Under the pieces are notes generated by a model, which worked only from the letters and a program-made list of their open reading frames with translations, did not search any database and was not told where the DNA came from. From NCBI RefSeq assembly GCF_025947365.1, contig NZ_CP110012.1, positions 3,844,001-3,908,000 of the forward strand: 64,000 bases of DNA, written 5' to 3'. Positions 1-64,000 of this stretch are shown piece after piece (position 1 is the first letter of the stretch; each line of letters begins with the position of its first letter). This stretch comes from Flavobacterium sp. N502540. GTDB taxonomy: Bacteria; Bacteroidota; Bacteroidia; Flavobacteriales; Flavobacteriaceae. A program made the position numbers and the translations under genes.

Positions 1-73
1 AGTGTATTTTTTTTCATTTTGCTTTTTTTTTAGCAAAATTGCAGTACATTTCACTGCTTGGCATTGACAAATG

Positions 74-649
74 TCAAGAAATAGAAATTTCTTTTCTTAC
101 CCTGCTCAATGTTTCCGGAGTAATGCCCAAATAACTTGCGATATGTAGTTGTGGAACTCTTTGGACAATTTTTTTTTCATATTTTTCAATAAAATATAGA
201 TACTTCTCTTTTGCTGATTTCGACTGTAAGTAAATCATCCTTTCTAATACACATAAATAGTTTTGTTCTGCTAAAATTTTTCCAAATTTTTCAAATTTAG
301 GATAGCTTTCGTATAGATTGTTTAATTGTTCAAATGTAATTGAATACAATGTACTTGACTCAAGAGCTTCTAAATATTGGATTGATGGTGTTTGTGTGAT
401 ATAGCTAGAAAAGGAAGTTATAAATTGTCCATTACAAGCAAAATAGGTATTTATTTCTTTCCCATCAGATAAGAAGTAAGTTCTCAATAAACCTGATTTT
501 ACAAAATATAGCTTTGAAACTTTTTGATTAATCTTTATAATTATGGTATTTGTTTTAATCTCTTCTACCTCCAATTTAGATTTAATTAAGTCAAACTCTT
601 CATCAGCCAAACTCATAAATTGACTTAAACTTTGTCGAATATCATTCAT
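74..649 (-). CDS. Crp/Fnr family transcriptional regulator
   Basis: The 191-residue product has a cyclic-nucleotide-binding-type beta-roll at about residues 25-115 and a C-terminal helix-turn-helix that ends in a recognition-helix motif (HIASYLGITPETLSRVRKE). This is the usual Bacteroidota Crp/Fnr layout. No FNR-type cysteine cluster is visible, so an oxygen-sensing Fe-S role is not supported; ligand and targets are unknown. It is probably a cytoplasmic activator or repressor of a nearby or distant operon. Its start codon lies about 40 bp downstream of an AT-rich promoter-like stretch. It stands alone, with a decayed insertion sequence behind it. Confidence 0.85.
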   Translation of the reverse strand: MNDIRQSLSQFMSLADEEFDLIKSKLEVEEIKTNTIIIKINQKVSKLYFVKSGLLRTYFLSDGKEINTYFACNGQFITSFSSYITQTPSIQYLEALESSTLYSITFEQLNNLYESYPKFEKFGKILAEQNYLCVLERMIYLQSKSAKEKYLYFIEKYEKKIVQRVPQLHIASYLGITPETLSRVRKEISIS

Positions 650-904
650 TAATTTTTATTCTTTATTATTTTTTTACTTCCGTCTAATATATGTGTAACT
701 AAACAAACGTTAATTATAAAATCTTAATTGATAACTCGTTTTCAGTTCTTTAGGTTCAAGATTTATTATTTTATTCTTTTTTGTACCTGAATTATTCATC
801 ATTTAAAGATTTAATCCTTTTTTCGTGCAATTTGGCTAGTCAATTTAAGATAGTCTGGTTAAATATTTTTTTATTTCTAAGAACACACATTAGCCTAATG
901 GTAG
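650..904. other. Intergenic, AT-rich, no gene seen
   Basis: The stretch upstream of the Crp/Fnr gene is very AT-rich. It must hold that gene's promoter on the minus strand, but I could not pick a convincing -33/-7 pair. No coding potential or structured RNA was recognised. Confidence 0.4.
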
Positions 905-1358
905 AGACAAATCTATAAAATCTATATCAAACTGAAAGATATCTGGTGTTATTTATATTGTACTGGTAGATAAATTTGGCCATACAGTAGATTTTCTTTT
1001 GACCAGAAAAAGACAGAGAATGAGTACTCAGTTGTTTCTAATTAAAGCAATTAGTCATAACTACAAACCAGAGTAATAAACATTGATAAAAGTGATTGTA
1101 ATACTGCCGCTATCAAAGTTTATAACAAACGCTCATTCACAAAGATTAAGATTCGACAGTGTAAAATATCTCAATAATATCGTTGAGTAGGACTATCGTT
1201 TTATAAAATGGAGGGTACAAAATGGTTTGGGTTTCAAAAATTTTGAATCTGCGAAAAGAACCTTGGGTGGGATCGAGGTTATACATATGTTGAGAAAGAA
1301 TCAGATGTTTAAGCCTGAAAAAATTATGTTTAAATCATTTTGCAAATTGGCTGCATAA
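905..1358 (+). pseudogene. Decayed IS6-family transposase
   Basis: Three reading-frame blocks joined by frameshifts or stops translate to pieces of an IS6/IS26-type DDE transposase. Block one (from about 966) reads VDKFGHTVDFLLTRKRQRMS, block two (about 1077-1165) reads NIDKSDCNTAAIKVYNKRSF, and block three (about 1175-1358) reads RFIKWRVQNGLGFKNFESAK and then GGIEVIHMLRKNQ, the usual IS6 C-terminus, and ends in TAA. The N-terminal half is missing. It cannot make an active transposase. No intact terminal inverted repeats were identified. Confidence 0.75.
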
Positions 1359-1526
1359 TTTTCGGACCTCTGATTTTTCTTAGATTTATATTGCGGATGT
1401 GACAGAATCTTATTAAAACATCGGATTTTAACTTTAGGAATGTCAAAATTATTTAAAACTTTTCTTATTTTTATAAAAAAAATAGGATATGTTTTAGTTT
1501 TACTTGAAAATAAAAATCTGTCTAAT

Positions 1527-2741
1527 ATGTATAAACCTGAAGTTCCTAAAAATGAAGCTTTTAGATTCGAAGCATTAAGCAGTTATAATATACTAGATAC
1601 CCTCCCAGAAGAAGAGTATGATTCCTTAACCAAAATAGCGGCCCAAATTTGTGACGCCCCTATTGCATTGGTAACATTAATAGATCAGAATCGACAATGG
1701 TTCAAATCACATCATGGTTTAGATGTAACCGAAACACCGAGAGATTTTGCTTTTTGTGCACATGCAATAAATACGCCTAATGAACTTTTTATTATTCCAG
1801 ATGCCTCTAAAGACCAAAGATTTCATGATAATCCATTAAGTATAAATGCTCCGAACGTAATATTTTATGCAGGTGCTCCTTTAAACACCAAGGACGGTTA
1901 TTCATTAGGTACTCTCTGTGTTATTGATAGCAAACCAAGAGAAGGTCTTACATATAGTCAGCAAGAATCATTAAAGGCATTGGCAAACCAAGTGATTTCT
2001 CTATTTGAACTTCATAAAAAAAATAAATTTTTGGAAGATTTGAATGATGAGATTATGAAAAAAAATATACGGTTGAGCCAATTTGCTCATCGTCTTAGTC
2101 ATGATTTAAAAGTTCCAATTCGAGGTGTAAATTCGTTATTAATTTTTATAAAAGAAGATTATAATACACTCATCAAAAACACAGAGATAGAGGCCTGGAT
2201 TGATTTGATTTATTCTAGAAATGAATACATGGATTTCTTGATTAATGGCATTTTAGAATATACGAAAGTTAGTAACGATCAAATTCATTTTGAAGATTTT
2301 AATGTCGAAAGTATTATTCAATATATAGTTGATAATGGTGCTTTATATGTTCCAACTTATATTCACTATAGGAATTGTAATACCATAATAAGGCATTCAA
2401 AAATAGGTTTTGTTCAAATTATTCAAAATCTTTTATCAAATACAGTAAAACATACTGATAAACAGGAATGTAATGTTTGGATATCACTAACAGAAAATGA
2501 AACTAGTTGTTTTTTTGTCTATGAAGATGATGGACCAGGCATACCAGAAGAATACTGGGAAAAAGTATTTGAATTATTTGAAACGGTTAGTTCAAAATAT
2601 GAGAAGAATGCCGGTATTGGCTTGTCAACAATAAAAGCCATAATAGATAGAGTAGGAGGTACTATCTATTTGAAGAATAGAGAAGCCAATAAAAAAGGTG
2701 CTTGTTTTTGTTTTACTTTACCCAAAGAGTACAACTGCTAA
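1527..2741 (+). CDS. GAF domain sensor histidine kinase
   Basis: The reading frame opens at 1440, but the conserved family start is the ATG at 1527, giving 404 residues; the 29 extra residues upstream look like non-conserved leader. A GAF domain (about residues 10-165, starting FRFEALSSYNILDT) is followed by a HisKA domain with the H-box LSHDLKVPIRG (phospho-acceptor H192) and a HATPase domain with N-box QNLLSNTVKHT, G1 DDGPGIPEE and G2 GIGLSTIKAI. It is a soluble cytoplasmic kinase with no membrane segments, so the signal is internal. The CheY-like regulator 640 bp downstream is a plausible partner, though it is not in a tight operon with it. Confidence 0.9.
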   Translation: MYKPEVPKNEAFRFEALSSYNILDTLPEEEYDSLTKIAAQICDAPIALVTLIDQNRQWFKSHHGLDVTETPRDFAFCAHAINTPNELFIIPDASKDQRFHDNPLSINAPNVIFYAGAPLNTKDGYSLGTLCVIDSKPREGLTYSQQESLKALANQVISLFELHKKNKFLEDLNDEIMKKNIRLSQFAHRLSHDLKVPIRGVNSLLIFIKEDYNTLIKNTEIEAWIDLIYSRNEYMDFLINGILEYTKVSNDQIHFEDFNVESIIQYIVDNGALYVPTYIHYRNCNTIIRHSKIGFVQIIQNLLSNTVKHTDKQECNVWISLTENETSCFFVYEDDGPGIPEEYWEKVFELFETVSSKYEKNAGIGLSTIKAIIDRVGGTIYLKNREANKKGACFCFTLPKEYNC

Positions 2742-3379
2742 ATTCTATACAGATCATAAAAGATTAGGATGGAATTTTTGTCGCAACGTTTTATGCGTCT
2801 ATAATAAGCATTTATGTTTTTTTCTTTAATGAAAGTAGAATAGAAAATGTTTTTGTAGTAGAAAAATAGCACTTCACTAGAATTACATCACCTTTACTGA
2901 TTTTAATTGGCATAAAAACTTAGGGATTTTGGAAAAAAAGGGGTGTCATATTTTTGGTACTTAGGAAGTTTTTTTTGAAAAGGTAGGCGATTTCAAAATT
3001 GATTTTTGTAAAGAAAAAGTCAACAAAAAATGGCAACGTAATTCTGGAAGTTGCTGCAATAATGGAACAATATTTTAGACGAGTTCACAAAAAGATCTTG
3101 TTTGATATTCTAACTTGTTATAATTAATATCGGTTTTGGTACTTATAAAATTTCAAAAATGATATTCAATCACTATTGAGTGCGAAAAAATATTGAGGTT
3201 TAAAATTGTTTTAATTTTATTTTTATAATGGATTACCTGCATAAATACTATTCACCGACACTTTTTTTCCAGTTGTCTACACTTTGTTATGATTTGACGA
3301 AAAAGAATCTTTACTCTTACGTTAATGAAATACATTTGAAATTGAATAAGTATGCATTAAAATTTAAATAATAAGAAAA
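2742..3379. other. Long intergenic region, no gene seen
   Basis: About 640 bp of AT-rich sequence lies between the GAF kinase and the response regulator. All frames are broken by stops, and no transposase, tRNA or strong hairpin was recognised. It presumably carries the promoter of the response regulator and may include decayed sequence. Confidence 0.4.
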
Positions 3380-3793
3380 ATGGCAAAATCATTAAATATA
3401 CTATTAATAGAAGATGATGTAATTGAAGTGATGAAATTCAATAGAGTGCTAAAAAGTTTAGAACTCAATCATCGAATCATCGAAGCAGATAATGGTGAGG
3501 AAGCGGTTAATGTATTGAAAATGAAAGAAATAATTCCGGATATTATTGTTTTAGACCTCAATATGCCTAAATTAAACGGAATCGAGTTTTTGACTATCTT
3601 AAAAGCGGATGATGTGTTAAAATACATACCAGCAATTATCTTAACGACTTCTAACAATCATAGGGATGTTATGGAGTGTTATAAAATAGGTATTGCGGGC
3701 TATGTTTTAAAACCACTTAAATATGAGGATTATGTAGATAGAATAAAAAAACTACTTGATTATTGGAGTACAAATGAATTAATTTCGCAGTAA
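3380..3793 (+). CDS. CheY-like single-domain response regulator (Rcp1 type)
   Basis: The 137 residues form a single receiver domain with no output domain. The acidic pair is D12/D13, the phospho-acceptor D59 sits in IIVLDLNMP, the switch threonines are T89/T90, and the conserved lysine is K111 in VLKPL. Single-domain regulators of this Rcp1 subtype usually take phosphate from PAS/GAF kinases and act by protein-protein contact or as a phosphate shuttle. Both neighbouring kinases are candidate partners. A small relay protein between several kinases and the HPt protein at 9241 is possible but is inference only. Confidence 0.9.
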   Translation: MAKSLNILLIEDDVIEVMKFNRVLKSLELNHRIIEADNGEEAVNVLKMKEIIPDIIVLDLNMPKLNGIEFLTILKADDVLKYIPAIILTTSNNHRDVMECYKIGIAGYVLKPLKYEDYVDRIKKLLDYWSTNELISQ

Positions 3794-4064
3794 AAAAATA
3801 TCACGATTTTTTAAATTTAGTCTTATAGAAAAAAAAATAACGTTTTTTGTTAATCTGCTTTTTTTTAATTGAAAACGATTTGAAATTTAAATATTTAATA
3901 TTTTAATAAAAATAGCACTCCTGAAGTACAATTCTGGTAAAAACGAGTAATTAGAATTTGAGGTCGTTTTAGTAGTTGGCTTAGCTGTTTTCTGGTGTTA
4001 AAAACATTCCAAATAGGATAGTGTTGCGAGGATTAGATTATGTACAAATAAAATTTTAAAATTA

Positions 4065-4072
4065 AAGGAGGT
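4065..4072 (+). promoter_or_regulatory. Full Shine-Dalgarno sequence before the HNOBA/PAS kinase
   Basis: AAGGAGGT sits 6 bases before the ATG at 4079. Flavobacteria generally make little use of Shine-Dalgarno pairing, so a complete anti-SD match stands out and supports this start codon. Confidence 0.7.
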
Positions 4073-4078
4073 AGAGGT

Positions 4079-7075
4079 ATGGAAAATTCTCAATTTCATT
4101 TTGATAGTGAGACATTCAATAGGTTTTTCCCTTTTTATGTTCTGCTCGATCAAAACTTACTTATCCAAGATAGAGGTAGAAGTTTAATCAAAATTCTTCC
4201 TGACTTAAAAAGCAATGACTATTTTTTGTATTCATTTGCCATCACCAAACCATTTTTGGAAGAGCTAAACAGTGACAACTTTTATAAGATCACAAATCAA
4301 TTGGTCATAATCAAATCACTCAGGAATGAAATCTTGCTCCGAGGGCAATTTGAAAAATATGGTAATGGCTATTTGTTTTTAGGCAGTAATTGGCTTACTT
4401 CTGATAAAAATTTTGAAGAAAAAAAACTCTCTCTTTATGATTTTGCTCAGCACGATGCATCATTAGATTTATTTGATTTAATGTACAATCGTGATAAGTC
4501 TGATGCCGCATTACAAAAGTCTTTGACTATAATACATCACGAGGAAAATGAATTAAAAGTGGACAATAAGGAAATTGATGATAGAGAACTATTTCCTACT
4601 CAAAATCAGGATCTATTAATTCGGATTGATTTTGAGGGGCATTTATTAAAAATGAATCCAGCAACTCAGAATTTAAAAAGACTTACATACCATGGAATTA
4701 ATTATGAAATTAAGGATTTTTTCAAGTTCATCGTCCATAAAATAGATAAAACAAAAAAAAGATGGATGTTTGAAGCGGAGAGTAATGGTAAGTGTTACTC
4801 CTTTGTTTGTAAAAGTATGCAGGAACAGTACTATGTGAAGATCTATGGACGTGATATTACAGAACAAAAAAGAAATCATGAGGAGCTAAATAAGCTGTCC
4901 ATGGTAGCAAAAACAAATAAAAATGGCATTTTATTTACATATCCGGATGGAAAGATATTTTGGTGTAATGATGCTTATCTTAAATTGACAGGATATGAGA
5001 AAGATGAAATTATTGGTAAAACACCTTTAGAGGTAGGTTCAGATCCTTTATCGGATAAAGAGGAAATCCGTAGAATGATCAGTGCTTTTTACGATGGAAA
5101 TGCTTTTGAGGTAGAAATTTTGCATGCTAGAAAAAATGGAAGTACTTTTTGGTCTAAAACGGTCGGACAGCCCATTCTAGATCCCTCCAAAAAAGTGATT
5201 CAATATTTTGCAATGATTGAGGATATTTCAGAAGTCAAGCAAAAAGAAGAACAACTTTTATTACTGTCCTCGATAGCTGATAAAAATATAAGTGCAGTCA
5301 TTATTTGTGACAAGTCAGGTAAAATAGAGTGGATCAATAGTAGTTTTACCAAAATGACTGGTTATTCTAAGGAAGAATTGATTGGTCAGAGTCCAGGTCA
5401 TTTATTGCAAGGAGAAGCAACTAATCCAGACACCATTACCTATTTAAAAAATCAAATAAAACAAGGACTTCCTTTCACTTGTGAAATCTTAAATTATACA
5501 AAATTTAAAGAAAAATATTGGGTTAGAGTGCAGGGACAGGCACTGCATAACAAACACGGAGAAGTGATTAAGTATTTTGCTATTGAAGAAAATATAAGTC
5601 AGGAAAAAGAATTCAATCAACAGCTTATAGATTCTGAGAATCGTTTGACTTCGTTAATTACCAATCTTCAATCTGGTATTTTATTAGAAGATGAGGATAG
5701 AAAGGTTCTAATTGCCAATAAACGCTTTTGTGATTTATTTGATTTTAAAGGAGAACCAGAAGAGATGATAGGTTTTGATTCAAAAATGGCCACTGAGGAA
5801 AATAAATACTTTTTTAAAAGACCAGATGAGTTTATTGAAAGAGTTGAAGAAATTTTAAGAAACAAAAAAAATGTATTTTCTGAAGAAATTGAACTGGCCG
5901 ATGGACGCGTGTATGAAAGAAGCTTTATTACTATATCTAAAGGGAACAAAAATGACGGTCATTTATGGAGCTTTGAAGACATTACAATTAAAAAAAAGTA
6001 TAAAGAAAGCCTGGAAGCAGAAAAAGAAAAATATCGAAATATTATTGCCAATATGAATATGGGTTTATTGGAAGTAGATAAGGATGATATAATACAATTG
6101 GCTAATCAGTGCTTTTGTGATATGAGCGGTTTTTCTTTGATTGATTTGTTAGGCAACAAAGCATCTGAAATTTTGCTGCATCCTGAAGATAAAAAATTAG
6201 TTACTTTTAAAAATAAAGAGCGTATTAATGGGAAGTCAGATTCTTATGAAGTAGCCTCTATTAATAAGAAAGGAGAAACAAGGCATTGGCTAATTAGTGG
6301 TGCGCCCAATTACAATGTCAATGGTGAAGTAATTGGTTCAATAGGAATACATCTAGACATAACTAAACAAAAAAACCTGGAATTACAAAAAGAGGAGTTG
6401 CTTAAAAAATTAGAAAAACAGAATGAGCAGCTCAATGATTATGCTCAAATTGTATCACATGATTTAAAGTCACCGCTGCAAAGTATACATTCTCTGGTTA
6501 CATGGATCAAAGAGGACAGTGATAAAGAGTTTAATGCACAAACAGTTAAATATCTCAATATGATAGAAGACAAAGTGGAGAAAATGGATCATTTGATTGA
6601 AGGAATTCTAACATATTCTAAAGTAGATGATATAGAAATGATTACTGAAAGCATCAATTTGAATCTTGAAATAAGTAAAATAATTGATATTATTCATATA
6701 CCAAAAAACATTCAGGTTTTGGTAAAAAATGAACTGCCAACAATTAAGGCAGAACGATTTAGAATGCAACAATTGTTTTTAAATATTATAAGCAACGCGG
6801 TAAATTATATTGACAAGCCTCTGGGAATTATTGAAATAAGTTGGGAAGAGGAAAAAAAGTACTATGTTTTTGCAATTAAAGACAATGGACCCGGTATTGC
6901 TCTGAAGAATCAGGAAAAAATTTTTAAAATGTTTCAATCTTTTAGTTCTAATAAAAGATCAACAGGTATTGGATTGTCTATTGTAAAAAAAATAGTCAAA
7001 AATTACAACGGAAAAATTTGGATTGAAAGTGAACTTACTAAAGGTACAACCTTCTTTATTAAATTACCAAAATAG
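4079..7075 (+). CDS. HNOBA-like multi-PAS sensor histidine kinase
   Basis: The first 135 residues match the heme-NO-binding-associated (HNOBA) fold of guanylate cyclases and bacterial NO-signalling proteins: NRFFPFYVLLDQNL near residue 14, then LLRGQF, LFLGS, and the hallmark HDASLDLFDL near residue 125. About five PAS-type domains follow (roughly 180-260, 273-392, 395-515, 517-640, 645-765), then HisKA with H794 in VSHDLKSPL and HATPase with DNGPGI and GIGLSIVKKI. There are no transmembrane segments, so it is a cytoplasmic sensor. No H-NOX gene is visible in the window. Five bases separate it from the FIST gene, so the two are co-transcribed. Ligands are unknown; the HNOBA match is by motif recognition only. 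Confidence 0.85.
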   Translation: MENSQFHFDSETFNRFFPFYVLLDQNLLIQDRGRSLIKILPDLKSNDYFLYSFAITKPFLEELNSDNFYKITNQLVIIKSLRNEILLRGQFEKYGNGYLFLGSNWLTSDKNFEEKKLSLYDFAQHDASLDLFDLMYNRDKSDAALQKSLTIIHHEENELKVDNKEIDDRELFPTQNQDLLIRIDFEGHLLKMNPATQNLKRLTYHGINYEIKDFFKFIVHKIDKTKKRWMFEAESNGKCYSFVCKSMQEQYYVKIYGRDITEQKRNHEELNKLSMVAKTNKNGILFTYPDGKIFWCNDAYLKLTGYEKDEIIGKTPLEVGSDPLSDKEEIRRMISAFYDGNAFEVEILHARKNGSTFWSKTVGQPILDPSKKVIQYFAMIEDISEVKQKEEQLLLLSSIADKNISAVIICDKSGKIEWINSSFTKMTGYSKEELIGQSPGHLLQGEATNPDTITYLKNQIKQGLPFTCEILNYTKFKEKYWVRVQGQALHNKHGEVIKYFAIEENISQEKEFNQQLIDSENRLTSLITNLQSGILLEDEDRKVLIANKRFCDLFDFKGEPEEMIGFDSKMATEENKYFFKRPDEFIERVEEILRNKKNVFSEEIELADGRVYERSFITISKGNKNDGHLWSFEDITIKKKYKESLEAEKEKYRNIIANMNMGLLEVDKDDIIQLANQCFCDMSGFSLIDLLGNKASEILLHPEDKKLVTFKNKERINGKSDSYEVASINKKGETRHWLISGAPNYNVNGEVIGSIGIHLDITKQKNLELQKEELLKKLEKQNEQLNDYAQIVSHDLKSPLQSIHSLVTWIKEDSDKEFNAQTVKYLNMIEDKVEKMDHLIEGILTYSKVDDIEMITESINLNLEISKIIDIIHIPKNIQVLVKNELPTIKAERFRMQQLFLNIISNAVNYIDKPLGIIEISWEEEKKYYVFAIKDNGPGIALKNQEKIFKMFQSFSSNKRSTGIGLSIVKKIVKNYNGKIWIESELTKGTTFFIKLPK

Positions 7076-7080
7076 AAACT

Positions 7081-8214
7081 ATGAAAATAATTCAAGCGTA
7101 TAAAAAAAAGAATAAAAATTGGGAGTATCTGAAAAAGGAAGGGGAATTAAAAAATCCACTTGTACTTGTTTTCGGAAACAGAATGCAATTAGAACGTCTG
7201 GAAGTCATTGAAGCGATTAGAAAGGAGTTTCCTTACGAACATCTGGTATTTGGTTCTACAGCAGGCGAAATTATCGATGCAAATGTATTTGATGATTCTA
7301 TCGTAGTTACTGCTATAGAGTTTGAAAAAAGCAGCTTTGAAATTAGAACGGATAATATTTTTAATTACAAAAAAAATGCGAATACTTTAGGGGATTCTCT
7401 TTATCAACAGATACCGAAAAAAAATTTAAAGCATTTATTTGTACTTTCAGAAGGAAGTTTCGTAAACGGAAGTTCGCTTATTGAGGGGTTTGAAAATTGT
7501 ATTCAAAATAAAGTTTCTATCTCGGGCGGTATGTGTGGAGATGACGCGAAATTTGAGAAAACGTTGGCTTCTTACAAAGAAAATCCAAAAGAAGGAGAAG
7601 TTGTTTTAATTGGATTTTATGGCGAGACTTTAGAAATTTCGTTTTCGAGTTTTGGAGGATGGAGCTCTTTTGGTCCCGAAAGAATTATTACCCGATCAGA
7701 AGCCAATGTATTGTATGAGATAGATGGACAACCTGCTTTGGATTTGTATAAAAAATACTTAGGAGACAAAGCCAATCAGTTGCCGCAAGCTTCTTTGTTG
7801 TACCCTTTAAACGTTACTCCTGAAGGCAAATTGCAAGCTGTTGTTCGTACCATTTTAAATATTAATAATGATGATCAGTCCATGATTTTAGCTGGAGATG
7901 CGCCCGAGAATGCCAAAGTACAGCTCATGATGGCTTCAGTAGATGCTATCGCAGAGGGAGCATCTCAAGCGGCCATTTTAGCAATGAAAAATAGAAAGAA
8001 TCACCCACAACTTGCTTTACTAGTAAGTTGTGTGGGAAGAAAATTAGTTATGAATCAAAGGGTTGAAGAGGAAATAGAGCACGTTCAGGAAATAATAGGA
8101 AATAAAGTAGCGATTACTGGGTTTTACTCTTATGGCGAAATGGCTCCATTTAGCGATAATACTTTTTGCGAGTTGCATAACCAAACAATGACTTTAACTC
8201 TAATCAGTGAATAA
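7081..8214 (+). CDS. FIST domain sensor protein (NosP-like)
   Basis: The 377 residues cover a FIST_N domain (about 25-205, including FGSTAGEI and SISGGMCGDD) and a FIST_C domain (about 215-370), ending in the conserved GFYSYGEMAPF and ELHNQTMTLTL motifs. FIST proteins are soluble ligand sensors. In Pseudomonas and other Proteobacteria the FIST protein NosP binds heme, senses nitric oxide and controls a co-encoded histidine kinase. Here the FIST stop overlaps the kinase start (TAATG), the same arrangement. The histidine in ELHNQT is a conserved residue worth testing, but heme binding cannot be read from sequence. Confidence 0.9.
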   Translation: MKIIQAYKKKNKNWEYLKKEGELKNPLVLVFGNRMQLERLEVIEAIRKEFPYEHLVFGSTAGEIIDANVFDDSIVVTAIEFEKSSFEIRTDNIFNYKKNANTLGDSLYQQIPKKNLKHLFVLSEGSFVNGSSLIEGFENCIQNKVSISGGMCGDDAKFEKTLASYKENPKEGEVVLIGFYGETLEISFSSFGGWSSFGPERIITRSEANVLYEIDGQPALDLYKKYLGDKANQLPQASLLYPLNVTPEGKLQAVVRTILNINNDDQSMILAGDAPENAKVQLMMASVDAIAEGASQAAILAMKNRKNHPQLALLVSCVGRKLVMNQRVEEEIEHVQEIIGNKVAITGFYSYGEMAPFSDNTFCELHNQTMTLTLISE

Positions 8215-9254
8215 TGAATACGCTACTAAAAAGGCAAATTGTCAAATTTATAAACCCTGAGCATTTAAAAGATTTAAAGTATTTTTTGCAGGCAGTCAAT
8301 GAATCTTATGATAATCATGAGGATCAGATGAGTATGTTTCAACGTGCGATGAAAATTAGTTCCGATGAGCTTTTTGAAGCCAATAAAAAACTGCGAGAGG
8401 AAGCTAATAGTTTAAAAGAAATAAATTCAAATTTGACAGAGATTTTAAATTCTATGAATTTGGATGCCGAAAAATTGGGTAATGAAAAAGATTTTAATCA
8501 GTCTGATTTCTTAAAAAAGCAATCCATAGAAATTGTGGCAATGAACAAGCAAAGAGAAGAATTGTTGTTAAGTTTAGAGAACCAAAATAGAGAACTTAAC
8601 GAGTATGCTCATGTAGTTTCTCACGATTTAAAAGCGCCACTCAGGAATATAGATACTCTTATTAATTGGGTTCTTGAGGATAATAAAGACCTAATGAGGC
8701 AAAGTTGTTTAAGTTCGCTTAATCAGGTATTACTTAATGTGGAAAAAATGGATTTGCTCATCAAAGGAATTTTAGATTATTCTACTGTAGACAAAGTAGA
8801 ATCAGAAGAAAGGTTAATTGACTTTAATCTGGTGATTGACGAAATTAAGAGAGAAATTCATACTCCGAAAAATATTAAAATTTCAATAATTAATGATTTA
8901 CCAAAAATAAAGGGAAATAGCTGGCGATTCAAGCAATTAATGCAAAATTTAATTGAAAATAGTATTCACTATAACAATAAGGCTCAAGGTCAAATTGAAA
9001 TTGGCTGTACAGAAAAAGAGCAGGATTTTGAATTTTATATCAAAGACAATGGGGTAGGGATTGCTGAAAAATACCACGGCAAAATTTTTAAAATATTCAC
9101 GAAATTAGAAAATAACAATCAAAATTCAGGAGTAGGGCTTTCTATAGTTAACAAAATTATAGAGTACTATAAAGGTTCGATCCGGCTTGAAAGTAAAGAA
9201 AACATTGGAACAACATTTTATTTTACCTTACCTAAAAACTATGGAGGAGCCTAA
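8214..9254 (+). CDS. FIST-associated sensor histidine kinase
   Basis: The protein is a 346-residue soluble kinase. Residues about 20-120 are a predicted coiled coil with no recognised sensor domain, so input probably comes from the FIST protein encoded just upstream. HisKA contains H137 in VSHDLKAPLRN. HATPase has N-box MQNLIENSIHYN, G1 DNGVGIAEKY and G2 GVGLSIVNKI. The catalytic half resembles that of the large PAS kinase two genes upstream, suggesting duplication. Its stop overlaps the HPt start by 14 bp, which points to translational coupling and to HPt as the next step in a phosphorelay. Confidence 0.9.
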   Translation: MNTLLKRQIVKFINPEHLKDLKYFLQAVNESYDNHEDQMSMFQRAMKISSDELFEANKKLREEANSLKEINSNLTEILNSMNLDAEKLGNEKDFNQSDFLKKQSIEIVAMNKQREELLLSLENQNRELNEYAHVVSHDLKAPLRNIDTLINWVLEDNKDLMRQSCLSSLNQVLLNVEKMDLLIKGILDYSTVDKVESEERLIDFNLVIDEIKREIHTPKNIKISIINDLPKIKGNSWRFKQLMQNLIENSIHYNNKAQGQIEIGCTEKEQDFEFYIKDNGVGIAEKYHGKIFKIFTKLENNNQNSGVGLSIVNKIIEYYKGSIRLESKENIGTTFYFTLPKNYGGA

Positions 9255-9561
9255 TTTAAATTATATTGACCAACTTTGTGCAGAAGACGATGAGTTTAAG
9301 CAAAAAATTATTACTATTATTAAAAAAGAACTTCCGCTTGAAATAACCGCATACTATAAAAGTATCGAAAGCAAGAATTACAAACTTGCCTCAGAGGTTA
9401 TTCATAAATTAAAACATAAAATATCTATTTTAGGTCTTGAAAAAAGCTACGATCTTGCACAAGAATATGAAAATCATTTATTAAAAAATGGCACATTTGA
9501 ATCTGAAGGTGAATTTGCACGTATTTTACAGTTAATGCAAAGTTTTGTAAACGACTTGTAA
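9241..9561 (+). CDS. HPt domain phosphotransfer protein
   Basis: The frame is open from 9187, but the ATG at 9241 gives a 106-residue protein that fits a stand-alone HPt domain and overlaps the kinase gene by 14 bp. The helical motif VIHKLKHKISILGLEKSY matches the HPt signature, with H55 as the likely phosphorylated histidine; the usual lysine and glycine around it are kept. An HPt directly after a FIST/kinase pair parallels the NosP-NahK-HptB path. The receiver fused to a glycosyltransferase, encoded convergently 200 bp away, is the nearest possible recipient. Confidence 0.8.
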   Translation: MEEPNLNYIDQLCAEDDEFKQKIITIIKKELPLEITAYYKSIESKNYKLASEVIHKLKHKISILGLEKSYDLAQEYENHLLKNGTFESEGEFARILQLMQSFVNDL

Positions 9562-9708
9562 AAAAACATAGTTTTCTAATGGTATATTTATTATTAGCGG
9601 TTAAATAAATAGATGTATTATTATACCTTGCATTCTTATATATATATTATGTAAAAAAACATGATAAAAAATAATCTTTAACTGTTTGTAATTAACACAT
9701 TTCTCTAA

Positions 9709-9744
9709 TAAAAAAAACTCAAAGCAAGTTTTTTTTGACTTGCT
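9709..9744 (-). terminator. Rho-independent terminator of the REC-glycosyltransferase operon
   Basis: On the minus strand a 7-bp stem (AGCAAGT/ACTTGCT) with an A-rich loop is followed within a few bases by a T-run (plus-strand A-run at 9711-9717). It lies just past the stop at 9770, between two convergent operons. Confidence 0.5.
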
Positions 9745-9769
9745 CTATATAGTATTGGTTGTAGTTTTT

Positions 9770-10951
9770 TTACCTGTAATGGAGTGCAATCTGGCCAATT
9801 TGCCCCATAATTTTTACTGAATCTTTAAATGATAATTTAGAACCATCCATATGAATCCATCTATTTAAAGGTTTCTCTAAAATTAATTCCTGAGTTTTTG
9901 CAGAACCATATATTTTTTTCATTCTCATGAAAATCTCTACATCAAAAATCCATTTTGTTACAAATTTTTCACTAAAAGTTTTTTCTATAATTTCTTTTGT
10001 CATTATTTTGGCTCCACATTGTGTATCATTAATTTTCATTCCAAGAATCTTTATGATAATATAATTTATGGTTTTACTGATCAGTACTCTTGCAGATTGT
10101 TTGGTAATGTCAGCTCCCATTCTTGAAATTCTCGAACCAAAAACTAATTTGTATTTAGAGTTATAGATAGTATCTGCCAAATCTTGAAAATCATCAAAAT
10201 TGGTAGACAAATCGGCATCTAAAAAACCGATATAATCAAATTGATTTTGCTTAGCTAAGTGTAACATTCCGAGGCGAACAGCTTCAGCTTTTCCACCATT
10301 TTTTATGCAATCATATACACTAATATATTCTTCTTTCCCTTTTGTTAATTCATTTAAAACTGCTAATGTATTGTCTTTACTTCCGTCGTTCACAAAACAC
10401 AAATGGTATCCTAAATTTTTATGTACAAAAGACTTAAATTCATCACTAGACAAACGGGTTTCTTCGTTATAGCACGGAATAACAACTCCAATACATTTGT
10501 TTTGGATATATCGCTCTTTCGAATTGGTTTTTTCTGTAACACTTTTTTCAATAGTAGAGCCAATTAACCTTTTTACTCTTGCGCCAATTTCGCTTAAACT
10601 CAAAGGCTTCTTCATGTAGTCATCAATGCCTAAATCAAAAGCTTTTATAATGACTTCTTCATCAGTATTACCAGATAGTACCATTACAGGTGTGCCGTCT
10701 TTTTTGATTTGCTTGATATATTTGACGACCTCCAAACCAGATCCACTTTCGTTCAAAGATTCCGCATTAGAAAGGTTAGACATATTAATGTCAACAATAA
10801 TTAAATTTGGTTTTTCACTGTCATATCTTGCAATGGCATCCATTATATTGTCTGCACTGATAACTTCATATCCTGAACTGCTTAGTAATTTTTCTAAAGA
10901 CAACAAAACCAATTGCTGATCATCTACTATTAGTATTTTCATAATATTCAA
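9770..10951 (-). CDS. Response regulator receiver fused to family 2 glycosyltransferase
   Basis: Residues 1-130 are a receiver domain: acidic pair D10/D11, phospho-acceptor D54 in IIVDINM, S93, and K115 in MKKPL. After a short linker, residues 150-393 form a GT-A glycosyltransferase of the DPM1/ALG5/GtrB group, with VVIPCYNEE, FVNDGSKDNT, the metal-binding D245-A-D247 and the DTQCGAK motif typical of polyprenyl-phosphate sugar synthases. No membrane anchor is seen. The fusion suggests that phosphorylation directly gates the transferase rather than transcription. It is the last gene of a three-gene minus-strand operon (7 bp after the GT4 gene). The polyprenyl-phosphate sugar it may make would suit the GT-C protein encoded divergently at 13918. 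Confidence 0.88.
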   Translation of the reverse strand: MNIMKILIVDDQQLVLLSLEKLLSSSGYEVISADNIMDAIARYDSEKPNLIIVDINMSNLSNAESLNESGSGLEVVKYIKQIKKDGTPVMVLSGNTDEEVIIKAFDLGIDDYMKKPLSLSEIGARVKRLIGSTIEKSVTEKTNSKERYIQNKCIGVVIPCYNEETRLSSDEFKSFVHKNLGYHLCFVNDGSKDNTLAVLNELTKGKEEYISVYDCIKNGGKAEAVRLGMLHLAKQNQFDYIGFLDADLSTNFDDFQDLADTIYNSKYKLVFGSRISRMGADITKQSARVLISKTINYIIIKILGMKINDTQCGAKIMTKEIIEKTFSEKFVTKWIFDVEIFMRMKKIYGSAKTQELILEKPLNRWIHMDGSKLSFKDSVKIMGQIGQIALHYR

Positions 10952-10958
10952 TTTAAGT

Positions 10959-12125
10959 TTATTGTATTGATTTGAAACATTCTATATACATCATTATAAT
11001 TTTATCCATTGAATGGGCACTCGCAGCCTGAAAATTCGCAATAGCTAATTCTTTTCTATAGGCATCGTTTGAAATAATTTTTTCGATGGCTACAGCTAAA
11101 GATTCTGCACTTTCGGGATTAAAAAATTCTCCTTTATACCCTTCATCTTTAATTAGCAAGGCCAAATCGCCCAAGTCAGGCATGATAACTGCTTTGCCAT
11201 AGCTGCCCGCTTGGTGCAACACTCCAGAACTACCAGTAGTAGATGTATAAGGGAAAACCACAATTGTACTATCAGTAAAGATTCTTTCTACATCATTTTC
11301 ATCAACATATCCGGTAAAAATAATTCCTTCAACATTTTTATATTTTTCTTGTAACGCCTCTAAATATCCAGCTGTGTTTGGACTATTTGTTCCAGCAATC
11401 ACTACCTCTAATTTTTCTGGATTTGTTTTTCGAACAATTTCAACTGCTTCAATTAAAATTTCAACTTTTTTATAAGTTCCAAATTTTCCAAATGCCATAA
11501 TTTGTTTGGGTCCGGATTTAATTTCAAAATTTGGATTTTTGACCGATTCGAATGTTCCATGTGGTATTAGTATTACATTTTGGCTATGGTATTTAACATT
11601 TAAAACATCCACATATTTATGAATAGTTACAGCAACTCTATTGGCTTTCAAAATGCATCTGGTAATGTTAGTTCCAATAAAATTATAAATCTTCTGCATG
11701 GATTTATTTTCTGTGAATCCCGCTTTTTTCAGATCAACCTGTTCTAATATATTGTGCAATAAAACCACTGTTTTATATCCAAAAAATCTCAAAATCATAG
11801 GTAACAATAATCCCAAGGCAGAAGGTATTTTTTTATCTCCAAATTTTACAAACTGAAGATTAAATAAAATTACATCTGGTTGTTCTTGTCGAACTGCATT
11901 AAGAATAGAAAAAATAGTGGTGTAACTGTTAAATCTCCAACATTCTTTAACTTTAACTTTTTCTTTTTGGTCAAAGTCTAATTGTTTCGCTTCAAGTGTT
12001 TTATCCGATAATAAAATTAATTCGGCTATTTCTGAGTTGTGAACAAAGTTTTTTACCAAATGATAACCATATTCATTTAGTGTAACTTTACTTGGTGGAA
12101 ATGCAGTGACTAGAGCTACTTTCAT
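10959..12125 (-). CDS. Glycosyltransferase family 4
   Basis: This 388-residue protein has the GT-B layout of GT4 enzymes. The N-terminal half contains VALVTAFPPS and LLHN. The C-terminal donor-binding half contains MAFGKFGTYKKVEILIEAV, then IIFTGYVDENDVERIF, and TGSSGVLHQAGSYGKAVI, where the usual E-x7-E motif is degenerate: the first Glu position is Ser/Gly. It is likely cytoplasmic and adds a sugar to a lipid-linked glycan. It sits 12 bp after the flippase gene and 7 bp before the REC-glycosyltransferase gene. Substrate is unknown; the degenerate motif leaves activity slightly uncertain. Confidence 0.85.
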   Translation of the reverse strand: MKVALVTAFPPSKVTLNEYGYHLVKNFVHNSEIAELILLSDKTLEAKQLDFDQKEKVKVKECWRFNSYTTIFSILNAVRQEQPDVILFNLQFVKFGDKKIPSALGLLLPMILRFFGYKTVVLLHNILEQVDLKKAGFTENKSMQKIYNFIGTNITRCILKANRVAVTIHKYVDVLNVKYHSQNVILIPHGTFESVKNPNFEIKSGPKQIMAFGKFGTYKKVEILIEAVEIVRKTNPEKLEVVIAGTNSPNTAGYLEALQEKYKNVEGIIFTGYVDENDVERIFTDSTIVVFPYTSTTGSSGVLHQAGSYGKAVIMPDLGDLALLIKDEGYKGEFFNPESAESLAVAIEKIISNDAYRKELAIANFQAASAHSMDKIIMMYIECFKSIQ

Positions 12126-12137
12126 GTTTTAAAAATG

Positions 12138-13376
12138 TTACTTTTTATTGTTATTAAAAAAGAAAAAAAACAGTTGAAATAATAATAATGCTGTCATCGC
12201 GATGATTTGCATAACAACGATCTGTTCGATTGAATTATGATAGAGGACGATCAGAATTATTTGTGTAAGCCCCAGAAAGGCTGATATTATAACAGGTACA
12301 TACTTATTTATAGAAAGAAAATAGTAAGTAAAAATATTTGCAATGGCAAAAATTGAAGTAGCCAATGCATATTTCCAAAGCAAGAAAGCAATGGGTAGGT
12401 ATTTCTTGCCAAACATCAATTGCACTACAATTTCGGGAAATAAGAGTGTACCTAAAACAATTATAGTAGACAAGCAAACAATATATAAAACATATTTTAA
12501 CAGAATTGGAAGTGTATCTTCTCCTTTTTTTTTTAAATGTATTACTTTAGGTAAAAGGAGCATTACAAACATCCAGGCAACAAAATATACAACCCGGCCT
12601 ATTAATGCTAAAGAAGCATATAAGCCCGCTTTTTCATTATCAAAATAATGTTTAACCAACATAATATCACTATTGTTAATGATAATTTGCGTTAATTCAT
12701 AGAAGGCTGTTAGAGCAAAAAATGTAATAATGGATTTTTTATCTAAATTATTACTTAGAGTTTTGTTGTTTTTGCAGTAAATTATTTTTTGAAAAGGAAT
12801 CAAACCAAAGGCAAAAGAAATTAAAATTCCTAGTGAGATAATAATAGAAGATTGGATTTGAGGTAAAAAGTAGAGCAACAAAAGTGTCACAATCAAACGA
12901 CATAACATCTCAAAGTAGTAAGTTTTTGACAAATTTCTCAGATCATTTTTTCCCTGGTATAAACCTCTATTAATACTCATTATAAAATAGATTGGAAGTC
13001 CCAAACCAAACAAAATGAACATTAATGAGGTTTTGGTTTTAAAAATTTCCTGTAATTGAGTACTGAATACGGCTACTATACATCCTAGTATTACACCGAA
13101 TAACATTGCATACTTAAAAATAAATTTTAAAAAGAAATGCGATTGAGTTACTGAGAGTAAAACGGTATATTTAGTAGCAGTAACCTGAAATGTAATTCCA
13201 ATAAAAGATAATACTAAGAGCAAAGTTATTAAGATTGCAGCATCAGCAAATCCAGAAGGTCCAAGTATTCTTCCTAATAGCAGATTGTACAAATAATTGC
13301 CTGCATTTACAAATAAAATTGTAAGCATGAAAAAATTCTCCGCAGTGATCTTTCTATATGTAGTTTTAATATTCAA
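12138..13376 (-). CDS. Polysaccharide flippase (MOP/Wzx-like membrane protein)
   Basis: The 412-residue, strongly hydrophobic protein has about twelve predicted membrane spans and the polysaccharide-biosynthesis/MOP layout, starting with NAGNYLYNLLLGRILGPSGF near residue 24. That G-R-x-L-G-P-xx-F turn is typical of Wzx- and PelG-type exporters. It probably moves a lipid-linked glycan or a growing chain across the inner membrane. It is the first gene of the minus-strand operon and shares a 540-bp divergent promoter region with the plus-strand glycan operon. Wzx, PelG and teichoic-acid-type flippases cannot be told apart here. Confidence 0.85.
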   Translation of the reverse strand: MNIKTTYRKITAENFFMLTILFVNAGNYLYNLLLGRILGPSGFADAAILITLLLVLSFIGITFQVTATKYTVLLSVTQSHFFLKFIFKYAMLFGVILGCIVAVFSTQLQEIFKTKTSLMFILFGLGLPIYFIMSINRGLYQGKNDLRNLSKTYYFEMLCRLIVTLLLLYFLPQIQSSIIISLGILISFAFGLIPFQKIIYCKNNKTLSNNLDKKSIITFFALTAFYELTQIIINNSDIMLVKHYFDNEKAGLYASLALIGRVVYFVAWMFVMLLLPKVIHLKKKGEDTLPILLKYVLYIVCLSTIIVLGTLLFPEIVVQLMFGKKYLPIAFLLWKYALATSIFAIANIFTYYFLSINKYVPVIISAFLGLTQIILIVLYHNSIEQIVVMQIIAMTALLLFQLFFFFFNNNKK

Positions 13377-13917
13377 TTCAAGTGTATTGTAATAAATAAT
13401 AAAAATAATATTTTAAAGGGCTGATTCTTACAAACAAATATAATAAAAATAAGAAAATTTTAACAAGAGTAACAAAGAAATTTATTAGGATAAATTCCCT
13501 CTTTTTAACAATTAACTAAATCAACATATTTATTATGAATTGTAATTTTGAAATTTAACTGTAATTTAAATCAATGCCAAGACATAGATTTAAACAAACA
13601 AGGTTATGTAATGCTGTCTTTTTCTAAACCTAAAGCCAATTTGAAAACCTATTAAAAAAAAACTTCAACTTTATTTGATATAATTTATTGAATTATATTT
13701 TTATAAAATAATATCACAGTAAATGTTCTCATTCTGTTAATAATTACCTTTAGATCATTATTCTGATATAATATTGGTGCTTTTGTATGTTTTTTTTTGA
13801 TATTTTAGATGTTTGTAAGTATTTCTTTTGATGAAAGGATATCTGTACAGTTATATTGTTTTCTTCTATAGAGCGATATCGATGTATTTACAAAACAATA
13901 ATCTAAAATAAAAGCGA
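13377..13917. other. Divergent promoter region of the two glycan operons
   Basis: About 540 bp of AT-rich DNA separates the minus-strand flippase operon from the plus-strand GT-C operon. No coding potential or clear hairpin is seen. It must hold both promoters; I could not assign a convincing TTG-N19-TAnnTTTG pair in either direction. Confidence 0.5.
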
Positions 13918-16900
13918 TTGAGAGAGACTTCTAATAAATATTTGATAGTAGCCTTACTTTTTGGATTAACTTTCCATGGCAGCGCTATTTTTTTTACTTT
14001 GGAAAGTACTTACGACGCTTTAATTCATATTTTTTTCGGAAATCATTATGCCCACAGTTGGTTTGAACCTTGGAATTATAGTTGGTATACGGGTTTTAAT
14101 GTGATGAGTTACCCTCCATTAGTACATCAGGTCATTGGATTACTTTCTTTAATTGGAGGTTTGAAATTTGGTATGTTTACTGTGGCTATTGTTGGAATTA
14201 TTTTATTCATTACAGGAGCTTTTAGATTTTCACTTTTAATAAGTGGAAATCGAGCTGTTGCAGGTTATTCAGCTATTCTGGCAGTTGTTTCTTCTTCTTT
14301 TATTGAAACATTGCATATTTTTGGACAGTTACCCAGTATTATTGGAATTTCCGTTTTGATGCATGCACTTCCAGAGATTTATCTTTTTATTAAAACAGGA
14401 AAAAAAAAATATTACTTCACATCTCTGTCTTTGATGGCTGTAACTGTTTGTTCGCATCATGTTACACCTTTATTCGGGATGGTGTTTTTCGTTTTGCCTT
14501 TAATCGGAATGATAGTAATGGATACCGCTCGTGGAAATGTCAATTCCTTTAAGCAAATCACTTTCAAAATATTCTGCAAAACATTTCTGTCACTATTAAA
14601 ACGTATTATTCTTTTCTGTGGTAGTGCCGTTTTTCTGTTGGTATTTTGTATACTGCCTTATTGGATTAATTCTAAAGCCAATCCCATTACTCAGGTTCCT
14701 ATTCCGCATGGGAGTCGTGATAATTTTATAGAAGTAACCTCATCCGGGTTGATGTTCTTCTTAATACCTTGGGGAATATTACTTTTTATATTGCCTTATA
14801 TATTTTATAGATATTACAGTAAAAGGTATATTTTTTTCGGGTTATCCTTAACCTTGCTAACTGTTTTAGGAACTGGTGGCACAACTCCAATTCCGTTAGC
14901 AATTTTAGGAAAAAATGCTTTTAATATCCTAACCTTAGATCGCTTTACACTTTGGGCTTCTATAATGAGTTTGCCTTTTTTTGGTGAGTTTGTTTACCGA
15001 TTAGTTGAAGGTGACTTAAGAACGGCTTTGCAAGTAAAATTTGGCAGTGTTTATCGCAGAATTATAGGTGGATTATTTGCCGGTTGCTTTTTGTTTTTTG
15101 CTGTTTTTACTATGACTTTAGGGTATTTTAGACCCTTTCAGCCACAAAAAATTAACTTTTTGCCAATTGTCAATTTCTTAAATCAGGATCAGCACGATCA
15201 CTGGAGGTTTTTGCCATTAGGTTTTGGTGATCAGATGGCCTACTTGTCGACACAAACAAAGGCAATGACGGTTGATGGAAATTACCATTCGGCAAGAAGA
15301 TTACCAGAATTGACTTCTCGTGCAGTAGAACGGTTGGAAAACTCCAAATTCAGGGGACTTGAAGGTATTGGTTCATTGCAGCAATTTCTAACTGTTCCTG
15401 AAAAATACAATTTGAAATATGTTTTTTCTAACGATAAATTCTACGATCCAATACTCTATTTCTGCGGTTGGCATCGATTATCACAATTAGAAAATGGTAT
15501 TATGGTATGGGAAAAACTAAATGTGCATCCATTGTCTAAAATTCTTCCAAAAGATGATGTACCAATCTATTTGAAATTGATGTGGGGAGTTATTCCAATG
15601 TTAACCATTCTTGTGGCTTTTATGCTTAATGTTCAGATGATTTGGCTTCAGGCCTTAAAAATAAAGCCTTTAGAAAAACCTTCTTTCAATAAGTTTGGAA
15701 TTATTTATGCTAATTTTCCAACACCGATGGTAAAATTTCTACACGTTTGGACAGTAATTTTACTTCTAATTATAAGTTTTGGAGTATATCGAATTTACAT
15801 TAAGAATGCTACGCAGATTAGTCCAGAAAATGTTGTAAAAGCATATTATGATGCTTTAGATTTTAAGTTTTACGATAAGGCACACTCTTATGTCGTTCCT
15901 AATAAAGAATACTCGGTGGCTCAGTTTATGCTGGAAATTTCTGTTTCTGATGGAGTTCTTAATTCTTACGCGAAGTTAGATGCTATCGAAACTAAAATTA
16001 TCCAGCAAAATAAAGACAAAGCCCGAGTAAGCGCTGTAACCAAATGGGTTACACCATTAGAACTTATTGAAAAAAAGTACATACATGATGTTCAGAAAAT
16101 AAAAGGGAAATGGTTTATTATTCGGGATAAAAAAGATAGCGATATTCCTCCGGACGAATTTATTTCAGACAATGTTAATTCGTATTACAAGCAAGGGAGA
16201 CGAGAGATTACTACCCAACAGACCTATCATGAAGATGTGTTGCGCCAACCAGATTTAGAAATTGTATCGGCAAGTTTGGTAAAAATTAATAATCAATATA
16301 TCGTAATTGGTGAAGTTCAAAATATAGATAATGTTCCTGCAGATGTGGTCTTGAAAGCTACTTTGTATGATAAAGATTATAAATCAATTGCCGTATTTAA
16401 CGCTAAGTATACTATTAAACATAAGTTAATGCCAAAAGAGGTCACAAGTTTTAAGGTGAATTTTGAAGATATTGCGTGGTTAAAGCCAACTGATGTAAAA
16501 CCAACTACTTTTAACCCTGATGAATTTACGCCAAAGGAATTGAAAAATATTCCCACAACATTTGATATTCAAAGTGCTGGAAATGTGGCAACCACCGACT
16601 TGTATAATTCGGTTGCTATTTCAGATTTACTGATAGATGATAACCAAATCAAAGGAACTTTATTCAATTACGGAATTCAGGAAGTAACCATCCCTGAGCT
16701 TTTAATTTCGTATTACAATGACAGAAAAGAATTAGTTTATGTTGATCATCAGTTTATAAAAGAGGGAGTTCGCATTCAGCGTAAGCAATATTTTGCGTAT
16801 AAATTGCCTAAGGATTTGAAGCCTTGTATCATAAAATCTTCTACAGAAAATTGTTTTGTAAATGGTTTAAAATCAAAAGATCTTGGACGTGTTATAATTC

Positions 16901-17010
16901 CAGTACGAAATAGCAGACAAGAAAGTGCACAAATGCAAAAAGTTAAAGGACATAGAGGGTATTCGTTTATTAAAATTGAAATCAATAATTACATTGGAAA
17001 TCCTAGATAA
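13918..17010 (+). CDS. GT-C-like membrane protein with periplasmic NTF2-like and FxLYD-like regions
   Basis: The start is a TTG: an in-frame stop lies three codons upstream and no ATG is near. The first ~420 residues hold about ten membrane spans, with the loop STYDALIHIFFGNHYAHSWF that resembles the acidic first periplasmic loop of GT-C transferases and proteins annotated as 6-pyruvoyl-tetrahydropterin-synthase-related membrane proteins. A lumenal segment follows, then two spans (about 560-585 and 615-640). The C-terminal ~380 residues contain an NTF2-like region (about 640-745) and FxLYD-like beta domains. It may transfer sugars from a polyprenyl-phosphate donor in the periplasm. Its stop overlaps the next start by one base (TAATG). 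Confidence 0.7.
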   Translation: MRETSNKYLIVALLFGLTFHGSAIFFTLESTYDALIHIFFGNHYAHSWFEPWNYSWYTGFNVMSYPPLVHQVIGLLSLIGGLKFGMFTVAIVGIILFITGAFRFSLLISGNRAVAGYSAILAVVSSSFIETLHIFGQLPSIIGISVLMHALPEIYLFIKTGKKKYYFTSLSLMAVTVCSHHVTPLFGMVFFVLPLIGMIVMDTARGNVNSFKQITFKIFCKTFLSLLKRIILFCGSAVFLLVFCILPYWINSKANPITQVPIPHGSRDNFIEVTSSGLMFFLIPWGILLFILPYIFYRYYSKRYIFFGLSLTLLTVLGTGGTTPIPLAILGKNAFNILTLDRFTLWASIMSLPFFGEFVYRLVEGDLRTALQVKFGSVYRRIIGGLFAGCFLFFAVFTMTLGYFRPFQPQKINFLPIVNFLNQDQHDHWRFLPLGFGDQMAYLSTQTKAMTVDGNYHSARRLPELTSRAVERLENSKFRGLEGIGSLQQFLTVPEKYNLKYVFSNDKFYDPILYFCGWHRLSQLENGIMVWEKLNVHPLSKILPKDDVPIYLKLMWGVIPMLTILVAFMLNVQMIWLQALKIKPLEKPSFNKFGIIYANFPTPMVKFLHVWTVILLLIISFGVYRIYIKNATQISPENVVKAYYDALDFKFYDKAHSYVVPNKEYSVAQFMLEISVSDGVLNSYAKLDAIETKIIQQNKDKARVSAVTKWVTPLELIEKKYIHDVQKIKGKWFIIRDKKDSDIPPDEFISDNVNSYYKQGRREITTQQTYHEDVLRQPDLEIVSASLVKINNQYIVIGEVQNIDNVPADVVLKATLYDKDYKSIAVFNAKYTIKHKLMPKEVTSFKVNFEDIAWLKPTDVKPTTFNPDEFTPKELKNIPTTFDIQSAGNVATTDLYNSVAISDLLIDDNQIKGTLFNYGIQEVTIPELLISYYNDRKELVYVDHQFIKEGVRIQRKQYFAYKLPKDLKPCIIKSSTENCFVNGLKSKDLGRVIIPVRNSRQESAQMQKVKGHRGYSFIKIEINNYIGNPR

Positions 17011-18239
17011 TGAAGTATAAAATATCTATATTTAGTTTTTGTTTGTTTACTATATTATTGGTCTCAGTCACTTTAATGCCTAAAAAGCAAACAGGTACTA
17101 TTGTATTAATTACACAGCAAAAGACCTTTATAGCGGGTGACAAAATAATTTTAGATTTTAAGGGAAATTCGTCAAATAAACCGAAGTTATTTCTAATTCA
17201 TTCTTTAGGAAAAACACTTTTAGATGGTACGATAAAAAATGATAAATTGACTTTTATCCTTCCTAGAATTTATGCTGAAAAAGCAGGCCATATTGATTGG
17301 TTTTTGGCAGTAAACGGAGAAAATAAACTACATGGAAATTTTGAAATTTTGCCCAACAACGGTACCAAAACCAATATCGAAAATTATTTAGGTCCACCAA
17401 GTACGTTAGTAGGGGATGATCATTTTGTAATGTACGTTACGATTCCTACTGATGACTTTGATAATCCAAAACCTGAAAATACTCTCGTAATTTTTAGAAG
17501 TCAGTTTTTGAATGCAATTACAACTCAAACAGTAAAAACGAAAGACCTTATTGCTTGGAAAATAATTAAGGCCCCTACAAAATCTGGAATCGTTTTGGTT
17601 TCTGCTCAATGTAATGCCACAATTACTAAAGAATTTGACGCTGTAATTTTTGCTGGAATTGCTACAAATTTTATGATTTCATTTATTAGAAATCATCAAT
17701 TTGCAGATGGAAATCAAATTACTACCTTAAAAACCACTATCATTAAAGATAAATTTGGTAATGTTGTAAGCGACGGAACGATGGTGTCATTTATAATTTC
17801 TACCACTGGCGGTATGGTTTTAAAATCATTTGGCACAACAATAAACGGAATTGCAACTGCTCAGATTTTGCATCCTGATCACCAGGATGTTTATACCGTA
17901 AAAGCTTATGTAGCGGGAATAGCAGAAAGTAATTCTATAGCAATTAACTATATGCCGATCAATCCAAAAATTGAATTTGGATTTTCAAAAGATAATCGTA
18001 CTATAATAGTCGGTCCATTGCGTAGTTTTATGAATCAGTTAGTTCCAGATGGAATTAAAGTGAGTCTAAAAGTATATCATCATAATCAACTCATAGCGAC
18101 TTTGCAAGAAGATAGTGAAAAAGGTTATGCCGTTTTTACTATTTCATCTGAATACTATAAAGAAAAAAAATATTCATTTGAAATTTCAACCTTAGGAAGC
18201 AGTGAAAAAGTAGAAGAAAAAAAATATGATAGTAATTAA
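17010..18239 (+). CDS. Secreted or membrane-anchored protein with Big-1/invasin-like Ig domain
   Basis: The 409 residues start with one hydrophobic segment (about 4-24) and continue as beta-rich periplasmic sequence. Residues about 225-315 match the bacterial Ig-like Big-1 pattern (IIKDKFGNVVSDGTMVSFI, later GIATAQILHP). No catalytic motif is recognised. It is translationally coupled at both ends: 1 bp overlap with the GT-C gene and 14 bp with the hydrolase gene. The position suggests a structural or scaffold subunit of the glycan assembly machine. The function is not known. Confidence 0.75.
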   Translation: MKYKISIFSFCLFTILLVSVTLMPKKQTGTIVLITQQKTFIAGDKIILDFKGNSSNKPKLFLIHSLGKTLLDGTIKNDKLTFILPRIYAEKAGHIDWFLAVNGENKLHGNFEILPNNGTKTNIENYLGPPSTLVGDDHFVMYVTIPTDDFDNPKPENTLVIFRSQFLNAITTQTVKTKDLIAWKIIKAPTKSGIVLVSAQCNATITKEFDAVIFAGIATNFMISFIRNHQFADGNQITTLKTTIIKDKFGNVVSDGTMVSFIISTTGGMVLKSFGTTINGIATAQILHPDHQDVYTVKAYVAGIAESNSIAINYMPINPKIEFGFSKDNRTIIVGPLRSFMNQLVPDGIKVSLKVYHHNQLIATLQEDSEKGYAVFTISSEYYKEKKYSFEISTLGSSEKVEEKKYDSN

Positions 18240-19779
18240 CAATAAAAATAATTATCGGTCAATTTTAATAATTTCATTTATTGCAATTAATGTTTTGGTA
18301 TTATTTGGTATTAGTGAAATTTTAGGTTACTTAAATTCTGGAGCAGATAGAAGCTCTATGCTGCATCTGGAAAAAGAGACCTCAAATACATATTTACCGA
18401 AAGTAACTTGGGAAACTTTAAAAAATCAAGGTAGAACAATGGAAGCTCAAACCATTCGGAAAATTGAGGAGCATTATTTGTTTTCTTATGTAATAAAAAA
18501 TAATGCTCTCAAAAACAATATCAACGATGGAATTGAAGATTATTTTACAGAAAGTACGAGGAGGCAATTAGAGCAGGTTATTTCCTATAATAAGACCAGA
18601 AAAATTTCAATCCGCAGTACAACAATAGAACATCATGCATCCTTAGATTTTTATAGCGAAGACGGACAACAAGTCGTTTTTACCGATAAAAATGTAGTTG
18701 AATTTCAAAATATCTATCAGGATAATAAGCTTATAGCTTCTGTTCGGGACACTGCAAATTATAAGGTTTTAATGCTGCTGGAAGATGGTTTTTGGCGCAT
18801 TCGGCATTATGTTCGGATGCAAAAAGAAAAGAGTTTGGTTGCTGTAGAATTAAATAAAAAGATATACACGGTAAAAGGTAATGAAATTTTAAAAAATGGT
18901 GTTCCCTATATCATAAAAGGGATTAATTATTATCCTAAAAATTCTGCCTGGGATATGTTTGGAAATAAATTTAACAGAGATACAATAGCTGCTGATTTTG
19001 AAATTATTACGAAAGCAAAACTCAATACGATCAGGATTTTTGTTCCTTATGAAGAATTTGGCAAAGCAGAGATTCCACAAGAAAAATTAGACAAGTTAAA
19101 AATAGTTTTAGACTTGGCAGAAGAAAAAAAACTAGCTGTAATTGTGACATTATTTGATTTTTATGGAGATTATTCTCCAGAGAGCTGGACTTTAACGCAT
19201 CGCCATGCAGAGAAAATCGTAACTATTTTTAAGGATTGTAAAAATATTATTGCTTGGGATATTAAAAACGAGCCTGATTTAGATTTTCAATTGCATGGGG
19301 AACAAAATGTAAAACCCTGGCTGGAACAAATGATTGTAACAGTCAAAAAATTCGATCCTAATCATTTGGTTACTGTTGGATATTCTAATATTGAATCGGG
19401 AGAGATACTAAAAGATAAGGTAGATTTTGTATCGTATCATTATTATGAAGATAGCTCGCTTTTTGAAGACAAGCTTGCTGTTTTAGAAAAAGCAACCAAG
19501 AAGCCTTTGGTAGTACAAGAATTTGGGCTTTCATCTAATCGTGGACTTTGGAGTTGGTTTGGTAATTCAAAAAATGTTCAGGCCAATTATCATAAAAAGA
19601 TGCAATCTATATTCAAAAAGAAAAAACTTGCATTTGTGTCCTGGACTTTATATGATTTTCCAGAAGTTCCGGATAAAGTTGCTGGAAAATGGCCGTGGAT
19701 CAAAAACAAACAAAAACAGTTTGGATTTATAGATTCAGAAGGAAAAAAGAAACCTTCTTTCCTGTATATAAATAATTGA
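18226..19779 (+). CDS. Membrane-anchored glycoside hydrolase, GH5-like
   Basis: A signal anchor (about residues 9-32) is followed by an NTF2-like region (about 55-205) similar in layout to that of the upstream GT-C protein. From about residue 220 a TIM-barrel hydrolase begins (GINYYPKNSAWDMFG), with INTIRIFVP-like strands, the acid/base candidate E349 in WDIKNEPDLD and the nucleophile candidate E432 in VVQEFGLS. These match the GH5/clan GH-A pattern of endo-beta-glucanases and mannanases. In synthase-dependent exopolysaccharide systems a periplasmic hydrolase (BcsZ, PgaB, PelA) trims the polymer; a similar job is inferred here. The substrate linkage is unknown. Confidence 0.82.
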   Translation: MIVINNKNNYRSILIISFIAINVLVLFGISEILGYLNSGADRSSMLHLEKETSNTYLPKVTWETLKNQGRTMEAQTIRKIEEHYLFSYVIKNNALKNNINDGIEDYFTESTRRQLEQVISYNKTRKISIRSTTIEHHASLDFYSEDGQQVVFTDKNVVEFQNIYQDNKLIASVRDTANYKVLMLLEDGFWRIRHYVRMQKEKSLVAVELNKKIYTVKGNEILKNGVPYIIKGINYYPKNSAWDMFGNKFNRDTIAADFEIITKAKLNTIRIFVPYEEFGKAEIPQEKLDKLKIVLDLAEEKKLAVIVTLFDFYGDYSPESWTLTHRHAEKIVTIFKDCKNIIAWDIKNEPDLDFQLHGEQNVKPWLEQMIVTVKKFDPNHLVTVGYSNIESGEILKDKVDFVSYHYYEDSSLFEDKLAVLEKATKKPLVVQEFGLSSNRGLWSWFGNSKNVQANYHKKMQSIFKKKKLAFVSWTLYDFPEVPDKVAGKWPWIKNKQKQFGFIDSEGKKKPSFLYINN

Positions 19780-19960
19780 TTTTAGAAAAAGGCAAAAGTC
19801 TAACAGAAAAAAGCAATGTACTTATGGAAGTAATTGGAACAGTGCTGACAAAAATCAAAAAAATGATTTTAATCTGCCATCTTGCTACTTTATCTGTTAT
19901 CCATAATTAATTTATTCTTTTGTTTCTTATTTCTGACGCAAATACACATTGCTTATAAGA

Positions 19961-19978
19961 TTTTTTTTTTTTTTTTTT
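19961..19978 (+). repeat. Poly-T tract of 18 bases upstream of the TPR/barrel gene
   Basis: Eighteen uninterrupted T bases end 79 bp before the ATG at 20058. Homopolymers of this length are prone to slippage and, within a promoter region, can cause phase-variable expression. Confidence 0.8.
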
Positions 19979-20057
19979 ATTGATATGCAGTTTATTGTGG
20001 ACGAATAATCAATGTTTATACTTAACTTGCAGTTAATTACAAATTATATGTTATAAA

Positions 20058-22136
20058 ATGAACATTAAAAAGGAAATAGTCTTGTTTTTTTGCTTTCTCC
20101 TTGGATTATCAATTCAAGCACAAGATATGCAGGAGGGTTTTACCAATTTAGAGAAAGGGGAATTTGCCCAAGCTGAAATTTTTTTCAGCAAAATCTTAAA
20201 GACATATCCAGATAATAAAACGGCAAAGCTATGTTTCGGCAGAGCTGTCGGTTTAAATTCAAGTCCTGAAAAAGCTACAGTGATTTTTTCTGAACTGCTA
20301 AAAACGTATCCCGATGATTTTGAAATCCAACTGAATTATGCTGAATGCATGTTATGGAATAAAAAATTTTCTGATGCAAAACCTTATTACCTTGGTCTGA
20401 TAGCAAAGTATCCCGAAAGTTTTCCGGCTTTGTTAGGATATGCAAATACTTTGTCTAATTTGAAAGAATATAAGGAAGCTTTAGTATATGTAAATAAAGC
20501 TTTGGCAGTTTCTGCTAAAAATCCAAATGCCTTGGTTTCTAAGAAATACATACGAATGGGATATGCCAATCAATTTGTACAGCAAGAAGATTATGATAGC
20601 GCACTTTATTTATTAGATGAAAATTTTGAGGATTTTCCAAAAGACAAGGAAACATTAATGAATAAAGTTAATATTTATTTAATGACTAAAGATGAAAAAA
20701 ATGCAACCAAGATATATCAAGAATTAGCAGTAACAAAAAAGGACAGTTTGTTTTCTCTGAATGGATTATCATTGGTTGCACATATCGCTGAAAGAGATAG
20801 CGAAGCTTTATCTATAGCTGAACAAGCATTAAAAAAAAGCCAGCATATTGAGGATGCAAAATTACAAAATCAAACAAAAGAGCGATATGTTCAGGCATTA
20901 ATTTGGAATAAAAAGTACAAAGAAGCAGCCATAAAAATTAAGGAATACCAAACTGGTAATCCCAATGAAAATTGGGTATTTGCCCTTTCTGCAACTTTAG
21001 GAATGTATCGTAGTGATTTTAAAGAAAGTATTACAGATTACCAAAATATATTGGCCAACGATGCAAAATCATTCGATGGAAACTTAGGAATATCGAATGC
21101 TTACTTTGCAAATGGCGAACCATTAAAAGCTTATAAAGCAGTTGATATAACCTTAAAAATTTTTGAAAACCAAAAAGATGCTGTCGGATTTCTAAAAAAA
21201 ATAAATGAAAATTTTACACCAAGTGTAGAAGAGAAGTTAAGTTATTCATTTGATAATGGAAAGAACGAAGCCTACGCAACTAATACAGTTTTTAATTTTC
21301 CAATATCTACAAAATGGACATTTTTAGGAAAGTACCAATACAGAAAAACCGAAAATACAGTAACTAAAAATTCGGCAACCTCTAATGACTTTGAGTTAGG
21401 CGCACAGTGGCAATTTCATCCCAAAATAAATTTTTATGTTTTACTAGGTTTTAGTAATGCACAATCTTTCGTTAGTAGGTATAGTCAATTATTAGCAGAT
21501 GTGTTTTTCAAAATAAAGCCGTTAAAATTGCAAGATTTAGAAGTGGGTTACAAGCGAGATATACAGAACTTCAATGCTGATCTGGTAAGTAGAGAGATAA
21601 CAGCTGATAATTTTTATTTCAATTATAATATTGGCACTAACTTCAAATTAGGATGGTTTACACAATATTTTTACAGCACACAAAGTGATAATAACAAGCG
21701 AAACTTATTATTTACCTCATTATATTATAATTTTTTATCAAAACCAATTTTGAAAGCTGGATTTAACTATCAATTTATTGCATTTCAAAAACAAGTACCG
21801 ATAATTTATTTTAGTCCAAGTAAATTTAATGCTTATGAGATCTTTATTGATTTTTTGAAAGATGAAAGGTCGACTGAAAGCAATACTATCTTTTACACAC
21901 TAAGTGCCGCAACAGGATTTCAATACATTGAAAATGATGCCAAGCAATCGACTTATCGGGTGCAAGCTAAATTTGGTTATAAATTTTCGGATCGTTTTTT
22001 GGTTAATTTTTATGGTGTTAAAAGTAATATTGCGTCTGCTACGGCTGCTGGATTTCAATATACAGAAGTAGGTTTGCGTCTTAGATGGATGTTGACATCT
22101 AAACCCTTATTCAAAGTCAAAAAAGACAAGGAGTAA
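20058..22136 (+). CDS. TPR-containing outer-membrane beta-barrel protein (YaiO/PgaA-like layout)
   Basis: The 692 residues begin with a signal peptide (about 1-21, ending SIQAQ). Residues about 22-385 hold roughly eight to ten TPR-like helical repeats, and about 395-692 consist of alternating amphipathic strands typical of a YaiO-type beta-barrel, ending in an aromatic/basic terminal strand region. The TPR-plus-barrel layout is shared with PgaA, PelB and BcsC exporters, which guide polysaccharide through the periplasm and outer membrane. It lies 278 bp after the hydrolase gene, with a poly-T tract in the gap. A role as the export pore of this locus is inference from domain layout and position. 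Confidence 0.82.
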   Translation: MNIKKEIVLFFCFLLGLSIQAQDMQEGFTNLEKGEFAQAEIFFSKILKTYPDNKTAKLCFGRAVGLNSSPEKATVIFSELLKTYPDDFEIQLNYAECMLWNKKFSDAKPYYLGLIAKYPESFPALLGYANTLSNLKEYKEALVYVNKALAVSAKNPNALVSKKYIRMGYANQFVQQEDYDSALYLLDENFEDFPKDKETLMNKVNIYLMTKDEKNATKIYQELAVTKKDSLFSLNGLSLVAHIAERDSEALSIAEQALKKSQHIEDAKLQNQTKERYVQALIWNKKYKEAAIKIKEYQTGNPNENWVFALSATLGMYRSDFKESITDYQNILANDAKSFDGNLGISNAYFANGEPLKAYKAVDITLKIFENQKDAVGFLKKINENFTPSVEEKLSYSFDNGKNEAYATNTVFNFPISTKWTFLGKYQYRKTENTVTKNSATSNDFELGAQWQFHPKINFYVLLGFSNAQSFVSRYSQLLADVFFKIKPLKLQDLEVGYKRDIQNFNADLVSREITADNFYFNYNIGTNFKLGWFTQYFYSTQSDNNKRNLLFTSLYYNFLSKPILKAGFNYQFIAFQKQVPIIYFSPSKFNAYEIFIDFLKDERSTESNTIFYTLSAATGFQYIENDAKQSTYRVQAKFGYKFSDRFLVNFYGVKSNIASATAAGFQYTEVGLRLRWMLTSKPLFKVKKDKE

Positions 22137-22183
22137 AACCTTTTAACTATTAATAAACAAGTAGTACTATTTTTATTTAAAAG

Positions 22184-22891
22184 CTATAATAAATTCAAAC
22201 GCTTCATCAAATCTGGTCGATTGGCACGACTTACAGGAATAACATCCTTACCGACTAAGACACTGTTGTCTTCAATGTCAATAATTTTTTTTGTGTTGAT
22301 GATAAAGGAACGATGTACTTTCAAAAACAAATCTTTAGGTAATTTGTCTTCAATTTTTTTAAGTGTGGAGTGAACCACATAGTTTTTGTTTTCCGTCTTG
22401 ATATGAATATAATCTCCCTTGGCTTCTACAATATTTACTAAAGCAAATTCAATTTTGATAAAACGACGATCAATATTAATATAAAATTCGTTTATATTAT
22501 CTTCATTTATTCCTTTATTAATATTTTTTTTTTCAGATGATGGTGTCGTATTCGCTTTTTGAATTGCTTTTTGAAAACGATCTTCTGTAATAGGTTTCAC
22601 TAAATAATCAATAATACATTCGTATTCAAAAGCTTCGATAGCAAAATTTTTATCAGAAGTTACCAGTATAATTTTGGGAGGATTTTTAATTGTTTGAATA
22701 AAATCGAAACCGGTAAAATCAGGCATATGGATATCCAGAAAAATCAAATCGACCTCATTCTGATTAAGATACTTTATGGCATTTATAGCATTTGAGAACT
22801 CTTGTAACACGTTTAACTGGGAGGTACTCTCAATCATTTTTCCCATGATGGCCCTTGCCATTTCTTCGTCATCAATAATAATGCAGTTCAT
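22184..22891 (-). CDS. LytTR family response regulator
   Basis: Residues 1-120 form a receiver domain (acidic pair D7/D8, phospho-acceptor D53 in LIFLDIHMP, K in LVKPI). Residues about 135-235 form a LytTR DNA-binding domain with the conserved VEAKGDYIHIKT and VHRSFIINTKKI segments. It is convergent to the TPR/barrel gene with 47 bp between the stops and has no adjacent LytS-type kinase. It is a plausible transcriptional regulator of the glycan locus or of the adhesin operon downstream; the target cannot be told from sequence. Confidence 0.92.
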   Translation of the reverse strand: MNCIIIDDEEMARAIMGKMIESTSQLNVLQEFSNAINAIKYLNQNEVDLIFLDIHMPDFTGFDFIQTIKNPPKIILVTSDKNFAIEAFEYECIIDYLVKPITEDRFQKAIQKANTTPSSEKKNINKGINEDNINEFYINIDRRFIKIEFALVNIVEAKGDYIHIKTENKNYVVHSTLKKIEDKLPKDLFLKVHRSFIINTKKIIDIEDNSVLVGKDVIPVSRANRPDLMKRLNLL

Positions 22892-23189
22892 AGTTTAAGA
22901 CGATATTATAATAAACGCCCTTCGGAGGATTAAAAGTTATCACAAACCCAAATTGCAGCGTAGAACTATTTTTTTTTAATTTTCTTATGCATTAGCAAGA
23001 TAATAACTTTTTTTAAGACCTAACATGGAAATTTTATATTTTAATTTTTTTATTATTCCAAAAGGAATTGTTAATAAAAGATTTTTTTTAGAAAGTTTCC
23101 CCAAAATGACAATTAAATGCTCTATTTGATTATAGTTACAGGAAGCTGTACTTTTTTAAATCGAGTAAAATTATTTTTATATTACATCA

Positions 23190-23502
23190 ATATGCAAATT
23201 CTGACCGAGGAATCCAATATGCAAATAAAAAAAAATGCTGATGTATTTGACTTCTATAAAAATAGCACAAGAAGTATGGGCCGTAAAAGAGAAGGCTGGG
23301 ATAATGCGGTTGCTGAAAGTTTTTTCAAATCTTTAAAAACGAATTGTTTTGCGGCAGTAAATTAATTTCTAGAGAACAGATGGGACTTGAAGTTTTTGAA
23401 TACATCGAAATTTGGTACAATAAAAAAGAAGGCATTCGGCTTTGAACTTTAAAACAATTGAAGAATTTAATAAACTAACTGATTGTAAAAATGTAGTTTA
23501 AT
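23190..23502 (+). pseudogene. IS3-family transposase C-terminal fragment
   Basis: The sequence translates in pieces to the end of an IS150-type OrfB: YANKKN-like text, then RSMGRKREGWDNAVAESFF (catalytic Glu region), FKSLKTN, and after a frameshift EVFEYIEIWYNKK and a TIEEFN-like ending. It is closely related to the intact transposase at 49462, which reads SMSRRQSHYDNAVSESFF at the same place. The N-terminal two thirds are absent. Confidence 0.8.
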
Positions 23503-23701
23503 TTTTTCTCCGTTTTTTGTTTGTATATTCAGTTTTGGTTTACAAATTATTTTAATAGTTATATTTTATTTTTATAGATGTGACAAAACCTTTTTTCAGT
23601 TTGAGTGATAAAATTTATATTTAAATTAATAGAAATCAGCTTACAATAATGAAATGTAGTTTTAATTTTATATTTTCGCAACAAAGTTTAAACTAATTTT
23701 T
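23503..23701. promoter_or_regulatory. Promoter region of the giant adhesin operon
   Basis: TATATTTTCG at 23669-23678 resembles a Bacteroidota -7 element (TAnnTTTG with one deviation) and ends 24 bases before the ATG at 23702. A clear TTG at the expected -33 distance is missing, so the assignment is tentative. Confidence 0.35.
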
Positions 23702-26700
23702 ATGTGTAAAAAATTACTATCACCCTTTGATGAGATAAGGAGAGCACTATTTATTTTTTTTCTACTCAATTCTTTCTTTTTGTATTCGCAGGCTACTATA
23801 CTTACAAATCCAACTAATTCTCAAATTAATTCAGCACTTAATGGTCCAGGAATCGTTATCACTGGGGGGACTTTGAGTGGCGCTGCAGCTATTTCGACTG
23901 TAAGGTCTAATCAAGTTGCTACATTTACAAATGGAGTTGCGGGAGCAGGACTGGGGTTAACAAGTGGAGCTTATTTTTCTACTGGAAATGCACCATTTGA
24001 GTTAACAAATAGAAACACAGCTAATCAAAGTTCTTATAATCCAGCAGGTGCAACTACTCTTTCAGATCCTAATTTATCAACAATAGACGCAACAGCTACG
24101 CGAGATTTGATTTCTTACTCGTTTACAATTACATTGGGGCCTACTGTTTCTGGTCTTAAAATTGGATATCAATTTGGTTCTGAGGAATATCCTGATTATG
24201 TAGGATCAAGTTTTGACGATGCCTTTGGTTTTTTTATTACTGGCCCTGGCATTGCGGGTACATTAAATATGGCAACATTGCCAAATGGAAATGCAACATC
24301 AATTAATAAGGTGAATTCGGGAGTTCCTGGTTTTAGTGGTTTTCCACCTGTAGCGGCTTATGATGGTACGCAATCTGCTTTGTATACTAATAATGGACAC
24401 ACAACTACGATTTCAGGAGGTAGATATATTACAAATCCTCAACCTCAACCAGGTCCTTTTCCAGTTTTTGTAGAACTTAATGGTTTAACAAAATTGATAA
24501 CTAGGAACGTAACAGGTTTAACTCCTGGAGCAACTTATACTTTTAAAATTGTTATTGCAGATGCTGGTGATTCATCATTAGATTCAGGTGTTTTTGTTGA
24601 TTTAATTGAAGGTATAACAAATGCAGATTTAGGTGTAACAAAAGCAACAAGCAGCATGTCTCCGCAAGTTGGGTGTGGTGTTACATTTACATTAACAGCT
24701 AGTAATGCTGGACCTAGTAACTCAACAAATACAAAAGTTACAGATTTACTACCTTCGGGATATACATTTGTATCTGCTACGCCGTCTGTTGGAACTTATA
24801 ATTCAATCAATGGTGTTTGGGATGTTGGGTTGTTAAATATTGGAGCTACACCGACTTTGTCGATAGTTGCTACAGTAAAGCCGTCGGGTGTTTATTTAAA
24901 CACTGCAAGTATAGCATCGGCAGATATTATTGATATAAATGGAACAAATAATTCTTCTTCTGTAACCCCAGTCCCCACAGCTGCTGTTGTAGCAACTAAT
25001 ACAACAAGCACTGCAGCTATTTGCGAGAACAGTACTAAATCCTTATCAGCTACACCAGCAGGTGGTACCTGGTCAGTTGTTTCAGGAGGAGGGACGATTT
25101 CAGGAACTACTTATACACCGGCAGATGTTTCTTCTGATACTTCGGTAACAGTTCGTTATACTGTTGCAGCCAATGGATCCTGTCCAGCGACAACATCAGA
25201 CGTTACATTTACTGTTAATGTATTTTCAGGAACAGCAACAAATACAACAAGTACTGCAGCTATTTGTGAGAACAGTACCAAATCCTTATCAGCTACACCA
25301 GCAGGTGGTACCTGGTCAGTTGTTTCAGGAGGGGGAACGATTTCAGGAACTACTTATACACCGGCAGATGTTTCTTCTGATACTTCGGTAACAGTTCGTT
25401 ATACTGTTGCAGCCAATGGCTCTTGTGCAGCGACAACATCAGACACTACATTTACTGTTAATGTATTTTCAGGAACAGCAACTAATACAACAAGCACTAC
25501 AGCTATTTGTGAGAACAGTACCAAATCCTTATCAGCTACACCAGCAGGTGGTACCTGGTCAGTTGTTTCAGGGGGGGGAACGATTTCAGGAACTACTTAT
25601 ACACCGGCAGATGTTTCTTCTGATACTTCGGTAACAGTTCGTTATACTGTTGCAGCCAATGGCTCTTGTGCAGCGACAACATCAGACACTACATTTACTG
25701 TTAATGTATTTTCAGGAACAGCAACTAATACAACAAGCACTACAGCTATTTGTGAGAACAGTACCAAATCCTTATCAGCTACACCAGCAGGTGGTACCTG
25801 GTCAGTTGTTTCAGGAGGGGGAACGATTTCAGGAACTACTTATACACCGGCAGATGTTTCTTCTGATACCTCGGTAACAGTTCGTTATACTGTTGCAGCC
25901 AATGGCTCTTGTGCAGCGACAACATCAGACACTACATTTACTGTTAATGTATTTTCAGGAACAGCAACTAATACAACAAGCACTACAGCTATTTGTGAGA
26001 ACAGTACCAAATCCTTATCAGCTACACCAGCAGGTGGTACCTGGTCAGTTGTTTCAGGAGGGGGAACGATTTCAGGAACTACTTATACACCGGCAGATGT
26101 TTCTTCTGATACCTCGGTAACAGTTCGTTATACTGTTGCAGCCAATGGCTCTTGTGCAGCGACAACATCAGACACTACATTTACTGTTAATGTATTTTCA
26201 GGAACAGCAACTAATACAACAAGCACTACAGCTATTTGTGAGAACAGTACCAAATCCTTATCAGCTACACCAGCAGGTGGTACCTGGTCAGTTGTTTCAG
26301 GAGGAGGGACGATTTCAGGAACTACTTATACACCGGCAGATGTTTCTTCTGATACTTCGGTAACAGTTCGTTATACTGTTGCAGCCAATGGCTCTTGTGC
26401 AGCGACAACATCAGACACTACATTTACTGTTAATGTATTTTCAGGAACAGCAACTAATACAACAAGTACTGCAGCTATTTGTGAGAACAGTACCAAATCC
26501 TTATCAGCTACACCAGCAGGTGGTACCTGGTCAGTTGTTTCAGGAGGAGGGACGATTTCAGGAACTACTTATACACCGGCAGATGTTTCTTCTGATACTT
26601 CGGTAACAGTTCGTTATACTGTTGCAGCCAATGGCTCTTGTGCAGCGACAACATCAGACACTACATTTACTGTTAATGTATTTTCAGGAACAGCAACTAA

Positions 26701-29700
26701 TACAACAAGCACTACAGCTATTTGTGAGAACAGTACCAAATCCTTATCAGCTACACCAGCAGGTGGTACCTGGTCAGTTGTTTCAGGAGGTGGAACGATT
26801 TCAGGAACTACTTATACACCGGCAGATGTTTCTTCTGATACTTCGGTAACAGTTCGTTATACTGTTGCAGCCAATGGCTCTTGTGCAGCGACAACATCAG
26901 ACACTACATTTACTGTTAATGTATTTTCAGGAACAGCAACTAATACAACAAGCACTACAGCTATTTGTGAGAACAGTACCAAATCCTTATCAGCTACACC
27001 AGCAGGTGGTACCTGGTCAGTTGTTTCAGGAGGGGGAACGATTTCAGGAACTACTTATACACCGGCAGATGTTTCTTCTGATACCTCGGTAACAGTTCGT
27101 TATACTGTTGCAGCCAATGGCTCTTGTGCAGCGACAACATCAGACACTACATTTACTGTTAATGTATTTTCAGGAACAGCAACTAATACAACAAGCACTA
27201 CAGCTATTTGTGAGAACAGTACTAAATCCTTATCAGCTACACCAGCAGGTGGTACCTGGTCAGTTGTTTCAGGAGGGGGAACGATTTCAGGAACTACTTA
27301 TACACCGGCAGATGTTTCTTCTGATACCTCGGTAACAGTTCGTTATACTGTTGCAGCCAATGGCTCTTGTGCAGCGACAACATCAGACACTACATTTACT
27401 GTTAATGTATTTTCAGGAACAGCAACTAATACAACAAGCACTACAGCTATTTGTGAGAACAGTACTAAATCCTTATCAGCTACACCAGCAGGTGGTACCT
27501 GGTCAGTTGTTTCAGGAGGGGGAACGATTTCAGGAACTACTTATACACCGGCAGATGTTTCTTCTGATACCTCGGTAACAGTTCGTTATACTGTTGCAGC
27601 CAATGGCTCTTGTGCAGCGACAACATCAGACGCTACATTTACTGTTAATGTCATTCCAACAACACCAACATTAGGTACGATTATGCAACCTACTTGTGTA
27701 GTCGTAACAGGTAGTGTAGTTTTGAATGATTTACCTGTAGGAAATTGGACAATAAACCCAGGTAATATTAATGGAAGTACATCTTCTACAACTATTTCAG
27801 GATTACTGGCAGGGTCAACTTTTAATTATACAGTAACTGTTAATGGGTGTTCGTCTGGATCAATAGAAGTAATTATTAATAATTATTTATGTGCATTGAC
27901 AGAGACTACAGCATCAATTAATGGAAATACGGGAGGTAATAGTACTTCTTTGACATCAAATGATACTTTAAATGGTAATCCAGTAGTTATAGGTACAAAT
28001 CCGGGTCAAGTAAGTTTGACGTCAGTAACTGTTCCTGCAGGATTAACTTTGAATGCAGATGGTACTGTAACTGTAGCTCCAAATACTGCGGCAGGAAACT
28101 ATACAGTGGAGTATAAAATATGTGAAATAACGAATCCATCTAACTGTAGTACAGTATCTAGTACTGTTGTGGTAAGTGCAGCAGCAATTGTTGCATTGAC
28201 AGAGACTACAGCATCAATTAATGGAAATACGGGAGGTAATAGTACTTCTTTGACATCAAATGATACTTTAAATGGTAATCCAGTAGTTATAGGTACAAAT
28301 CCGGGTCAAGTAAGTTTGACGTCAGTAACTGTTCCTGCAGGATTAACTTTGAATGCAGATGGTACTGTAACTGTAGCTCCAAATACTGCGGCAGGAAACT
28401 ATACAGTGGAGTATAAAATATGTGAAATAACGAATCCATCTAACTGTAGTACAGTATCTAGTACTGTTGTGGTAAGTGCAGCAGCAATTGTTGCATTGAC
28501 AGAGACTACAGCATCAATTAATGGAAATACGGGAGGTAATAGTACTTCTTTGACATCAAATGATACTTTAAATGGTAATCCAGTAGTTATAGGTACAAAT
28601 CCGGGTCAAGTAAGTTTGACGTCAGTAACTGTTCCTGCAGGATTAACTTTGAATGCAGATGGTACTGTAACTGTAGCTCCAAATACTGCGGCAGGAAACT
28701 ATACAGTGGAGTATAAAATATGTGAAATAACGAATCCATCTAACTGTAGTACAGTATCTAGTACTGTTGTGGTAAGTGCAGCAGCAATTGTTGCATTGAC
28801 AGAGACTACAGCATCAATTAATGGAAATACGGGAGGTAATAGTACTTCTTTGACATCAAATGATACTTTAAATGGTAATCCAGTAGTTATAGGTACAAAT
28901 CCGGGTCAAGTAAGTTTGACGTCAGTAACTGTTCCTGCAGGATTAACTTTGAATGCAGATGGTACTGTAACTGTAGCTCCAAATACTGCGGCAGGAAACT
29001 ATACAGTGGAGTATAAAATATGTGAAATAACGAATCCATCTAACTGTAGTACAGTATCTAGTACTGTTGTGGTAAGTGCAGCAGCAATTGTTGCATTGAC
29101 AGAGACTACAGCATCAATTAATGGAAATACGGGAGGTAATAGTACTTCTTTGACATCAAATGATACTTTAAATGGTAATCCAGTAGTTATAGGTACAAAT
29201 CCGGGTCAAGTAAGTTTGACGTCAGTAACTGTTCCTGCAGGATTAACTTTGAATGCAGATGGTACTGTAACTGTAGCTCCAAATACTGCGGCAGGAAACT
29301 ATACAGTGGAATATAAAATATGTGAAATAACGAATCCATCTAACTGTAGTACAGTATCTAGTACTGTTGTGGTAAGTGCAGCAGCAATTGTTGCATTGAC
29401 AGAGACTACAGCATCAATTAATGGAAATACGGGAGGTAATAGTACTTCTTTGACATCAAATGATACTTTAAATGGTAATCCAGTAGTTATAGGTACAAAT
29501 CCGGGTCAAGTAAGTTTGACGTCAGTAACTGTTCCTGCAGGATTAACTTTGAATGCAGATGGTACTGTAACTGTAGCTCCAAATACTGCGGCAGGAAACT
29601 ATACAGTGGAATATAAAATATGTGAAATAACGAATCCATCTAACTGTAGTACAGTATCTAGTACTGTTGTGGTAAGTGCAGCAGCAATTGTTGCATTGAC

Positions 29701-32700
29701 AGAGACTACAGCATCAATTAATGGAAATACGGGAGGTAATAGTACTTCTTTGACATCAAATGATACTTTAAATGGTAATCCAGTAGTTATAGGTACAAAT
29801 CCGGGTCAAGTAAGTTTGACGTCAGTAACTGTTCCTGCAGGATTAACTTTGAATGCAGATGGTACTGTAACTGTAGCTCCAAATACTGCGGCAGGAAACT
29901 ATACAGTGGAGTATAAAATATGTGAAATAACGAATCCATCTAACTGTAGTACAGTATCTAGTACTGTTGTGGTAAGTGCAGCAGCAATTGTTGCATTGAC
30001 AGAGACTACAGCATCAATTAATGGAAATACGGGAGGTAATAGTACTTCTTTGACATCAAATGATACTTTAAATGGTAATCCAGTAGTTATAGGTACAAAT
30101 CCGGGTCAAGTAAGTTTGACGTCAGTAACTGTTCCTGCAGGATTAACTTTGAATGCAGATGGTACTGTAACTGTAGCTCCAAATACTGCGGCAGGAAACT
30201 ATACAGTGGAATATAAAATATGTGAAATAACGAATCCATCTAACTGTAGTACAGTATCTAGTACTGTTGTGGTAAGTGCAGCAGCAATTGTTGCATTGAC
30301 AGAGACTACAGCATCAATTAATGGAAATACGGGAGGTAATAGTACTTCTTTGACATCAAATGATACTTTAAATGGTAATCCAGTAGTTATAGGTACAAAT
30401 CCGGGTCAAGTAAGTTTGACGTCAGTAACTGTTCCTGCAGGATTAACTTTGAATGCAGATGGTACTGTAACTGTAGCTCCAAATACTGCGGCAGGAAACT
30501 ATACAGTGGAGTATAAAATATGTGAAATAACGAATCCATCTAACTGTAGTACAGTATCTAGTACTGTTGTGGTAAGTGCAGCAGCAATTGTTGCATTGAC
30601 AGAGACTACAGCATCAATTAATGGAAATACGGGAGGTAATAGTACTTCTTTGACATCAAATGATACTTTAAATGGTAATCCAGTAGTTATAGGTACAAAT
30701 CCGGGTCAAGTAAGTTTGACGTCAGTAACTGTTCCTGCAGGATTAACTTTGAATGCAGATGGTACTGTAACTGTAGCTCCAAATACTGCGGCAGGAAACT
30801 ATACAGTGGAATATAAAATATGTGAAATAACGAATCCATCTAACTGTAGTACAGTATCTAGTACTGTTGTGGTAAGTGCAGCAGCAATTGTTGCATTGAC
30901 AGAGACTACAGCATCAATTAATGGAAATACGGGAGGTAATAGTACTTCTTTGACATCAAATGATACTTTAAATGGTAATCCAGTAGTTATAGGTACAAAT
31001 CCGGGTCAAGTAAGTTTGACGTCAGTAACTGTTCCTGCAGGATTAACTTTGAATGCAGATGGTACTGTAACTGTAGCTCCAAATACTGCGGCAGGAAACT
31101 ATACAGTGGAATATAAAATATGTGAAATAACGAATCCATCTAACTGTAGTACAGTATCTAGTACTGTTGTGGTAAGTGCAGCAGCAATTGTTGCATTGAC
31201 AGAGACTACAGCATCAATTAATGGAAATACGGGAGGTAATAGTACTTCTTTGACATCAAATGATACTTTAAATGGTAATCCAGTAGTTATAGGTACAAAT
31301 CCGGGTCAAGTAAGTTTGACGTCAGTAACTGTTCCTGCAGGATTAACTTTGAATGCAGATGGTACTGTAACTGTAGCTCCAAATACTGCGGCAGGAAACT
31401 ATACAGTGGAGTATAAAATATGTGAAATAACGAATCCATCTAACTGTAGTACAGTATCTAGTACTGTTGTGGTAAGTGCAGCAGCAATTGTTGCATTGAC
31501 AGAGACTACAGCATCAATTAATGGAAATACGGGAGGTAATAGTACTTCTTTGACATCAAATGATACTTTAAATGGTAATCCAGTAGTTATAGGTACAAAT
31601 CCGGGTCAAGTAAGTTTGACGTCAGTAACTGTTCCTGCAGGATTAACTTTGAATGCAGATGGTACTGTAACTGTAGCTCCAAATACTGCGGCAGGAAACT
31701 ATACAGTGGAGTATAAAATATGTGAAATAACGAATCCATCTAACTGTAGTACAGTATCTAGTACTGTTGTGGTAAGTGCAGCAGCAATTGTTGCATTGAC
31801 AGAGACTACAGCATCAATTAATGGAAATACGGGAGGTAATAGTACTTCTTTGACATCAAATGATACTTTAAATGGTAATCCAGTAGTTATAGGTACAAAT
31901 CCGGGTCAAGTAAGTTTGACGTCAGTAACTGTTCCTGCAGGATTAACTTTGAATGCAGATGGTACTGTAACTGTAGCTCCAAATACTGCGGCAGGAAACT
32001 ATACAGTGGAGTATAAAATATGTGAAATAACGAATCCATCTAACTGTAGTACAGTATCTAGTACTGTTGTGGTAAGTGCAGCAGCAATTGTTGCATTGAC
32101 AGAGACTACAGCATCAATTAATGGAAATACGGGAGGTAATAGTACTTCTTTGACATCAAATGATACTTTAAATGGTAATCCAGTAGTTATAGGTACAAAT
32201 CCGGGTCAAGTAAGTTTGACGTCAGTAACTGTTCCTGCAGGATTAACTTTGAATGCAGATGGTACTGTAACTGTAGCTCCAAATACTGCGGCAGGAAACT
32301 ATACAGTGGAGTATAAAATATGTGAAATAACGAATCCATCTAACTGTAGTACAGTATCTAGTACTGTTGTGGTAAGTGCAGCAGCAATTGTTGCATTGAC
32401 AGAGACTACAGCATCAATTAATGGAAATACGGGAGGTAATAGTACTTCTTTGACATCAAATGATACTTTAAATGGTAATCCAGTAGTTATAGGTACAAAT
32501 CCGGGTCAAGTAAGTTTGACGTCAGTAACTGTTCCTGCAGGATTAACTTTGAATGCAGATGGTACTGTAACTGTAGCTCCAAATACTGCGGCAGGAAACT
32601 ATACAGTGGAATATAAAATATGTGAAATAACGAATCCATCTAACTGTAGTACAGTATCTAGTACTGTTGTGGTAAGTGCAGCAGCAATTGTTGCATTGAC

Positions 32701-35700
32701 AGAGACTACAGCATCAATTAATGGAAATACGGGAGGTAATAGTACTTCTTTGACATCAAATGATACTTTAAATGGTAATCCAGTAGTTATAGGTACAAAT
32801 CCGGGTCAAGTAAGTTTGACGTCAGTAACTGTTCCTGCAGGATTAACTTTGAATGCAGATGGTACTGTAACTGTAGCTCCAAATACTGCGGCAGGAAACT
32901 ATACAGTGGAATATAAAATATGTGAAATAACGAATCCATCTAACTGTAGTACAGTATCTAGTACTGTTGTGGTAAGTGCAGCAGCAATTGTTGCATTGAC
33001 AGAGACTACAGCATCAATTAATGGAAATACGGGAGGTAATAGTACTTCTTTGACATCAAATGATACTTTAAATGGTAATCCAGTAGTTATAGGTACAAAT
33101 CCGGGTCAAGTAAGTTTGACGTCAGTAACTGTTCCTGCAGGATTAACTTTGAATGCAGATGGTACTGTAACTGTAGCTCCAAATACTGCGGCAGGAAACT
33201 ATACAGTGGAGTATAAAATATGTGAAATAACGAATCCATCTAACTGTAGTACAGTATCTAGTACTGTTGTGGTAAGTGCAGCAGCAATTGTTGCATTGAC
33301 AGAGACTACAGCATCAATTAATGGAAATACGGGAGGTAATAGTACTTCTTTGACATCAAATGATACTTTAAATGGTAATCCAGTAGTTATAGGTACAAAT
33401 CCGGGTCAAGTAAGTTTGACGTCAGTAACTGTTCCTGCAGGATTAACTTTGAATGCAGATGGTACTGTAACTGTAGCTCCAAATACTGCGGCAGGAAACT
33501 ATACAGTGGAATATAAAATATGTGAAATAACGAATCCATCTAACTGTAGTACAGTATCTAGTACTGTTGTGGTAAGTGCAGCAGCAATTGTTGCATTGAC
33601 AGAGACTACAGCATCAATTAATGGAAATACGGGAGGTAATAGTACTTCTTTGACATCAAATGATACTTTAAATGGTAATCCAGTAGTTATAGGTACAAAT
33701 CCGGGTCAAGTAAGTTTGACGTCAGTAACTGTTCCTGCAGGATTAACTTTGAATGCAGATGGTACTGTAACTGTAGCTCCAAATACTGCGGCAGGAAACT
33801 ATACAGTGGAGTATAAAATATGTGAAATAACGAATCCATCTAACTGTAGTACAGTATCTAGTACTGTTGTGGTAAGTGCAGCAGCAATTGTTGCATTGAC
33901 AGAGACTACAGCATCAATTAATGGAAATACGGGAGGTAATAGTACTTCTTTGACATCAAATGATACTTTAAATGGTAATCCAGTAGTTATAGGTACAAAT
34001 CCGGGTCAAGTAAGTTTGACGTCAGTAACTGTTCCTGCAGGATTAACTTTGAATGCAGATGGTACTGTAACTGTAGCTCCAAATACTGCGGCAGGAAACT
34101 ATACAGTGGAATATAAAATATGTGAAATAACGAATCCATCTAACTGTAGTACAGTATCTAGTACTGTTGTGGTAAGTGCAGCAGCAATTGTTGCATTGAC
34201 AGAGACTACAGCATCAATTAATGGAAATACGGGAGGTAATAGTACTTCTTTGACATCAAATGATACTTTAAATGGTAATCCAGTAGTTATAGGTACAAAT
34301 CCGGGTCAAGTAAGTTTGACGTCAGTAACTGTTCCTGCAGGATTAACTTTGAATGCAGATGGTACTGTAACTGTAGCTCCAAATACTGCGGCAGGAAACT
34401 ATACAGTGGAATATAAAATATGTGAAATAACGAATCCATCTAACTGTAGTACAGTATCTAGTACTGTTGTGGTAAGTGCAGCAGCAATTGTTGCATTGAC
34501 AGAGACTACAGCATCAATTAATGGAAATACGGGAGGTAATAGTACTTCTTTGACATCAAATGATACTTTAAATGGTAATCCAGTAGTTATAGGTACAAAT
34601 CCGGGTCAAGTAAGTTTGACGTCAGTAACTGTTCCTGCAGGATTAACTTTGAATGCAGATGGTACTGTAACTGTAGCTCCAAATACTGCGGCAGGAAACT
34701 ATACAGTGGAATATAAAATATGTGAAATAACGAATCCATCTAACTGTAGTACAGTATCTAGTACTGTTGTGGTAAGTGCAGCAGCAATTGTTGCATTGAC
34801 AGAGACTACAGCATCAATTAATGGAAATACGGGAGGTAATAGTACTTCTTTGACATCAAATGATACTTTAAATGGTAATCCAGTAGTTATAGGTACAAAT
34901 CCGGGTCAAGTAAGTTTGACGTCAGTAACTGTTCCTGCAGGATTAACTTTGAATGCAGATGGTACTGTAACTGTAGCTCCAAATACTGCGGCAGGAAACT
35001 ATACAGTGGAATATAAAATATGTGAAATAACGAATCCATCTAACTGTAGTACAGTATCTAGTACTGTTGTGGTAAGTGCAGCAGCAATTGTTGCATTGAC
35101 AGAGACTACAGCATCAATTAATGGAAATACGGGAGGTAATAGTACTTCTTTGACATCAAATGATACTTTAAATGGTAATCCAGTAGTTATAGGTACAAAT
35201 CCGGGTCAAGTAAGTTTGACGTCAGTAACTGTTCCTGCAGGATTAACTTTGAATGCAGATGGTACTGTAACTGTAGCTCCAAATACTGCGGCAGGAAACT
35301 ATACAGTGGAATATAAAATATGTGAAATAACGAATCCATCTAACTGTAGTACAGTATCTAGTACTGTTGTGGTTAGTGTTATGATACCAGTATCTAAACC
35401 AAGTATTGCTTTAGTGAAAACGGCACATTTCAATGATGAAAATGGTGACAGTAATGCAAAAGTAGGGGAGACTATTACGTATAATTTCACCGTAACCAAT
35501 ACAGGAAATGTAGCGTTGACTAATGTTTATATAGTAGATCCGTTAACTGGAATTACCATGACCGGAGGCCCAATAAATTTAGGGGTAGGAGAAGAGGATA
35601 ACACTTCTTTTACAGGAACTTATTCGATCCTACAAGCCGATATTAATGCAGGAAGTATATCGAATCAAGCCGAAGTTTTTGGAACAAGTCCTGATCATAT

Positions 35701-36076
35701 TGTCGTAAAAGACAAATCAGATGATAGTAGTGTAGAGGGAGATAAACCAACAGTATTATCGCTACAAGGTTGTGTAATTAAAGTATTCAACGCGGTTTCT
35801 ATAAATGGAGACAGCAAGAACGAGAGATTTTATATTCAGGGATTAGAATGTTATCCTGATAATACGGTTCAGATTTTTAACCGTTGGGGAGTTTTGGTTT
35901 TTGATCGTGATCATTACAATAATAATGATATTGTTTTTAGAGGTATTTCTGAAGGACGTGTTACAATCAAAGATTCAGATGGATTACCGGAAGGAACTTA
36001 TTATTATATCATTAAATACAAAGACAACCAATCCAATCCACATCAGGAGGCGGGGTATTTATACCTGACCAAATAA
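23702..36076 (+). CDS. Giant repetitive cell-surface adhesin, type IX secretion (type B C-terminal domain)
   Basis: The 4124-residue product has an N-terminal signal peptide (about 10-30), a choice-of-anchor-L domain (about 45-310; [20 protein letters not shown]), a DUF11-like domain (about 310-425), eleven 81-residue repeats (431-1321), a linker, twenty-five 100-residue repeats (1399-3890), a second DUF11-like domain (about 3900-4020; [17 protein letters not shown]) and a C-terminal gliding-motility-associated type B sorting domain ([32 protein letters not shown]). Each repeat carries two cysteines. It is probably exported by the type IX system and displayed as a long SprB-like filament for adhesion or gliding. 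The downstream SprF-like gene is the expected secretion partner. Confidence 0.93.
24992..27664 (+). repeat. Eleven tandem 243-bp repeats in the adhesin gene
   Basis: The unit encodes 81 residues beginning ATNTTST(A/T)AICENSTK and ending near FTVNVFSGT. Copies start at 24992 and every 243 bp to 27422. They differ by a few scattered, mostly silent bases (for example GGAGGAGGG versus GGAGGGGGA near the Gly-Gly-Gly) and by Ala/Thr at one residue. The last copy diverges at its end (NVIPTTPT). Confidence 0.97.
27896..35371 (+). repeat. Twenty-five tandem 300-bp repeats in the adhesin gene
   Basis: The unit encodes 100 residues beginning [14 protein letters not shown], with copies at 27896 and every 300 bp to 35096. 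By eye they are identical except for one silent G/A at unit base 216 (GAG/GAA Glu), and for the end of the last unit, which diverges into the next domain. The order of that base from first to last is G G G G A A G A G A A, then the same eleven again, then A A A. Confidence 0.97.
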
Positions 36077-36092
36077 TATTCTGTACTAATAA

Positions 36093-36120
36093 AATGGCTT
36101 AGTCAATAGGCTAAGCCATT
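36093..36120 (+). terminator. Hairpin between adhesin and SprF-like genes
   Basis: A perfect 10-bp stem (AATGGCTTAG/CTAAGCCATT) with an 8-base loop lies 17 bp after the adhesin stop and 18 bp before the next ATG. It is followed by only a short T-run, so it may act as a partial terminator or mRNA stabiliser. Confidence 0.55.
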
Positions 36121-36137
36121 CTTTAAAAATAAAATAA

Positions 36138-37046
36138 ATGAAAAAATTAGTTTTAGTTTTATTGTTTTGTTCTACCGCAGGTTTTGCCCAGCAAGATGCG
36201 CAGTTTACACAATACATGTATAATACCATCAATATAAATCCCGCTTATGCCGGTTCTCGCGGAGCTATGAGTATTTTCGGATTGTATCGCACCCAGTGGG
36301 TTGGATTGGATGGAGCACCCGAAACCAGCAGTTTTTCGTTAAACACACCAATAAACAATAATGTAGGATTAGGAGTATCGTTAGTCAATGATAAAATCGG
36401 ACCAACAAATGAAAACAATATATCAGCTGATTTCTCTTACTCCATACAAACATCAGCAACCGCTAAACTTTCTTTTGGTATTAAAGGTTCTGCCAATATA
36501 TTTAAGCTGGATCCTACAAAGTTAAACCCGGAACATCAGGGAGATACCCAGTTTCAGGATTTTCAGAATAAATTCGCTCCAAATATCGGAGCCGGAGTTT
36601 ACTGGCATACGGATAAAGCTTATGTGGGATTATCCGTTCCTAATTTTATTCAAACTACCCGCTTTGACGATAACGATTATTCCATCTATAAAGACCGTAT
36701 TAACTATTATTTCATAGCGGGTTATGTATTTAATCTAAATCGTTATGAAACGATAAAATTCAAGCCGGCTTTAATGACTAAAATGGTAGAAGGTTCACCA
36801 TTACAAGTAGACGCATCGGCAAATTTTATGTTCAACGATAAATTTGTGGTCGGAGTAGCTTACAGATGGAGCGCCTCTTTTAGTGCTTTGGCAGGATTTC
36901 AGATAACCGATAGCATGTATTTAGGGTATTCCTATGATCGCGAAACAACCCGATTAGTAAACTACAACTCAGGGTCGCATGAGATATTTCTGCGTTTTGA
37001 ATTCTTAAAAAATTACAGCCGAATAACTTCACCTAGATTCTTCTAA
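36138..37046 (+). CDS. PorP/SprF family type IX secretion membrane protein
   Basis: The 302 residues have a signal peptide (about 1-18, ending AGFAQQ) followed by the PorP/SprF signature QDAQFTQYMYNTININPAYAG and alternating beta strands of an outer-membrane barrel. SprF-like proteins bind and help secrete a specific type B C-terminal-domain cargo; the partner here is almost certainly the adhesin encoded 61 bp upstream. The OmpA-type gene follows after 2 bp, so the three are probably one operon. It is a paralogue of SprF rather than the core PorP, judged by position next to its cargo. Confidence 0.92.
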   Translation: MKKLVLVLLFCSTAGFAQQDAQFTQYMYNTININPAYAGSRGAMSIFGLYRTQWVGLDGAPETSSFSLNTPINNNVGLGVSLVNDKIGPTNENNISADFSYSIQTSATAKLSFGIKGSANIFKLDPTKLNPEHQGDTQFQDFQNKFAPNIGAGVYWHTDKAYVGLSVPNFIQTTRFDDNDYSIYKDRINYYFIAGYVFNLNRYETIKFKPALMTKMVEGSPLQVDASANFMFNDKFVVGVAYRWSASFSALAGFQITDSMYLGYSYDRETTRLVNYNSGSHEIFLRFEFLKNYSRITSPRFF

Positions 37047-37048
37047 TT

Positions 37049-38998
37049 ATGAAAATAAAAAAAATAGCATATACGGTCTTTCTGTCTTCCGTTTTTTTTA
37101 GTGGAATGGCACAAAAGTCAGGTTTAGACAAAGCTGATAAAAATTACAATCAGTATGCTTACATAGATGCAATTGCTACTTACGAAAAGGTAGCAGAAAA
37201 AGGATATAAAGAGGAAAAAATGCTCCAACGATTGGGTAACGCCTATTATTTTAATGGCGAGTTGGTGAGAGCATTAAAATGGTACAAAGCTCTTTTCGGA
37301 ATGAATGATCAACAGGAATTTGAGTATTATTACCGATATGCTCAAACCCTAAAAGCAACTGGAAATTATACCAAAGCCGATAAAATATTAGAGCTTTTCA
37401 ACCAAAAAGCAAGTACTGATAAAAGAGGATTGTTATTTGAAAAGAATAAAAATTATTTAGAGCAGATAAAAAACAATTCAGGGAGATTTGAAATTGCCGA
37501 TGCCGGAATTAATTCAAGATACTCAGATTATGGAAGTTCTTTTTTAGATAATAAATTGGTATTTGCGTCTGCCAGAGACACGGGCGGAGTTGCCAAAGCA
37601 AAATTTAAATGGACCAATAAATCGTTTACAAATCTTTATTCGGCAGAATTAAACGCCGATGGTAGTGTAGGAATTCCGAAACGTTTTGAGAATAAGATTA
37701 ATTCAAAATTTAATGAATCGACTCCTGTTTTTACAAAAGACGGATTAACGATGTATTTTACCAGAAACAATTTTCTAAACGGTACAAAAGGGACAGACGA
37801 CAAGAAGGTCACTTTGTTAAAATTGTATAAGGCAAGTTACATAAAAGGTAAATGGACGAATATTGTTGAATTGCCTTTTAACAGTGATCAATACAGTGTG
37901 GCACATCCGACATTAAGTGTAGATGAAAAAAAGTTATACTTTGCTTCAGACATGCCGGGTACTTTTGGACAATCAGATTTGTATAGTGTGACGATTAATA
38001 CGGATGGCAGTTTTGGTAAACCTGAAAACCTGGGAGCCGCAATTAATACTGAGGGAAGAGAAACTTTTCCTTTTATATCAGGAGACAATGAATTGTATTT
38101 TGCCAGCGACGGACGTCCGGGATTAGGAGGACTTGATGTCTATGTTTCGACTATTAAAAATGATTTGACTTTTAGCGAAGTTCAGAATGTTGGAGCTCCT
38201 ATAAATACAAAAGTGGATGATTTTGGTTTTATAATGGACAGTAAAAGCAGAACCGGTTTTTTCTCCTCCAATAGAGATGGAGGACATGGTTATGATGACG
38301 TTTATCGTTTTTCGGAAACCAGAAAATTGCCTTGTGAGGAGATTTTATCAGGAACTGTTATAGATGCCGAAACAAATTTGGTATTAGAGAATGCAAAAGT
38401 AAATTTACTGGACAATCAGCTTCAGATAATAGGAGAGGTAATAACCAAAGCCGATGGGAAGTATAGTTTTAAAGTAAACTGCAATAAAGAATACTTTGTT
38501 CGCGCTGCAAGACAAGATTATGACACTAATGAATTGCCTAAAGCGATCGATAAAACAAGTTTGACACTGCCTTTGAAAAAAACGCCTCAAAAAGTGGTCG
38601 AAAAAACGATTGAAAAATTGATTGTGGGTGACGATTTGGCGAAAATTTTACATATAAAAATGATTTATTTCGATTTAGGTAAATCGATTGTTCGAAAAGA
38701 GGCCGCCATTGAGTTAGAGAAAATCCGTCAGGTGATGATTCAAAATCCAAGCATGAAAATTGATGTTCGCTCGCACACAGACAGTAGACAAACACATGCG
38801 TACAATGAAAAACTCTCCGACAGAAGAGCTAAAGCAACAGTGGCATGGCTGGTTAAAAAAGGAATAGCTGTTGATCGTATAACCGGAAAAGGGTACGGAG
38901 AAACACAATTACTGAATAAATGTGCTGATGGCGTAAAATGTACTACAGAAGAACATCAGGCAAATCGAAGAAGTGAGTTCATTATTGTTTCGATGTAA
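37049..38998 (+). CDS. OmpA family protein with TPR and PD40 repeats
   Basis: The 649-residue protein has a signal peptide (about 1-21), TPR-like helices (about 25-145), a PD40/WD40-like beta-propeller region (about 155-430; repeats such as KLYFASDMPGTFGQSDLYSV), a carboxypeptidase-regulatory-like fold (about 430-520) and a C-terminal OmpA peptidoglycan-binding domain (about 530-649; IYFDLGKSIVRKEA, VRSHTDSRQTHAYNEKLSDRRA). Such proteins regularly follow SprF-like genes and probably anchor the adhesin-SprF complex to the cell wall. Two bases separate it from the SprF-like gene. Confidence 0.92.
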   Translation: MKIKKIAYTVFLSSVFFSGMAQKSGLDKADKNYNQYAYIDAIATYEKVAEKGYKEEKMLQRLGNAYYFNGELVRALKWYKALFGMNDQQEFEYYYRYAQTLKATGNYTKADKILELFNQKASTDKRGLLFEKNKNYLEQIKNNSGRFEIADAGINSRYSDYGSSFLDNKLVFASARDTGGVAKAKFKWTNKSFTNLYSAELNADGSVGIPKRFENKINSKFNESTPVFTKDGLTMYFTRNNFLNGTKGTDDKKVTLLKLYKASYIKGKWTNIVELPFNSDQYSVAHPTLSVDEKKLYFASDMPGTFGQSDLYSVTINTDGSFGKPENLGAAINTEGRETFPFISGDNELYFASDGRPGLGGLDVYVSTIKNDLTFSEVQNVGAPINTKVDDFGFIMDSKSRTGFFSSNRDGGHGYDDVYRFSETRKLPCEEILSGTVIDAETNLVLENAKVNLLDNQLQIIGEVITKADGKYSFKVNCNKEYFVRAARQDYDTNELPKAIDKTSLTLPLKKTPQKVVEKTIEKLIVGDDLAKILHIKMIYFDLGKSIVRKEAAIELEKIRQVMIQNPSMKIDVRSHTDSRQTHAYNEKLSDRRAKATVAWLVKKGIAVDRITGKGYGETQLLNKCADGVKCTTEEHQANRRSEFIIVSM

Positions 38999-39045
38999 TA
39001 AAGAGTTAGCTTTTTTAATAAAGTTGAGTCAATTAAATTGTTATG

Positions 39046-39078
39046 AAAAGCTGCAAGGTAATCTTGCAGCTTTTTTTT
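39046..39078 (+). terminator. Rho-independent terminator of the adhesin operon
   Basis: A 12-bp stem (AAAAGCTGCAAG/CTTGCAGCTTTT) with a GTAAT loop merges into a run of eight T bases, 47 bp after the OmpA-type stop codon. Confidence 0.92.
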
Positions 39079-39337
39079 GTGCCGTACAGTCCGGAAGAAG
39101 ATCCAATTGTATTAAGCTTTTATACAGATTAATTTATATTTTATTTATGACAAAACAGATTTTATTTTTTTAAGAGTGTTAAAACAATTGTTATATTTGA
39201 TGTAGTTATTTGTTTTAAAATAAATAACATAGCAAATTCCCCTTTTATCAAATCTATAATAGGTTTAGTATATTCTATTATTTAGGGGAGTATCTCACTA
39301 ACTTTTAAACAGTCTTAAGAAAAAAGAAGATTTATTG

Positions 39338-39722
39338 TCAGATGAATTTTCTTGGAGACAGAGCTTATTATCAGCCCTCAACAGATAAACTCAATATGCC
39401 CAACATTAAGGCTTTTTAAAAGAGGCTTCGTATTACTGAACTTATTTACATGAGTTGACCCATTCCACAAGAGCAAAGAAAAGATTAAATAGTGATTTGA
39501 CGGGAAGTTTTAGAAGTAAGAGTTATGCTTTTGAAGAACTTATTGTGGAATTGGGTGTTGTCCTTATGTGTTCTGAAGCGAGAATATTATTCCAAACCAA
39601 AGACAATTCGGCAAAGTACTTGAAAAGTTGTAACAAAATTGTGGTCAATGAATTGAAAAATTGCAATCGTTTTTTCCTCAAAGTTTCGACACAATCCCAA
39701 GAGGATGTCAATTACATATAAG
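39338..39722 (+). pseudogene. ArdC-like zincin metallopeptidase, C-terminal remnant
   Basis: Two blocks translate to the C-terminal half of ArdC/DUF1738-type antirestriction proteins: NFLGDRAYYQPSTDKLNMPN from about 39344, a frameshift or stop, then YLHELTHSTRAKKRLNSDLT from about 39443, with the zinc-binding HELTH motif, SYAFEELIVELG and the KVSTQSQEDVNYI tail. The N-terminal single-stranded-DNA-binding half is missing. ArdC proteins protect incoming conjugative DNA, so this marks the edge of the degraded conjugative island. Confidence 0.75.
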
Positions 39723-39856
39723 GTAGAAATGCGGATACTGATTCAGCAGAAACACCTAAAGAAGAGGCTAAGTGGATATTTTGGACGAAGTGACCACCTA
39801 ATTCTGGATGAAAGTGAGCAATATAAATGAACTCAAAAAGGTGTCTAAAAAGTAGT

Positions 39857-40108
39857 TTAAAATATAAAATCATAAAACTCAAGTCTGTTTATCAGGTTTT
39901 TCTCTACTCGTCTGGAACTATCAAAATCGATTTCTTCCATAAAAGCTTTATATCTAAACTTGGCAATATTGATTAATCTTTCTACTTTTCGATTTTCTCT
40001 GTCATCATATTCGGAGTTAATTAAATAGGTAATAAGTTCATCAATGGTACTTGCTTTTAAAGTAGTATTAAAGGCTCTAGACATCCCGTAGAGCTTTAAT
40101 TGTTTCAT
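39857..40108 (-). pseudogene. istB: Truncated IstB-like IS21 helper ATPase
   Basis: The 83 residues match only the N-terminal helical domain of IstB (LKLYGMSRAFNTTL, then RENRKVERLINIAKFR and IDFDSSRRVEKNLINRL). The AAA+ ATPase domain with Walker A and B motifs is absent; an internal deletion joins the fragment to the left IS end. It starts 44 bp after the istA stop, the usual order. It cannot support transposition. Confidence 0.8.
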
Positions 40109-40152
40109 TTTTTTAACGTTTGATCATTTATACAGTTATTTATTAATGGTTA

Positions 40153-41742
<1,590 letters not shown>

Positions 41743-41862
41743 ATCTTTTGTTTTAAAAACAAGTAAGATATTCTTTGCAAACATGGCTTTTTGAGGTGGT
41801 CACTTTGAACCGGAGTCAATTGATCTCTTTTACCGGAATAGGGTGGTCACTTTTACCAGAAT

Positions 41863-42850
41863 TTACACATTGGTAAAAATGCAGTTATGCAGGGCATCTC
41901 CTTGATCCATAAAATCCTTTACGGTTTCAATTACAGATATGCTGAGGTTTTCTTTGGAGAAACACAGTCCGAAAAAAGGTTTCTTTTGCTTGGCATAAAT
42001 TTGCTGTGCTTCGCGCATCTCTGAGCGTATTTCCAGCAGGTGTTTTTTTCTCTGCACTTTTCTTTTTTTTGTAACGAGCCTGTCATGTGCTTCATTGAGG
42101 TTTTCAGGACAGGCTAGCATCTCGGTGCTGAGGTCTTTTTTAAAGAATCGGAGCAGGTCGATATAATACTCCCATATTTTATAGTCTTCAATTTTATAGT
42201 GGTATTTCAGAGTGGTTTTTACTACCTGCCAGTTCTGTTTTATGTTTTGTCCTCGTGAGGTCAGATAATAGCTGAGCAATGAAGTTCGGGAAGCTTTGAG
42301 AATAGTTTCTGCAATGGAATCTTTCAAAAGCGCAGTGAAGAGGATTTGTGGAGCGATACCATAAAAAGCGGTTTAAAAGCCATTGCGTTTTAAAAGGGGC
42401 AGGATTTTCATTATGGGATAAACCTTGTAAGGGTTAATGTGGTATTTTGAGGAGTTCTGAAAATCCTTAGGGCGAATTTCAAGTGGGTAATAATATTTCC
42501 AAACGTCGTAGAGATTAAAAAAAACGTTTGTGCTCAGTGAGAGTGTTCACACTTCGCCTTTTGGATTTATCCAATGTTGCATGACTTCTTTGTGAGAGTA
42601 AGCGGGGGGAAATTCTTTTTCATGTGTTTGTGTGAGCAGATAATGCGTACCACCTGATAACTTTCACATATCTCTAAAACGGCAGAGTATTCGATTTCTC
42701 TGAAATGTACTTGGTTACAGCCCTGTATTTTTAGTTTTCCCCCGCAGGCATTACATTTTATATATTTTGCGCAAGACTCATTCTGCAGTTGAGGTTTCCA
42801 AGAGTGGATGCATTCCAGACAGTGGAATTCTCGAGTTCTTCGCGGATATT
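41863..42850 (-). pseudogene. PcfJ-like conjugative element protein, disrupted
   Basis: The longest open piece (42327-41863, 154 residues) carries the PcfJ core: KIWEYYIDLLRFFKKDL, CPENLNEAHDRLV and VKDFMDQGDALHNCIF, where it meets the IS21 end. Upstream, broken frames give YHINPYKVYPIMKILPLLKR, then FPPAYSHKEVMQHWINPKGE, and a Cys-rich KCNACGGKLKI motif, which match the N-terminal zinc-ribbon half of PcfJ proteins. The gene therefore has frameshifts and an insertion. PcfJ proteins are common in Bacteroidota conjugative elements; their role is not well defined. Confidence 0.75.
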
Positions 42851-43113
42851 TTCCAAATCATCAAGATGTTTGATGTAGAATTTTTTGCAGTCTGTATAGT
42901 AGATAAATTAGGAAATCATACCGCTGATACATCCTGCATTTTGTAAATCTTCTATAAAGGATTTTAGTTTTTCTTTTTTTGGTTTCGCTGTATGATTCCA
43001 AGTTGGAAAGGATTATTTTATTGAAAGCTTGACAAAGGTCAAACTCGGCGTATATTGATTTTTCAAAGGCTTTCGTAACTGATTTTTTTAAGGTTTATGC
43101 ATTTAATGTTTTA

Positions 43114-43503
43114 TTAAAAGGGCAGGCCGTCCGGTTCTTTTTCGGTATTGGCTTTAGCGCCTGCACTTATCTGCAGTGTTTCCTTTTCACTTTTAGCAAA
43201 TGCGAGGATTTTAATGTGACTTGTATGAAAGGTCAGAGAGCCGTGCGCCTCGGAATCGTTCCCGATATAGACATTCATACTAATGCGCCCGAAGAGTTCC
43301 ACTACTGAGGCTTTTTTGAGCCATTGAGCTTTTTTGGCGGAAAGCCAGTAGGAGCAGTTGATGTAGGTGACAATTTTTTTCAGCTCGGTGCTGTCTTTTG
43401 GTTTATAGCTGTCGTTGACTGCTATGGAGAAGTTTACGGCCTCACGGTTTTGTTTTACTTTAAAAACGGAGGCGTCTTTTACAATTCGTCCTGTGATTTC
43501 CAT
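43114..43503 (-). CDS. Single-stranded DNA-binding protein of the conjugative island
   Basis: The 129 residues form an OB fold (MEITGRIVKDASVFKVK, then VNFSIAVNDSYK and VELFGRISMNVYIG) and end in the acidic/hydrophobic tip PDGLPF, close to the DDLPF tail by which SSB proteins bind partners. Its divergence from housekeeping SSB and its position beside PcfJ and ArdC remnants mark it as an element-encoded SSB. Codon use is less AT-rich than in the surrounding chromosome. The gene appears intact. Confidence 0.85.
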   Translation of the reverse strand: MEITGRIVKDASVFKVKQNREAVNFSIAVNDSYKPKDSTELKKIVTYINCSYWLSAKKAQWLKKASVVELFGRISMNVYIGNDSEAHGSLTFHTSHIKILAFAKSEKETLQISAGAKANTEKEPDGLPF

Positions 43504-43583
43504 GATTTTAAATTTTAGTGATTACTATTGTTTAAAATTTCTTTCTCCCTGTACTCCCAAAAATTGTTTTCAAAAGAAATTGT

Positions 43584-43659
43584 CATGATATAAAAAAAAC
43601 GCAAGCGCAAACAGCCATGAAAATGGGGTACCGTAACTTTATGGTAAATTTTATATCAT
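43584..43659 (+). ncRNA. Structured left-flank segment of IS110, possible guide (bridge) RNA
   Basis: A perfect 12-bp inverted repeat, CATGATATAAAA (43584-43595) and TTTTATATCATG (43648-43659), encloses a smaller hairpin (TACCGTAA with TTATGGTA). IS110-family transposases use a non-coding RNA from an element end as a bispecific guide. This segment is a candidate part of that RNA, but it overlaps the proposed transposase start, so it could equally be a regulatory hairpin. Confidence 0.3.
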
Positions 43660-44895
43660 GGAAATCACAAATCTCATTTCCTCAGGTTGTTGAGCGAGGC
43701 GCAGGCATGGATGTGCATCGTGATACTTTGGTTGTGACTGTAATGGGTACAGGTATCATAACTGAGACAAAAACTTTTACTACTTATACCAATGATCTGC
43801 GAGGTTTATCCGGTTGGCTTAAATCCTTTTGCGATCACTCATTTGTCAATAGAGAGTACAGGTGTTTACTGGAAGCCTGTTTTTAATATTCTCAGTGATG
43901 AATTTGAAATACTTCTTGTAAATGCAAGGCATCTTAAGAATATTCCGGGGCATAAAACCGATAAAAAGGACAGTCGATGGCTAGCTAAACTCCTTTTTAG
44001 CGGTTTGTTGAAAGCAAGCTTTGTTCCACCAAATACAATAAGAGACTTAAGAGACCTGACTCGTTATCGAAAAAAACTCGTACAGAATGCAACAGCAGAA
44101 CGGAACCGATTTGAAAGAGTTATTCAGGATGCTAATTTTAAACTCAGTAATGTTATTACGGACTTATTTGGTAAAACAGGAATTTTAATCATAACAGCTT
44201 TACTGCAGGGCAATAATAATTTTGAAGAACTACTTGCCTTATGTCATGGATCTATCAAAATGAAAAAAGATATTCTCAAAGAAGCTTTAAAAGGTAAGCT
44301 TACTGATCACCATAAATTTATGCTTGAGACTATTCGACTTAGTATTGAAAACATAAATTATAGGATCGCTAAGATAGACAGAGAAACAGCTTTACTGTGC
44401 AATCAATATTCAACAGAGATTGATCTTTTAAAAACAATTCCAGGAGTTAATTCTATAAGTGCCGCTTCTATGATTGCTGAGATAGGTGTTGATATGGACA
44501 AATTCCCAACAGTTCATCATCTGGCATCTTGGGCAGGAGTCTGCCCCGGTAATAATGAGAGTGCTGGAAAAATGAGCTCGAGCAGAATTACAAGCGGCAA
44601 TCAGCATTTGAAACTAATGTTAATAGAATGTGCATGGTCAGCGACAGGTGTAAAAGATTGTTATCTGCGTAAAAAATACGAAAGCCTTCTTGTTAGACGC
44701 GGTAAAAAAAGAGTTCTAGTTGCTGTTGGTCATAAAATGCTGACTGCTGCCTATTTCATGATAAAATATAAAGTTCCTTATTTAGAATTAGGCTATGATT
44801 ACATTGATTCCAGAAGAAAGCAAAATCAAGTTCAGTCCTATATTGACAAACTAAAAAAATTGGGCATTGAGGTTGAAATAACCCAAGCCCTCTGA
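43641..44895 (+). pseudogene. IS110-family DEDD transposase with a frameshift
   Basis: The first part, from ATG 43641, holds the first catalytic Asp in GMDVHRDTLVV. The second part is in another frame and holds ESTGVYWKPV (catalytic Glu), HKTDKKDSRWLAKLL (DxxD) and the C-terminal tnp20 domain (LLKTIPGVNSISAASMIAEI, then WAGVCPGNNESAGK). The frames must switch near 43827-43845, around AAATCCTTTTGCGATC, to join WLKS-F to ITHLSIESTG. All four catalytic acids survive across the two frames. It is probably inactive unless the shift is a sequencing error or is corrected by ribosomal slippage. Confidence 0.8.
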
Positions 44896-45016
44896 GGTCG
44901 TCTTTTGCTGCCGACACAAATGTGATCGCGCAAAAGAAATTGCCCCTAAACGCTAAGAACAAACAGTTGTAGCCAAGAGCGCGCAAAAGAAAATATTACC
45001 CTCTAGTGTTTTATTT

Positions 45017-45133
45017 ATGTCAAAGAACTTATCAATTAAAAATTATTTTCAGAAGAAAACGGGAAAAAAGAAAGCACAAATCAAGTGTCCGGATAAGGAG
45101 CCGGAGTGCTATAAGTCCCGAAGGGCGTCGTGA
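45017..45133 (+). CDS. Possible 38-residue basic small protein
   Basis: The short frame reads MSKNLSIKNYFQKKTGKKKA and then a Cys-containing segment (KCPDKEPECYKSRRAS). It is lysine-rich with two cysteines and lies in a markedly GC-richer stretch between the IS110 element and the toxin-antitoxin pair. No family was recognised. It may be the truncated start of a lost gene. Support is weak. Confidence 0.25.
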   Translation: MSKNLSIKNYFQKKTGKKKAQIKCPDKEPECYKSRRAS

Positions 45134-45243
45134 GCCGTTATGCGCATGCAGGAGACGGCGGGCACTACTTTGGCTGCCCTTTTAGCCTGTTTTCAATGAA
45201 AGTGTTCCTGTTTTTTTAGTGTATTTAGCAGCAGTCAGACAGA

Positions 45244-45273
45244 TTGTTATGTAAACAAATTTGTTTATATTTG
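45244..45273 (+). promoter_or_regulatory. Promoter with embedded palindromic operator for the toxin-antitoxin pair
   Basis: A TTG (-33) at 45244-45246 and TATATTTG (-7, exact TAnnTTTG consensus) at 45266-45273 are 19 bp apart, the Bacteroidota spacing. Between them lies the perfect 16-bp palindrome TAAACAAATTTGTTTA (45252-45267), a likely binding site for the HTH antitoxin. The -7 box ends 4 bases before the ATG at 45278, so the transcript is probably leaderless. Confidence 0.7.
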
Positions 45274-45277
45274 CAGT

Positions 45278-45788
45278 ATGAAAAGGGACTATGAAAAATA
45301 TAAGGGGATTCATCCCGGTGCTGTACTGAAGCGTGAGCTGGATAAGAGAAACATATCCCAGCTTTCTTTTGCGCATACCCTCTCTGAGCATGCTCAGACT
45401 ATCAATGCGATTGTAAAGGGAAAGAGAAATCTGAATACTGCTTTGGCCATTAAAATAGAAGAAGCCCTTGGTGTTCCAGAAGGGGCGCTGCTGGTATTAC
45501 AAGTTTATTACGATATTAAAAAGGAGAAAGAAAAATCAGCACAGAGGCGGCATCCTGAATTGAGCCGTCTTCGCAGAGGACTTTTCTGGGATACCAATAT
45601 CGATGCGATTAATTGGGAGAAGCAGTCGAAGGCTGTTATCTCGAGGGTTTTTGAGCGCGGAAACATGAGTGAGAAAAAAGAAATTGTACGTTTTTACGGT
45701 ATTGAGAAAATAAAGCCTGTTCTTCGCGAAACGGCTGCAAAGCCCCACTTTACCGCAAGTCCGAATTACAGTAAAGCCAAAAGGTCGT
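45278..45788 (+). CDS. HTH antitoxin with DUF6922-like C-terminus
   Basis: The stop is TGA at 45788-45790. The 170 residues have an XRE/HigA-type helix-turn-helix (about 10-75; IHPGAVLKRELDKRNISQL) and a C-terminal domain (about 100-155; LFWDTNIDAINWEKQSKAVI, then RVFERGNMSEKKEIVRFYG) that matches the DUF6922 pattern found next to nucleotidyltransferase toxins. It probably neutralises the downstream toxin and represses its own promoter through the palindrome at 45252. Its stop overlaps the toxin ATG by one base (TGATG), indicating translational coupling. Codon use and GC differ from the chromosome, which fits horizontal acquisition. Confidence 0.85.
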
Positions 45789-45789
45789 G

Positions 45790-46440
45790 ATGTATTGGAA
45801 AACGGTAAATCCGCTTTTAAAGGAGAGTCTTCTAAGGCTGATGCAGGCTGAAGAGTTTGAGGTATTTCGGCTTGTTGGCGGTACAGCTCTGAGCCTTCAG
45901 ATCGGACACCGGCTTTCTGTTGATATTGATCTTTTCACAGATGAGGATTACAACAGCGTAGATTTTGATGTGCTTGAAGGGTATTTGAGGGAAAATTTCC
46001 CATATGTAGATAAAGTTTTTGGAGGTATTACTGCCATGGGCAGATCTTTTCTTATAGGGATCGACAGGGAAAACACAGTAAAGCTGGATGTTTATTACAG
46101 CAATGACAAGTTTATCCAGGATGCTATTGTAATTGAAGGGGTACGTATGGCCACAGTGGAGGAGATCATTGCCATGAAGGTGGATGTTGTTTCAAGGGGA
46201 GGACGTAAGAAGGATTTCTGGGATCTTCACGAACTTCTGCCCAAGTACAATATTGGTAAAATGCTGAGGTTTCATAAGATTAGAAGCGAATATACACACG
46301 ATCAAGCGCAGATCATGAAAAACTTTACGGATTTTAGTTCAGCTGATGATGATTTTGATCCTGAGTGCCTTAAAGGTAAATACTGGGAGTTTGTCAAAGA
46401 AGATATTGAAGCTGCTGTGAAAAAAGTAAAGAAGGCTTAG
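45790..46440 (+). CDS. AbiEii/AbiGii-type nucleotidyltransferase toxin
   Basis: The ATG at 45790 is preferred to the GTG one codon upstream because it gives the TGATG overlap with the antitoxin stop. The roughly 216-residue protein has the DNA polymerase beta-like nucleotidyltransferase core VGGTALSLQIGHRLSVDIDLF with the GG pair and metal-binding DID, a third acidic residue in KLDVYYS, and the basic/acidic motif RGGRKKDFWDLHELL. Relatives (AbiEii, MenT) block growth by adding nucleotides to tRNA and act in phage defence as type IV-like pairs. The target here is unknown. Confidence 0.85.
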   Translation: MYWKTVNPLLKESLLRLMQAEEFEVFRLVGGTALSLQIGHRLSVDIDLFTDEDYNSVDFDVLEGYLRENFPYVDKVFGGITAMGRSFLIGIDRENTVKLDVYYSNDKFIQDAIVIEGVRMATVEEIIAMKVDVVSRGGRKKDFWDLHELLPKYNIGKMLRFHKIRSEYTHDQAQIMKNFTDFSSADDDFDPECLKGKYWEFVKEDIEAAVKKVKKA

Positions 46441-46889
46441 ATAGTGGTATATCACATGTACTGTATGTCTGACAAAAGTTTCATATGCCCGTTTTTTATT
46501 TAATAATCACAACAGACTTCTTTTTATTGGGACTGTTACTGGTTTGGAACTTCTTTTCTAAGATCAAAGTTTTCGTAATGTCCATCACTCCAGTGATATT
46601 CTATTTTATTATCTGCCATCAAATCAATTATTTCAATGATTAGTTTTATGACAGATGTCAGATTGTAATACAGTTTTGAGCCTCACCTTTTTTGACCTTG
46701 AATTTGCTACATTTCTGGTTCCCAAAAACAGCATGTGCCACGATTCTGCCACAAAACTTAAAGTGGTGAAATATCTTTAAAAAACACCTAAACTTTTTGT
46801 GGCAAAAAAATATCTACTCGTGAGATAAAGAACTCAAGTTTCTCATAAAAATAGCTTTGCTATCTTTTACTGAGAATTTTAGTAAACTC
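46441..46889. other. Intergenic region, inverted repeat, no gene seen
   Basis: About 450 bp without a convincing gene. TGCCACAAAA near 46747 and TTTTGTGGCA near 46796 form a 10-bp inverted repeat about 37 bp apart, which might be a regulatory or element-related site. Nothing else was recognised. Confidence 0.35.
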
Positions 46890-47174
46890 TTAAACGGTGA
46901 AATATATTATGCTCTTCTGATTTTTATTTCTCTTTGGAAGATAATTTATATAACCGTAATCATTTAGGTCTCTGATACATCTATGGTAGGTAACAGGGCC
47001 GCTTATTTTAGCAATCTTCATAATTTCATGCCTATAGGCTTTAATAGGATTAATATAACTTGCAGTAGTTCTGAATTGTAGTAATGCCGCAAAAATTCCA
47101 ATATGCGTAATGCTGATACGCCGGTCTTTTTCTATTGCTTTGAAGAATTGCGTTAAAGGATTTAGCTGGTCCAT
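46890..47174 (-). CDS. Small winged-helix-like protein of conjugative elements
   Basis: The 94 residues resemble small proteins found in Bacteroidota integrative elements, with RRISITHIGIFAALLQFRTT, then YRHEIMKIAKIS and VTYHRCIRDLNDYGYINYLP. The second half reads like a helix-turn-helix plus wing (SGPVTYHRCIRDLNDYGYI), suggesting DNA binding. No function is established. It stands alone on the minus strand with intergenic DNA on both sides. The gene looks intact. Confidence 0.65.
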   Translation of the reverse strand: MDQLNPLTQFFKAIEKDRRISITHIGIFAALLQFRTTASYINPIKAYRHEIMKIAKISGPVTYHRCIRDLNDYGYINYLPKRNKNQKSIIYFTV

Positions 47175-47714
47175 TACTCTTGTTATTTAGATTTTTATTC
47201 ACGCTGTCATAAAAATGAATTTTAATGATTGTTATTTAGTTTGCTTTTTTTATGAAACGGCGCCAGTGCGGCTTATTTTGGCCCACTTTGTGCAGGCAGT
47301 AAGCTTGCTAGGGAATATAACAATGATATAGTGAATCTCTTATTTGTGCACCAATAGGCTTTGAATGAGTTGTTTTGCTTTTACTGATGCTGTTTTATTA
47401 TAGCTTAGAATCAGCTGATTTAGTTTTAGACCTAGATGAATCCCGTATCAGGAACTGCCGGGGGAAACTACTTTGGAATGATTATCGTCGTTGATTGTGT
47501 ATACTATTATTTTTTAGGAGCTTTTTCCCGCTATCCGTTACAATCTTTTGTGCCGAACACCGGCACAAAAGGACTTCCACTGCACACGAGCGGAGCGAAT
47601 TGGCGAAGCAATCGGGGCTAGATCAGAAATTGCGAGGGAATCTAGACCAGGGTAGATCCATCACTATTTAGTAAATATAAATATGCATTTAAAGCAGGGC
47701 TGCAAATTTCAGCT
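47175..47714. other. Non-coding stretch with a perfect hairpin (possible interspersed repeat)
   Basis: A perfect 11-bp stem, CTTTTGTGCCG/CGGCACAAAAG with loop AACAC (47545-47571), lies in a GC-richer segment (about 47440-47640) that can be translated but resembles no protein. The segment reads like a non-coding interspersed element of flavobacterial genomes. The remainder of the interval shows nothing. Confidence 0.4.
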
Positions 47715-47951
47715 TTATTCCGATTGATTCTCGTTTTTAGTTTCCTTTGAACCTCGTCTTACAAGTGTATAGAACTCTTTTAAATGCCACCAGGCAGGGC
47801 ACATCTCAAGGTCTCCTTTATAATGGTATATAGTAAGGAAACAGCTTTTAAGGAAAAGCTGGGAATCTGTGATTTTAGCCCATGGCTTTAACTCCACTTC
47901 CTGTGGAGGGGGAGTGGCTTCAAAATAGCGTTTTATTTCTTCTGGGGTCAT
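47715..47951 (-). CDS. DUF6965-like small protein
   Basis: This 78-residue protein begins MTPEEIKRYFEATPPPQEVE and contains KITDSQLFLKSCFLTIYHYK and CPAWWHLKEFYTLV, a pattern I associate with DUF6965 proteins of Bacteroidota mobile elements. It is predicted soluble with no catalytic motif. Function is unknown. It fits the accessory content of the degraded conjugative island. Confidence 0.6.
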   Translation of the reverse strand: MTPEEIKRYFEATPPPQEVELKPWAKITDSQLFLKSCFLTIYHYKGDLEMCPAWWHLKEFYTLVRRGSKETKNENQSE

Positions 47952-48322
47952 GGGGCAAAATTAGGTAAAAATTGCAGAGAGGGCAAGGGTGGAGGGGGAT
48001 AGTATAAAGTATTTTTATTGTTTTGGGGTTGTTTTTTTAAACTCATCTGAGACTCAGAGAATTGTAGCTGCGGGATTGGATTTATTTTTTACACGCAGAT
48101 AATTTTGTGATCCCATAAATCTTTGTTTCCTTTTACTGTTTGAAGAAGTGCTTTCAATGAATTTTAGATATTAATATACCCAGGTTACCACTTTAATTTC
48201 CCTACATAACCTAGATTTTTAATAAAGATAATGATATGATTACAAAAGCATTATCTTTTATTATTTTATATATCTATCTCATTATTTCTTAAATTCACGT
48301 AATGGAACCTAAACTTTAGGAA
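47952..48322. other. Intergenic region with a 13-bp-stem hairpin
   Basis: A stem of 13 bp (AATAAAGATAATG at 48221-48233 with CATTATCTTTATT at 48249-48261) and a 15-base loop precede the IS3-like gene. It could be a terminator or an insertion-sequence end. No gene was found in the interval. Confidence 0.45.
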
Positions 48323-49420
48323 ATGGAGAAGAATAAAATTTATAACCGTAATTTTAAAATAAATATTGTAAAACTAGCGCTCGAAACAAATTTTTCTAAA
48401 GTTGCAAAAGAATTTGGCATCGCTGCTACAAACATCTATAGATGGAAAAACGAGTTCCAAAAATATGAAGAAGAAAGTTTTTGTGGAAGGGGGCGTTTTA
48501 GAACCGCTGAACAAAAAAGATTTTCCGAACTTAAAAGAACACTTAAGCAAAAGCTTAAGGATACGGAAATTGAAATTGAAATTTTTAAGAACGCAAGTAA
48601 ATATATCTCTGAAGGGAAACCAAAGATTTTTCATTTTATTGAAAACAATTTAGATACATATCCACTTTGGAGAATGTGTAAAGTTTTAGGTATAAGAGAT
48701 TATACATATTATAGATGGAAAAATCATGTAATATCTCCAAGGCAACGCCAAACAATCTTATTAGAAGAAGAAATAACTTCTATATTTCATGAATATAAAG
48801 AGATATACGGTAACAAAAAAATTTCAGCAGAATTAGAAAGTCGAGGTTTCAAATTATCGTGTGCTCAAGTTACTCTCTACATGAAAAAACTAGGTCTTAC
48901 TAGCAAGGTTAGAAGAAAAGATAAAGCTACATCTAGTAAATTTTATAATCCTTATGTTTTTCCCAATGTTCTCAATCGACAATTTAAAGCTGAAGAATCT
49001 TCTCAGATTTGGGTTTCGGGTATAAGCAGCATAGAAGCAGTCACTGGATTTTTGTTCTTAACAATTATTATGGATTTATTTGACAGAAAAATTATTGGAT
49101 GGACTCTGAGTGATGGACTAACAATAAAAGAAACTTCTATCCCTTCGTGGGAAATGGCGGTTCATAATCGAAAAATAAAGAAGGGGTTAATATTTCATTC
49201 TGATCGATCACCTCAATATGCCAATAAGTTGTTTACTCATAAATTAAACTCTTATAAAGAAGTCAGACAAAGCATGAGCCGAACAAGGAATCATTTAGAT
49301 AATGCTATACCTAAACGCTTTTTTACTTCTTTTAGATCTGAACTAATGGCTTTAAATATACTTCTGACTAAAAAACAAATAGAAGAAAAAATATTTGAAT
49401 ATATTGAAAATAGGCATTAA
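48323..49420 (+). CDS. IS3-family transposase, catalytically dead but with an open frame
   Basis: The 365-residue frame has the N-terminal helix-turn-helix (FSKVAKEFGIAATNIYRWKNE), a leucine-zipper-like segment, HTH_21 and an rve integrase domain. The DDE triad is broken: the first Asp is Gly (G233 in WVSGISSI), the second is kept (D294 in FHSDRS), and the Glu is Lys (K331 in IPKRFF). The C-terminus stops at YIENRH, about 20 residues early relative to the neighbour, through a small deletion. It cannot catalyse transposition but could still bind DNA. Confidence 0.85.
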   Translation: MEKNKIYNRNFKINIVKLALETNFSKVAKEFGIAATNIYRWKNEFQKYEEESFCGRGRFRTAEQKRFSELKRTLKQKLKDTEIEIEIFKNASKYISEGKPKIFHFIENNLDTYPLWRMCKVLGIRDYTYYRWKNHVISPRQRQTILLEEEITSIFHEYKEIYGNKKISAELESRGFKLSCAQVTLYMKKLGLTSKVRRKDKATSSKFYNPYVFPNVLNRQFKAEESSQIWVSGISSIEAVTGFLFLTIIMDLFDRKIIGWTLSDGLTIKETSIPSWEMAVHNRKIKKGLIFHSDRSPQYANKLFTHKLNSYKEVRQSMSRTRNHLDNAIPKRFFTSFRSELMALNILLTKKQIEEKIFEYIENRH

Positions 49421-49461
49421 AAAAGGAGTCGTTTTTTTTACAAATAATTAAACTTCAGAAT

Positions 49462-50622
49462 ATGAAAAAATATGAACGTACTTTCAAAGAATATGCAGTT
49501 AAATTAAGTTATGACAGAGGAAAGGGGCACATTGAAAATGTTGAAAGAGAGCTGGGAATAACTCCAACTTGTTTAAACAGATGGCGGCAAGACTTTGAAA
49601 AATTTGGAAAAGGAAGTTTTTGTGGGGGTGGTTATTTAAAATTAACTCCCGAACAAGCCTTAATTACTAATCTTGAAAAAAAACTCAAAGAATCACAGCA
49701 TACACTGGAAATTTTAAAAACTGGAAGTAAATACGTTTCTCAAGGAAAAGTAATGATTAAACAATTCATTGAAAACAATAAATCTAAATTCTCAATTTTA
49801 AAGATATGTACCGTTTTAGAAGTGTCGAGAAGTACATATTACTGGAGAAAAAAACATGAACCTACAAATACGAAAATTCGAGTAAATTTATTAAAAGAAG
49901 AAATTACAGCTATATTTTATGAATTTAAACATACGTATGGTTGCATAAAAATTACTAAAGAACTTGAAAAGAGGGGATTTAAAATACACAGCTCGCGAGT
50001 ATCACTATATATGAAAATGCTGGGACTTCGAAGAAAAGTCAAAAGAAAATATAAGGTCACAACTGATTCAACTCATAATCATTATGTGTCTCCAAATGTA
50101 TTAAATAGAGAATTTAGAGTTAATGAACCTTCTAAAGCTTGGGTTTCCGATATTACACACATACAAACAACAAACGGCTTTCTATACCTTACCATTGTTA
50201 TGGATTTATTTGACAGGAAAATCATTGGATGGAGTTTAGGCGATCGATTGAGCACTAAACAAACTACCTTGCCTGCTTGGGAAATGGCGATTAAAAACAG
50301 GAAAATTGCTAAAGACTTAATTTTTCATTCTGATAGAGGTGTTCAATATGCCAATAAAATTTTCACCAGTACATTAGACTCCTATAAATGCGTTCGGCGT
50401 AGTATGAGTCGGAGACAAAGTCATTATGATAATGCCGTTTCTGAAAGTTTTTTCAATTCTTTTAAAGCTGAGTTAATTAATGGAAATAAACTCTTACCGC
50501 GTAATCAAATGAAAGTGAAAGTGTATGAATATATTGAAAACTGGTATAATAAAAAGAGAAGGCATTCATTCTTAGACTACAAGACAATCGAAGAATTTGA
50601 TAAAATTAATAATTTAATCTAA
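49462..50622 (+). CDS. IS3-family (IS150-like) transposase, intact fused OrfAB
   Basis: The 386-residue protein joins OrfA (helix-turn-helix, about 1-60; coiled coil to about 95) and OrfB in one frame without the usual programmed frameshift. The integrase domain has D230 in WVSDITHI, D291 in FHSDRGVQ and E328 in AVSESFF, and the C-terminal tail WYNKKRRHSFLDYKT is complete. It is similar along its length to the dead copy 41 bp upstream and to the fragment at 23190. Clear terminal inverted repeats were not located, so mobility is not proven. Confidence 0.9.
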   Translation: MKKYERTFKEYAVKLSYDRGKGHIENVERELGITPTCLNRWRQDFEKFGKGSFCGGGYLKLTPEQALITNLEKKLKESQHTLEILKTGSKYVSQGKVMIKQFIENNKSKFSILKICTVLEVSRSTYYWRKKHEPTNTKIRVNLLKEEITAIFYEFKHTYGCIKITKELEKRGFKIHSSRVSLYMKMLGLRRKVKRKYKVTTDSTHNHYVSPNVLNREFRVNEPSKAWVSDITHIQTTNGFLYLTIVMDLFDRKIIGWSLGDRLSTKQTTLPAWEMAIKNRKIAKDLIFHSDRGVQYANKIFTSTLDSYKCVRRSMSRRQSHYDNAVSESFFNSFKAELINGNKLLPRNQMKVKVYEYIENWYNKKRRHSFLDYKTIEEFDKINNLI

Positions 50623-50624
50623 AA

Positions 50625-50663
50625 AGGTAGTGTTTCTCTAAGTGTGTAATTGAGAAACTACCT
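50625..50663 (+). terminator. Hairpin after the IS3 transposase
   Basis: AGGTAGTGTTTCTC pairs with GAGAAACTACCT (two-base bulge) across a 13-base loop, 3 bp after the transposase stop. The weak T-content after it leaves open whether it is a terminator or the right end of the element. Confidence 0.45.
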
Positions 50664-51136
50664 AGACAAACCTCTTCTTTGTTTTTTCTTCTTTTATTTT
50701 TGAGATGGGCGTTTCCCTATCAATATATTTAAAATCACATCAGATATTATTTGACCAACTAAAAATTACTATGATAATTTTTAAATTTTCTAGAGTAATT
50801 GAATTTATCAACCCATATTAATATTAGTTGATTTTTTAGAATAAAAAAAATATCTTGCTTCCTTTCCTAAAAATTTACAAAAACTAATTAACAGCTGAAA
50901 AAATATAGTTTTTAATCAAAAACGGAGATGGTCATTTTATTCAGAATCTACGAGGTCATTTTGAATTGGGATCAGACACTTGCTTTAAATTGGAATGGGG
51001 CGATAAATATCAACCGAATTTGTAGTTTAGCCATGGAAAATAGGATTAGTTTGCTGTTAATCTCTGCGAACTGTTGTATTCTTACATATCGGAGTGGTTT
51101 CTTCGGTTTTAGTATGTTATTTTTATGAAAAATATT

Positions 51137-51154
51137 ACAAACAAATTTGTTTGT
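51137..51154. promoter_or_regulatory. Palindrome ACAAACAAATTTGTTTGT
   Basis: This perfect 18-bp palindrome contains the same 14-bp core, AAACAAATTTGTTT, as the antitoxin operator at 45253. It is about 200 bp upstream of the T6SS tube gene. A regulatory role is inferred from symmetry and recurrence only. Confidence 0.4.
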
Positions 51155-51245
51155 TTCATTTGTAGTTGTATATTCGTACTAATATTGATTACGAATCCCC
51201 CTCGCCTTCCTACAAGAAGTAAATCAAAAAAAGTACGTCTAGTGC

Positions 51246-51289
51246 AAAAAAGAGGCATTCTAAAATCATATGGAATGCCTCTTTTTTTT
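51246..51289 (+). terminator. Strong rho-independent terminator upstream of TssD
   Basis: AAAAAAGAGGCATTC pairs with GAATGCCTCTTTTTT across a 12-base loop and runs into eight T bases. The A-run on the other side makes it potentially bidirectional. It isolates the TssD gene from upstream transcription, or ends a short transcript that starts near 51150. Confidence 0.85.
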
Positions 51290-51356
51290 GTAATACTAGT
51301 CAAACAACAAAGAGAGCGTTCTAAAAAACAATTTTTAACAATTTAATTATTTTTTT

Positions 51357-51752
51357 ATGGCATTTAAGGCAATTTTGGAGTTTGAAGGAAACGAGTATCA
51401 AGTATTATTTTCAAAAGTTGATATGTTAAGACATACCGATGGTAAAGGAGCTGTTTCATCTGAAATTAAAGGAGGTAGATTAAACCTAAGAGTAAAATCT
51501 ACAGACAACACTACAGTTATCGAACAAGCGGTAAACAGTCAACATAAACCGGTAAGCGGGAAAGTAAAATTTTTCAAAGCTGACTCTGAGCAGGTAATGA
51601 AAGAACTTACTTTTGAAAACGCTTTTATTGTGTTCTTTAGTGAGCAGTTAGATGCTTTGGCCGAAACTCCAATGACTACTGAGATTACATTTTCTGCAGA
51701 GAAAATTACTTTAGGTAATGCTACATTAGATAACAACTGGGCTAGAATCTAA
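51357..51752 (+). CDS. tssD: Type VI secretion tube protein TssD (Hcp), Bacteroidota type
   Basis: The 131 residues match the TssD/Hcp family of T6SS subtype iii: MAFKAILEFEGNEYQVLFSK at the start, RLNLRVKSTDN, GKVKFFKADSEQVMKELTFENAF, and ITFSAEKITLGNATLDNNW at the end. Hexamers of this protein stack to form the inner tube. No sheath, baseplate or ATPase gene is in the window, so this is an auxiliary tube/spike cluster. The 17-bp hairpin 51 bp after the stop probably limits read-through into vgrG, matching the need for far more tube than spike. Confidence 0.93.
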   Translation: MAFKAILEFEGNEYQVLFSKVDMLRHTDGKGAVSSEIKGGRLNLRVKSTDNTTVIEQAVNSQHKPVSGKVKFFKADSEQVMKELTFENAFIVFFSEQLDALAETPMTTEITFSAEKITLGNATLDNNWARI

Positions 51753-51802
51753 TTTTTATTCTTCGACAAAGACGGCACTAGTGTCGCTCATATTTTGTTT
51801 TC

Positions 51803-51839
51803 TAACCACTATAATCATTAAAAATGATTATAGTGGTTA
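51803..51839 (+). terminator. Perfect 17-bp hairpin between tssD and vgrG
   Basis: TAACCACTATAATCATT pairs perfectly with AATGATTATAGTGGTTA across a three-base AAA loop. The T-content just after it is moderate (TTTATTTCAATTT), so partial termination or 3-prime-end protection of tssD mRNA is likely. Confidence 0.75.
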
Positions 51840-51870
51840 TTTATTTCAATTTATTAATAGCCTCAAAACC

Positions 51871-53736
51871 ATGTTACAGCAAAAAATTATATTCGGAGTT
51901 GATCGAAAAGAAGTTTCGCATTATACTTCTATAGAAGTTATACAAAGCATCAACAACCACCATAAATTCACAATAAAAGTACCTCATTCGGTAATAGAAC
52001 AACCCAGAGCTTTTACGATGGAAAATGCTCAAAGTTGGTTAGGAAAAGTGGTGCATATCGTTTTGGAGAGGGAAAACAATTTTCTTGGAATAGTAACCAA
52101 TATTGAGTACGCACAGGAATTAGGACATGTTGGGAGTCAAATTATCCTGACAGGTTACTCAAAAACCATTCTATTAGAATCAGGAGAAAAACTGCATTCC
52201 TGGGAAGACAGCACTTTGCAGGAAATCATACAGGAAATCATACAAGATGCAGCAGGGGAACAATTGCAAAACGATATAAAACCTGAATTTACAACCAAAA
52301 TTGATTATCAGACACAATATCTGGAAACTGATTTTAGATACATTCAGCGTTTGGCTAAACAATACAATGAATGGTTGTATTATGATGGTGAAAAACTTTT
52401 TTTTGGAAAACCAGTAGCCACAAACAAAACCATAAAATTAACTTATAATAAAGATTTATACAACCTAAACATATCGGTTAAGGCTACACCAAATCAGTTT
52501 GCGGGTTTTACTTATAATGAAAATTCCAATACCCTATATAGAGCCAAAACTCAGGACAAAATTGAAGGCTTGCCAAAACTGGGCAATCAGGCTTTTGATG
52601 CATCTGAAAAGTTATACGCTACTCCTTCTTTTGAGTACGGACGAATAGCTACTGGTGATGATATGTTTTTAGAAAGAATCTTAAAAAGAAGACAAGAAAG
52701 TGTCATGGCCGATGCTAATTTTATCACAGCAACCAGCAAAAATAATACTTTAAAGATAGGCTCTGTAATCACTATCGATTCCCAGCAGGTAATAGATAAA
52801 ATTGATGCTTATAATAAAAAGTTAGATAACAGTAAAGTTAATTACCAAACCAGTGAAATAGGAACTTACATTATCACTGAAATTACCCATAAAGCTACCG
52901 ATATCGGTGAGTACGAAAATAGTTTTAAGGCTCTGCCGGCTTTTATCAAGAAACTACCTGAGCCGCAAATAACTTTTCCATTGGCTCAAACACAACAAGC
53001 CATAGTAGTGGAGAATGCCGACCCCAAAAACAACGGAAGAATAAGAGTGAAAATGCTTTGGCAGCAAACAAAAAACTTAAGAACACCATGGCTTAGAGTG
53101 ATGACGCCCGATGCAGGATCAAGCTCTGAGGTTTCTACCAACAGAGGAATGGTTTTTATTCCTGAAGTAGGTGACCATGTGATGCTTGGTTTTCGCTATA
53201 ACGATCCTGACCGCCCTTTTGTAATTGGAAGTTTGTTTAATGGGAAAATTGGTGCCGGTGGACAAACCAACAATAATATTAAAAGTATTTACACCAGAAC
53301 TGGGAGCACTATAACCTTTGACGAAGGTGCAAGCAGCATTTTAGTCAAAGATCCATCAGGCAACACCTGGTTTATGGATGGAAAAGGGAACATTAATGTT
53401 AATGCACCAAAAAATATCACCATGCATGCTGGGGAAGATTTTATTGTTCACGCAGGTAAAAATATAAGAATTGATGCGGGCGAAAACATGGATTGTGATG
53501 CAGGAAAAAATATATCTCAAACAGCAGGTAATGATCTAACCCAAACAGCAAGCGGAGATATTACCGAGACTTCTGATAATAGAAAAGAATTGGTGGATAA
53601 AGACTTTACGCGTCAGGCAGATATTTCTAGTGAATTAGCTTCCGGGGTTACTATTTTTAGCAATAAAGAGAATTTAACCCTGCAAAGCGGTAAGACAGTA
53701 GAGGTAAATAGTGTAGAGAAATCTAAAATGTTTTAA
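51871..53736 (+). CDS. vgrG: Type VI secretion spike protein VgrG (TssI)
   Basis: The frame is open from 51781, but the first part runs through the hairpin; the ATG at 51871 (MLQQKIIFGVDRKEVSHYTS) gives 621 residues and a family-like start. It has gp27-like domains (about 10-360; SIEVIQSINNHHKFTIKVPH), a gp5 OB fold (about 365-450; VENADPKNNGRIRVKMLWQQ, then PWLRVMTPDAGSS and FIPEVGDHVMLGF) and a C-terminal beta-helix needle with repeated VNAPKNITMHAGED, IRIDAGENMDCDAG text. It trimerises as the spike tip that carries effectors. The genes that follow are its likely cargo. Confidence 0.93.
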   Translation: MLQQKIIFGVDRKEVSHYTSIEVIQSINNHHKFTIKVPHSVIEQPRAFTMENAQSWLGKVVHIVLERENNFLGIVTNIEYAQELGHVGSQIILTGYSKTILLESGEKLHSWEDSTLQEIIQEIIQDAAGEQLQNDIKPEFTTKIDYQTQYLETDFRYIQRLAKQYNEWLYYDGEKLFFGKPVATNKTIKLTYNKDLYNLNISVKATPNQFAGFTYNENSNTLYRAKTQDKIEGLPKLGNQAFDASEKLYATPSFEYGRIATGDDMFLERILKRRQESVMADANFITATSKNNTLKIGSVITIDSQQVIDKIDAYNKKLDNSKVNYQTSEIGTYIITEITHKATDIGEYENSFKALPAFIKKLPEPQITFPLAQTQQAIVVENADPKNNGRIRVKMLWQQTKNLRTPWLRVMTPDAGSSSEVSTNRGMVFIPEVGDHVMLGFRYNDPDRPFVIGSLFNGKIGAGGQTNNNIKSIYTRTGSTITFDEGASSILVKDPSGNTWFMDGKGNINVNAPKNITMHAGEDFIVHAGKNIRIDAGENMDCDAGKNISQTAGNDLTQTASGDITETSDNRKELVDKDFTRQADISSELASGVTIFSNKENLTLQSGKTVEVNSVEKSKMF

Positions 53737-53739
53737 AGT

Positions 53740-53913
53740 ATGGCAATCAACAAAATTTCTAAAAACAGGAAAGTGATCGTGAATAATGATTACAGTTTAG
53801 TAGTTGGAGGGAGATTAACGAAAATCACCAATAAATTTAATATTGAAGCTACCAGAGAGAATTTGACTTTAATTTCAAATAAAAAAATAACATCCAATGG
53901 CAACAAACGTTAG
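53740..53913 (+). CDS. 57-residue VgrG tail-like small protein
   Basis: The ATG lies 3 bp after the vgrG stop, and the frame ends TAG at 53911-53913, overlapping the lipase gene by 17 bp. The protein (MAINKISKNRKVIVNNDYSL, then VVGGRLTKITNKFNIEATRE) has the short alternating-strand pattern of the VgrG beta-helix tail. It may be an adaptor that extends the spike for the lipase, or a detached piece of a VgrG tail. Tight spacing on both sides supports translation. No named family is claimed. Confidence 0.6.
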   Translation: MAINKISKNRKVIVNNDYSLVVGGRLTKITNKFNIEATRENLTLISNKKITSNGNKR

Positions 53914-55381
53914 TTTTGGTAATTACACGCCGCCACCCCCACCTAAAGGAACAATTGATATACGAATTGGTGTTTTTTTCGATGGTACACAAAATAACAG
54001 AACAAATACAAACGCTAGATCAGCAAAAAAAGGCAGTGATGCAAATAAAGCCTACCATAAGATGTCTGATAAAGAAACGGACAGCTATATGAATGATTTA
54101 TCAAATGTTGCTCGAAAGGAACTACATTATGCCAAAGATGAATATACTGATAGTATTTATATAGAAGGTATTGGTACTGATGATTTGGGTGCTGATACAG
54201 ACGATGCATCTACTGTATTTGGAATTGGACACTTGGGGGTTGCTTATGGGTCTGGAAGTCAAGGTGTTGTATCTAAGGTAAAAAAAGGATGCGATAAGCT
54301 TGCCGAAAAAGCGTTACTATTAAAAGGCAAAGACAAAATAAATACCTTAACAGTTGACGTATTTGGTTTTAGTCGAGGTGCTGCTGCAGCTCGGAACTTT
54401 ATTTATGAATTGAGCAAAAAAAACAGTACAGATATTTGGGGTTCACATCTTGCAAAATATAAAATAGCTTACAACCGATTACAGGTTCGCTTTGTGGGAC
54501 TTTATGACACTGTTTCTTCTTATGACCCAAATGCTTCAAATACCACAACTGATCCAAACTTTGATAATGATGTTAGTGAACTACACTTAAATGATCTTAA
54601 TTTAGAAATTAACGATTTATACAAAGCTAAAAAAATAATTCATTTTTGCGCTGATGATGAGCATCGTAAAAATTTTATGCTAACGCCTACCGCAAAAAAG
54701 GCAGGAGGTCAAGATTTTTATTTACCGGGGGTACACTCTGATGTTGGAGGTTGCTATACAGATAACATGAATGAACTTAATTTTCAGATTATGGACTTAG
54801 ATAATTATTGGGGTGATGGATACAACGATGATGATTATGATGAAATACTAAATAACGATCTGACCAATTTAATTGCCCATGGATGGTTTACAAAATTAGA
54901 AGTTGTAAAACCCGATAGTGATCATCAAACCTTCATTAATCGCAAAGGCATTCGCAACACCTATAGTTTTGTTACCCTTCATCTTATGGCTGAAAAACTC
55001 AATACAGAATATAAGGGAACAATTAAAATGACAGAATTAAGTAAATATTTTGGCATTCCAAAACCGAGTAAACCGGAGCTGTTAGATTTGAACAAAGTAA
55101 AACAGCGTTTAGAGAATTACATCAACGGCAAACAACCTCAAATGACTTATTATACCTATTACGAAATCGAGCAAATGCGAAAAAAACTCGATTTAAAAAG
55201 CGCAAAGGATGTAGCGAGTTTTAATATAAAAGTGAACGACCATAATATGTTGAAGCAATTAAGAAGCAAATACATACATTGGAATTCTAGATTTGGAGAT
55301 GGGATAGGTTCTTATGAACCCAATTATAAAATTTCGGGTAAAACTATTGTTAGAACCCGCTTAAAAGAACCCAACTCATGA
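53897..55381 (+). CDS. DUF2235 alpha/beta-hydrolase, Tle1-like T6SS lipase effector
   Basis: The 494 residues contain the DUF2235 layout: RIGVFFDGTQNNR near residue 22, nucleophile elbow GFSRG with S159, the acid candidate D204 in GLYDTVSSY, and H280 in FLPGVHSDVGGCY. The family includes Tle1 phospholipases delivered by T6SS to degrade prey membranes. There is no signal peptide, as expected for a VgrG-carried effector. It lies just after vgrG and the small tail protein, and its stop overlaps the next gene (ATGA), a lipoprotein that is probably its immunity partner. Confidence 0.88.
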   Translation: MATNVSFGNYTPPPPPKGTIDIRIGVFFDGTQNNRTNTNARSAKKGSDANKAYHKMSDKETDSYMNDLSNVARKELHYAKDEYTDSIYIEGIGTDDLGADTDDASTVFGIGHLGVAYGSGSQGVVSKVKKGCDKLAEKALLLKGKDKINTLTVDVFGFSRGAAAARNFIYELSKKNSTDIWGSHLAKYKIAYNRLQVRFVGLYDTVSSYDPNASNTTTDPNFDNDVSELHLNDLNLEINDLYKAKKIIHFCADDEHRKNFMLTPTAKKAGGQDFYLPGVHSDVGGCYTDNMNELNFQIMDLDNYWGDGYNDDDYDEILNNDLTNLIAHGWFTKLEVVKPDSDHQTFINRKGIRNTYSFVTLHLMAEKLNTEYKGTIKMTELSKYFGIPKPSKPELLDLNKVKQRLENYINGKQPQMTYYTYYEIEQMRKKLDLKSAKDVASFNIKVNDHNMLKQLRSKYIHWNSRFGDGIGSYEPNYKISGKTIVRTRLKEPNS

Positions 55382-56394
55382 AAAAAAAACTTTTTTTATT
55401 ACTACTAATTATATTATTTTCTTGCAAACCCGAAATGAAAAAATACGAATGGCTGCCTACAGCTAATGCTCCAGAATTATATCCGACCTACATTCATGAC
55501 GGTCATTTTTATTTAGAAGATGGTGGTAGCGTTTACATTCCTACAGCAGGGGCAAACAGTAATGGTTGGGGAAATACTGGCTCTACCCACACACAAGGAG
55601 AAGACTTAAAAGCGCTGCCTGTAAAAATGGATATCACTTGGGCATCTTATATAGAGAAGAAATTTTATACAGGCAGTTGGGATATGCCCATCGATACTCT
55701 AAAAAAACTTTTTGAAAAAGGAACTATTGCTTGGCGAGATGGCAGAATATCGAATTATTCCGAAATAAGAGTAAGTTGTGCACCTGGTGGTATAGTGGTG
55801 GTTTGGGTATATGGTGATGACCAGCAAATAGAAGTAGCTCGTTTTCAAGCAACTGAAACCCATGTAGCTATGAAAGAATTAATTCCTGCAAATCCAACTC
55901 TCACATATGAAAAATATTTTGATGTGTCAGAATCTGTTCCAGAAGCTTATGAAAATCTAAAAAAGAGTGGTATCCAATACGATATTTGGGATATTTACCG
56001 TAAAAAATACAATTGGCGAGCTCGTGTCGAAATTCCAAATCATAAGCTCATGAACATCGGGTTTAAGATGTATAATGGAGAAGAGGAAACTATTTTTAAC
56101 AAAAAAATTATAGAACCCATTCAGGAAAATCTTTTTGAGTTAAGAGCTATACCTAAACAACTTAATTTTATTTTCGAAGACAACAAAAAGCTTCAAACTG
56201 TTTTTGAAGTTAAACCCTTTGACGAAGAAGAAATTATGGGGTTATTCAAACATGCAGACCCAAGTAAGCCAATAGAAATAATATTACGCATGAACGAGGA
56301 TTTTAGTAACCGAAGTTTAATTTTTAAACAGGGAGAGAAGGAAATTTCTATCAAGAAAATTGATTTCGAGAATATGTGGAAGTATGAAAATTAA
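55378..56394 (+). CDS. DUF2931 lipoprotein, probable lipase immunity protein
   Basis: The 338 residues start with a lipoprotein signal and lipobox ending at C16 (IILFSCKPEM). The body matches the DUF2931 pattern: YEWLPTANAPELYP, SNGWGNTGSTH, LPVKMDITWASYIEKKFYTG, then LKKLFEKGTI. It is probably a periplasmic or outer-membrane-anchored protein. DUF2931 genes often accompany DUF2235 effectors, and immunity against Tle-type lipases is commonly a periplasmic lipoprotein. The 4-bp overlap with the lipase supports the pairing. Immunity is inferred, not shown. Confidence 0.82.
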   Translation: MKKKLFLLLLIILFSCKPEMKKYEWLPTANAPELYPTYIHDGHFYLEDGGSVYIPTAGANSNGWGNTGSTHTQGEDLKALPVKMDITWASYIEKKFYTGSWDMPIDTLKKLFEKGTIAWRDGRISNYSEIRVSCAPGGIVVVWVYGDDQQIEVARFQATETHVAMKELIPANPTLTYEKYFDVSESVPEAYENLKKSGIQYDIWDIYRKKYNWRARVEIPNHKLMNIGFKMYNGEEETIFNKKIIEPIQENLFELRAIPKQLNFIFEDNKKLQTVFEVKPFDEEEIMGLFKHADPSKPIEIILRMNEDFSNRSLIFKQGEKEISIKKIDFENMWKYEN

Positions 56395-56844
56395 TAAAAT
56401 GGAATAAATATCCAAGCTAACTGAAATTCTACGATAGCACGATATTTAAAAACAATAACAATATTTTTTGCAATAAACTTAATTAGCTTAAGGGGAATAA
56501 TTATTCCTTCAATGATTATTAAAGTTTTCAATAGCAACTATAGTCTCTTAATTGACTTAATAGTCCGATTTGGCCTGTTATTCACTCCATTTATAATAGC
56601 TGTAATGATAATAGTCAGAATTTGTGTGATGATATTTGGAAAAGAAAAAACTAACAGAATTGATATATATCGCAGGAGTATACTTTTATTTTTTTTATAG
56701 AATATCTATTTTTTTTCAGAATTGTAGCTTAATTTCTAATCTGCAAAACAAAAAAATCCTATCAGGAAAATAGATTTTGGGAATATGTGCAAGCATGAAG
56801 ATTAAAAAAACAATTAAGAATAGCATAAATACTATAAGTAAAAA
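56395..56844 (+). pseudogene. Degraded immunity-gene remnant and small membrane ORF
   Basis: At about 56755-56805 the sequence encodes RKIDFGNMCKHED-stop, a diverged copy of the last residues of the DUF2931 lipoprotein (KKIDFENMWKYEN-stop). At 56512-56700 a 62-residue frame (MIIKVFNSNYSLLIDLIVRF) would make a small membrane protein with one or two spans, but nothing supports it beyond being open. The interval is best read as a duplicated immunity gene that was largely deleted. Confidence 0.5.
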
Positions 56845-57894
56845 ATGGATCTAATCTATCTTACAAAATATCCTCTAACAAAAGGAGACACACTAGAAAG
56901 TGTTGCCGAAAAATTAAATATTGAAACAGAATACTTAAAAGAGATACACAATGGTAAGGCTAGATTCTGGGATAAGATAAGAAGCAGCTTTCCTAAACAT
57001 CTCACTGAGATTTATGTTTATTCGGATGTATTGGAAGCACAATCTCTTGAGAAAGAGGTGAAAAGAGAAATAGGACGCAATCTGTTTCCTGTTAAGTTTT
57101 ATGCTTCAAAAACGTATGGCTATACTTTTGAAAATTTTGAGGGCGATCTCCTGAAGAATAAAATTCATTATGAGATAGAGGCAGTTTATAAAAAAAATGA
57201 TTTTGATTTAAAAATTATAGAAATAAATCGCAAACAAGTCTATATAAACCATAAAATGCCCGATGTTGCAGTAGAACAACTTTTAGATAAAATTGCCCAA
57301 AACCTTTTCCCAATTGCACTAAAAATCGGCGATACAGGAGAAATAAAAGCAATTGTAAACCATAACGTGATAAAAGAACGCTGGCTTGCCAATAAAGAAG
57401 AACTAACTGATTATTATAAAAAAGAACAATCGGATACTATTATACAGAAAGCAGACTTGTACTTTAATGACGAAAAAGAATTGATGAAAATGCTGTCAAA
57501 AAATTGGTTTTTCAATCTGTTTTTTAAACCTGTATATGGTTATTATCCTGAAAAAAAAGAAATCCAATATGTAGCCAAAGTGCCTTTCTTATCGAAGGGA
57601 TTACTAGAATATGAAATAGCACAGACTCTACAAAATTTTTATACTAAAAGTGGTAAGTTGATAGTAACTCTTATAGGAAAAACAAAAGACCACAGAACTA
57701 TTGATGAAGTTTTACAAAATAAAACAGTATTAGAAAAAGATCGACCTAATATTCAAACCATACAATCTCAGGGAAGCGTACAATATAAACTCAATAGTTC
57801 AGATAATAGTATATTTTCGGTAATAGGCACTTTTGAAACAAAGATGAGCAACGAAAAAATCAACAAAATTCAGATAGAAATATATCAACAATAA
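56845..57894 (+). CDS. LysM-like domain protein of T6SS cargo operon
   Basis: Residues about 8-55 (LTKGDTLESVAEKLNIETEY, LKEIHNGKA) resemble a LysM module. The remaining ~290 residues are a mixed alpha/beta region with no recognised catalytic motif (for example YEIEAVYKKNDFDLKIIEIN and TKSGKLIVTLIGKTKDHRT-like strands). There is no signal peptide. It precedes the DUF4280 cap by 30 bp and the large effector, so it may be a chaperone or adaptor that loads cargo on VgrG; this is inference. Confidence 0.65.
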   Translation: MDLIYLTKYPLTKGDTLESVAEKLNIETEYLKEIHNGKARFWDKIRSSFPKHLTEIYVYSDVLEAQSLEKEVKREIGRNLFPVKFYASKTYGYTFENFEGDLLKNKIHYEIEAVYKKNDFDLKIIEINRKQVYINHKMPDVAVEQLLDKIAQNLFPIALKIGDTGEIKAIVNHNVIKERWLANKEELTDYYKKEQSDTIIQKADLYFNDEKELMKMLSKNWFFNLFFKPVYGYYPEKKEIQYVAKVPFLSKGLLEYEIAQTLQNFYTKSGKLIVTLIGKTKDHRTIDEVLQNKTVLEKDRPNIQTIQSQGSVQYKLNSSDNSIFSVIGTFETKMSNEKINKIQIEIYQQ

Positions 57895-57924
57895 ATTTTG
57901 TCTGAATCTAAAACATAAAAAATT

Positions 57925-58413
57925 ATGGCAGAAAAACATGTAGTTGTTCATGGGGCTACTTGTGAGTGTAAGTTTAGTGAAGTTCCTCAAACGGATATTC
58001 TACAGGTAAAAACGCACTCCAAACATTATGGTAATGACAAAGACGGCTCTAAAAAACTCATTGCTACCACCAAAGAAATTGGGCAGACTCTCAAGTCAAA
58101 TACTTTTGGTAAATGTAAAAAACAGCCCATGGGTTCTAGTTACAAGCCTTGTCAGGCTGTTATTTCAGAATGGAGTAATTTTTATAAGGAAGTTGTTCTC
58201 TCTAATCAAGGCCAGATACTGCTTGAAGACAGCAAAGCCACTTGTCCCATAGGTGGACCGGATTGCATAAGTATAAAAAACCACGGACAGGTTGCGGAAC
58301 TAAGCAAACAAAATGTCAAAAACACCAGTCCTGAAGTTACAGCTGAGTTATTTCCGGGCTTTGATCTGGAGGATTCAGAAAATGATATTTTAAAAATACC
58401 GAATAATTTATAA
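57925..58413 (+). CDS. DUF4280 PAAR-like spike tip protein
   Basis: The 162 residues show the DUF4280 pattern: VVVHGATCECKFSEVPQTDI near the start, TFGKCKKQPMGSSYKPCQAVI with paired cysteines in the middle, and SKATCPIGGPDCISIKNHGQ with a CPIGG turn near the C-terminus. DUF4280 proteins are PAAR-like and cap the VgrG needle, linking it to a specific effector. The candidate effector gene starts 10 bp downstream, so the two are probably delivered together. Confidence 0.88.
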   Translation: MAEKHVVVHGATCECKFSEVPQTDILQVKTHSKHYGNDKDGSKKLIATTKEIGQTLKSNTFGKCKKQPMGSSYKPCQAVISEWSNFYKEVVLSNQGQILLEDSKATCPIGGPDCISIKNHGQVAELSKQNVKNTSPEVTAELFPGFDLEDSENDILKIPNNL

Positions 58414-58423
58414 TACAAATTAG

Positions 58424-61237
58424 ATGGAAAAGCAAGTACACATCATACCCAAAAAGGTAGAGGAAGGACAAAAATATGATTCCGGGCTAAACAGTTTAGT
58501 ATTAAAAAAAGCCGGGCATTTTAATATAGCAATAAAAGAAATAGAGGATTTAAAGAAACAAAAGCCCAAAGCACCAAAGCCCATTACCGAATTATCGACT
58601 AAGGAATATAATAACTTAAACAAGACGGGAAAATGGAATTACAATGTTGATGTAAAGCAATATAATATTGATATTAAAAAATACGATGAAAAATTAAAGT
58701 TGTATAATGAACGTTTAAAAAAATTTGAAGATTTAAATTGGGGATGGCAATTAATACATACCGGATTGGATCCTAGTATAATTACACACAATATTGGTTT
58801 TAAAAAAGGGATTCATGATCGTATCTCATTTCCTGAATTATTAGAAGGAGGAGGTATTGCGTGGCTTGAAGCTTGGCACGAAAATGAAAAGCCAAAAGGA
58901 AAATCCCCCTTTGGATTGTATGTGCAGGCAGAAGGTGTTCCTGGCATTATTCGTACAGAATGGACGGACTCAAAATACAATACTATTGCCAGTACAACAG
59001 AAGTCGCTTTTGGATCTAAGGTACTATTACATATCTATACCACTGGATTGTATGGTCAAGAAGTCGAGGTGCATTTGGTAGATAGTGATACATTTACTCC
59101 TAATGATAAACTAAAAATTTCCGGAGCAGATTTTTTTACCCGTGAGGTAAAGGTTCATAAACTAAAGCCTAACGATATTAATAAAAAAGGCGTATCGGAT
59201 GTACTCACAATAAATGATGCTCCGGTAAACCACGCCCAAAAAATAGAATTAGAGGTAATACTTGATCGTGCTTGGATAAAAACAGCGGGAGAGCATTTAA
59301 AAATATACCCTTTAGTAAAATCTATAAAAACAGGAACTTTTTTTACCGATTTTGGTAGAAGTTATTTACAAGTATGTACAAATAAAAAGAGTGTTTTACT
59401 TGAGAAGCAACCAATTCCAGCTACCAATATGCCACTTATCGTAGGAGATGTAGAAACTAATGTAGCGCATTTTCAACATTGTAGGTATGATAGTATTAAG
59501 CTAGATGGTGTCTCAATTTTTGATTCAAATAATATCTACCAACGAATAACCAAAACAATCACTGTAGATGTTATTGCAGGAAAGAAAAAAGCTAGTGTTC
59601 TTGATTTTGATTTTGATACTGTCGAATGTGAAAATAGACCTGCCAAGCACATTAGCAAAGAACTTACAGTATCTAGCATCCCTAAAGATTATGAGTTAAA
59701 AATAGATCCCAGTTCTAAGGCTGAGCATAAGGCTAAAAAAGAAGAAAAAGAATTAATAAAATCAGAATCGAATCGTGAGTCCTCAATGATGGGGATGAAA
59801 ACAACACAGAAAGAAAATGTAGCAAAAGAAAAAGGTATTGTTACTGTCAGACAAAAACAAATAGAGTTTGATGCCTTTTATAATTATGATATTCCACAAG
59901 ATGCAAATGCTGCAACTACTTTTTATAAAGCAATGAAGTATTTTTGGCTTCCAAATTTGGGCGCAGATAAGATATATAATATTAAAGCAATTGCTAGTAC
60001 TTGCGCTTTTAAGCAAAATGTAAATATTGCTATCTATCCTGATATTAAGTGGACATTAAAATTTGGTTTTAATGTAGAGAAAGGCGATATAGAAAAACTC
60101 AATAGAAAAGGAGGAACATTTGCACCATTAAAAACTTTTGAAGATAAAGCAGAAGAAAATGACAAAGCTTATTTTGAAAAAAATAAAAGCCAAAAAGAAA
60201 CATTAGAAAGAGCTGAAAAGTATTTTACAGAAAAGTACAACCTTAAGCCCAAAACTGAAACAGCAGCTCCTGTGACAAAAGGTAAAAGTTTCAAGCAGTT
60301 ATTAGAAATTTTACAAAGAATAACGATATCATTAGAAGAAGAGCATTATGGAGGTGATATAAAAAATGAATTGACAGAAGAGTTCGTAAAACAACTTTAT
60401 GAACAAGCAAAAACAGTTATAGATCTTGCAAAAATTGGCATAGAATTACTTGAAGGCAAACATGACCAAAATAATTATACGCCAGAGGATGATAAAAACA
60501 TAGAAGGATTGATGGCTAAACTAAAAAGAAAAACCGTTGAGTATGAAATGTTATATCCAAAATTATCTTTCGCTGGCTCCTGGTTTTATGAACAAATAGA
60601 TGCTAAACGATATCCAGAGTTAGCGGGAAGACAAGGTTTAGGTGTAGATTTAATGCTAAACGCTGCACCACTTATTGGCGTTACCATAAAATGGGATATT
60701 TTGGAACTTTTATGCAGAAGACACCCCATTGCTTATGCAATTCTAAAAGCTATCGATGCGTTATTATATATCTTAGCAGATGATAGTAGTGCTATTAAAT
60801 GCGATTTCTCCGTTACAGGAAAAATAGATAGTGTCATTGATTTACAGCATAATATGTTAGCTGGTTTTAAAGATTTTAATATAAAGGGAAAAAGTACAAT
60901 ACAAACTAATATTATATTAGAATTACGGCTTAATAATAGTATAAAATTGGGGAAATTTGAAGTTTTGGTAAAAAGAGGCCTAAGTACAGGGGCTTCTGTT
61001 GGTCTAGGAATTGAAGATGTATATGGTGTGGATAATAGCGGTATATATGTTAAAAAAGATCTAGTTTTTGAAGGAATTAAGTTTTCTTTCGAAGCTGAAG
61101 GTTCGGCCGAGTTAGGAAAACAAGAAGGCAAAAGAAAAAAAAGTATGCTTAAATTGGGAGGAAAAATAACAGGAGAAATAACAATGCTGGCTCATACATT
61201 TTCAACAGATAAAATGTACATAAATAAAAGATCATAG
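58424..61237 (+). CDS. Large candidate T6SS effector of unknown type
   Basis: The 937-residue protein has no signal peptide. Residues about 1-110 are lysine-rich and helical. About 130-420 is a beta-rich region with two or more Ig-like segments (TEWTDSKYNTIASTTEVAFG). A charged linker (about 440-490) leads to a second part with a helical stretch (about 590-700) and a moderately hydrophobic segment (about 740-790; LNAAPLIGVTIKWDILELL, HPIAYAILKAIDALLYI), followed by C-terminal amphipathic strands. The hydrophobic segment recalls membrane-acting effectors. It follows the DUF4280 cap and precedes a lipoprotein and a polytopic membrane protein, the usual effector-immunity order. No enzyme motif was found. 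Confidence 0.7.
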   Translation: MEKQVHIIPKKVEEGQKYDSGLNSLVLKKAGHFNIAIKEIEDLKKQKPKAPKPITELSTKEYNNLNKTGKWNYNVDVKQYNIDIKKYDEKLKLYNERLKKFEDLNWGWQLIHTGLDPSIITHNIGFKKGIHDRISFPELLEGGGIAWLEAWHENEKPKGKSPFGLYVQAEGVPGIIRTEWTDSKYNTIASTTEVAFGSKVLLHIYTTGLYGQEVEVHLVDSDTFTPNDKLKISGADFFTREVKVHKLKPNDINKKGVSDVLTINDAPVNHAQKIELEVILDRAWIKTAGEHLKIYPLVKSIKTGTFFTDFGRSYLQVCTNKKSVLLEKQPIPATNMPLIVGDVETNVAHFQHCRYDSIKLDGVSIFDSNNIYQRITKTITVDVIAGKKKASVLDFDFDTVECENRPAKHISKELTVSSIPKDYELKIDPSSKAEHKAKKEEKELIKSESNRESSMMGMKTTQKENVAKEKGIVTVRQKQIEFDAFYNYDIPQDANAATTFYKAMKYFWLPNLGADKIYNIKAIASTCAFKQNVNIAIYPDIKWTLKFGFNVEKGDIEKLNRKGGTFAPLKTFEDKAEENDKAYFEKNKSQKETLERAEKYFTEKYNLKPKTETAAPVTKGKSFKQLLEILQRITISLEEEHYGGDIKNELTEEFVKQLYEQAKTVIDLAKIGIELLEGKHDQNNYTPEDDKNIEGLMAKLKRKTVEYEMLYPKLSFAGSWFYEQIDAKRYPELAGRQGLGVDLMLNAAPLIGVTIKWDILELLCRRHPIAYAILKAIDALLYILADDSSAIKCDFSVTGKIDSVIDLQHNMLAGFKDFNIKGKSTIQTNIILELRLNNSIKLGKFEVLVKRGLSTGASVGLGIEDVYGVDNSGIYVKKDLVFEGIKFSFEAEGSAELGKQEGKRKKSMLKLGGKITGEITMLAHTFSTDKMYINKRS

Positions 61238-61239
61238 TT

Positions 61240-62148
61240 ATGAGTAAAATAACACTTTTTATACTATTATTAATCACAAACTTAAGTTGTTCACAGAAAA
61301 GCAATAATCAAAAGATGGAAGATTTTAACTTAAATACTTTATATAAAAAAATAACAATTTATAATGAAAAACCTGAATATTGGTTGTTTTTACATAGTAG
61401 TAATTGCTCCTATGTTGTTACTCTAGATGATATGCCAATATACACAGATTACAATGAAGGCAGTATGAAGTCGTTGTCAATACCTATAAATAATTTTATA
61501 TTAGAAAGTAAAAAAAATGAATTAAAAGTTTTGATTTTACCCAAAAGAGACGAAAATTATCATTTAGATAGTATTTTAGATAGTAGTTTTTCATTAGATG
61601 TCAAAGTAAGCAGAACAGAAAATAAAAAAGAGACTATTGTTTTTAATAAAAAGATTTCAGGTGGTGAGCAGAAGGAATCATTCAGACAAATTTTTATTCC
61701 TTTTGAATCGAATGTTCCCTATAAGCTTACGGGTTGGACAAATAGTATTGATCTAACTAAAGAAGATAAAGAAGTTTTAGGAAGGGAAGTAGAAAGTTTT
61801 TATAGAGAAATGATGAATGATTACAAAGATGGAAAAATAGAAAATATTGAAAAAAAATATTATAAAAGACAGTTTGAAAATGCACAATCTTTTTATTCAT
61901 CTAAAAAAGAAGACTCAGATAGAATAGTTTCTGAAATAAATAAAGATATTAACAAAGAACAAGATTTAAAATTGGAGGATTATAAATTAGTATTTTATGG
62001 TAATGGAAAGGTTGTTGGTTTAGTCAGAACTGATGGAGAGTTTTTAGGTAAATCTGCTTTTTTAGGGCTAACAGATGAAGATTTTTATATTTATTCTTTA
62101 CTCCTTCATCGCCCTAAAACAGGTAGTTCTTTAGAAGTAATTAGATAA
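61240..62148 (+). CDS. Lipoprotein, possible immunity protein
   Basis: The 302 residues have a lipoprotein signal with C17 after LLLITNLSC. The body is charged and soluble, with beta-rich residues 45-165 and a helical region (about 170-230; REMMNDYKDGKIENIEKKYY). No family was recognised. It begins 2 bp after the effector stop and ends 2 bp before the next gene, so it is co-expressed with both. A periplasmic immunity role is inferred from position. Confidence 0.75.
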   Translation: MSKITLFILLLITNLSCSQKSNNQKMEDFNLNTLYKKITIYNEKPEYWLFLHSSNCSYVVTLDDMPIYTDYNEGSMKSLSIPINNFILESKKNELKVLILPKRDENYHLDSILDSSFSLDVKVSRTENKKETIVFNKKISGGEQKESFRQIFIPFESNVPYKLTGWTNSIDLTKEDKEVLGREVESFYREMMNDYKDGKIENIEKKYYKRQFENAQSFYSSKKEDSDRIVSEINKDINKEQDLKLEDYKLVFYGNGKVVGLVRTDGEFLGKSAFLGLTDEDFYIYSLLLHRPKTGSSLEVIR

Positions 62149-62150
62149 CT

Positions 62151-62900
62151 ATGAATTCACTTAAAAATAAATTGAGCTTTTTTTTTATCACCACCTGCAT
62201 CTTTAATTTGTGTTTTGCTGTTTTTTATTTGTTTAAATTTTATTCTAAAGATTTTCATGAAAATGAAGGAGCTGCTATCATAAATTTATTATTTTTTCAA
62301 GTATCATCTACTATTTTACTAATTTTTTTTTCAGTATTGAACCCATTAAAAATATTTATTAGTGCAAAAAAAGGTGTAAATAATCGAAAAAAAAAAGGAA
62401 AAAATTATTTTGATATTATGGAATATAATATCATACGATTAGACAATAAGTTAACGCCATATTTAATTACTATTTTATTTGTTTTTTTCTTCTCTTTAAT
62501 TCTCATTGGATTTATATTAATTATAAACTATTTGGGAGTGCCAATTTTAGAAGTTTTAAAATTCCCATTTAGATTTATGCAAAATTTAAATCAATCTGAA
62601 TTATATTATGGAGTTTATAGTTTTTTACTTGTGAACATAGGTTATATTCTTTGCAATTCAGAACAATCTGCAGAATCATATTTATTAAAATTCAAAGTCT
62701 ATTTAAATTCCCTTGTTATAGCATTTTGTTTTAGTGCTTTTTTTATCCTATTTAATATGTTTTTTTATTTTTCTGCAAATGATACAAATAATGACATATT
62801 TACAGATAAAGTAAAAATAGCATATGCAATGTTTTTTAATATAGCCTTTGTTGTAAATAGTTATTTAGTTGAAAAGAAATATTTAAGCATAGAAATATAA
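62151..62900 (+). CDS. Polytopic inner-membrane protein, possible immunity protein
   Basis: The 249 residues contain about six predicted membrane spans (roughly 9-30, 41-66, 103-128, 153-168, 185-207, 223-239) and a short lysine-rich cytoplasmic loop (about 72-85). No family was recognised. Its place directly after a candidate membrane-acting effector and a lipoprotein suggests protection of the inner membrane from that effector, as for polytopic immunity proteins of other pore-forming T6SS effectors. Confidence 0.7.
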   Translation: MNSLKNKLSFFFITTCIFNLCFAVFYLFKFYSKDFHENEGAAIINLLFFQVSSTILLIFFSVLNPLKIFISAKKGVNNRKKKGKNYFDIMEYNIIRLDNKLTPYLITILFVFFFSLILIGFILIINYLGVPILEVLKFPFRFMQNLNQSELYYGVYSFLLVNIGYILCNSEQSAESYLLKFKVYLNSLVIAFCFSAFFILFNMFFYFSANDTNNDIFTDKVKIAYAMFFNIAFVVNSYLVEKKYLSIEI

Positions 62901-62901
62901 G

Positions 62902-62932
62902 AATTTAGGATTAGTAATTCTAAATTTTTTAT
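62902..62932 (+). terminator. Weak hairpin after the membrane-protein gene
   Basis: AATTTAG (62902-62908) pairs with CTAAATT (about 62920-62926) and is followed by a short T-run (TTTTT), just after the stop at 62900. It is a plausible operon end. Confidence 0.45.
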
Positions 62933-62934
62933 AT

Positions 62935-63258
62935 GGAAAAATCATTATCAATAAAAGGATTGCGAATCAAAAAATATGTAAGATAACGGAAGATTTTAGC
63001 ATTTTACGAAAAGATAACTATTCTTATACTTCAGATTCCGCTTCAGATAGTGACTATTTTAGATTGTATCTCATAAATAAAGATGATCAAAAAAAAGGAA
63101 TTTATGTAAGCAAGGAAGATTATAAAAAAGTAAAAGAAAATGATACAGTAACAATTACCTATTTTGAGATGGTAAATATCATTATAAAGGCTGTTTGTAA
63201 TAATCAGGACTTAGAATATTCACGTTTTTTTACAAAAAGAAATCGGAAATTATGGTAA
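62935..63258 (+). pseudogene. 5-prime-truncated gene remnant
   Basis: An open frame without a suitable start codon encodes about 100 residues (INKRIANQKICKITEDFSIL, then SYTSDSASDSDYFRLYLINK and GIYVSKEDYKKVKENDTVTI). The ordinary protein-like composition and lack of an ATG suggest a gene that lost its N-terminal, probably membrane-spanning, part. The first usable start, TTG at 63064, would give only 64 residues. The open partial gene at 63761 has an N-terminal span followed by a similar VINVDSI-type strand and may be a related intact copy. Confidence 0.5.
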
Positions 63259-63326
63259 TGTTATGTGAGAGGATTGTGAAGTAAATAATTGTGGAAATGG
63301 AAAAACCAAATTAGAAATTTTTTAAG

Positions 63327-63743
63327 ATGATAAAAAGGAAAATTACAGAAGAAGAGATATTATTTGTTAGTCGGATATTTACTAAAACTATTAGAAACTC
63401 TAGTCTTATCATTTTTATTTTATTGTATTTTTTTTCTGCTTTTCTTTATTGTTTATTTATAAATTTGGTTGAATACCTAATTGTAAAAATTATATTAATT
63501 ATTATAGTATCATTTTTAGGTTTTTTTATTTTTAATTCAATATACAGTATTATTTGTCTAAATAAAGAGATTAATACCTGTAATATTGACCGTATAGAGG
63601 CTGAATTTAAAGTACAAAATAAAGATATCCTCACTTATACATATGATATTGTTTTTGTAAAGAAAGCATTCAATAAAAGTTTATGTAAATCAATAATTAT
63701 CATGCCTTTTATTCAAACGACATTAATTCTTCTTTACAAGTAA
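63327..63743 (+). CDS. Small membrane protein of unknown function
   Basis: The 138 residues have two strong adjacent spans (about 27-50 and 53-78), a charged stretch (INTCNIDRIEAEFKVQNKDI) and a possible third span near the C-terminus (SIIIMPFIQTTLILLYK). No family was recognised. It lies among immunity-like membrane genes at the end of the T6SS cargo region. Confidence 0.6.
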   Translation: MIKRKITEEEILFVSRIFTKTIRNSSLIIFILLYFFSAFLYCLFINLVEYLIVKIILIIIVSFLGFFIFNSIYSIICLNKEINTCNIDRIEAEFKVQNKDILTYTYDIVFVKKAFNKSLCKSIIIMPFIQTTLILLYK

Positions 63744-63760
63744 TAAAATAAAATATATTA

Positions 63761-64000
63761 ATGAAAAGAGGTCTTCCATTAAAAGAAACATCCCCTGTGA
63801 AGATGTTCATTTTTGCTTTTATGTTTATAATTAGTATTTATTTTTTATATACTATGTTAAAGGTATTTCAACCTAGAATTTATGGAGACAGAATAAATGC
63901 TTTGGTAATAAATGTTGATAGTATTAAATCTCATAAAAACAACAATACGTACCGATATTTTGGCAAAATAAAATTTAAAAATAAAGAAGGCAATGGAATT
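63761..64000 (+). CDS. Membrane-anchored protein, 3-prime end outside window
   Basis: The frame opens with ATG at 63761 (MKRGLPLKETSPVKMFIFAF) and stays open for 80 codons to the window edge. One N-terminal span (about 14-37) is followed by a soluble strand-rich part (INALVINVDSIKSHKNNNTY). The layout is like small DUF3592-type membrane proteins. It starts 18 bp after the previous stop. The product is incomplete here. Confidence 0.6.
   Translation, partial: MKRGLPLKETSPVKMFIFAFMFIISIYFLYTMLKVFQPRIYGDRINALVINVDSIKSHKNNNTYRYFGKIKFKNKEGNGI

Follow-up and report, generated by a model that had tools for sequence, protein, structure and literature searches.

A probable Flavobacteriaceae phosphorelay connecting H-NOX and FIST sensors to surface-polysaccharide genes via a LytTR regulator

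Phosphorelays of the Spo0F/Spo0B type proceed in four steps, involving a non-hybrid kinase, a single receiver, a histidine transfer protein and a DNA-binding regulator. Receiver-enzyme response regulators are built by coupling a receiver to an enzyme. In Pseudomonas aeruginosa, the FIST protein NosP is said to work together with the kinase NahK and with HptB. For Legionella, a NosP/NahK/NarR system is described (PMC8846402). In Vibrio fischeri, H-NOX and the kinase HahK are reported to act through the HPt of SypF on the syp polysaccharide genes (PMC8738867). In the reviews consulted (PMC8738867, PMC8846402), nearly all H-NOX and NosP pathways come from proteobacteria, and c-di-GMP is the end point of most. 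DNA sites of YpdB/LytTR regulators are given as two repeats of 9–11 nt with 11–13 nt between them (PMC4847170).

In the 64,000-nucleotide stretch of the Flavobacterium sp. N502540 genome analysed here ("the window"; contig NZ_CP110012.1, positions 3,844,001 to 3,908,000), a kinase–FIST–kinase–HPt operon faces a gene for a receiver-fused glycosyltransferase (REC-GT; Table 1). We consider it likely that a Flavobacteriaceae phosphorelay, of which this locus would be one copy, acts through a LytTR response regulator to control a surface-polysaccharide cluster. Gas/heme sensors (H-NOX, which would have been lost in the window genome, and/or FIST) would tune one or two non-hybrid kinases, and phosphate would travel from the kinase histidine to the aspartate of the single-domain receiver REC1, the histidine of HPt and, finally, the aspartate of LytTR. 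LytTR would bind a tandem direct repeat with a 21-bp period 5′ of REC1, resulting in autoregulation, and the same repeat 5′ of the polysaccharide genes, governing their transcription; any sign assigned to this regulation would be presumptive. REC-GT could form a secondary branch, possibly receiving phosphate from the same HPt. A literature search largely confined to papers readable without subscription returned neither a published description of the locus nor a published case of a receiver-fused GT2 glycosyltransferase.

Table 1. Features of the locus, in positions of the window.
Feature	Position	Strand	Evidence
Candidate LytTR box 5′ of REC1, tandem direct repeats that overlap, 21-bp period	3243..3303	.	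matrix
Single-domain receiver REC1, proposed Asp intermediate	3380..3793	+	PF00072 78.5 bits
PAS kinase, HNOBA/multi-PAS histidine kinase without receiver domain	4079..7075	+	ORF list, Pfam
FIST/FIST_C sensor protein, remote NosP relative	7081..8214	+	ORF list, Pfam, NosP model
HK2, soluble histidine kinase, H137, without receiver domain	8214..9254	+	ORF list, Pfam, alignment
HPt protein, H55, from its ATG	9241..9561	+	Pfam, orthologue score, alignment
Terminator-like hairpin, 3′ end of REC-GT transcript, between HPt and REC-GT	9720..9747	-	consensus match only
REC-GT2, receiver fused to GT2 glycosyltransferase	9770..10951	-	REC 81.7, GT2 70.7 bits
Group-1 glycosyltransferase of cluster	10959..12125	-	Pfam
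Membrane protein, flippase-like by length/context only	12138..13376	-	Pfam/NCBIfam: no match
1030-aa membrane-type protein of cluster	13918..17010	+	Pfam/NCBIfam: no match
Ig-like (Invasin_D3) protein of cluster	17010..18239	+	domain match
GH5-like glycoside hydrolase of cluster	18226..19779	+	domain match
Weak candidate LytTR box 5′ of TPR gene	19974..20013	.	13.9 bits
TPR protein of cluster	20058..22136	+	TPR models
LytTR response regulator, proposed main output	22184..22891	-	PF00072 73.3, PF04397 69.4 bits

The tight packing of the sensor operon, as put forward in the original prediction, is borne out by the open reading frame list and Pfam, with a 5-bp gap between the PAS kinase and FIST, a 1-bp overlap of FIST and HK2, and a 14-bp overlap of HK2 and HPt. 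The PAS kinase combines PAS, HisKA and HATPase domains with an HNOBA domain (PF07701; 37.0 bits, cut-off 23.4), which is absent from the kinases of the genomes G230, G216 and G106 at E ≤ 0.001. Both FIST domains (PF08495, 145.2 bits; PF10442, 120.2 bits) are present in one stand-alone protein, and HK2 contains a HATPase domain (79.7 bits) together with a HisKA match of 21.2 bits, under the cut-off of 26.9. The window HPt likewise scores 21.2 bits, under the Pfam cut-off of 24.6, one orthologue reaching 32.9 bits; the window genome holds four HPt-type domain matches at E ≤ 0.05. As to the surrounding receivers, the convergent REC-GT had been described correctly, its end lying 208 bp from that of HPt, but REC1, which is located 285 bp 5′ of the PAS kinase on the same strand, and the LytTR regulator had been overlooked. 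Non-hybrid kinase, free receiver, HPt and terminal regulator are encoded together, the regulator lying 12.6 kb from HPt in the window. Neither GGDEF nor EAL domains were found among the scanned operon and cluster proteins of the window, and no Rfam families within positions 1–24000. The hairpin of Table 1 is the only one of its kind in positions 3000–14000, where shuffled sequences lead one to expect 4.6, i.e., there is no enrichment.

Comparison with relatives places the window order in perspective. There, the genes are arranged as REC1-(H-NOX)-HK-(FIST-HK)-HPt-LytTR, with LytTR directly 3′ of HPt at 55 of 61 mapped HPt loci (and after HPt at 70 of 80 named loci, the best 80 of 567) and REC1 within 9 kb of HPt on the same strand at 58 of the 61. 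The separation of LytTR from HPt in the window is explained by one inversion relative to these relatives, among them Maribacter sedimenticola, where REC-GT accompanies the locus, and Cellulophaga baltica. Among the mapped loci, only the window and its sister genomes G103 and G052 have HPt adjoining REC-GT; the adjacency is a derived order of the window clade, and was rejected as a sign of partnership. LytTR is present in 114 of 299 family genomes overall, in 56/56 with a close FIST and in 61/62 with REC-GT, 13 genomes with only weaker FIST matches having been dropped before counting. A more distant FIST group (39–46% identity; 19 loci) stands in another context, with a sigma-54-activator regulator in one scanned locus.

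The phosphorylation sites are conserved throughout protein sets selected by identity and length. This holds for the residues that had been singled out beforehand, namely H137 of HK2 (29/29), the active histidine of HPt (H55; 61/61) and D54 of REC-GT (42/42), and also for D59 of REC1 (59/59). REC1 could provide the aspartate step required by two non-hybrid kinases. In REC-GT, D10, D11 and K115 are kept in 42/42 proteins as well, and S93 in 41/42, leaving the receiver intact.

REC-GT, whose true start is probably the ATG at 10942, belongs to a polysaccharide cluster that includes a TPR protein, which we take to be of outer-membrane type. The REC-GT set comprises 62 genomes in which the match starts at residue 1–4, including G311 and G315 (36–41% identity) and G304 and G260, where it is ended by a contig edge. 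Of the 39 genomes with both FIST and REC-GT, 34 carry them at most 30 kb apart, and of the 61 with both LytTR and REC-GT, 49 do; in the remaining 12 of these, the distance exceeds 30 kb, with the genes on different contigs in nine. A glycosyltransferase match without receiver was counted apart in 17 genomes (G445 belongs to both sets), 11 of which have it within 30 kb of LytTR, and in G439, the one such locus mapped, it is found in the same cluster. A NO-type sensor (H-NOX, FIST or both) is encoded at 52 of the 61 mapped HPt loci, the other nine having neither at the thresholds used. These linkages support a genetic tie between a NO-type sensor and polysaccharide synthesis across Flavobacteriaceae, which partly upholds the expected connection from NO to glycan; its proposed operation without a transcription factor is not supported, given the usual position of LytTR directly after HPt and the LytTR-type repeat that relatives have 5′ of the sensor operon as well as of polysaccharide genes.

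When scored with a matrix whose training set left out the window clade, the REC1 box has 28.7 bits at 3243 and 18.1 bits at 3264, and none of 1000 shuffles of this promoter reached 28.7 bits. The box 5′ of the TPR gene was equalled by 0/1000 promoter shuffles, yet 0.2 such matches are expected per shuffled window; at the same place, the sister genome G103 scores 30.7 bits. Upstream of the 1030-aa gene, G103 has a site of 18.7 bits and the window none (1.1 bits). Within the window, a strong candidate box is seen at REC1 only. Across relatives, a matrix derived from 60 REC1 promoters found the repeat, at 12 bits, in 23/26 TPR promoters (shuffles 1/260) and 15/16 DUF4114 promoters (0/160), and in 0/60 LytTR genes (1/600). 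With the REC1-promoter matrix, 19 of 34 promoters of the 1030-aa gene carry a site and 15 lack one, and those of the flippase-like gene mostly lack it (present in 10/38). A pooled matrix recovered the repeat at held-out named loci 5′ of REC1 (63/65), TPR (25/34), STAS (23/32) and DUF4114 genes (29/32), and hardly or not at all 5′ of flippase-like (2/31), PAS-HK (0/46) and LytTR genes (0/75); these 75 loci are the best 80 of 567 minus five overlapping training contigs, and may include close relatives of training loci. Tandem patterns with a 22-bp period, present in 0–4 promoters per set, were discarded in favour of 21 bp. In Gibbs runs on the 1030-aa gene promoters, many rows locked on sequence resembling the neighbouring REC-GT coding start.

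Genome-wide, the repeat pattern (drawn from 56 rows with zero or one mismatch, among the matches listed) averages 3.56 matches in the 114 genomes with LytTR versus 0.57 in the 185 without, and 3.38 in the 81 LytTR-containing genomes outside training. At least two matches occur in 97/114 versus 24/185 genomes, five of the 114 having none; the reversed control averages 0.88 versus 0.49 and is somewhat commoner in LytTR-containing genomes too (P 0.0006). In the 5.4-Mb window genome, the pattern has two matches among those listed, the REC1 box and one other, and the reversed control also has two. The 21-bp period fits LytTR-type spacing, with a conserved block that looks slightly longer than 11 nt. 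Because the repeat tracks the whole locus, its co-occurrence is no proof that LytTR is the binder, a role for which the regulator would nevertheless be the candidate.

Regarding the signal, H-NOX genes are present at 44 of the 61 mapped HPt loci. A match to PF07700 reaches E = 8.5e-50, the proximal histidine is kept in 46/46 proteins, and the solved chain 6bdd is the Kordia algicida H-NOX encoded at its copy of the locus. The window genome has no match to PF07700; a remnant in the 285-bp gap before the PAS kinase was considered and dismissed, the best E-value within positions 1–24000 being 0.028, outside that gap. The window FIST reaches 67.3 bits with the NosP equivalog model NF041558, for which the cut-off is 450, and no solved structure is related to it by sequence at E ≤ 0.01. 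Its residues H118, C317 and H366, invariant in 30/30 proteins, are putative heme/NO-binding positions. With H-NOX missing and FIST far under the NosP cut-off, NO sensing in the window genome would rest on family resemblance. It is conceivable, if somewhat unlikely, that the signal is not NO but heme itself or a different redox or heme-linked cue. The lack of H-NOX in the window genome would suit such a cue, as would the FIST of Vibrio CdpA, reported as a heme sensor (PMC8846402), and the possible reaction of H-NOX with oxidants (PMC8738867); the invariant proximal histidine of the relatives' H-NOX speaks against it.

Concerning the wiring, direct phosphorylation of REC-GT by HPt, gating glycan synthesis post-translationally without any transcription factor, appears very improbable. 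The intact receiver of REC-GT, its proximity to FIST and LytTR and the small number of HPt-type domains would all agree with it, but the usual neighbour of HPt is LytTR, HPt and REC-GT adjoin only in the window clade among the mapped loci, receiver-less glycosyltransferases lie within 30 kb of LytTR in 11 genomes, and relatives have the LytTR-type repeat 5′ of polysaccharide genes. Phosphotransfer from HPt to REC-GT may still occur, judging by linkage and receiver residues, and REC-GT may be a second, enzymatic output. A branched relay, with HPt feeding both LytTR for transcription and REC-GT for enzyme activity, would agree with the same linkage and receiver residues, with G029, where a further REC-GT accompanies a second LytTR, and with the REC-GT genes adjoining LytTR in G142 and G129; since other kinases could serve REC-GT and the genome encodes many receivers, we regard it as a tentative and rather doubtful option. 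Its full dual-output form, in which H-NOX and FIST converge via a single free receiver and a single HPt both on LytTR, setting transcription of the cluster, and on REC-GT, switched directly, is a little more doubtful still; if true, one surface glycan would be under both slow and fast control. Joint transfer of the FIST operon as one island with the polysaccharide genes, with REC1, the GAF kinase and REC-GT serving separate pathways, could also yield linkage, and the operon does occur without the cluster in relatives. We hold this to be improbable, as the same tandem repeat precedes both transcription units at held-out loci of many genera and the linkage persists through local rearrangements. 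Control of the cluster through LytTR is the reading we prefer.

On this reading, a large environmental family appears to wire both sensor types to polysaccharide genes via LytTR and a predicted DNA site. If true, Flavobacteriaceae H-NOX proteins, among them Kordia algicida 6bdd, would gain a regulatory role, and receiver control of a glycosyltransferase becomes concretely testable. The locus shares its four kinds of components with the Spo0F/Spo0B-type relays, from which it differs in having HPt as the transfer protein and H-NOX/FIST as sensors, and REC-GT resembles receiver-enzyme response regulators, differing by its GT2 glycosyltransferase output. The locus resembles the NosP/NahK systems in its stand-alone FIST beside a soluble kinase, and the reported Pseudomonas case in the use of an HPt; its predicted output is LytTR instead of a c-di-GMP enzyme, and its FIST scores far under the NosP model cut-off. 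The REC-LytTR architecture is that of YpdB/LytTR regulators, whereas the input would be an HPt relay rather than the LytS kinase described there, and the repeat sequence differs. A further parallel is Vibrio fischeri H-NOX/HahK/SypF, with an H-NOX-tuned kinase, an HPt step and transcriptional control of exopolysaccharide genes; the Flavobacteriaceae locus differs in encoding separate REC1 and HPt proteins and a LytTR regulator, in having FIST as the second or sole sensor, and in the linkage of its sensor operon with the cluster it would target.

The HNOBA/PAS kinase, FIST, kinase, HPt and receiver-glycosyltransferase (REC-GT2) genes lie where the original prediction had placed them, as confirmed by ORF calling and Pfam. 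The genes from the HNOBA/PAS kinase to HPt are separated by a 5-bp gap or overlap, and 208 bp lie between the HPt stop and REC-GT2. The predicted list was, however, incomplete, since a single-domain receiver (REC1) and a receiver-LytTR response regulator (LytTR) are also parts of the relay system. A Pfam scan of the window found no receiver domain in either operon kinase; thus, an HPt relay requires a separate receiver, for which REC1 would be the obvious candidate. The window HPt remains below the Pfam cut-off (21.2 vs 24.6 bits), which its orthologue at L066:594-911, from a relative, clears with 32.9 bits. Just 5' of REC1 lies a GAF histidine kinase, with a close relative in the same place in the sister genomes G103 and G052, in G102 and G054, and in Flavobacterium cheongpyeongense (L223); it is a possible further relay input in the window clade.

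Features of the window and their coordinates
Feature	Position	Strand	Basis
GAF histidine kinase	1440-2741		
Tandem-repeat site of REC1	3243-3303		Matrix
REC1, single-domain receiver	3380-3793	+ (operon strand)	
HNOBA/PAS kinase	4079-7075	+	ORF call, Pfam
FIST	7081-8214	+	ORF call, Pfam
Kinase (second)	8214-9254	+	ORF call, Pfam
HPt	9241-9561	+	ORF call, Pfam
REC-GT2	9770-10951	-	ORF call, Pfam
Tandem-repeat site of TPR gene (weak)	19974		Matrix
LytTR response regulator	22184-22891		
4124-aa predicted protein	23702-36076		
Transposase-like ORFs	40489-50622		
HTH protein and AbiEii nucleotidyltransferase	45278-46440		
Type VI secretion-type genes	51357-58413		

Among 199 genus genomes, 19 contain a REC-GT match (≥54% identity across ≥328 residues), and all 19 carry the close FIST orthologue and a LytTR orthologue, which occur in 27 (E 6.6e-138 or better) and 50 genomes, respectively; the genus matches include some fragments (e.g., G149, G052). 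In the fetched neighbourhoods, the usual order on one strand is REC1, a 180-aa protein, PAS kinase, FIST, kinase, HPt and LytTR, with the 180-aa protein being an H-NOX (PF07700, 8.5e-50; 1.5e-38 to 4.7e-38 for three family-level proteins) whose proximal His is kept in 46/46 aligned proteins. The polysaccharide cluster (in the window: REC-GT, group-1 glycosyltransferase, flippase-like, 1030-aa, Ig-like, GH5-like and TPR genes) follows beyond LytTR in nine genus loci (G124, G113, G036, G047, G040, G141, G019, G029, G048) and lies on the REC1 side in G085; in G142 and G129, REC-GT alone follows LytTR.

Across 61 mapped HPt loci, LytTR lies directly 3' of HPt in 55, at a median coordinate gap of 11 bp, and REC1 accompanies HPt in 58, with H-NOX present in 44, FIST in 30, both in 22 and neither in nine, as called by our own identity thresholds. 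The six HPt genes without adjoining LytTR are those of the window, G103, G052, G102 and G054 and one of two in G185 (L101), where one copy is near the FIST operon and the other is with a LytTR gene 14 kb away, amid what we take to be sugar-nucleotide genes. A spacing of HPt and REC-GT of at most 600 bp is confined, among mapped loci, to the window, G103 and G052; hence, the adjacency on which the original prediction was built is real, but derived. Relative to G124, the LytTR to REC-GT block is reversed in the window and H-NOX is missing, and a single inversion of this block would separate the two arrangements. HPt and LytTR are convergent in G102, G054 and F. cheongpyeongense, with polysaccharide genes absent between them. 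The window genome (single contig, 5.41 Mb) gave no PF07700 match, and no H-NOX remnant was found in its REC1-kinase gap.

The association extends to the family (299 genomes, 236 genera), with REC-GT in 62 genomes, the close FIST in 56 and LytTR in 114. LytTR is present in 61/62 REC-GT genomes (Fisher 2e-30; at most 30 kb apart in 49/61) and in 56/56 FIST genomes (6e-29; at most 30 kb in 50), and FIST in 39/62 REC-GT genomes (9e-20; at most 30 kb in 34), these P values being too small because the tests ignore relatedness. FIST and LytTR are 2.1-2.5 kb apart in 48 of the 50 linked genomes, 3.7 kb in one and 15.1 kb in the window. For 16 REC-GT loci without an adjoining close FIST, the opposite flank was mapped, and 12 of them keep H-NOX beside kinase-HPt-LytTR. 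In G216 and, as mapped, in G321, kinase-HPt-LytTR occurs with neither H-NOX nor REC1; in G321, the upstream space is taken up by a 5377-aa ORF. The operon was not found in the stretches fetched from G414, whose LytTR is 31 kb off and outside the stretch, and from G298, where it sits elsewhere in the genome.

The REC-GT receiver itself is intact (D10, D11, D54 and K115 in 42/42 aligned proteins, S93 in 41/42) and could be a second phosphate acceptor. A glycosyltransferase match without receiver occurs in 17 genomes, all with LytTR (within 30 kb in 11), and lies inside the same polysaccharide cluster in the one such locus mapped (G439); the cluster enzyme, thus, does not require a receiver.

Unsupervised promoter sampling yielded the same tandem element, about GTGTAGACGAATGG two times, 21 bp apart, 5' of both the TPR gene and REC1, the REC1 copy being on the opposite strand. 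It was noticed first in the TPR set, and a matrix was then trained on 60 REC1 promoters alone, 54 of which reach the threshold of 12 bits. Against dinucleotide shuffles, this matrix recovered promoters of TPR (23/26 vs 1/260), 1030-aa (19/34 vs 2/340), REC-GT (19/41 vs 0/410, often the same divergent region), STAS (13/18 vs 0/180), DUF4114 (15/16 vs 0/160) and flippase-like genes (10/38 vs 0/380), and none of LytTR (0/60 vs 1/600). A pooled matrix from 127 promoters, omitting the window clade, was applied to 75 named loci (the best 80 of 567, minus five known training overlaps). It matched REC1 in 63/65, TPR in 25/34, STAS in 23/32 and DUF4114 in 29/32, where STAS and TPR may have one region in common; HPt (2/67), FIST (3/32) and flippase-like promoters (2/31) matched rarely, PAS kinase (0/46) and LytTR (0/75) never, and shuffles reached 12 bits 0-2 times per set of 155-375. 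In all 80 named loci, matches per kb were 1.85 outside and 0.017 inside ORFs. The DUF4114 protein often adjoins LytTR (L076:2480-4912, L251:11945-14398, others) and has a T9SS sorting tail in L076.

Genome-wide, pattern matches average 3.56 in the 114 genomes with LytTR (3.38 in the 81 outside training) vs 0.57 in the 185 without, with at least two in 97/114 vs 24/185; a reversed-pattern control is also unequal (0.88 vs 0.49, P 0.0006), so part of this difference is background. Among the matches listed, 16/18 with zero mismatches and 26/38 with one lie within 30 kb of LytTR. LytTR is the sole DNA-binding-domain protein found among the scanned conserved genes of the locus and, therefore, the likely binder of the repeat. 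According to PMC4847170, a LytTR site consists of a pair of repeats, direct or inverse, each 9-11 nt long and separated by 11-13 nt. In the window, the REC1 site is strong at 28.7 and 18.1 bits (0/1000 shuffles of that promoter) and the TPR site weak at 13.9 bits (0/1000 likewise, but a shuffled window is expected to give 0.2 hits of this kind), no site precedes the 1030-aa gene (matrix score 1.1), and the whole genome has two matches each of pattern and reversed control. Transcriptional control of the cluster is, thus, less certain in this species than in its relatives.

Of the named loci (best 80 of 567), 70 have HPt directly 5' of LytTR, 55 H-NOX, 34 FIST and 30 both. Kordia algicida OT-1 (L251) has REC1, H-NOX, kinase, FIST, kinase, HPt and LytTR consecutively, followed by DUF4114, TPR, STAS, flippase-like and glycosyltransferase genes, between which lie two more. 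The 179 residues of its H-NOX (L251:4957-5493) match PDB chain 6bdd without a difference, and the deposits 6bdd/6bde, which bear an aldolase name, match it over the full length; in PMC7356049, this chain serves as the Kordia H-NOX.

Elsewhere in the window, the gene of the 4124-aa protein includes a pair of tandem arrays, both near-perfect, one of 11 units of 243 bp (98% matches) and the other of 25 units of 300 bp (99%), and the next two genes are presumably PorP/OmpA family members. The Type VI secretion-type genes encode TssD/Hcp, VgrG-like, Tle1-like phospholipase domain and DUF4280 proteins. The adjoining HTH and AbiEii genes are a possible type IV toxin-antitoxin pair, and several ORFs which we take to be transposase-like, some short, suggest an insertion-sequence-rich stretch. 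The genus holds another FIST system, a more distant group (39-46% identity; L106 to L124), most members of which adjoin multi-PAS kinases; L106 also has a receiver/sigma-54-activator regulator and a single receiver there.

Most likely, sensor-tuned kinases would phosphorylate REC1, from which phosphate would pass to HPt and on to LytTR, which would control transcription of its own operon and the polysaccharide genes. For loci with H-NOX, the case for NO as the signal is well grounded; for those with FIST alone, it is suggested by family resemblance only, the NosP model giving 67.3 bits on the window FIST against a cut-off of 450. A literature search, with subscription papers mostly outside its coverage, found no description of this locus. 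PMC8846402 reviews the pathways that lead from NosP and H-NOX to c-di-GMP, and FIST genes near hnox are recorded in a genome-neighbourhood network in PMC8738867. The nearest precedent, also in PMC8738867, is Vibrio fischeri, where the syp polysaccharide genes are controlled by H-NOX, which works through HahK on the SypF HPt.
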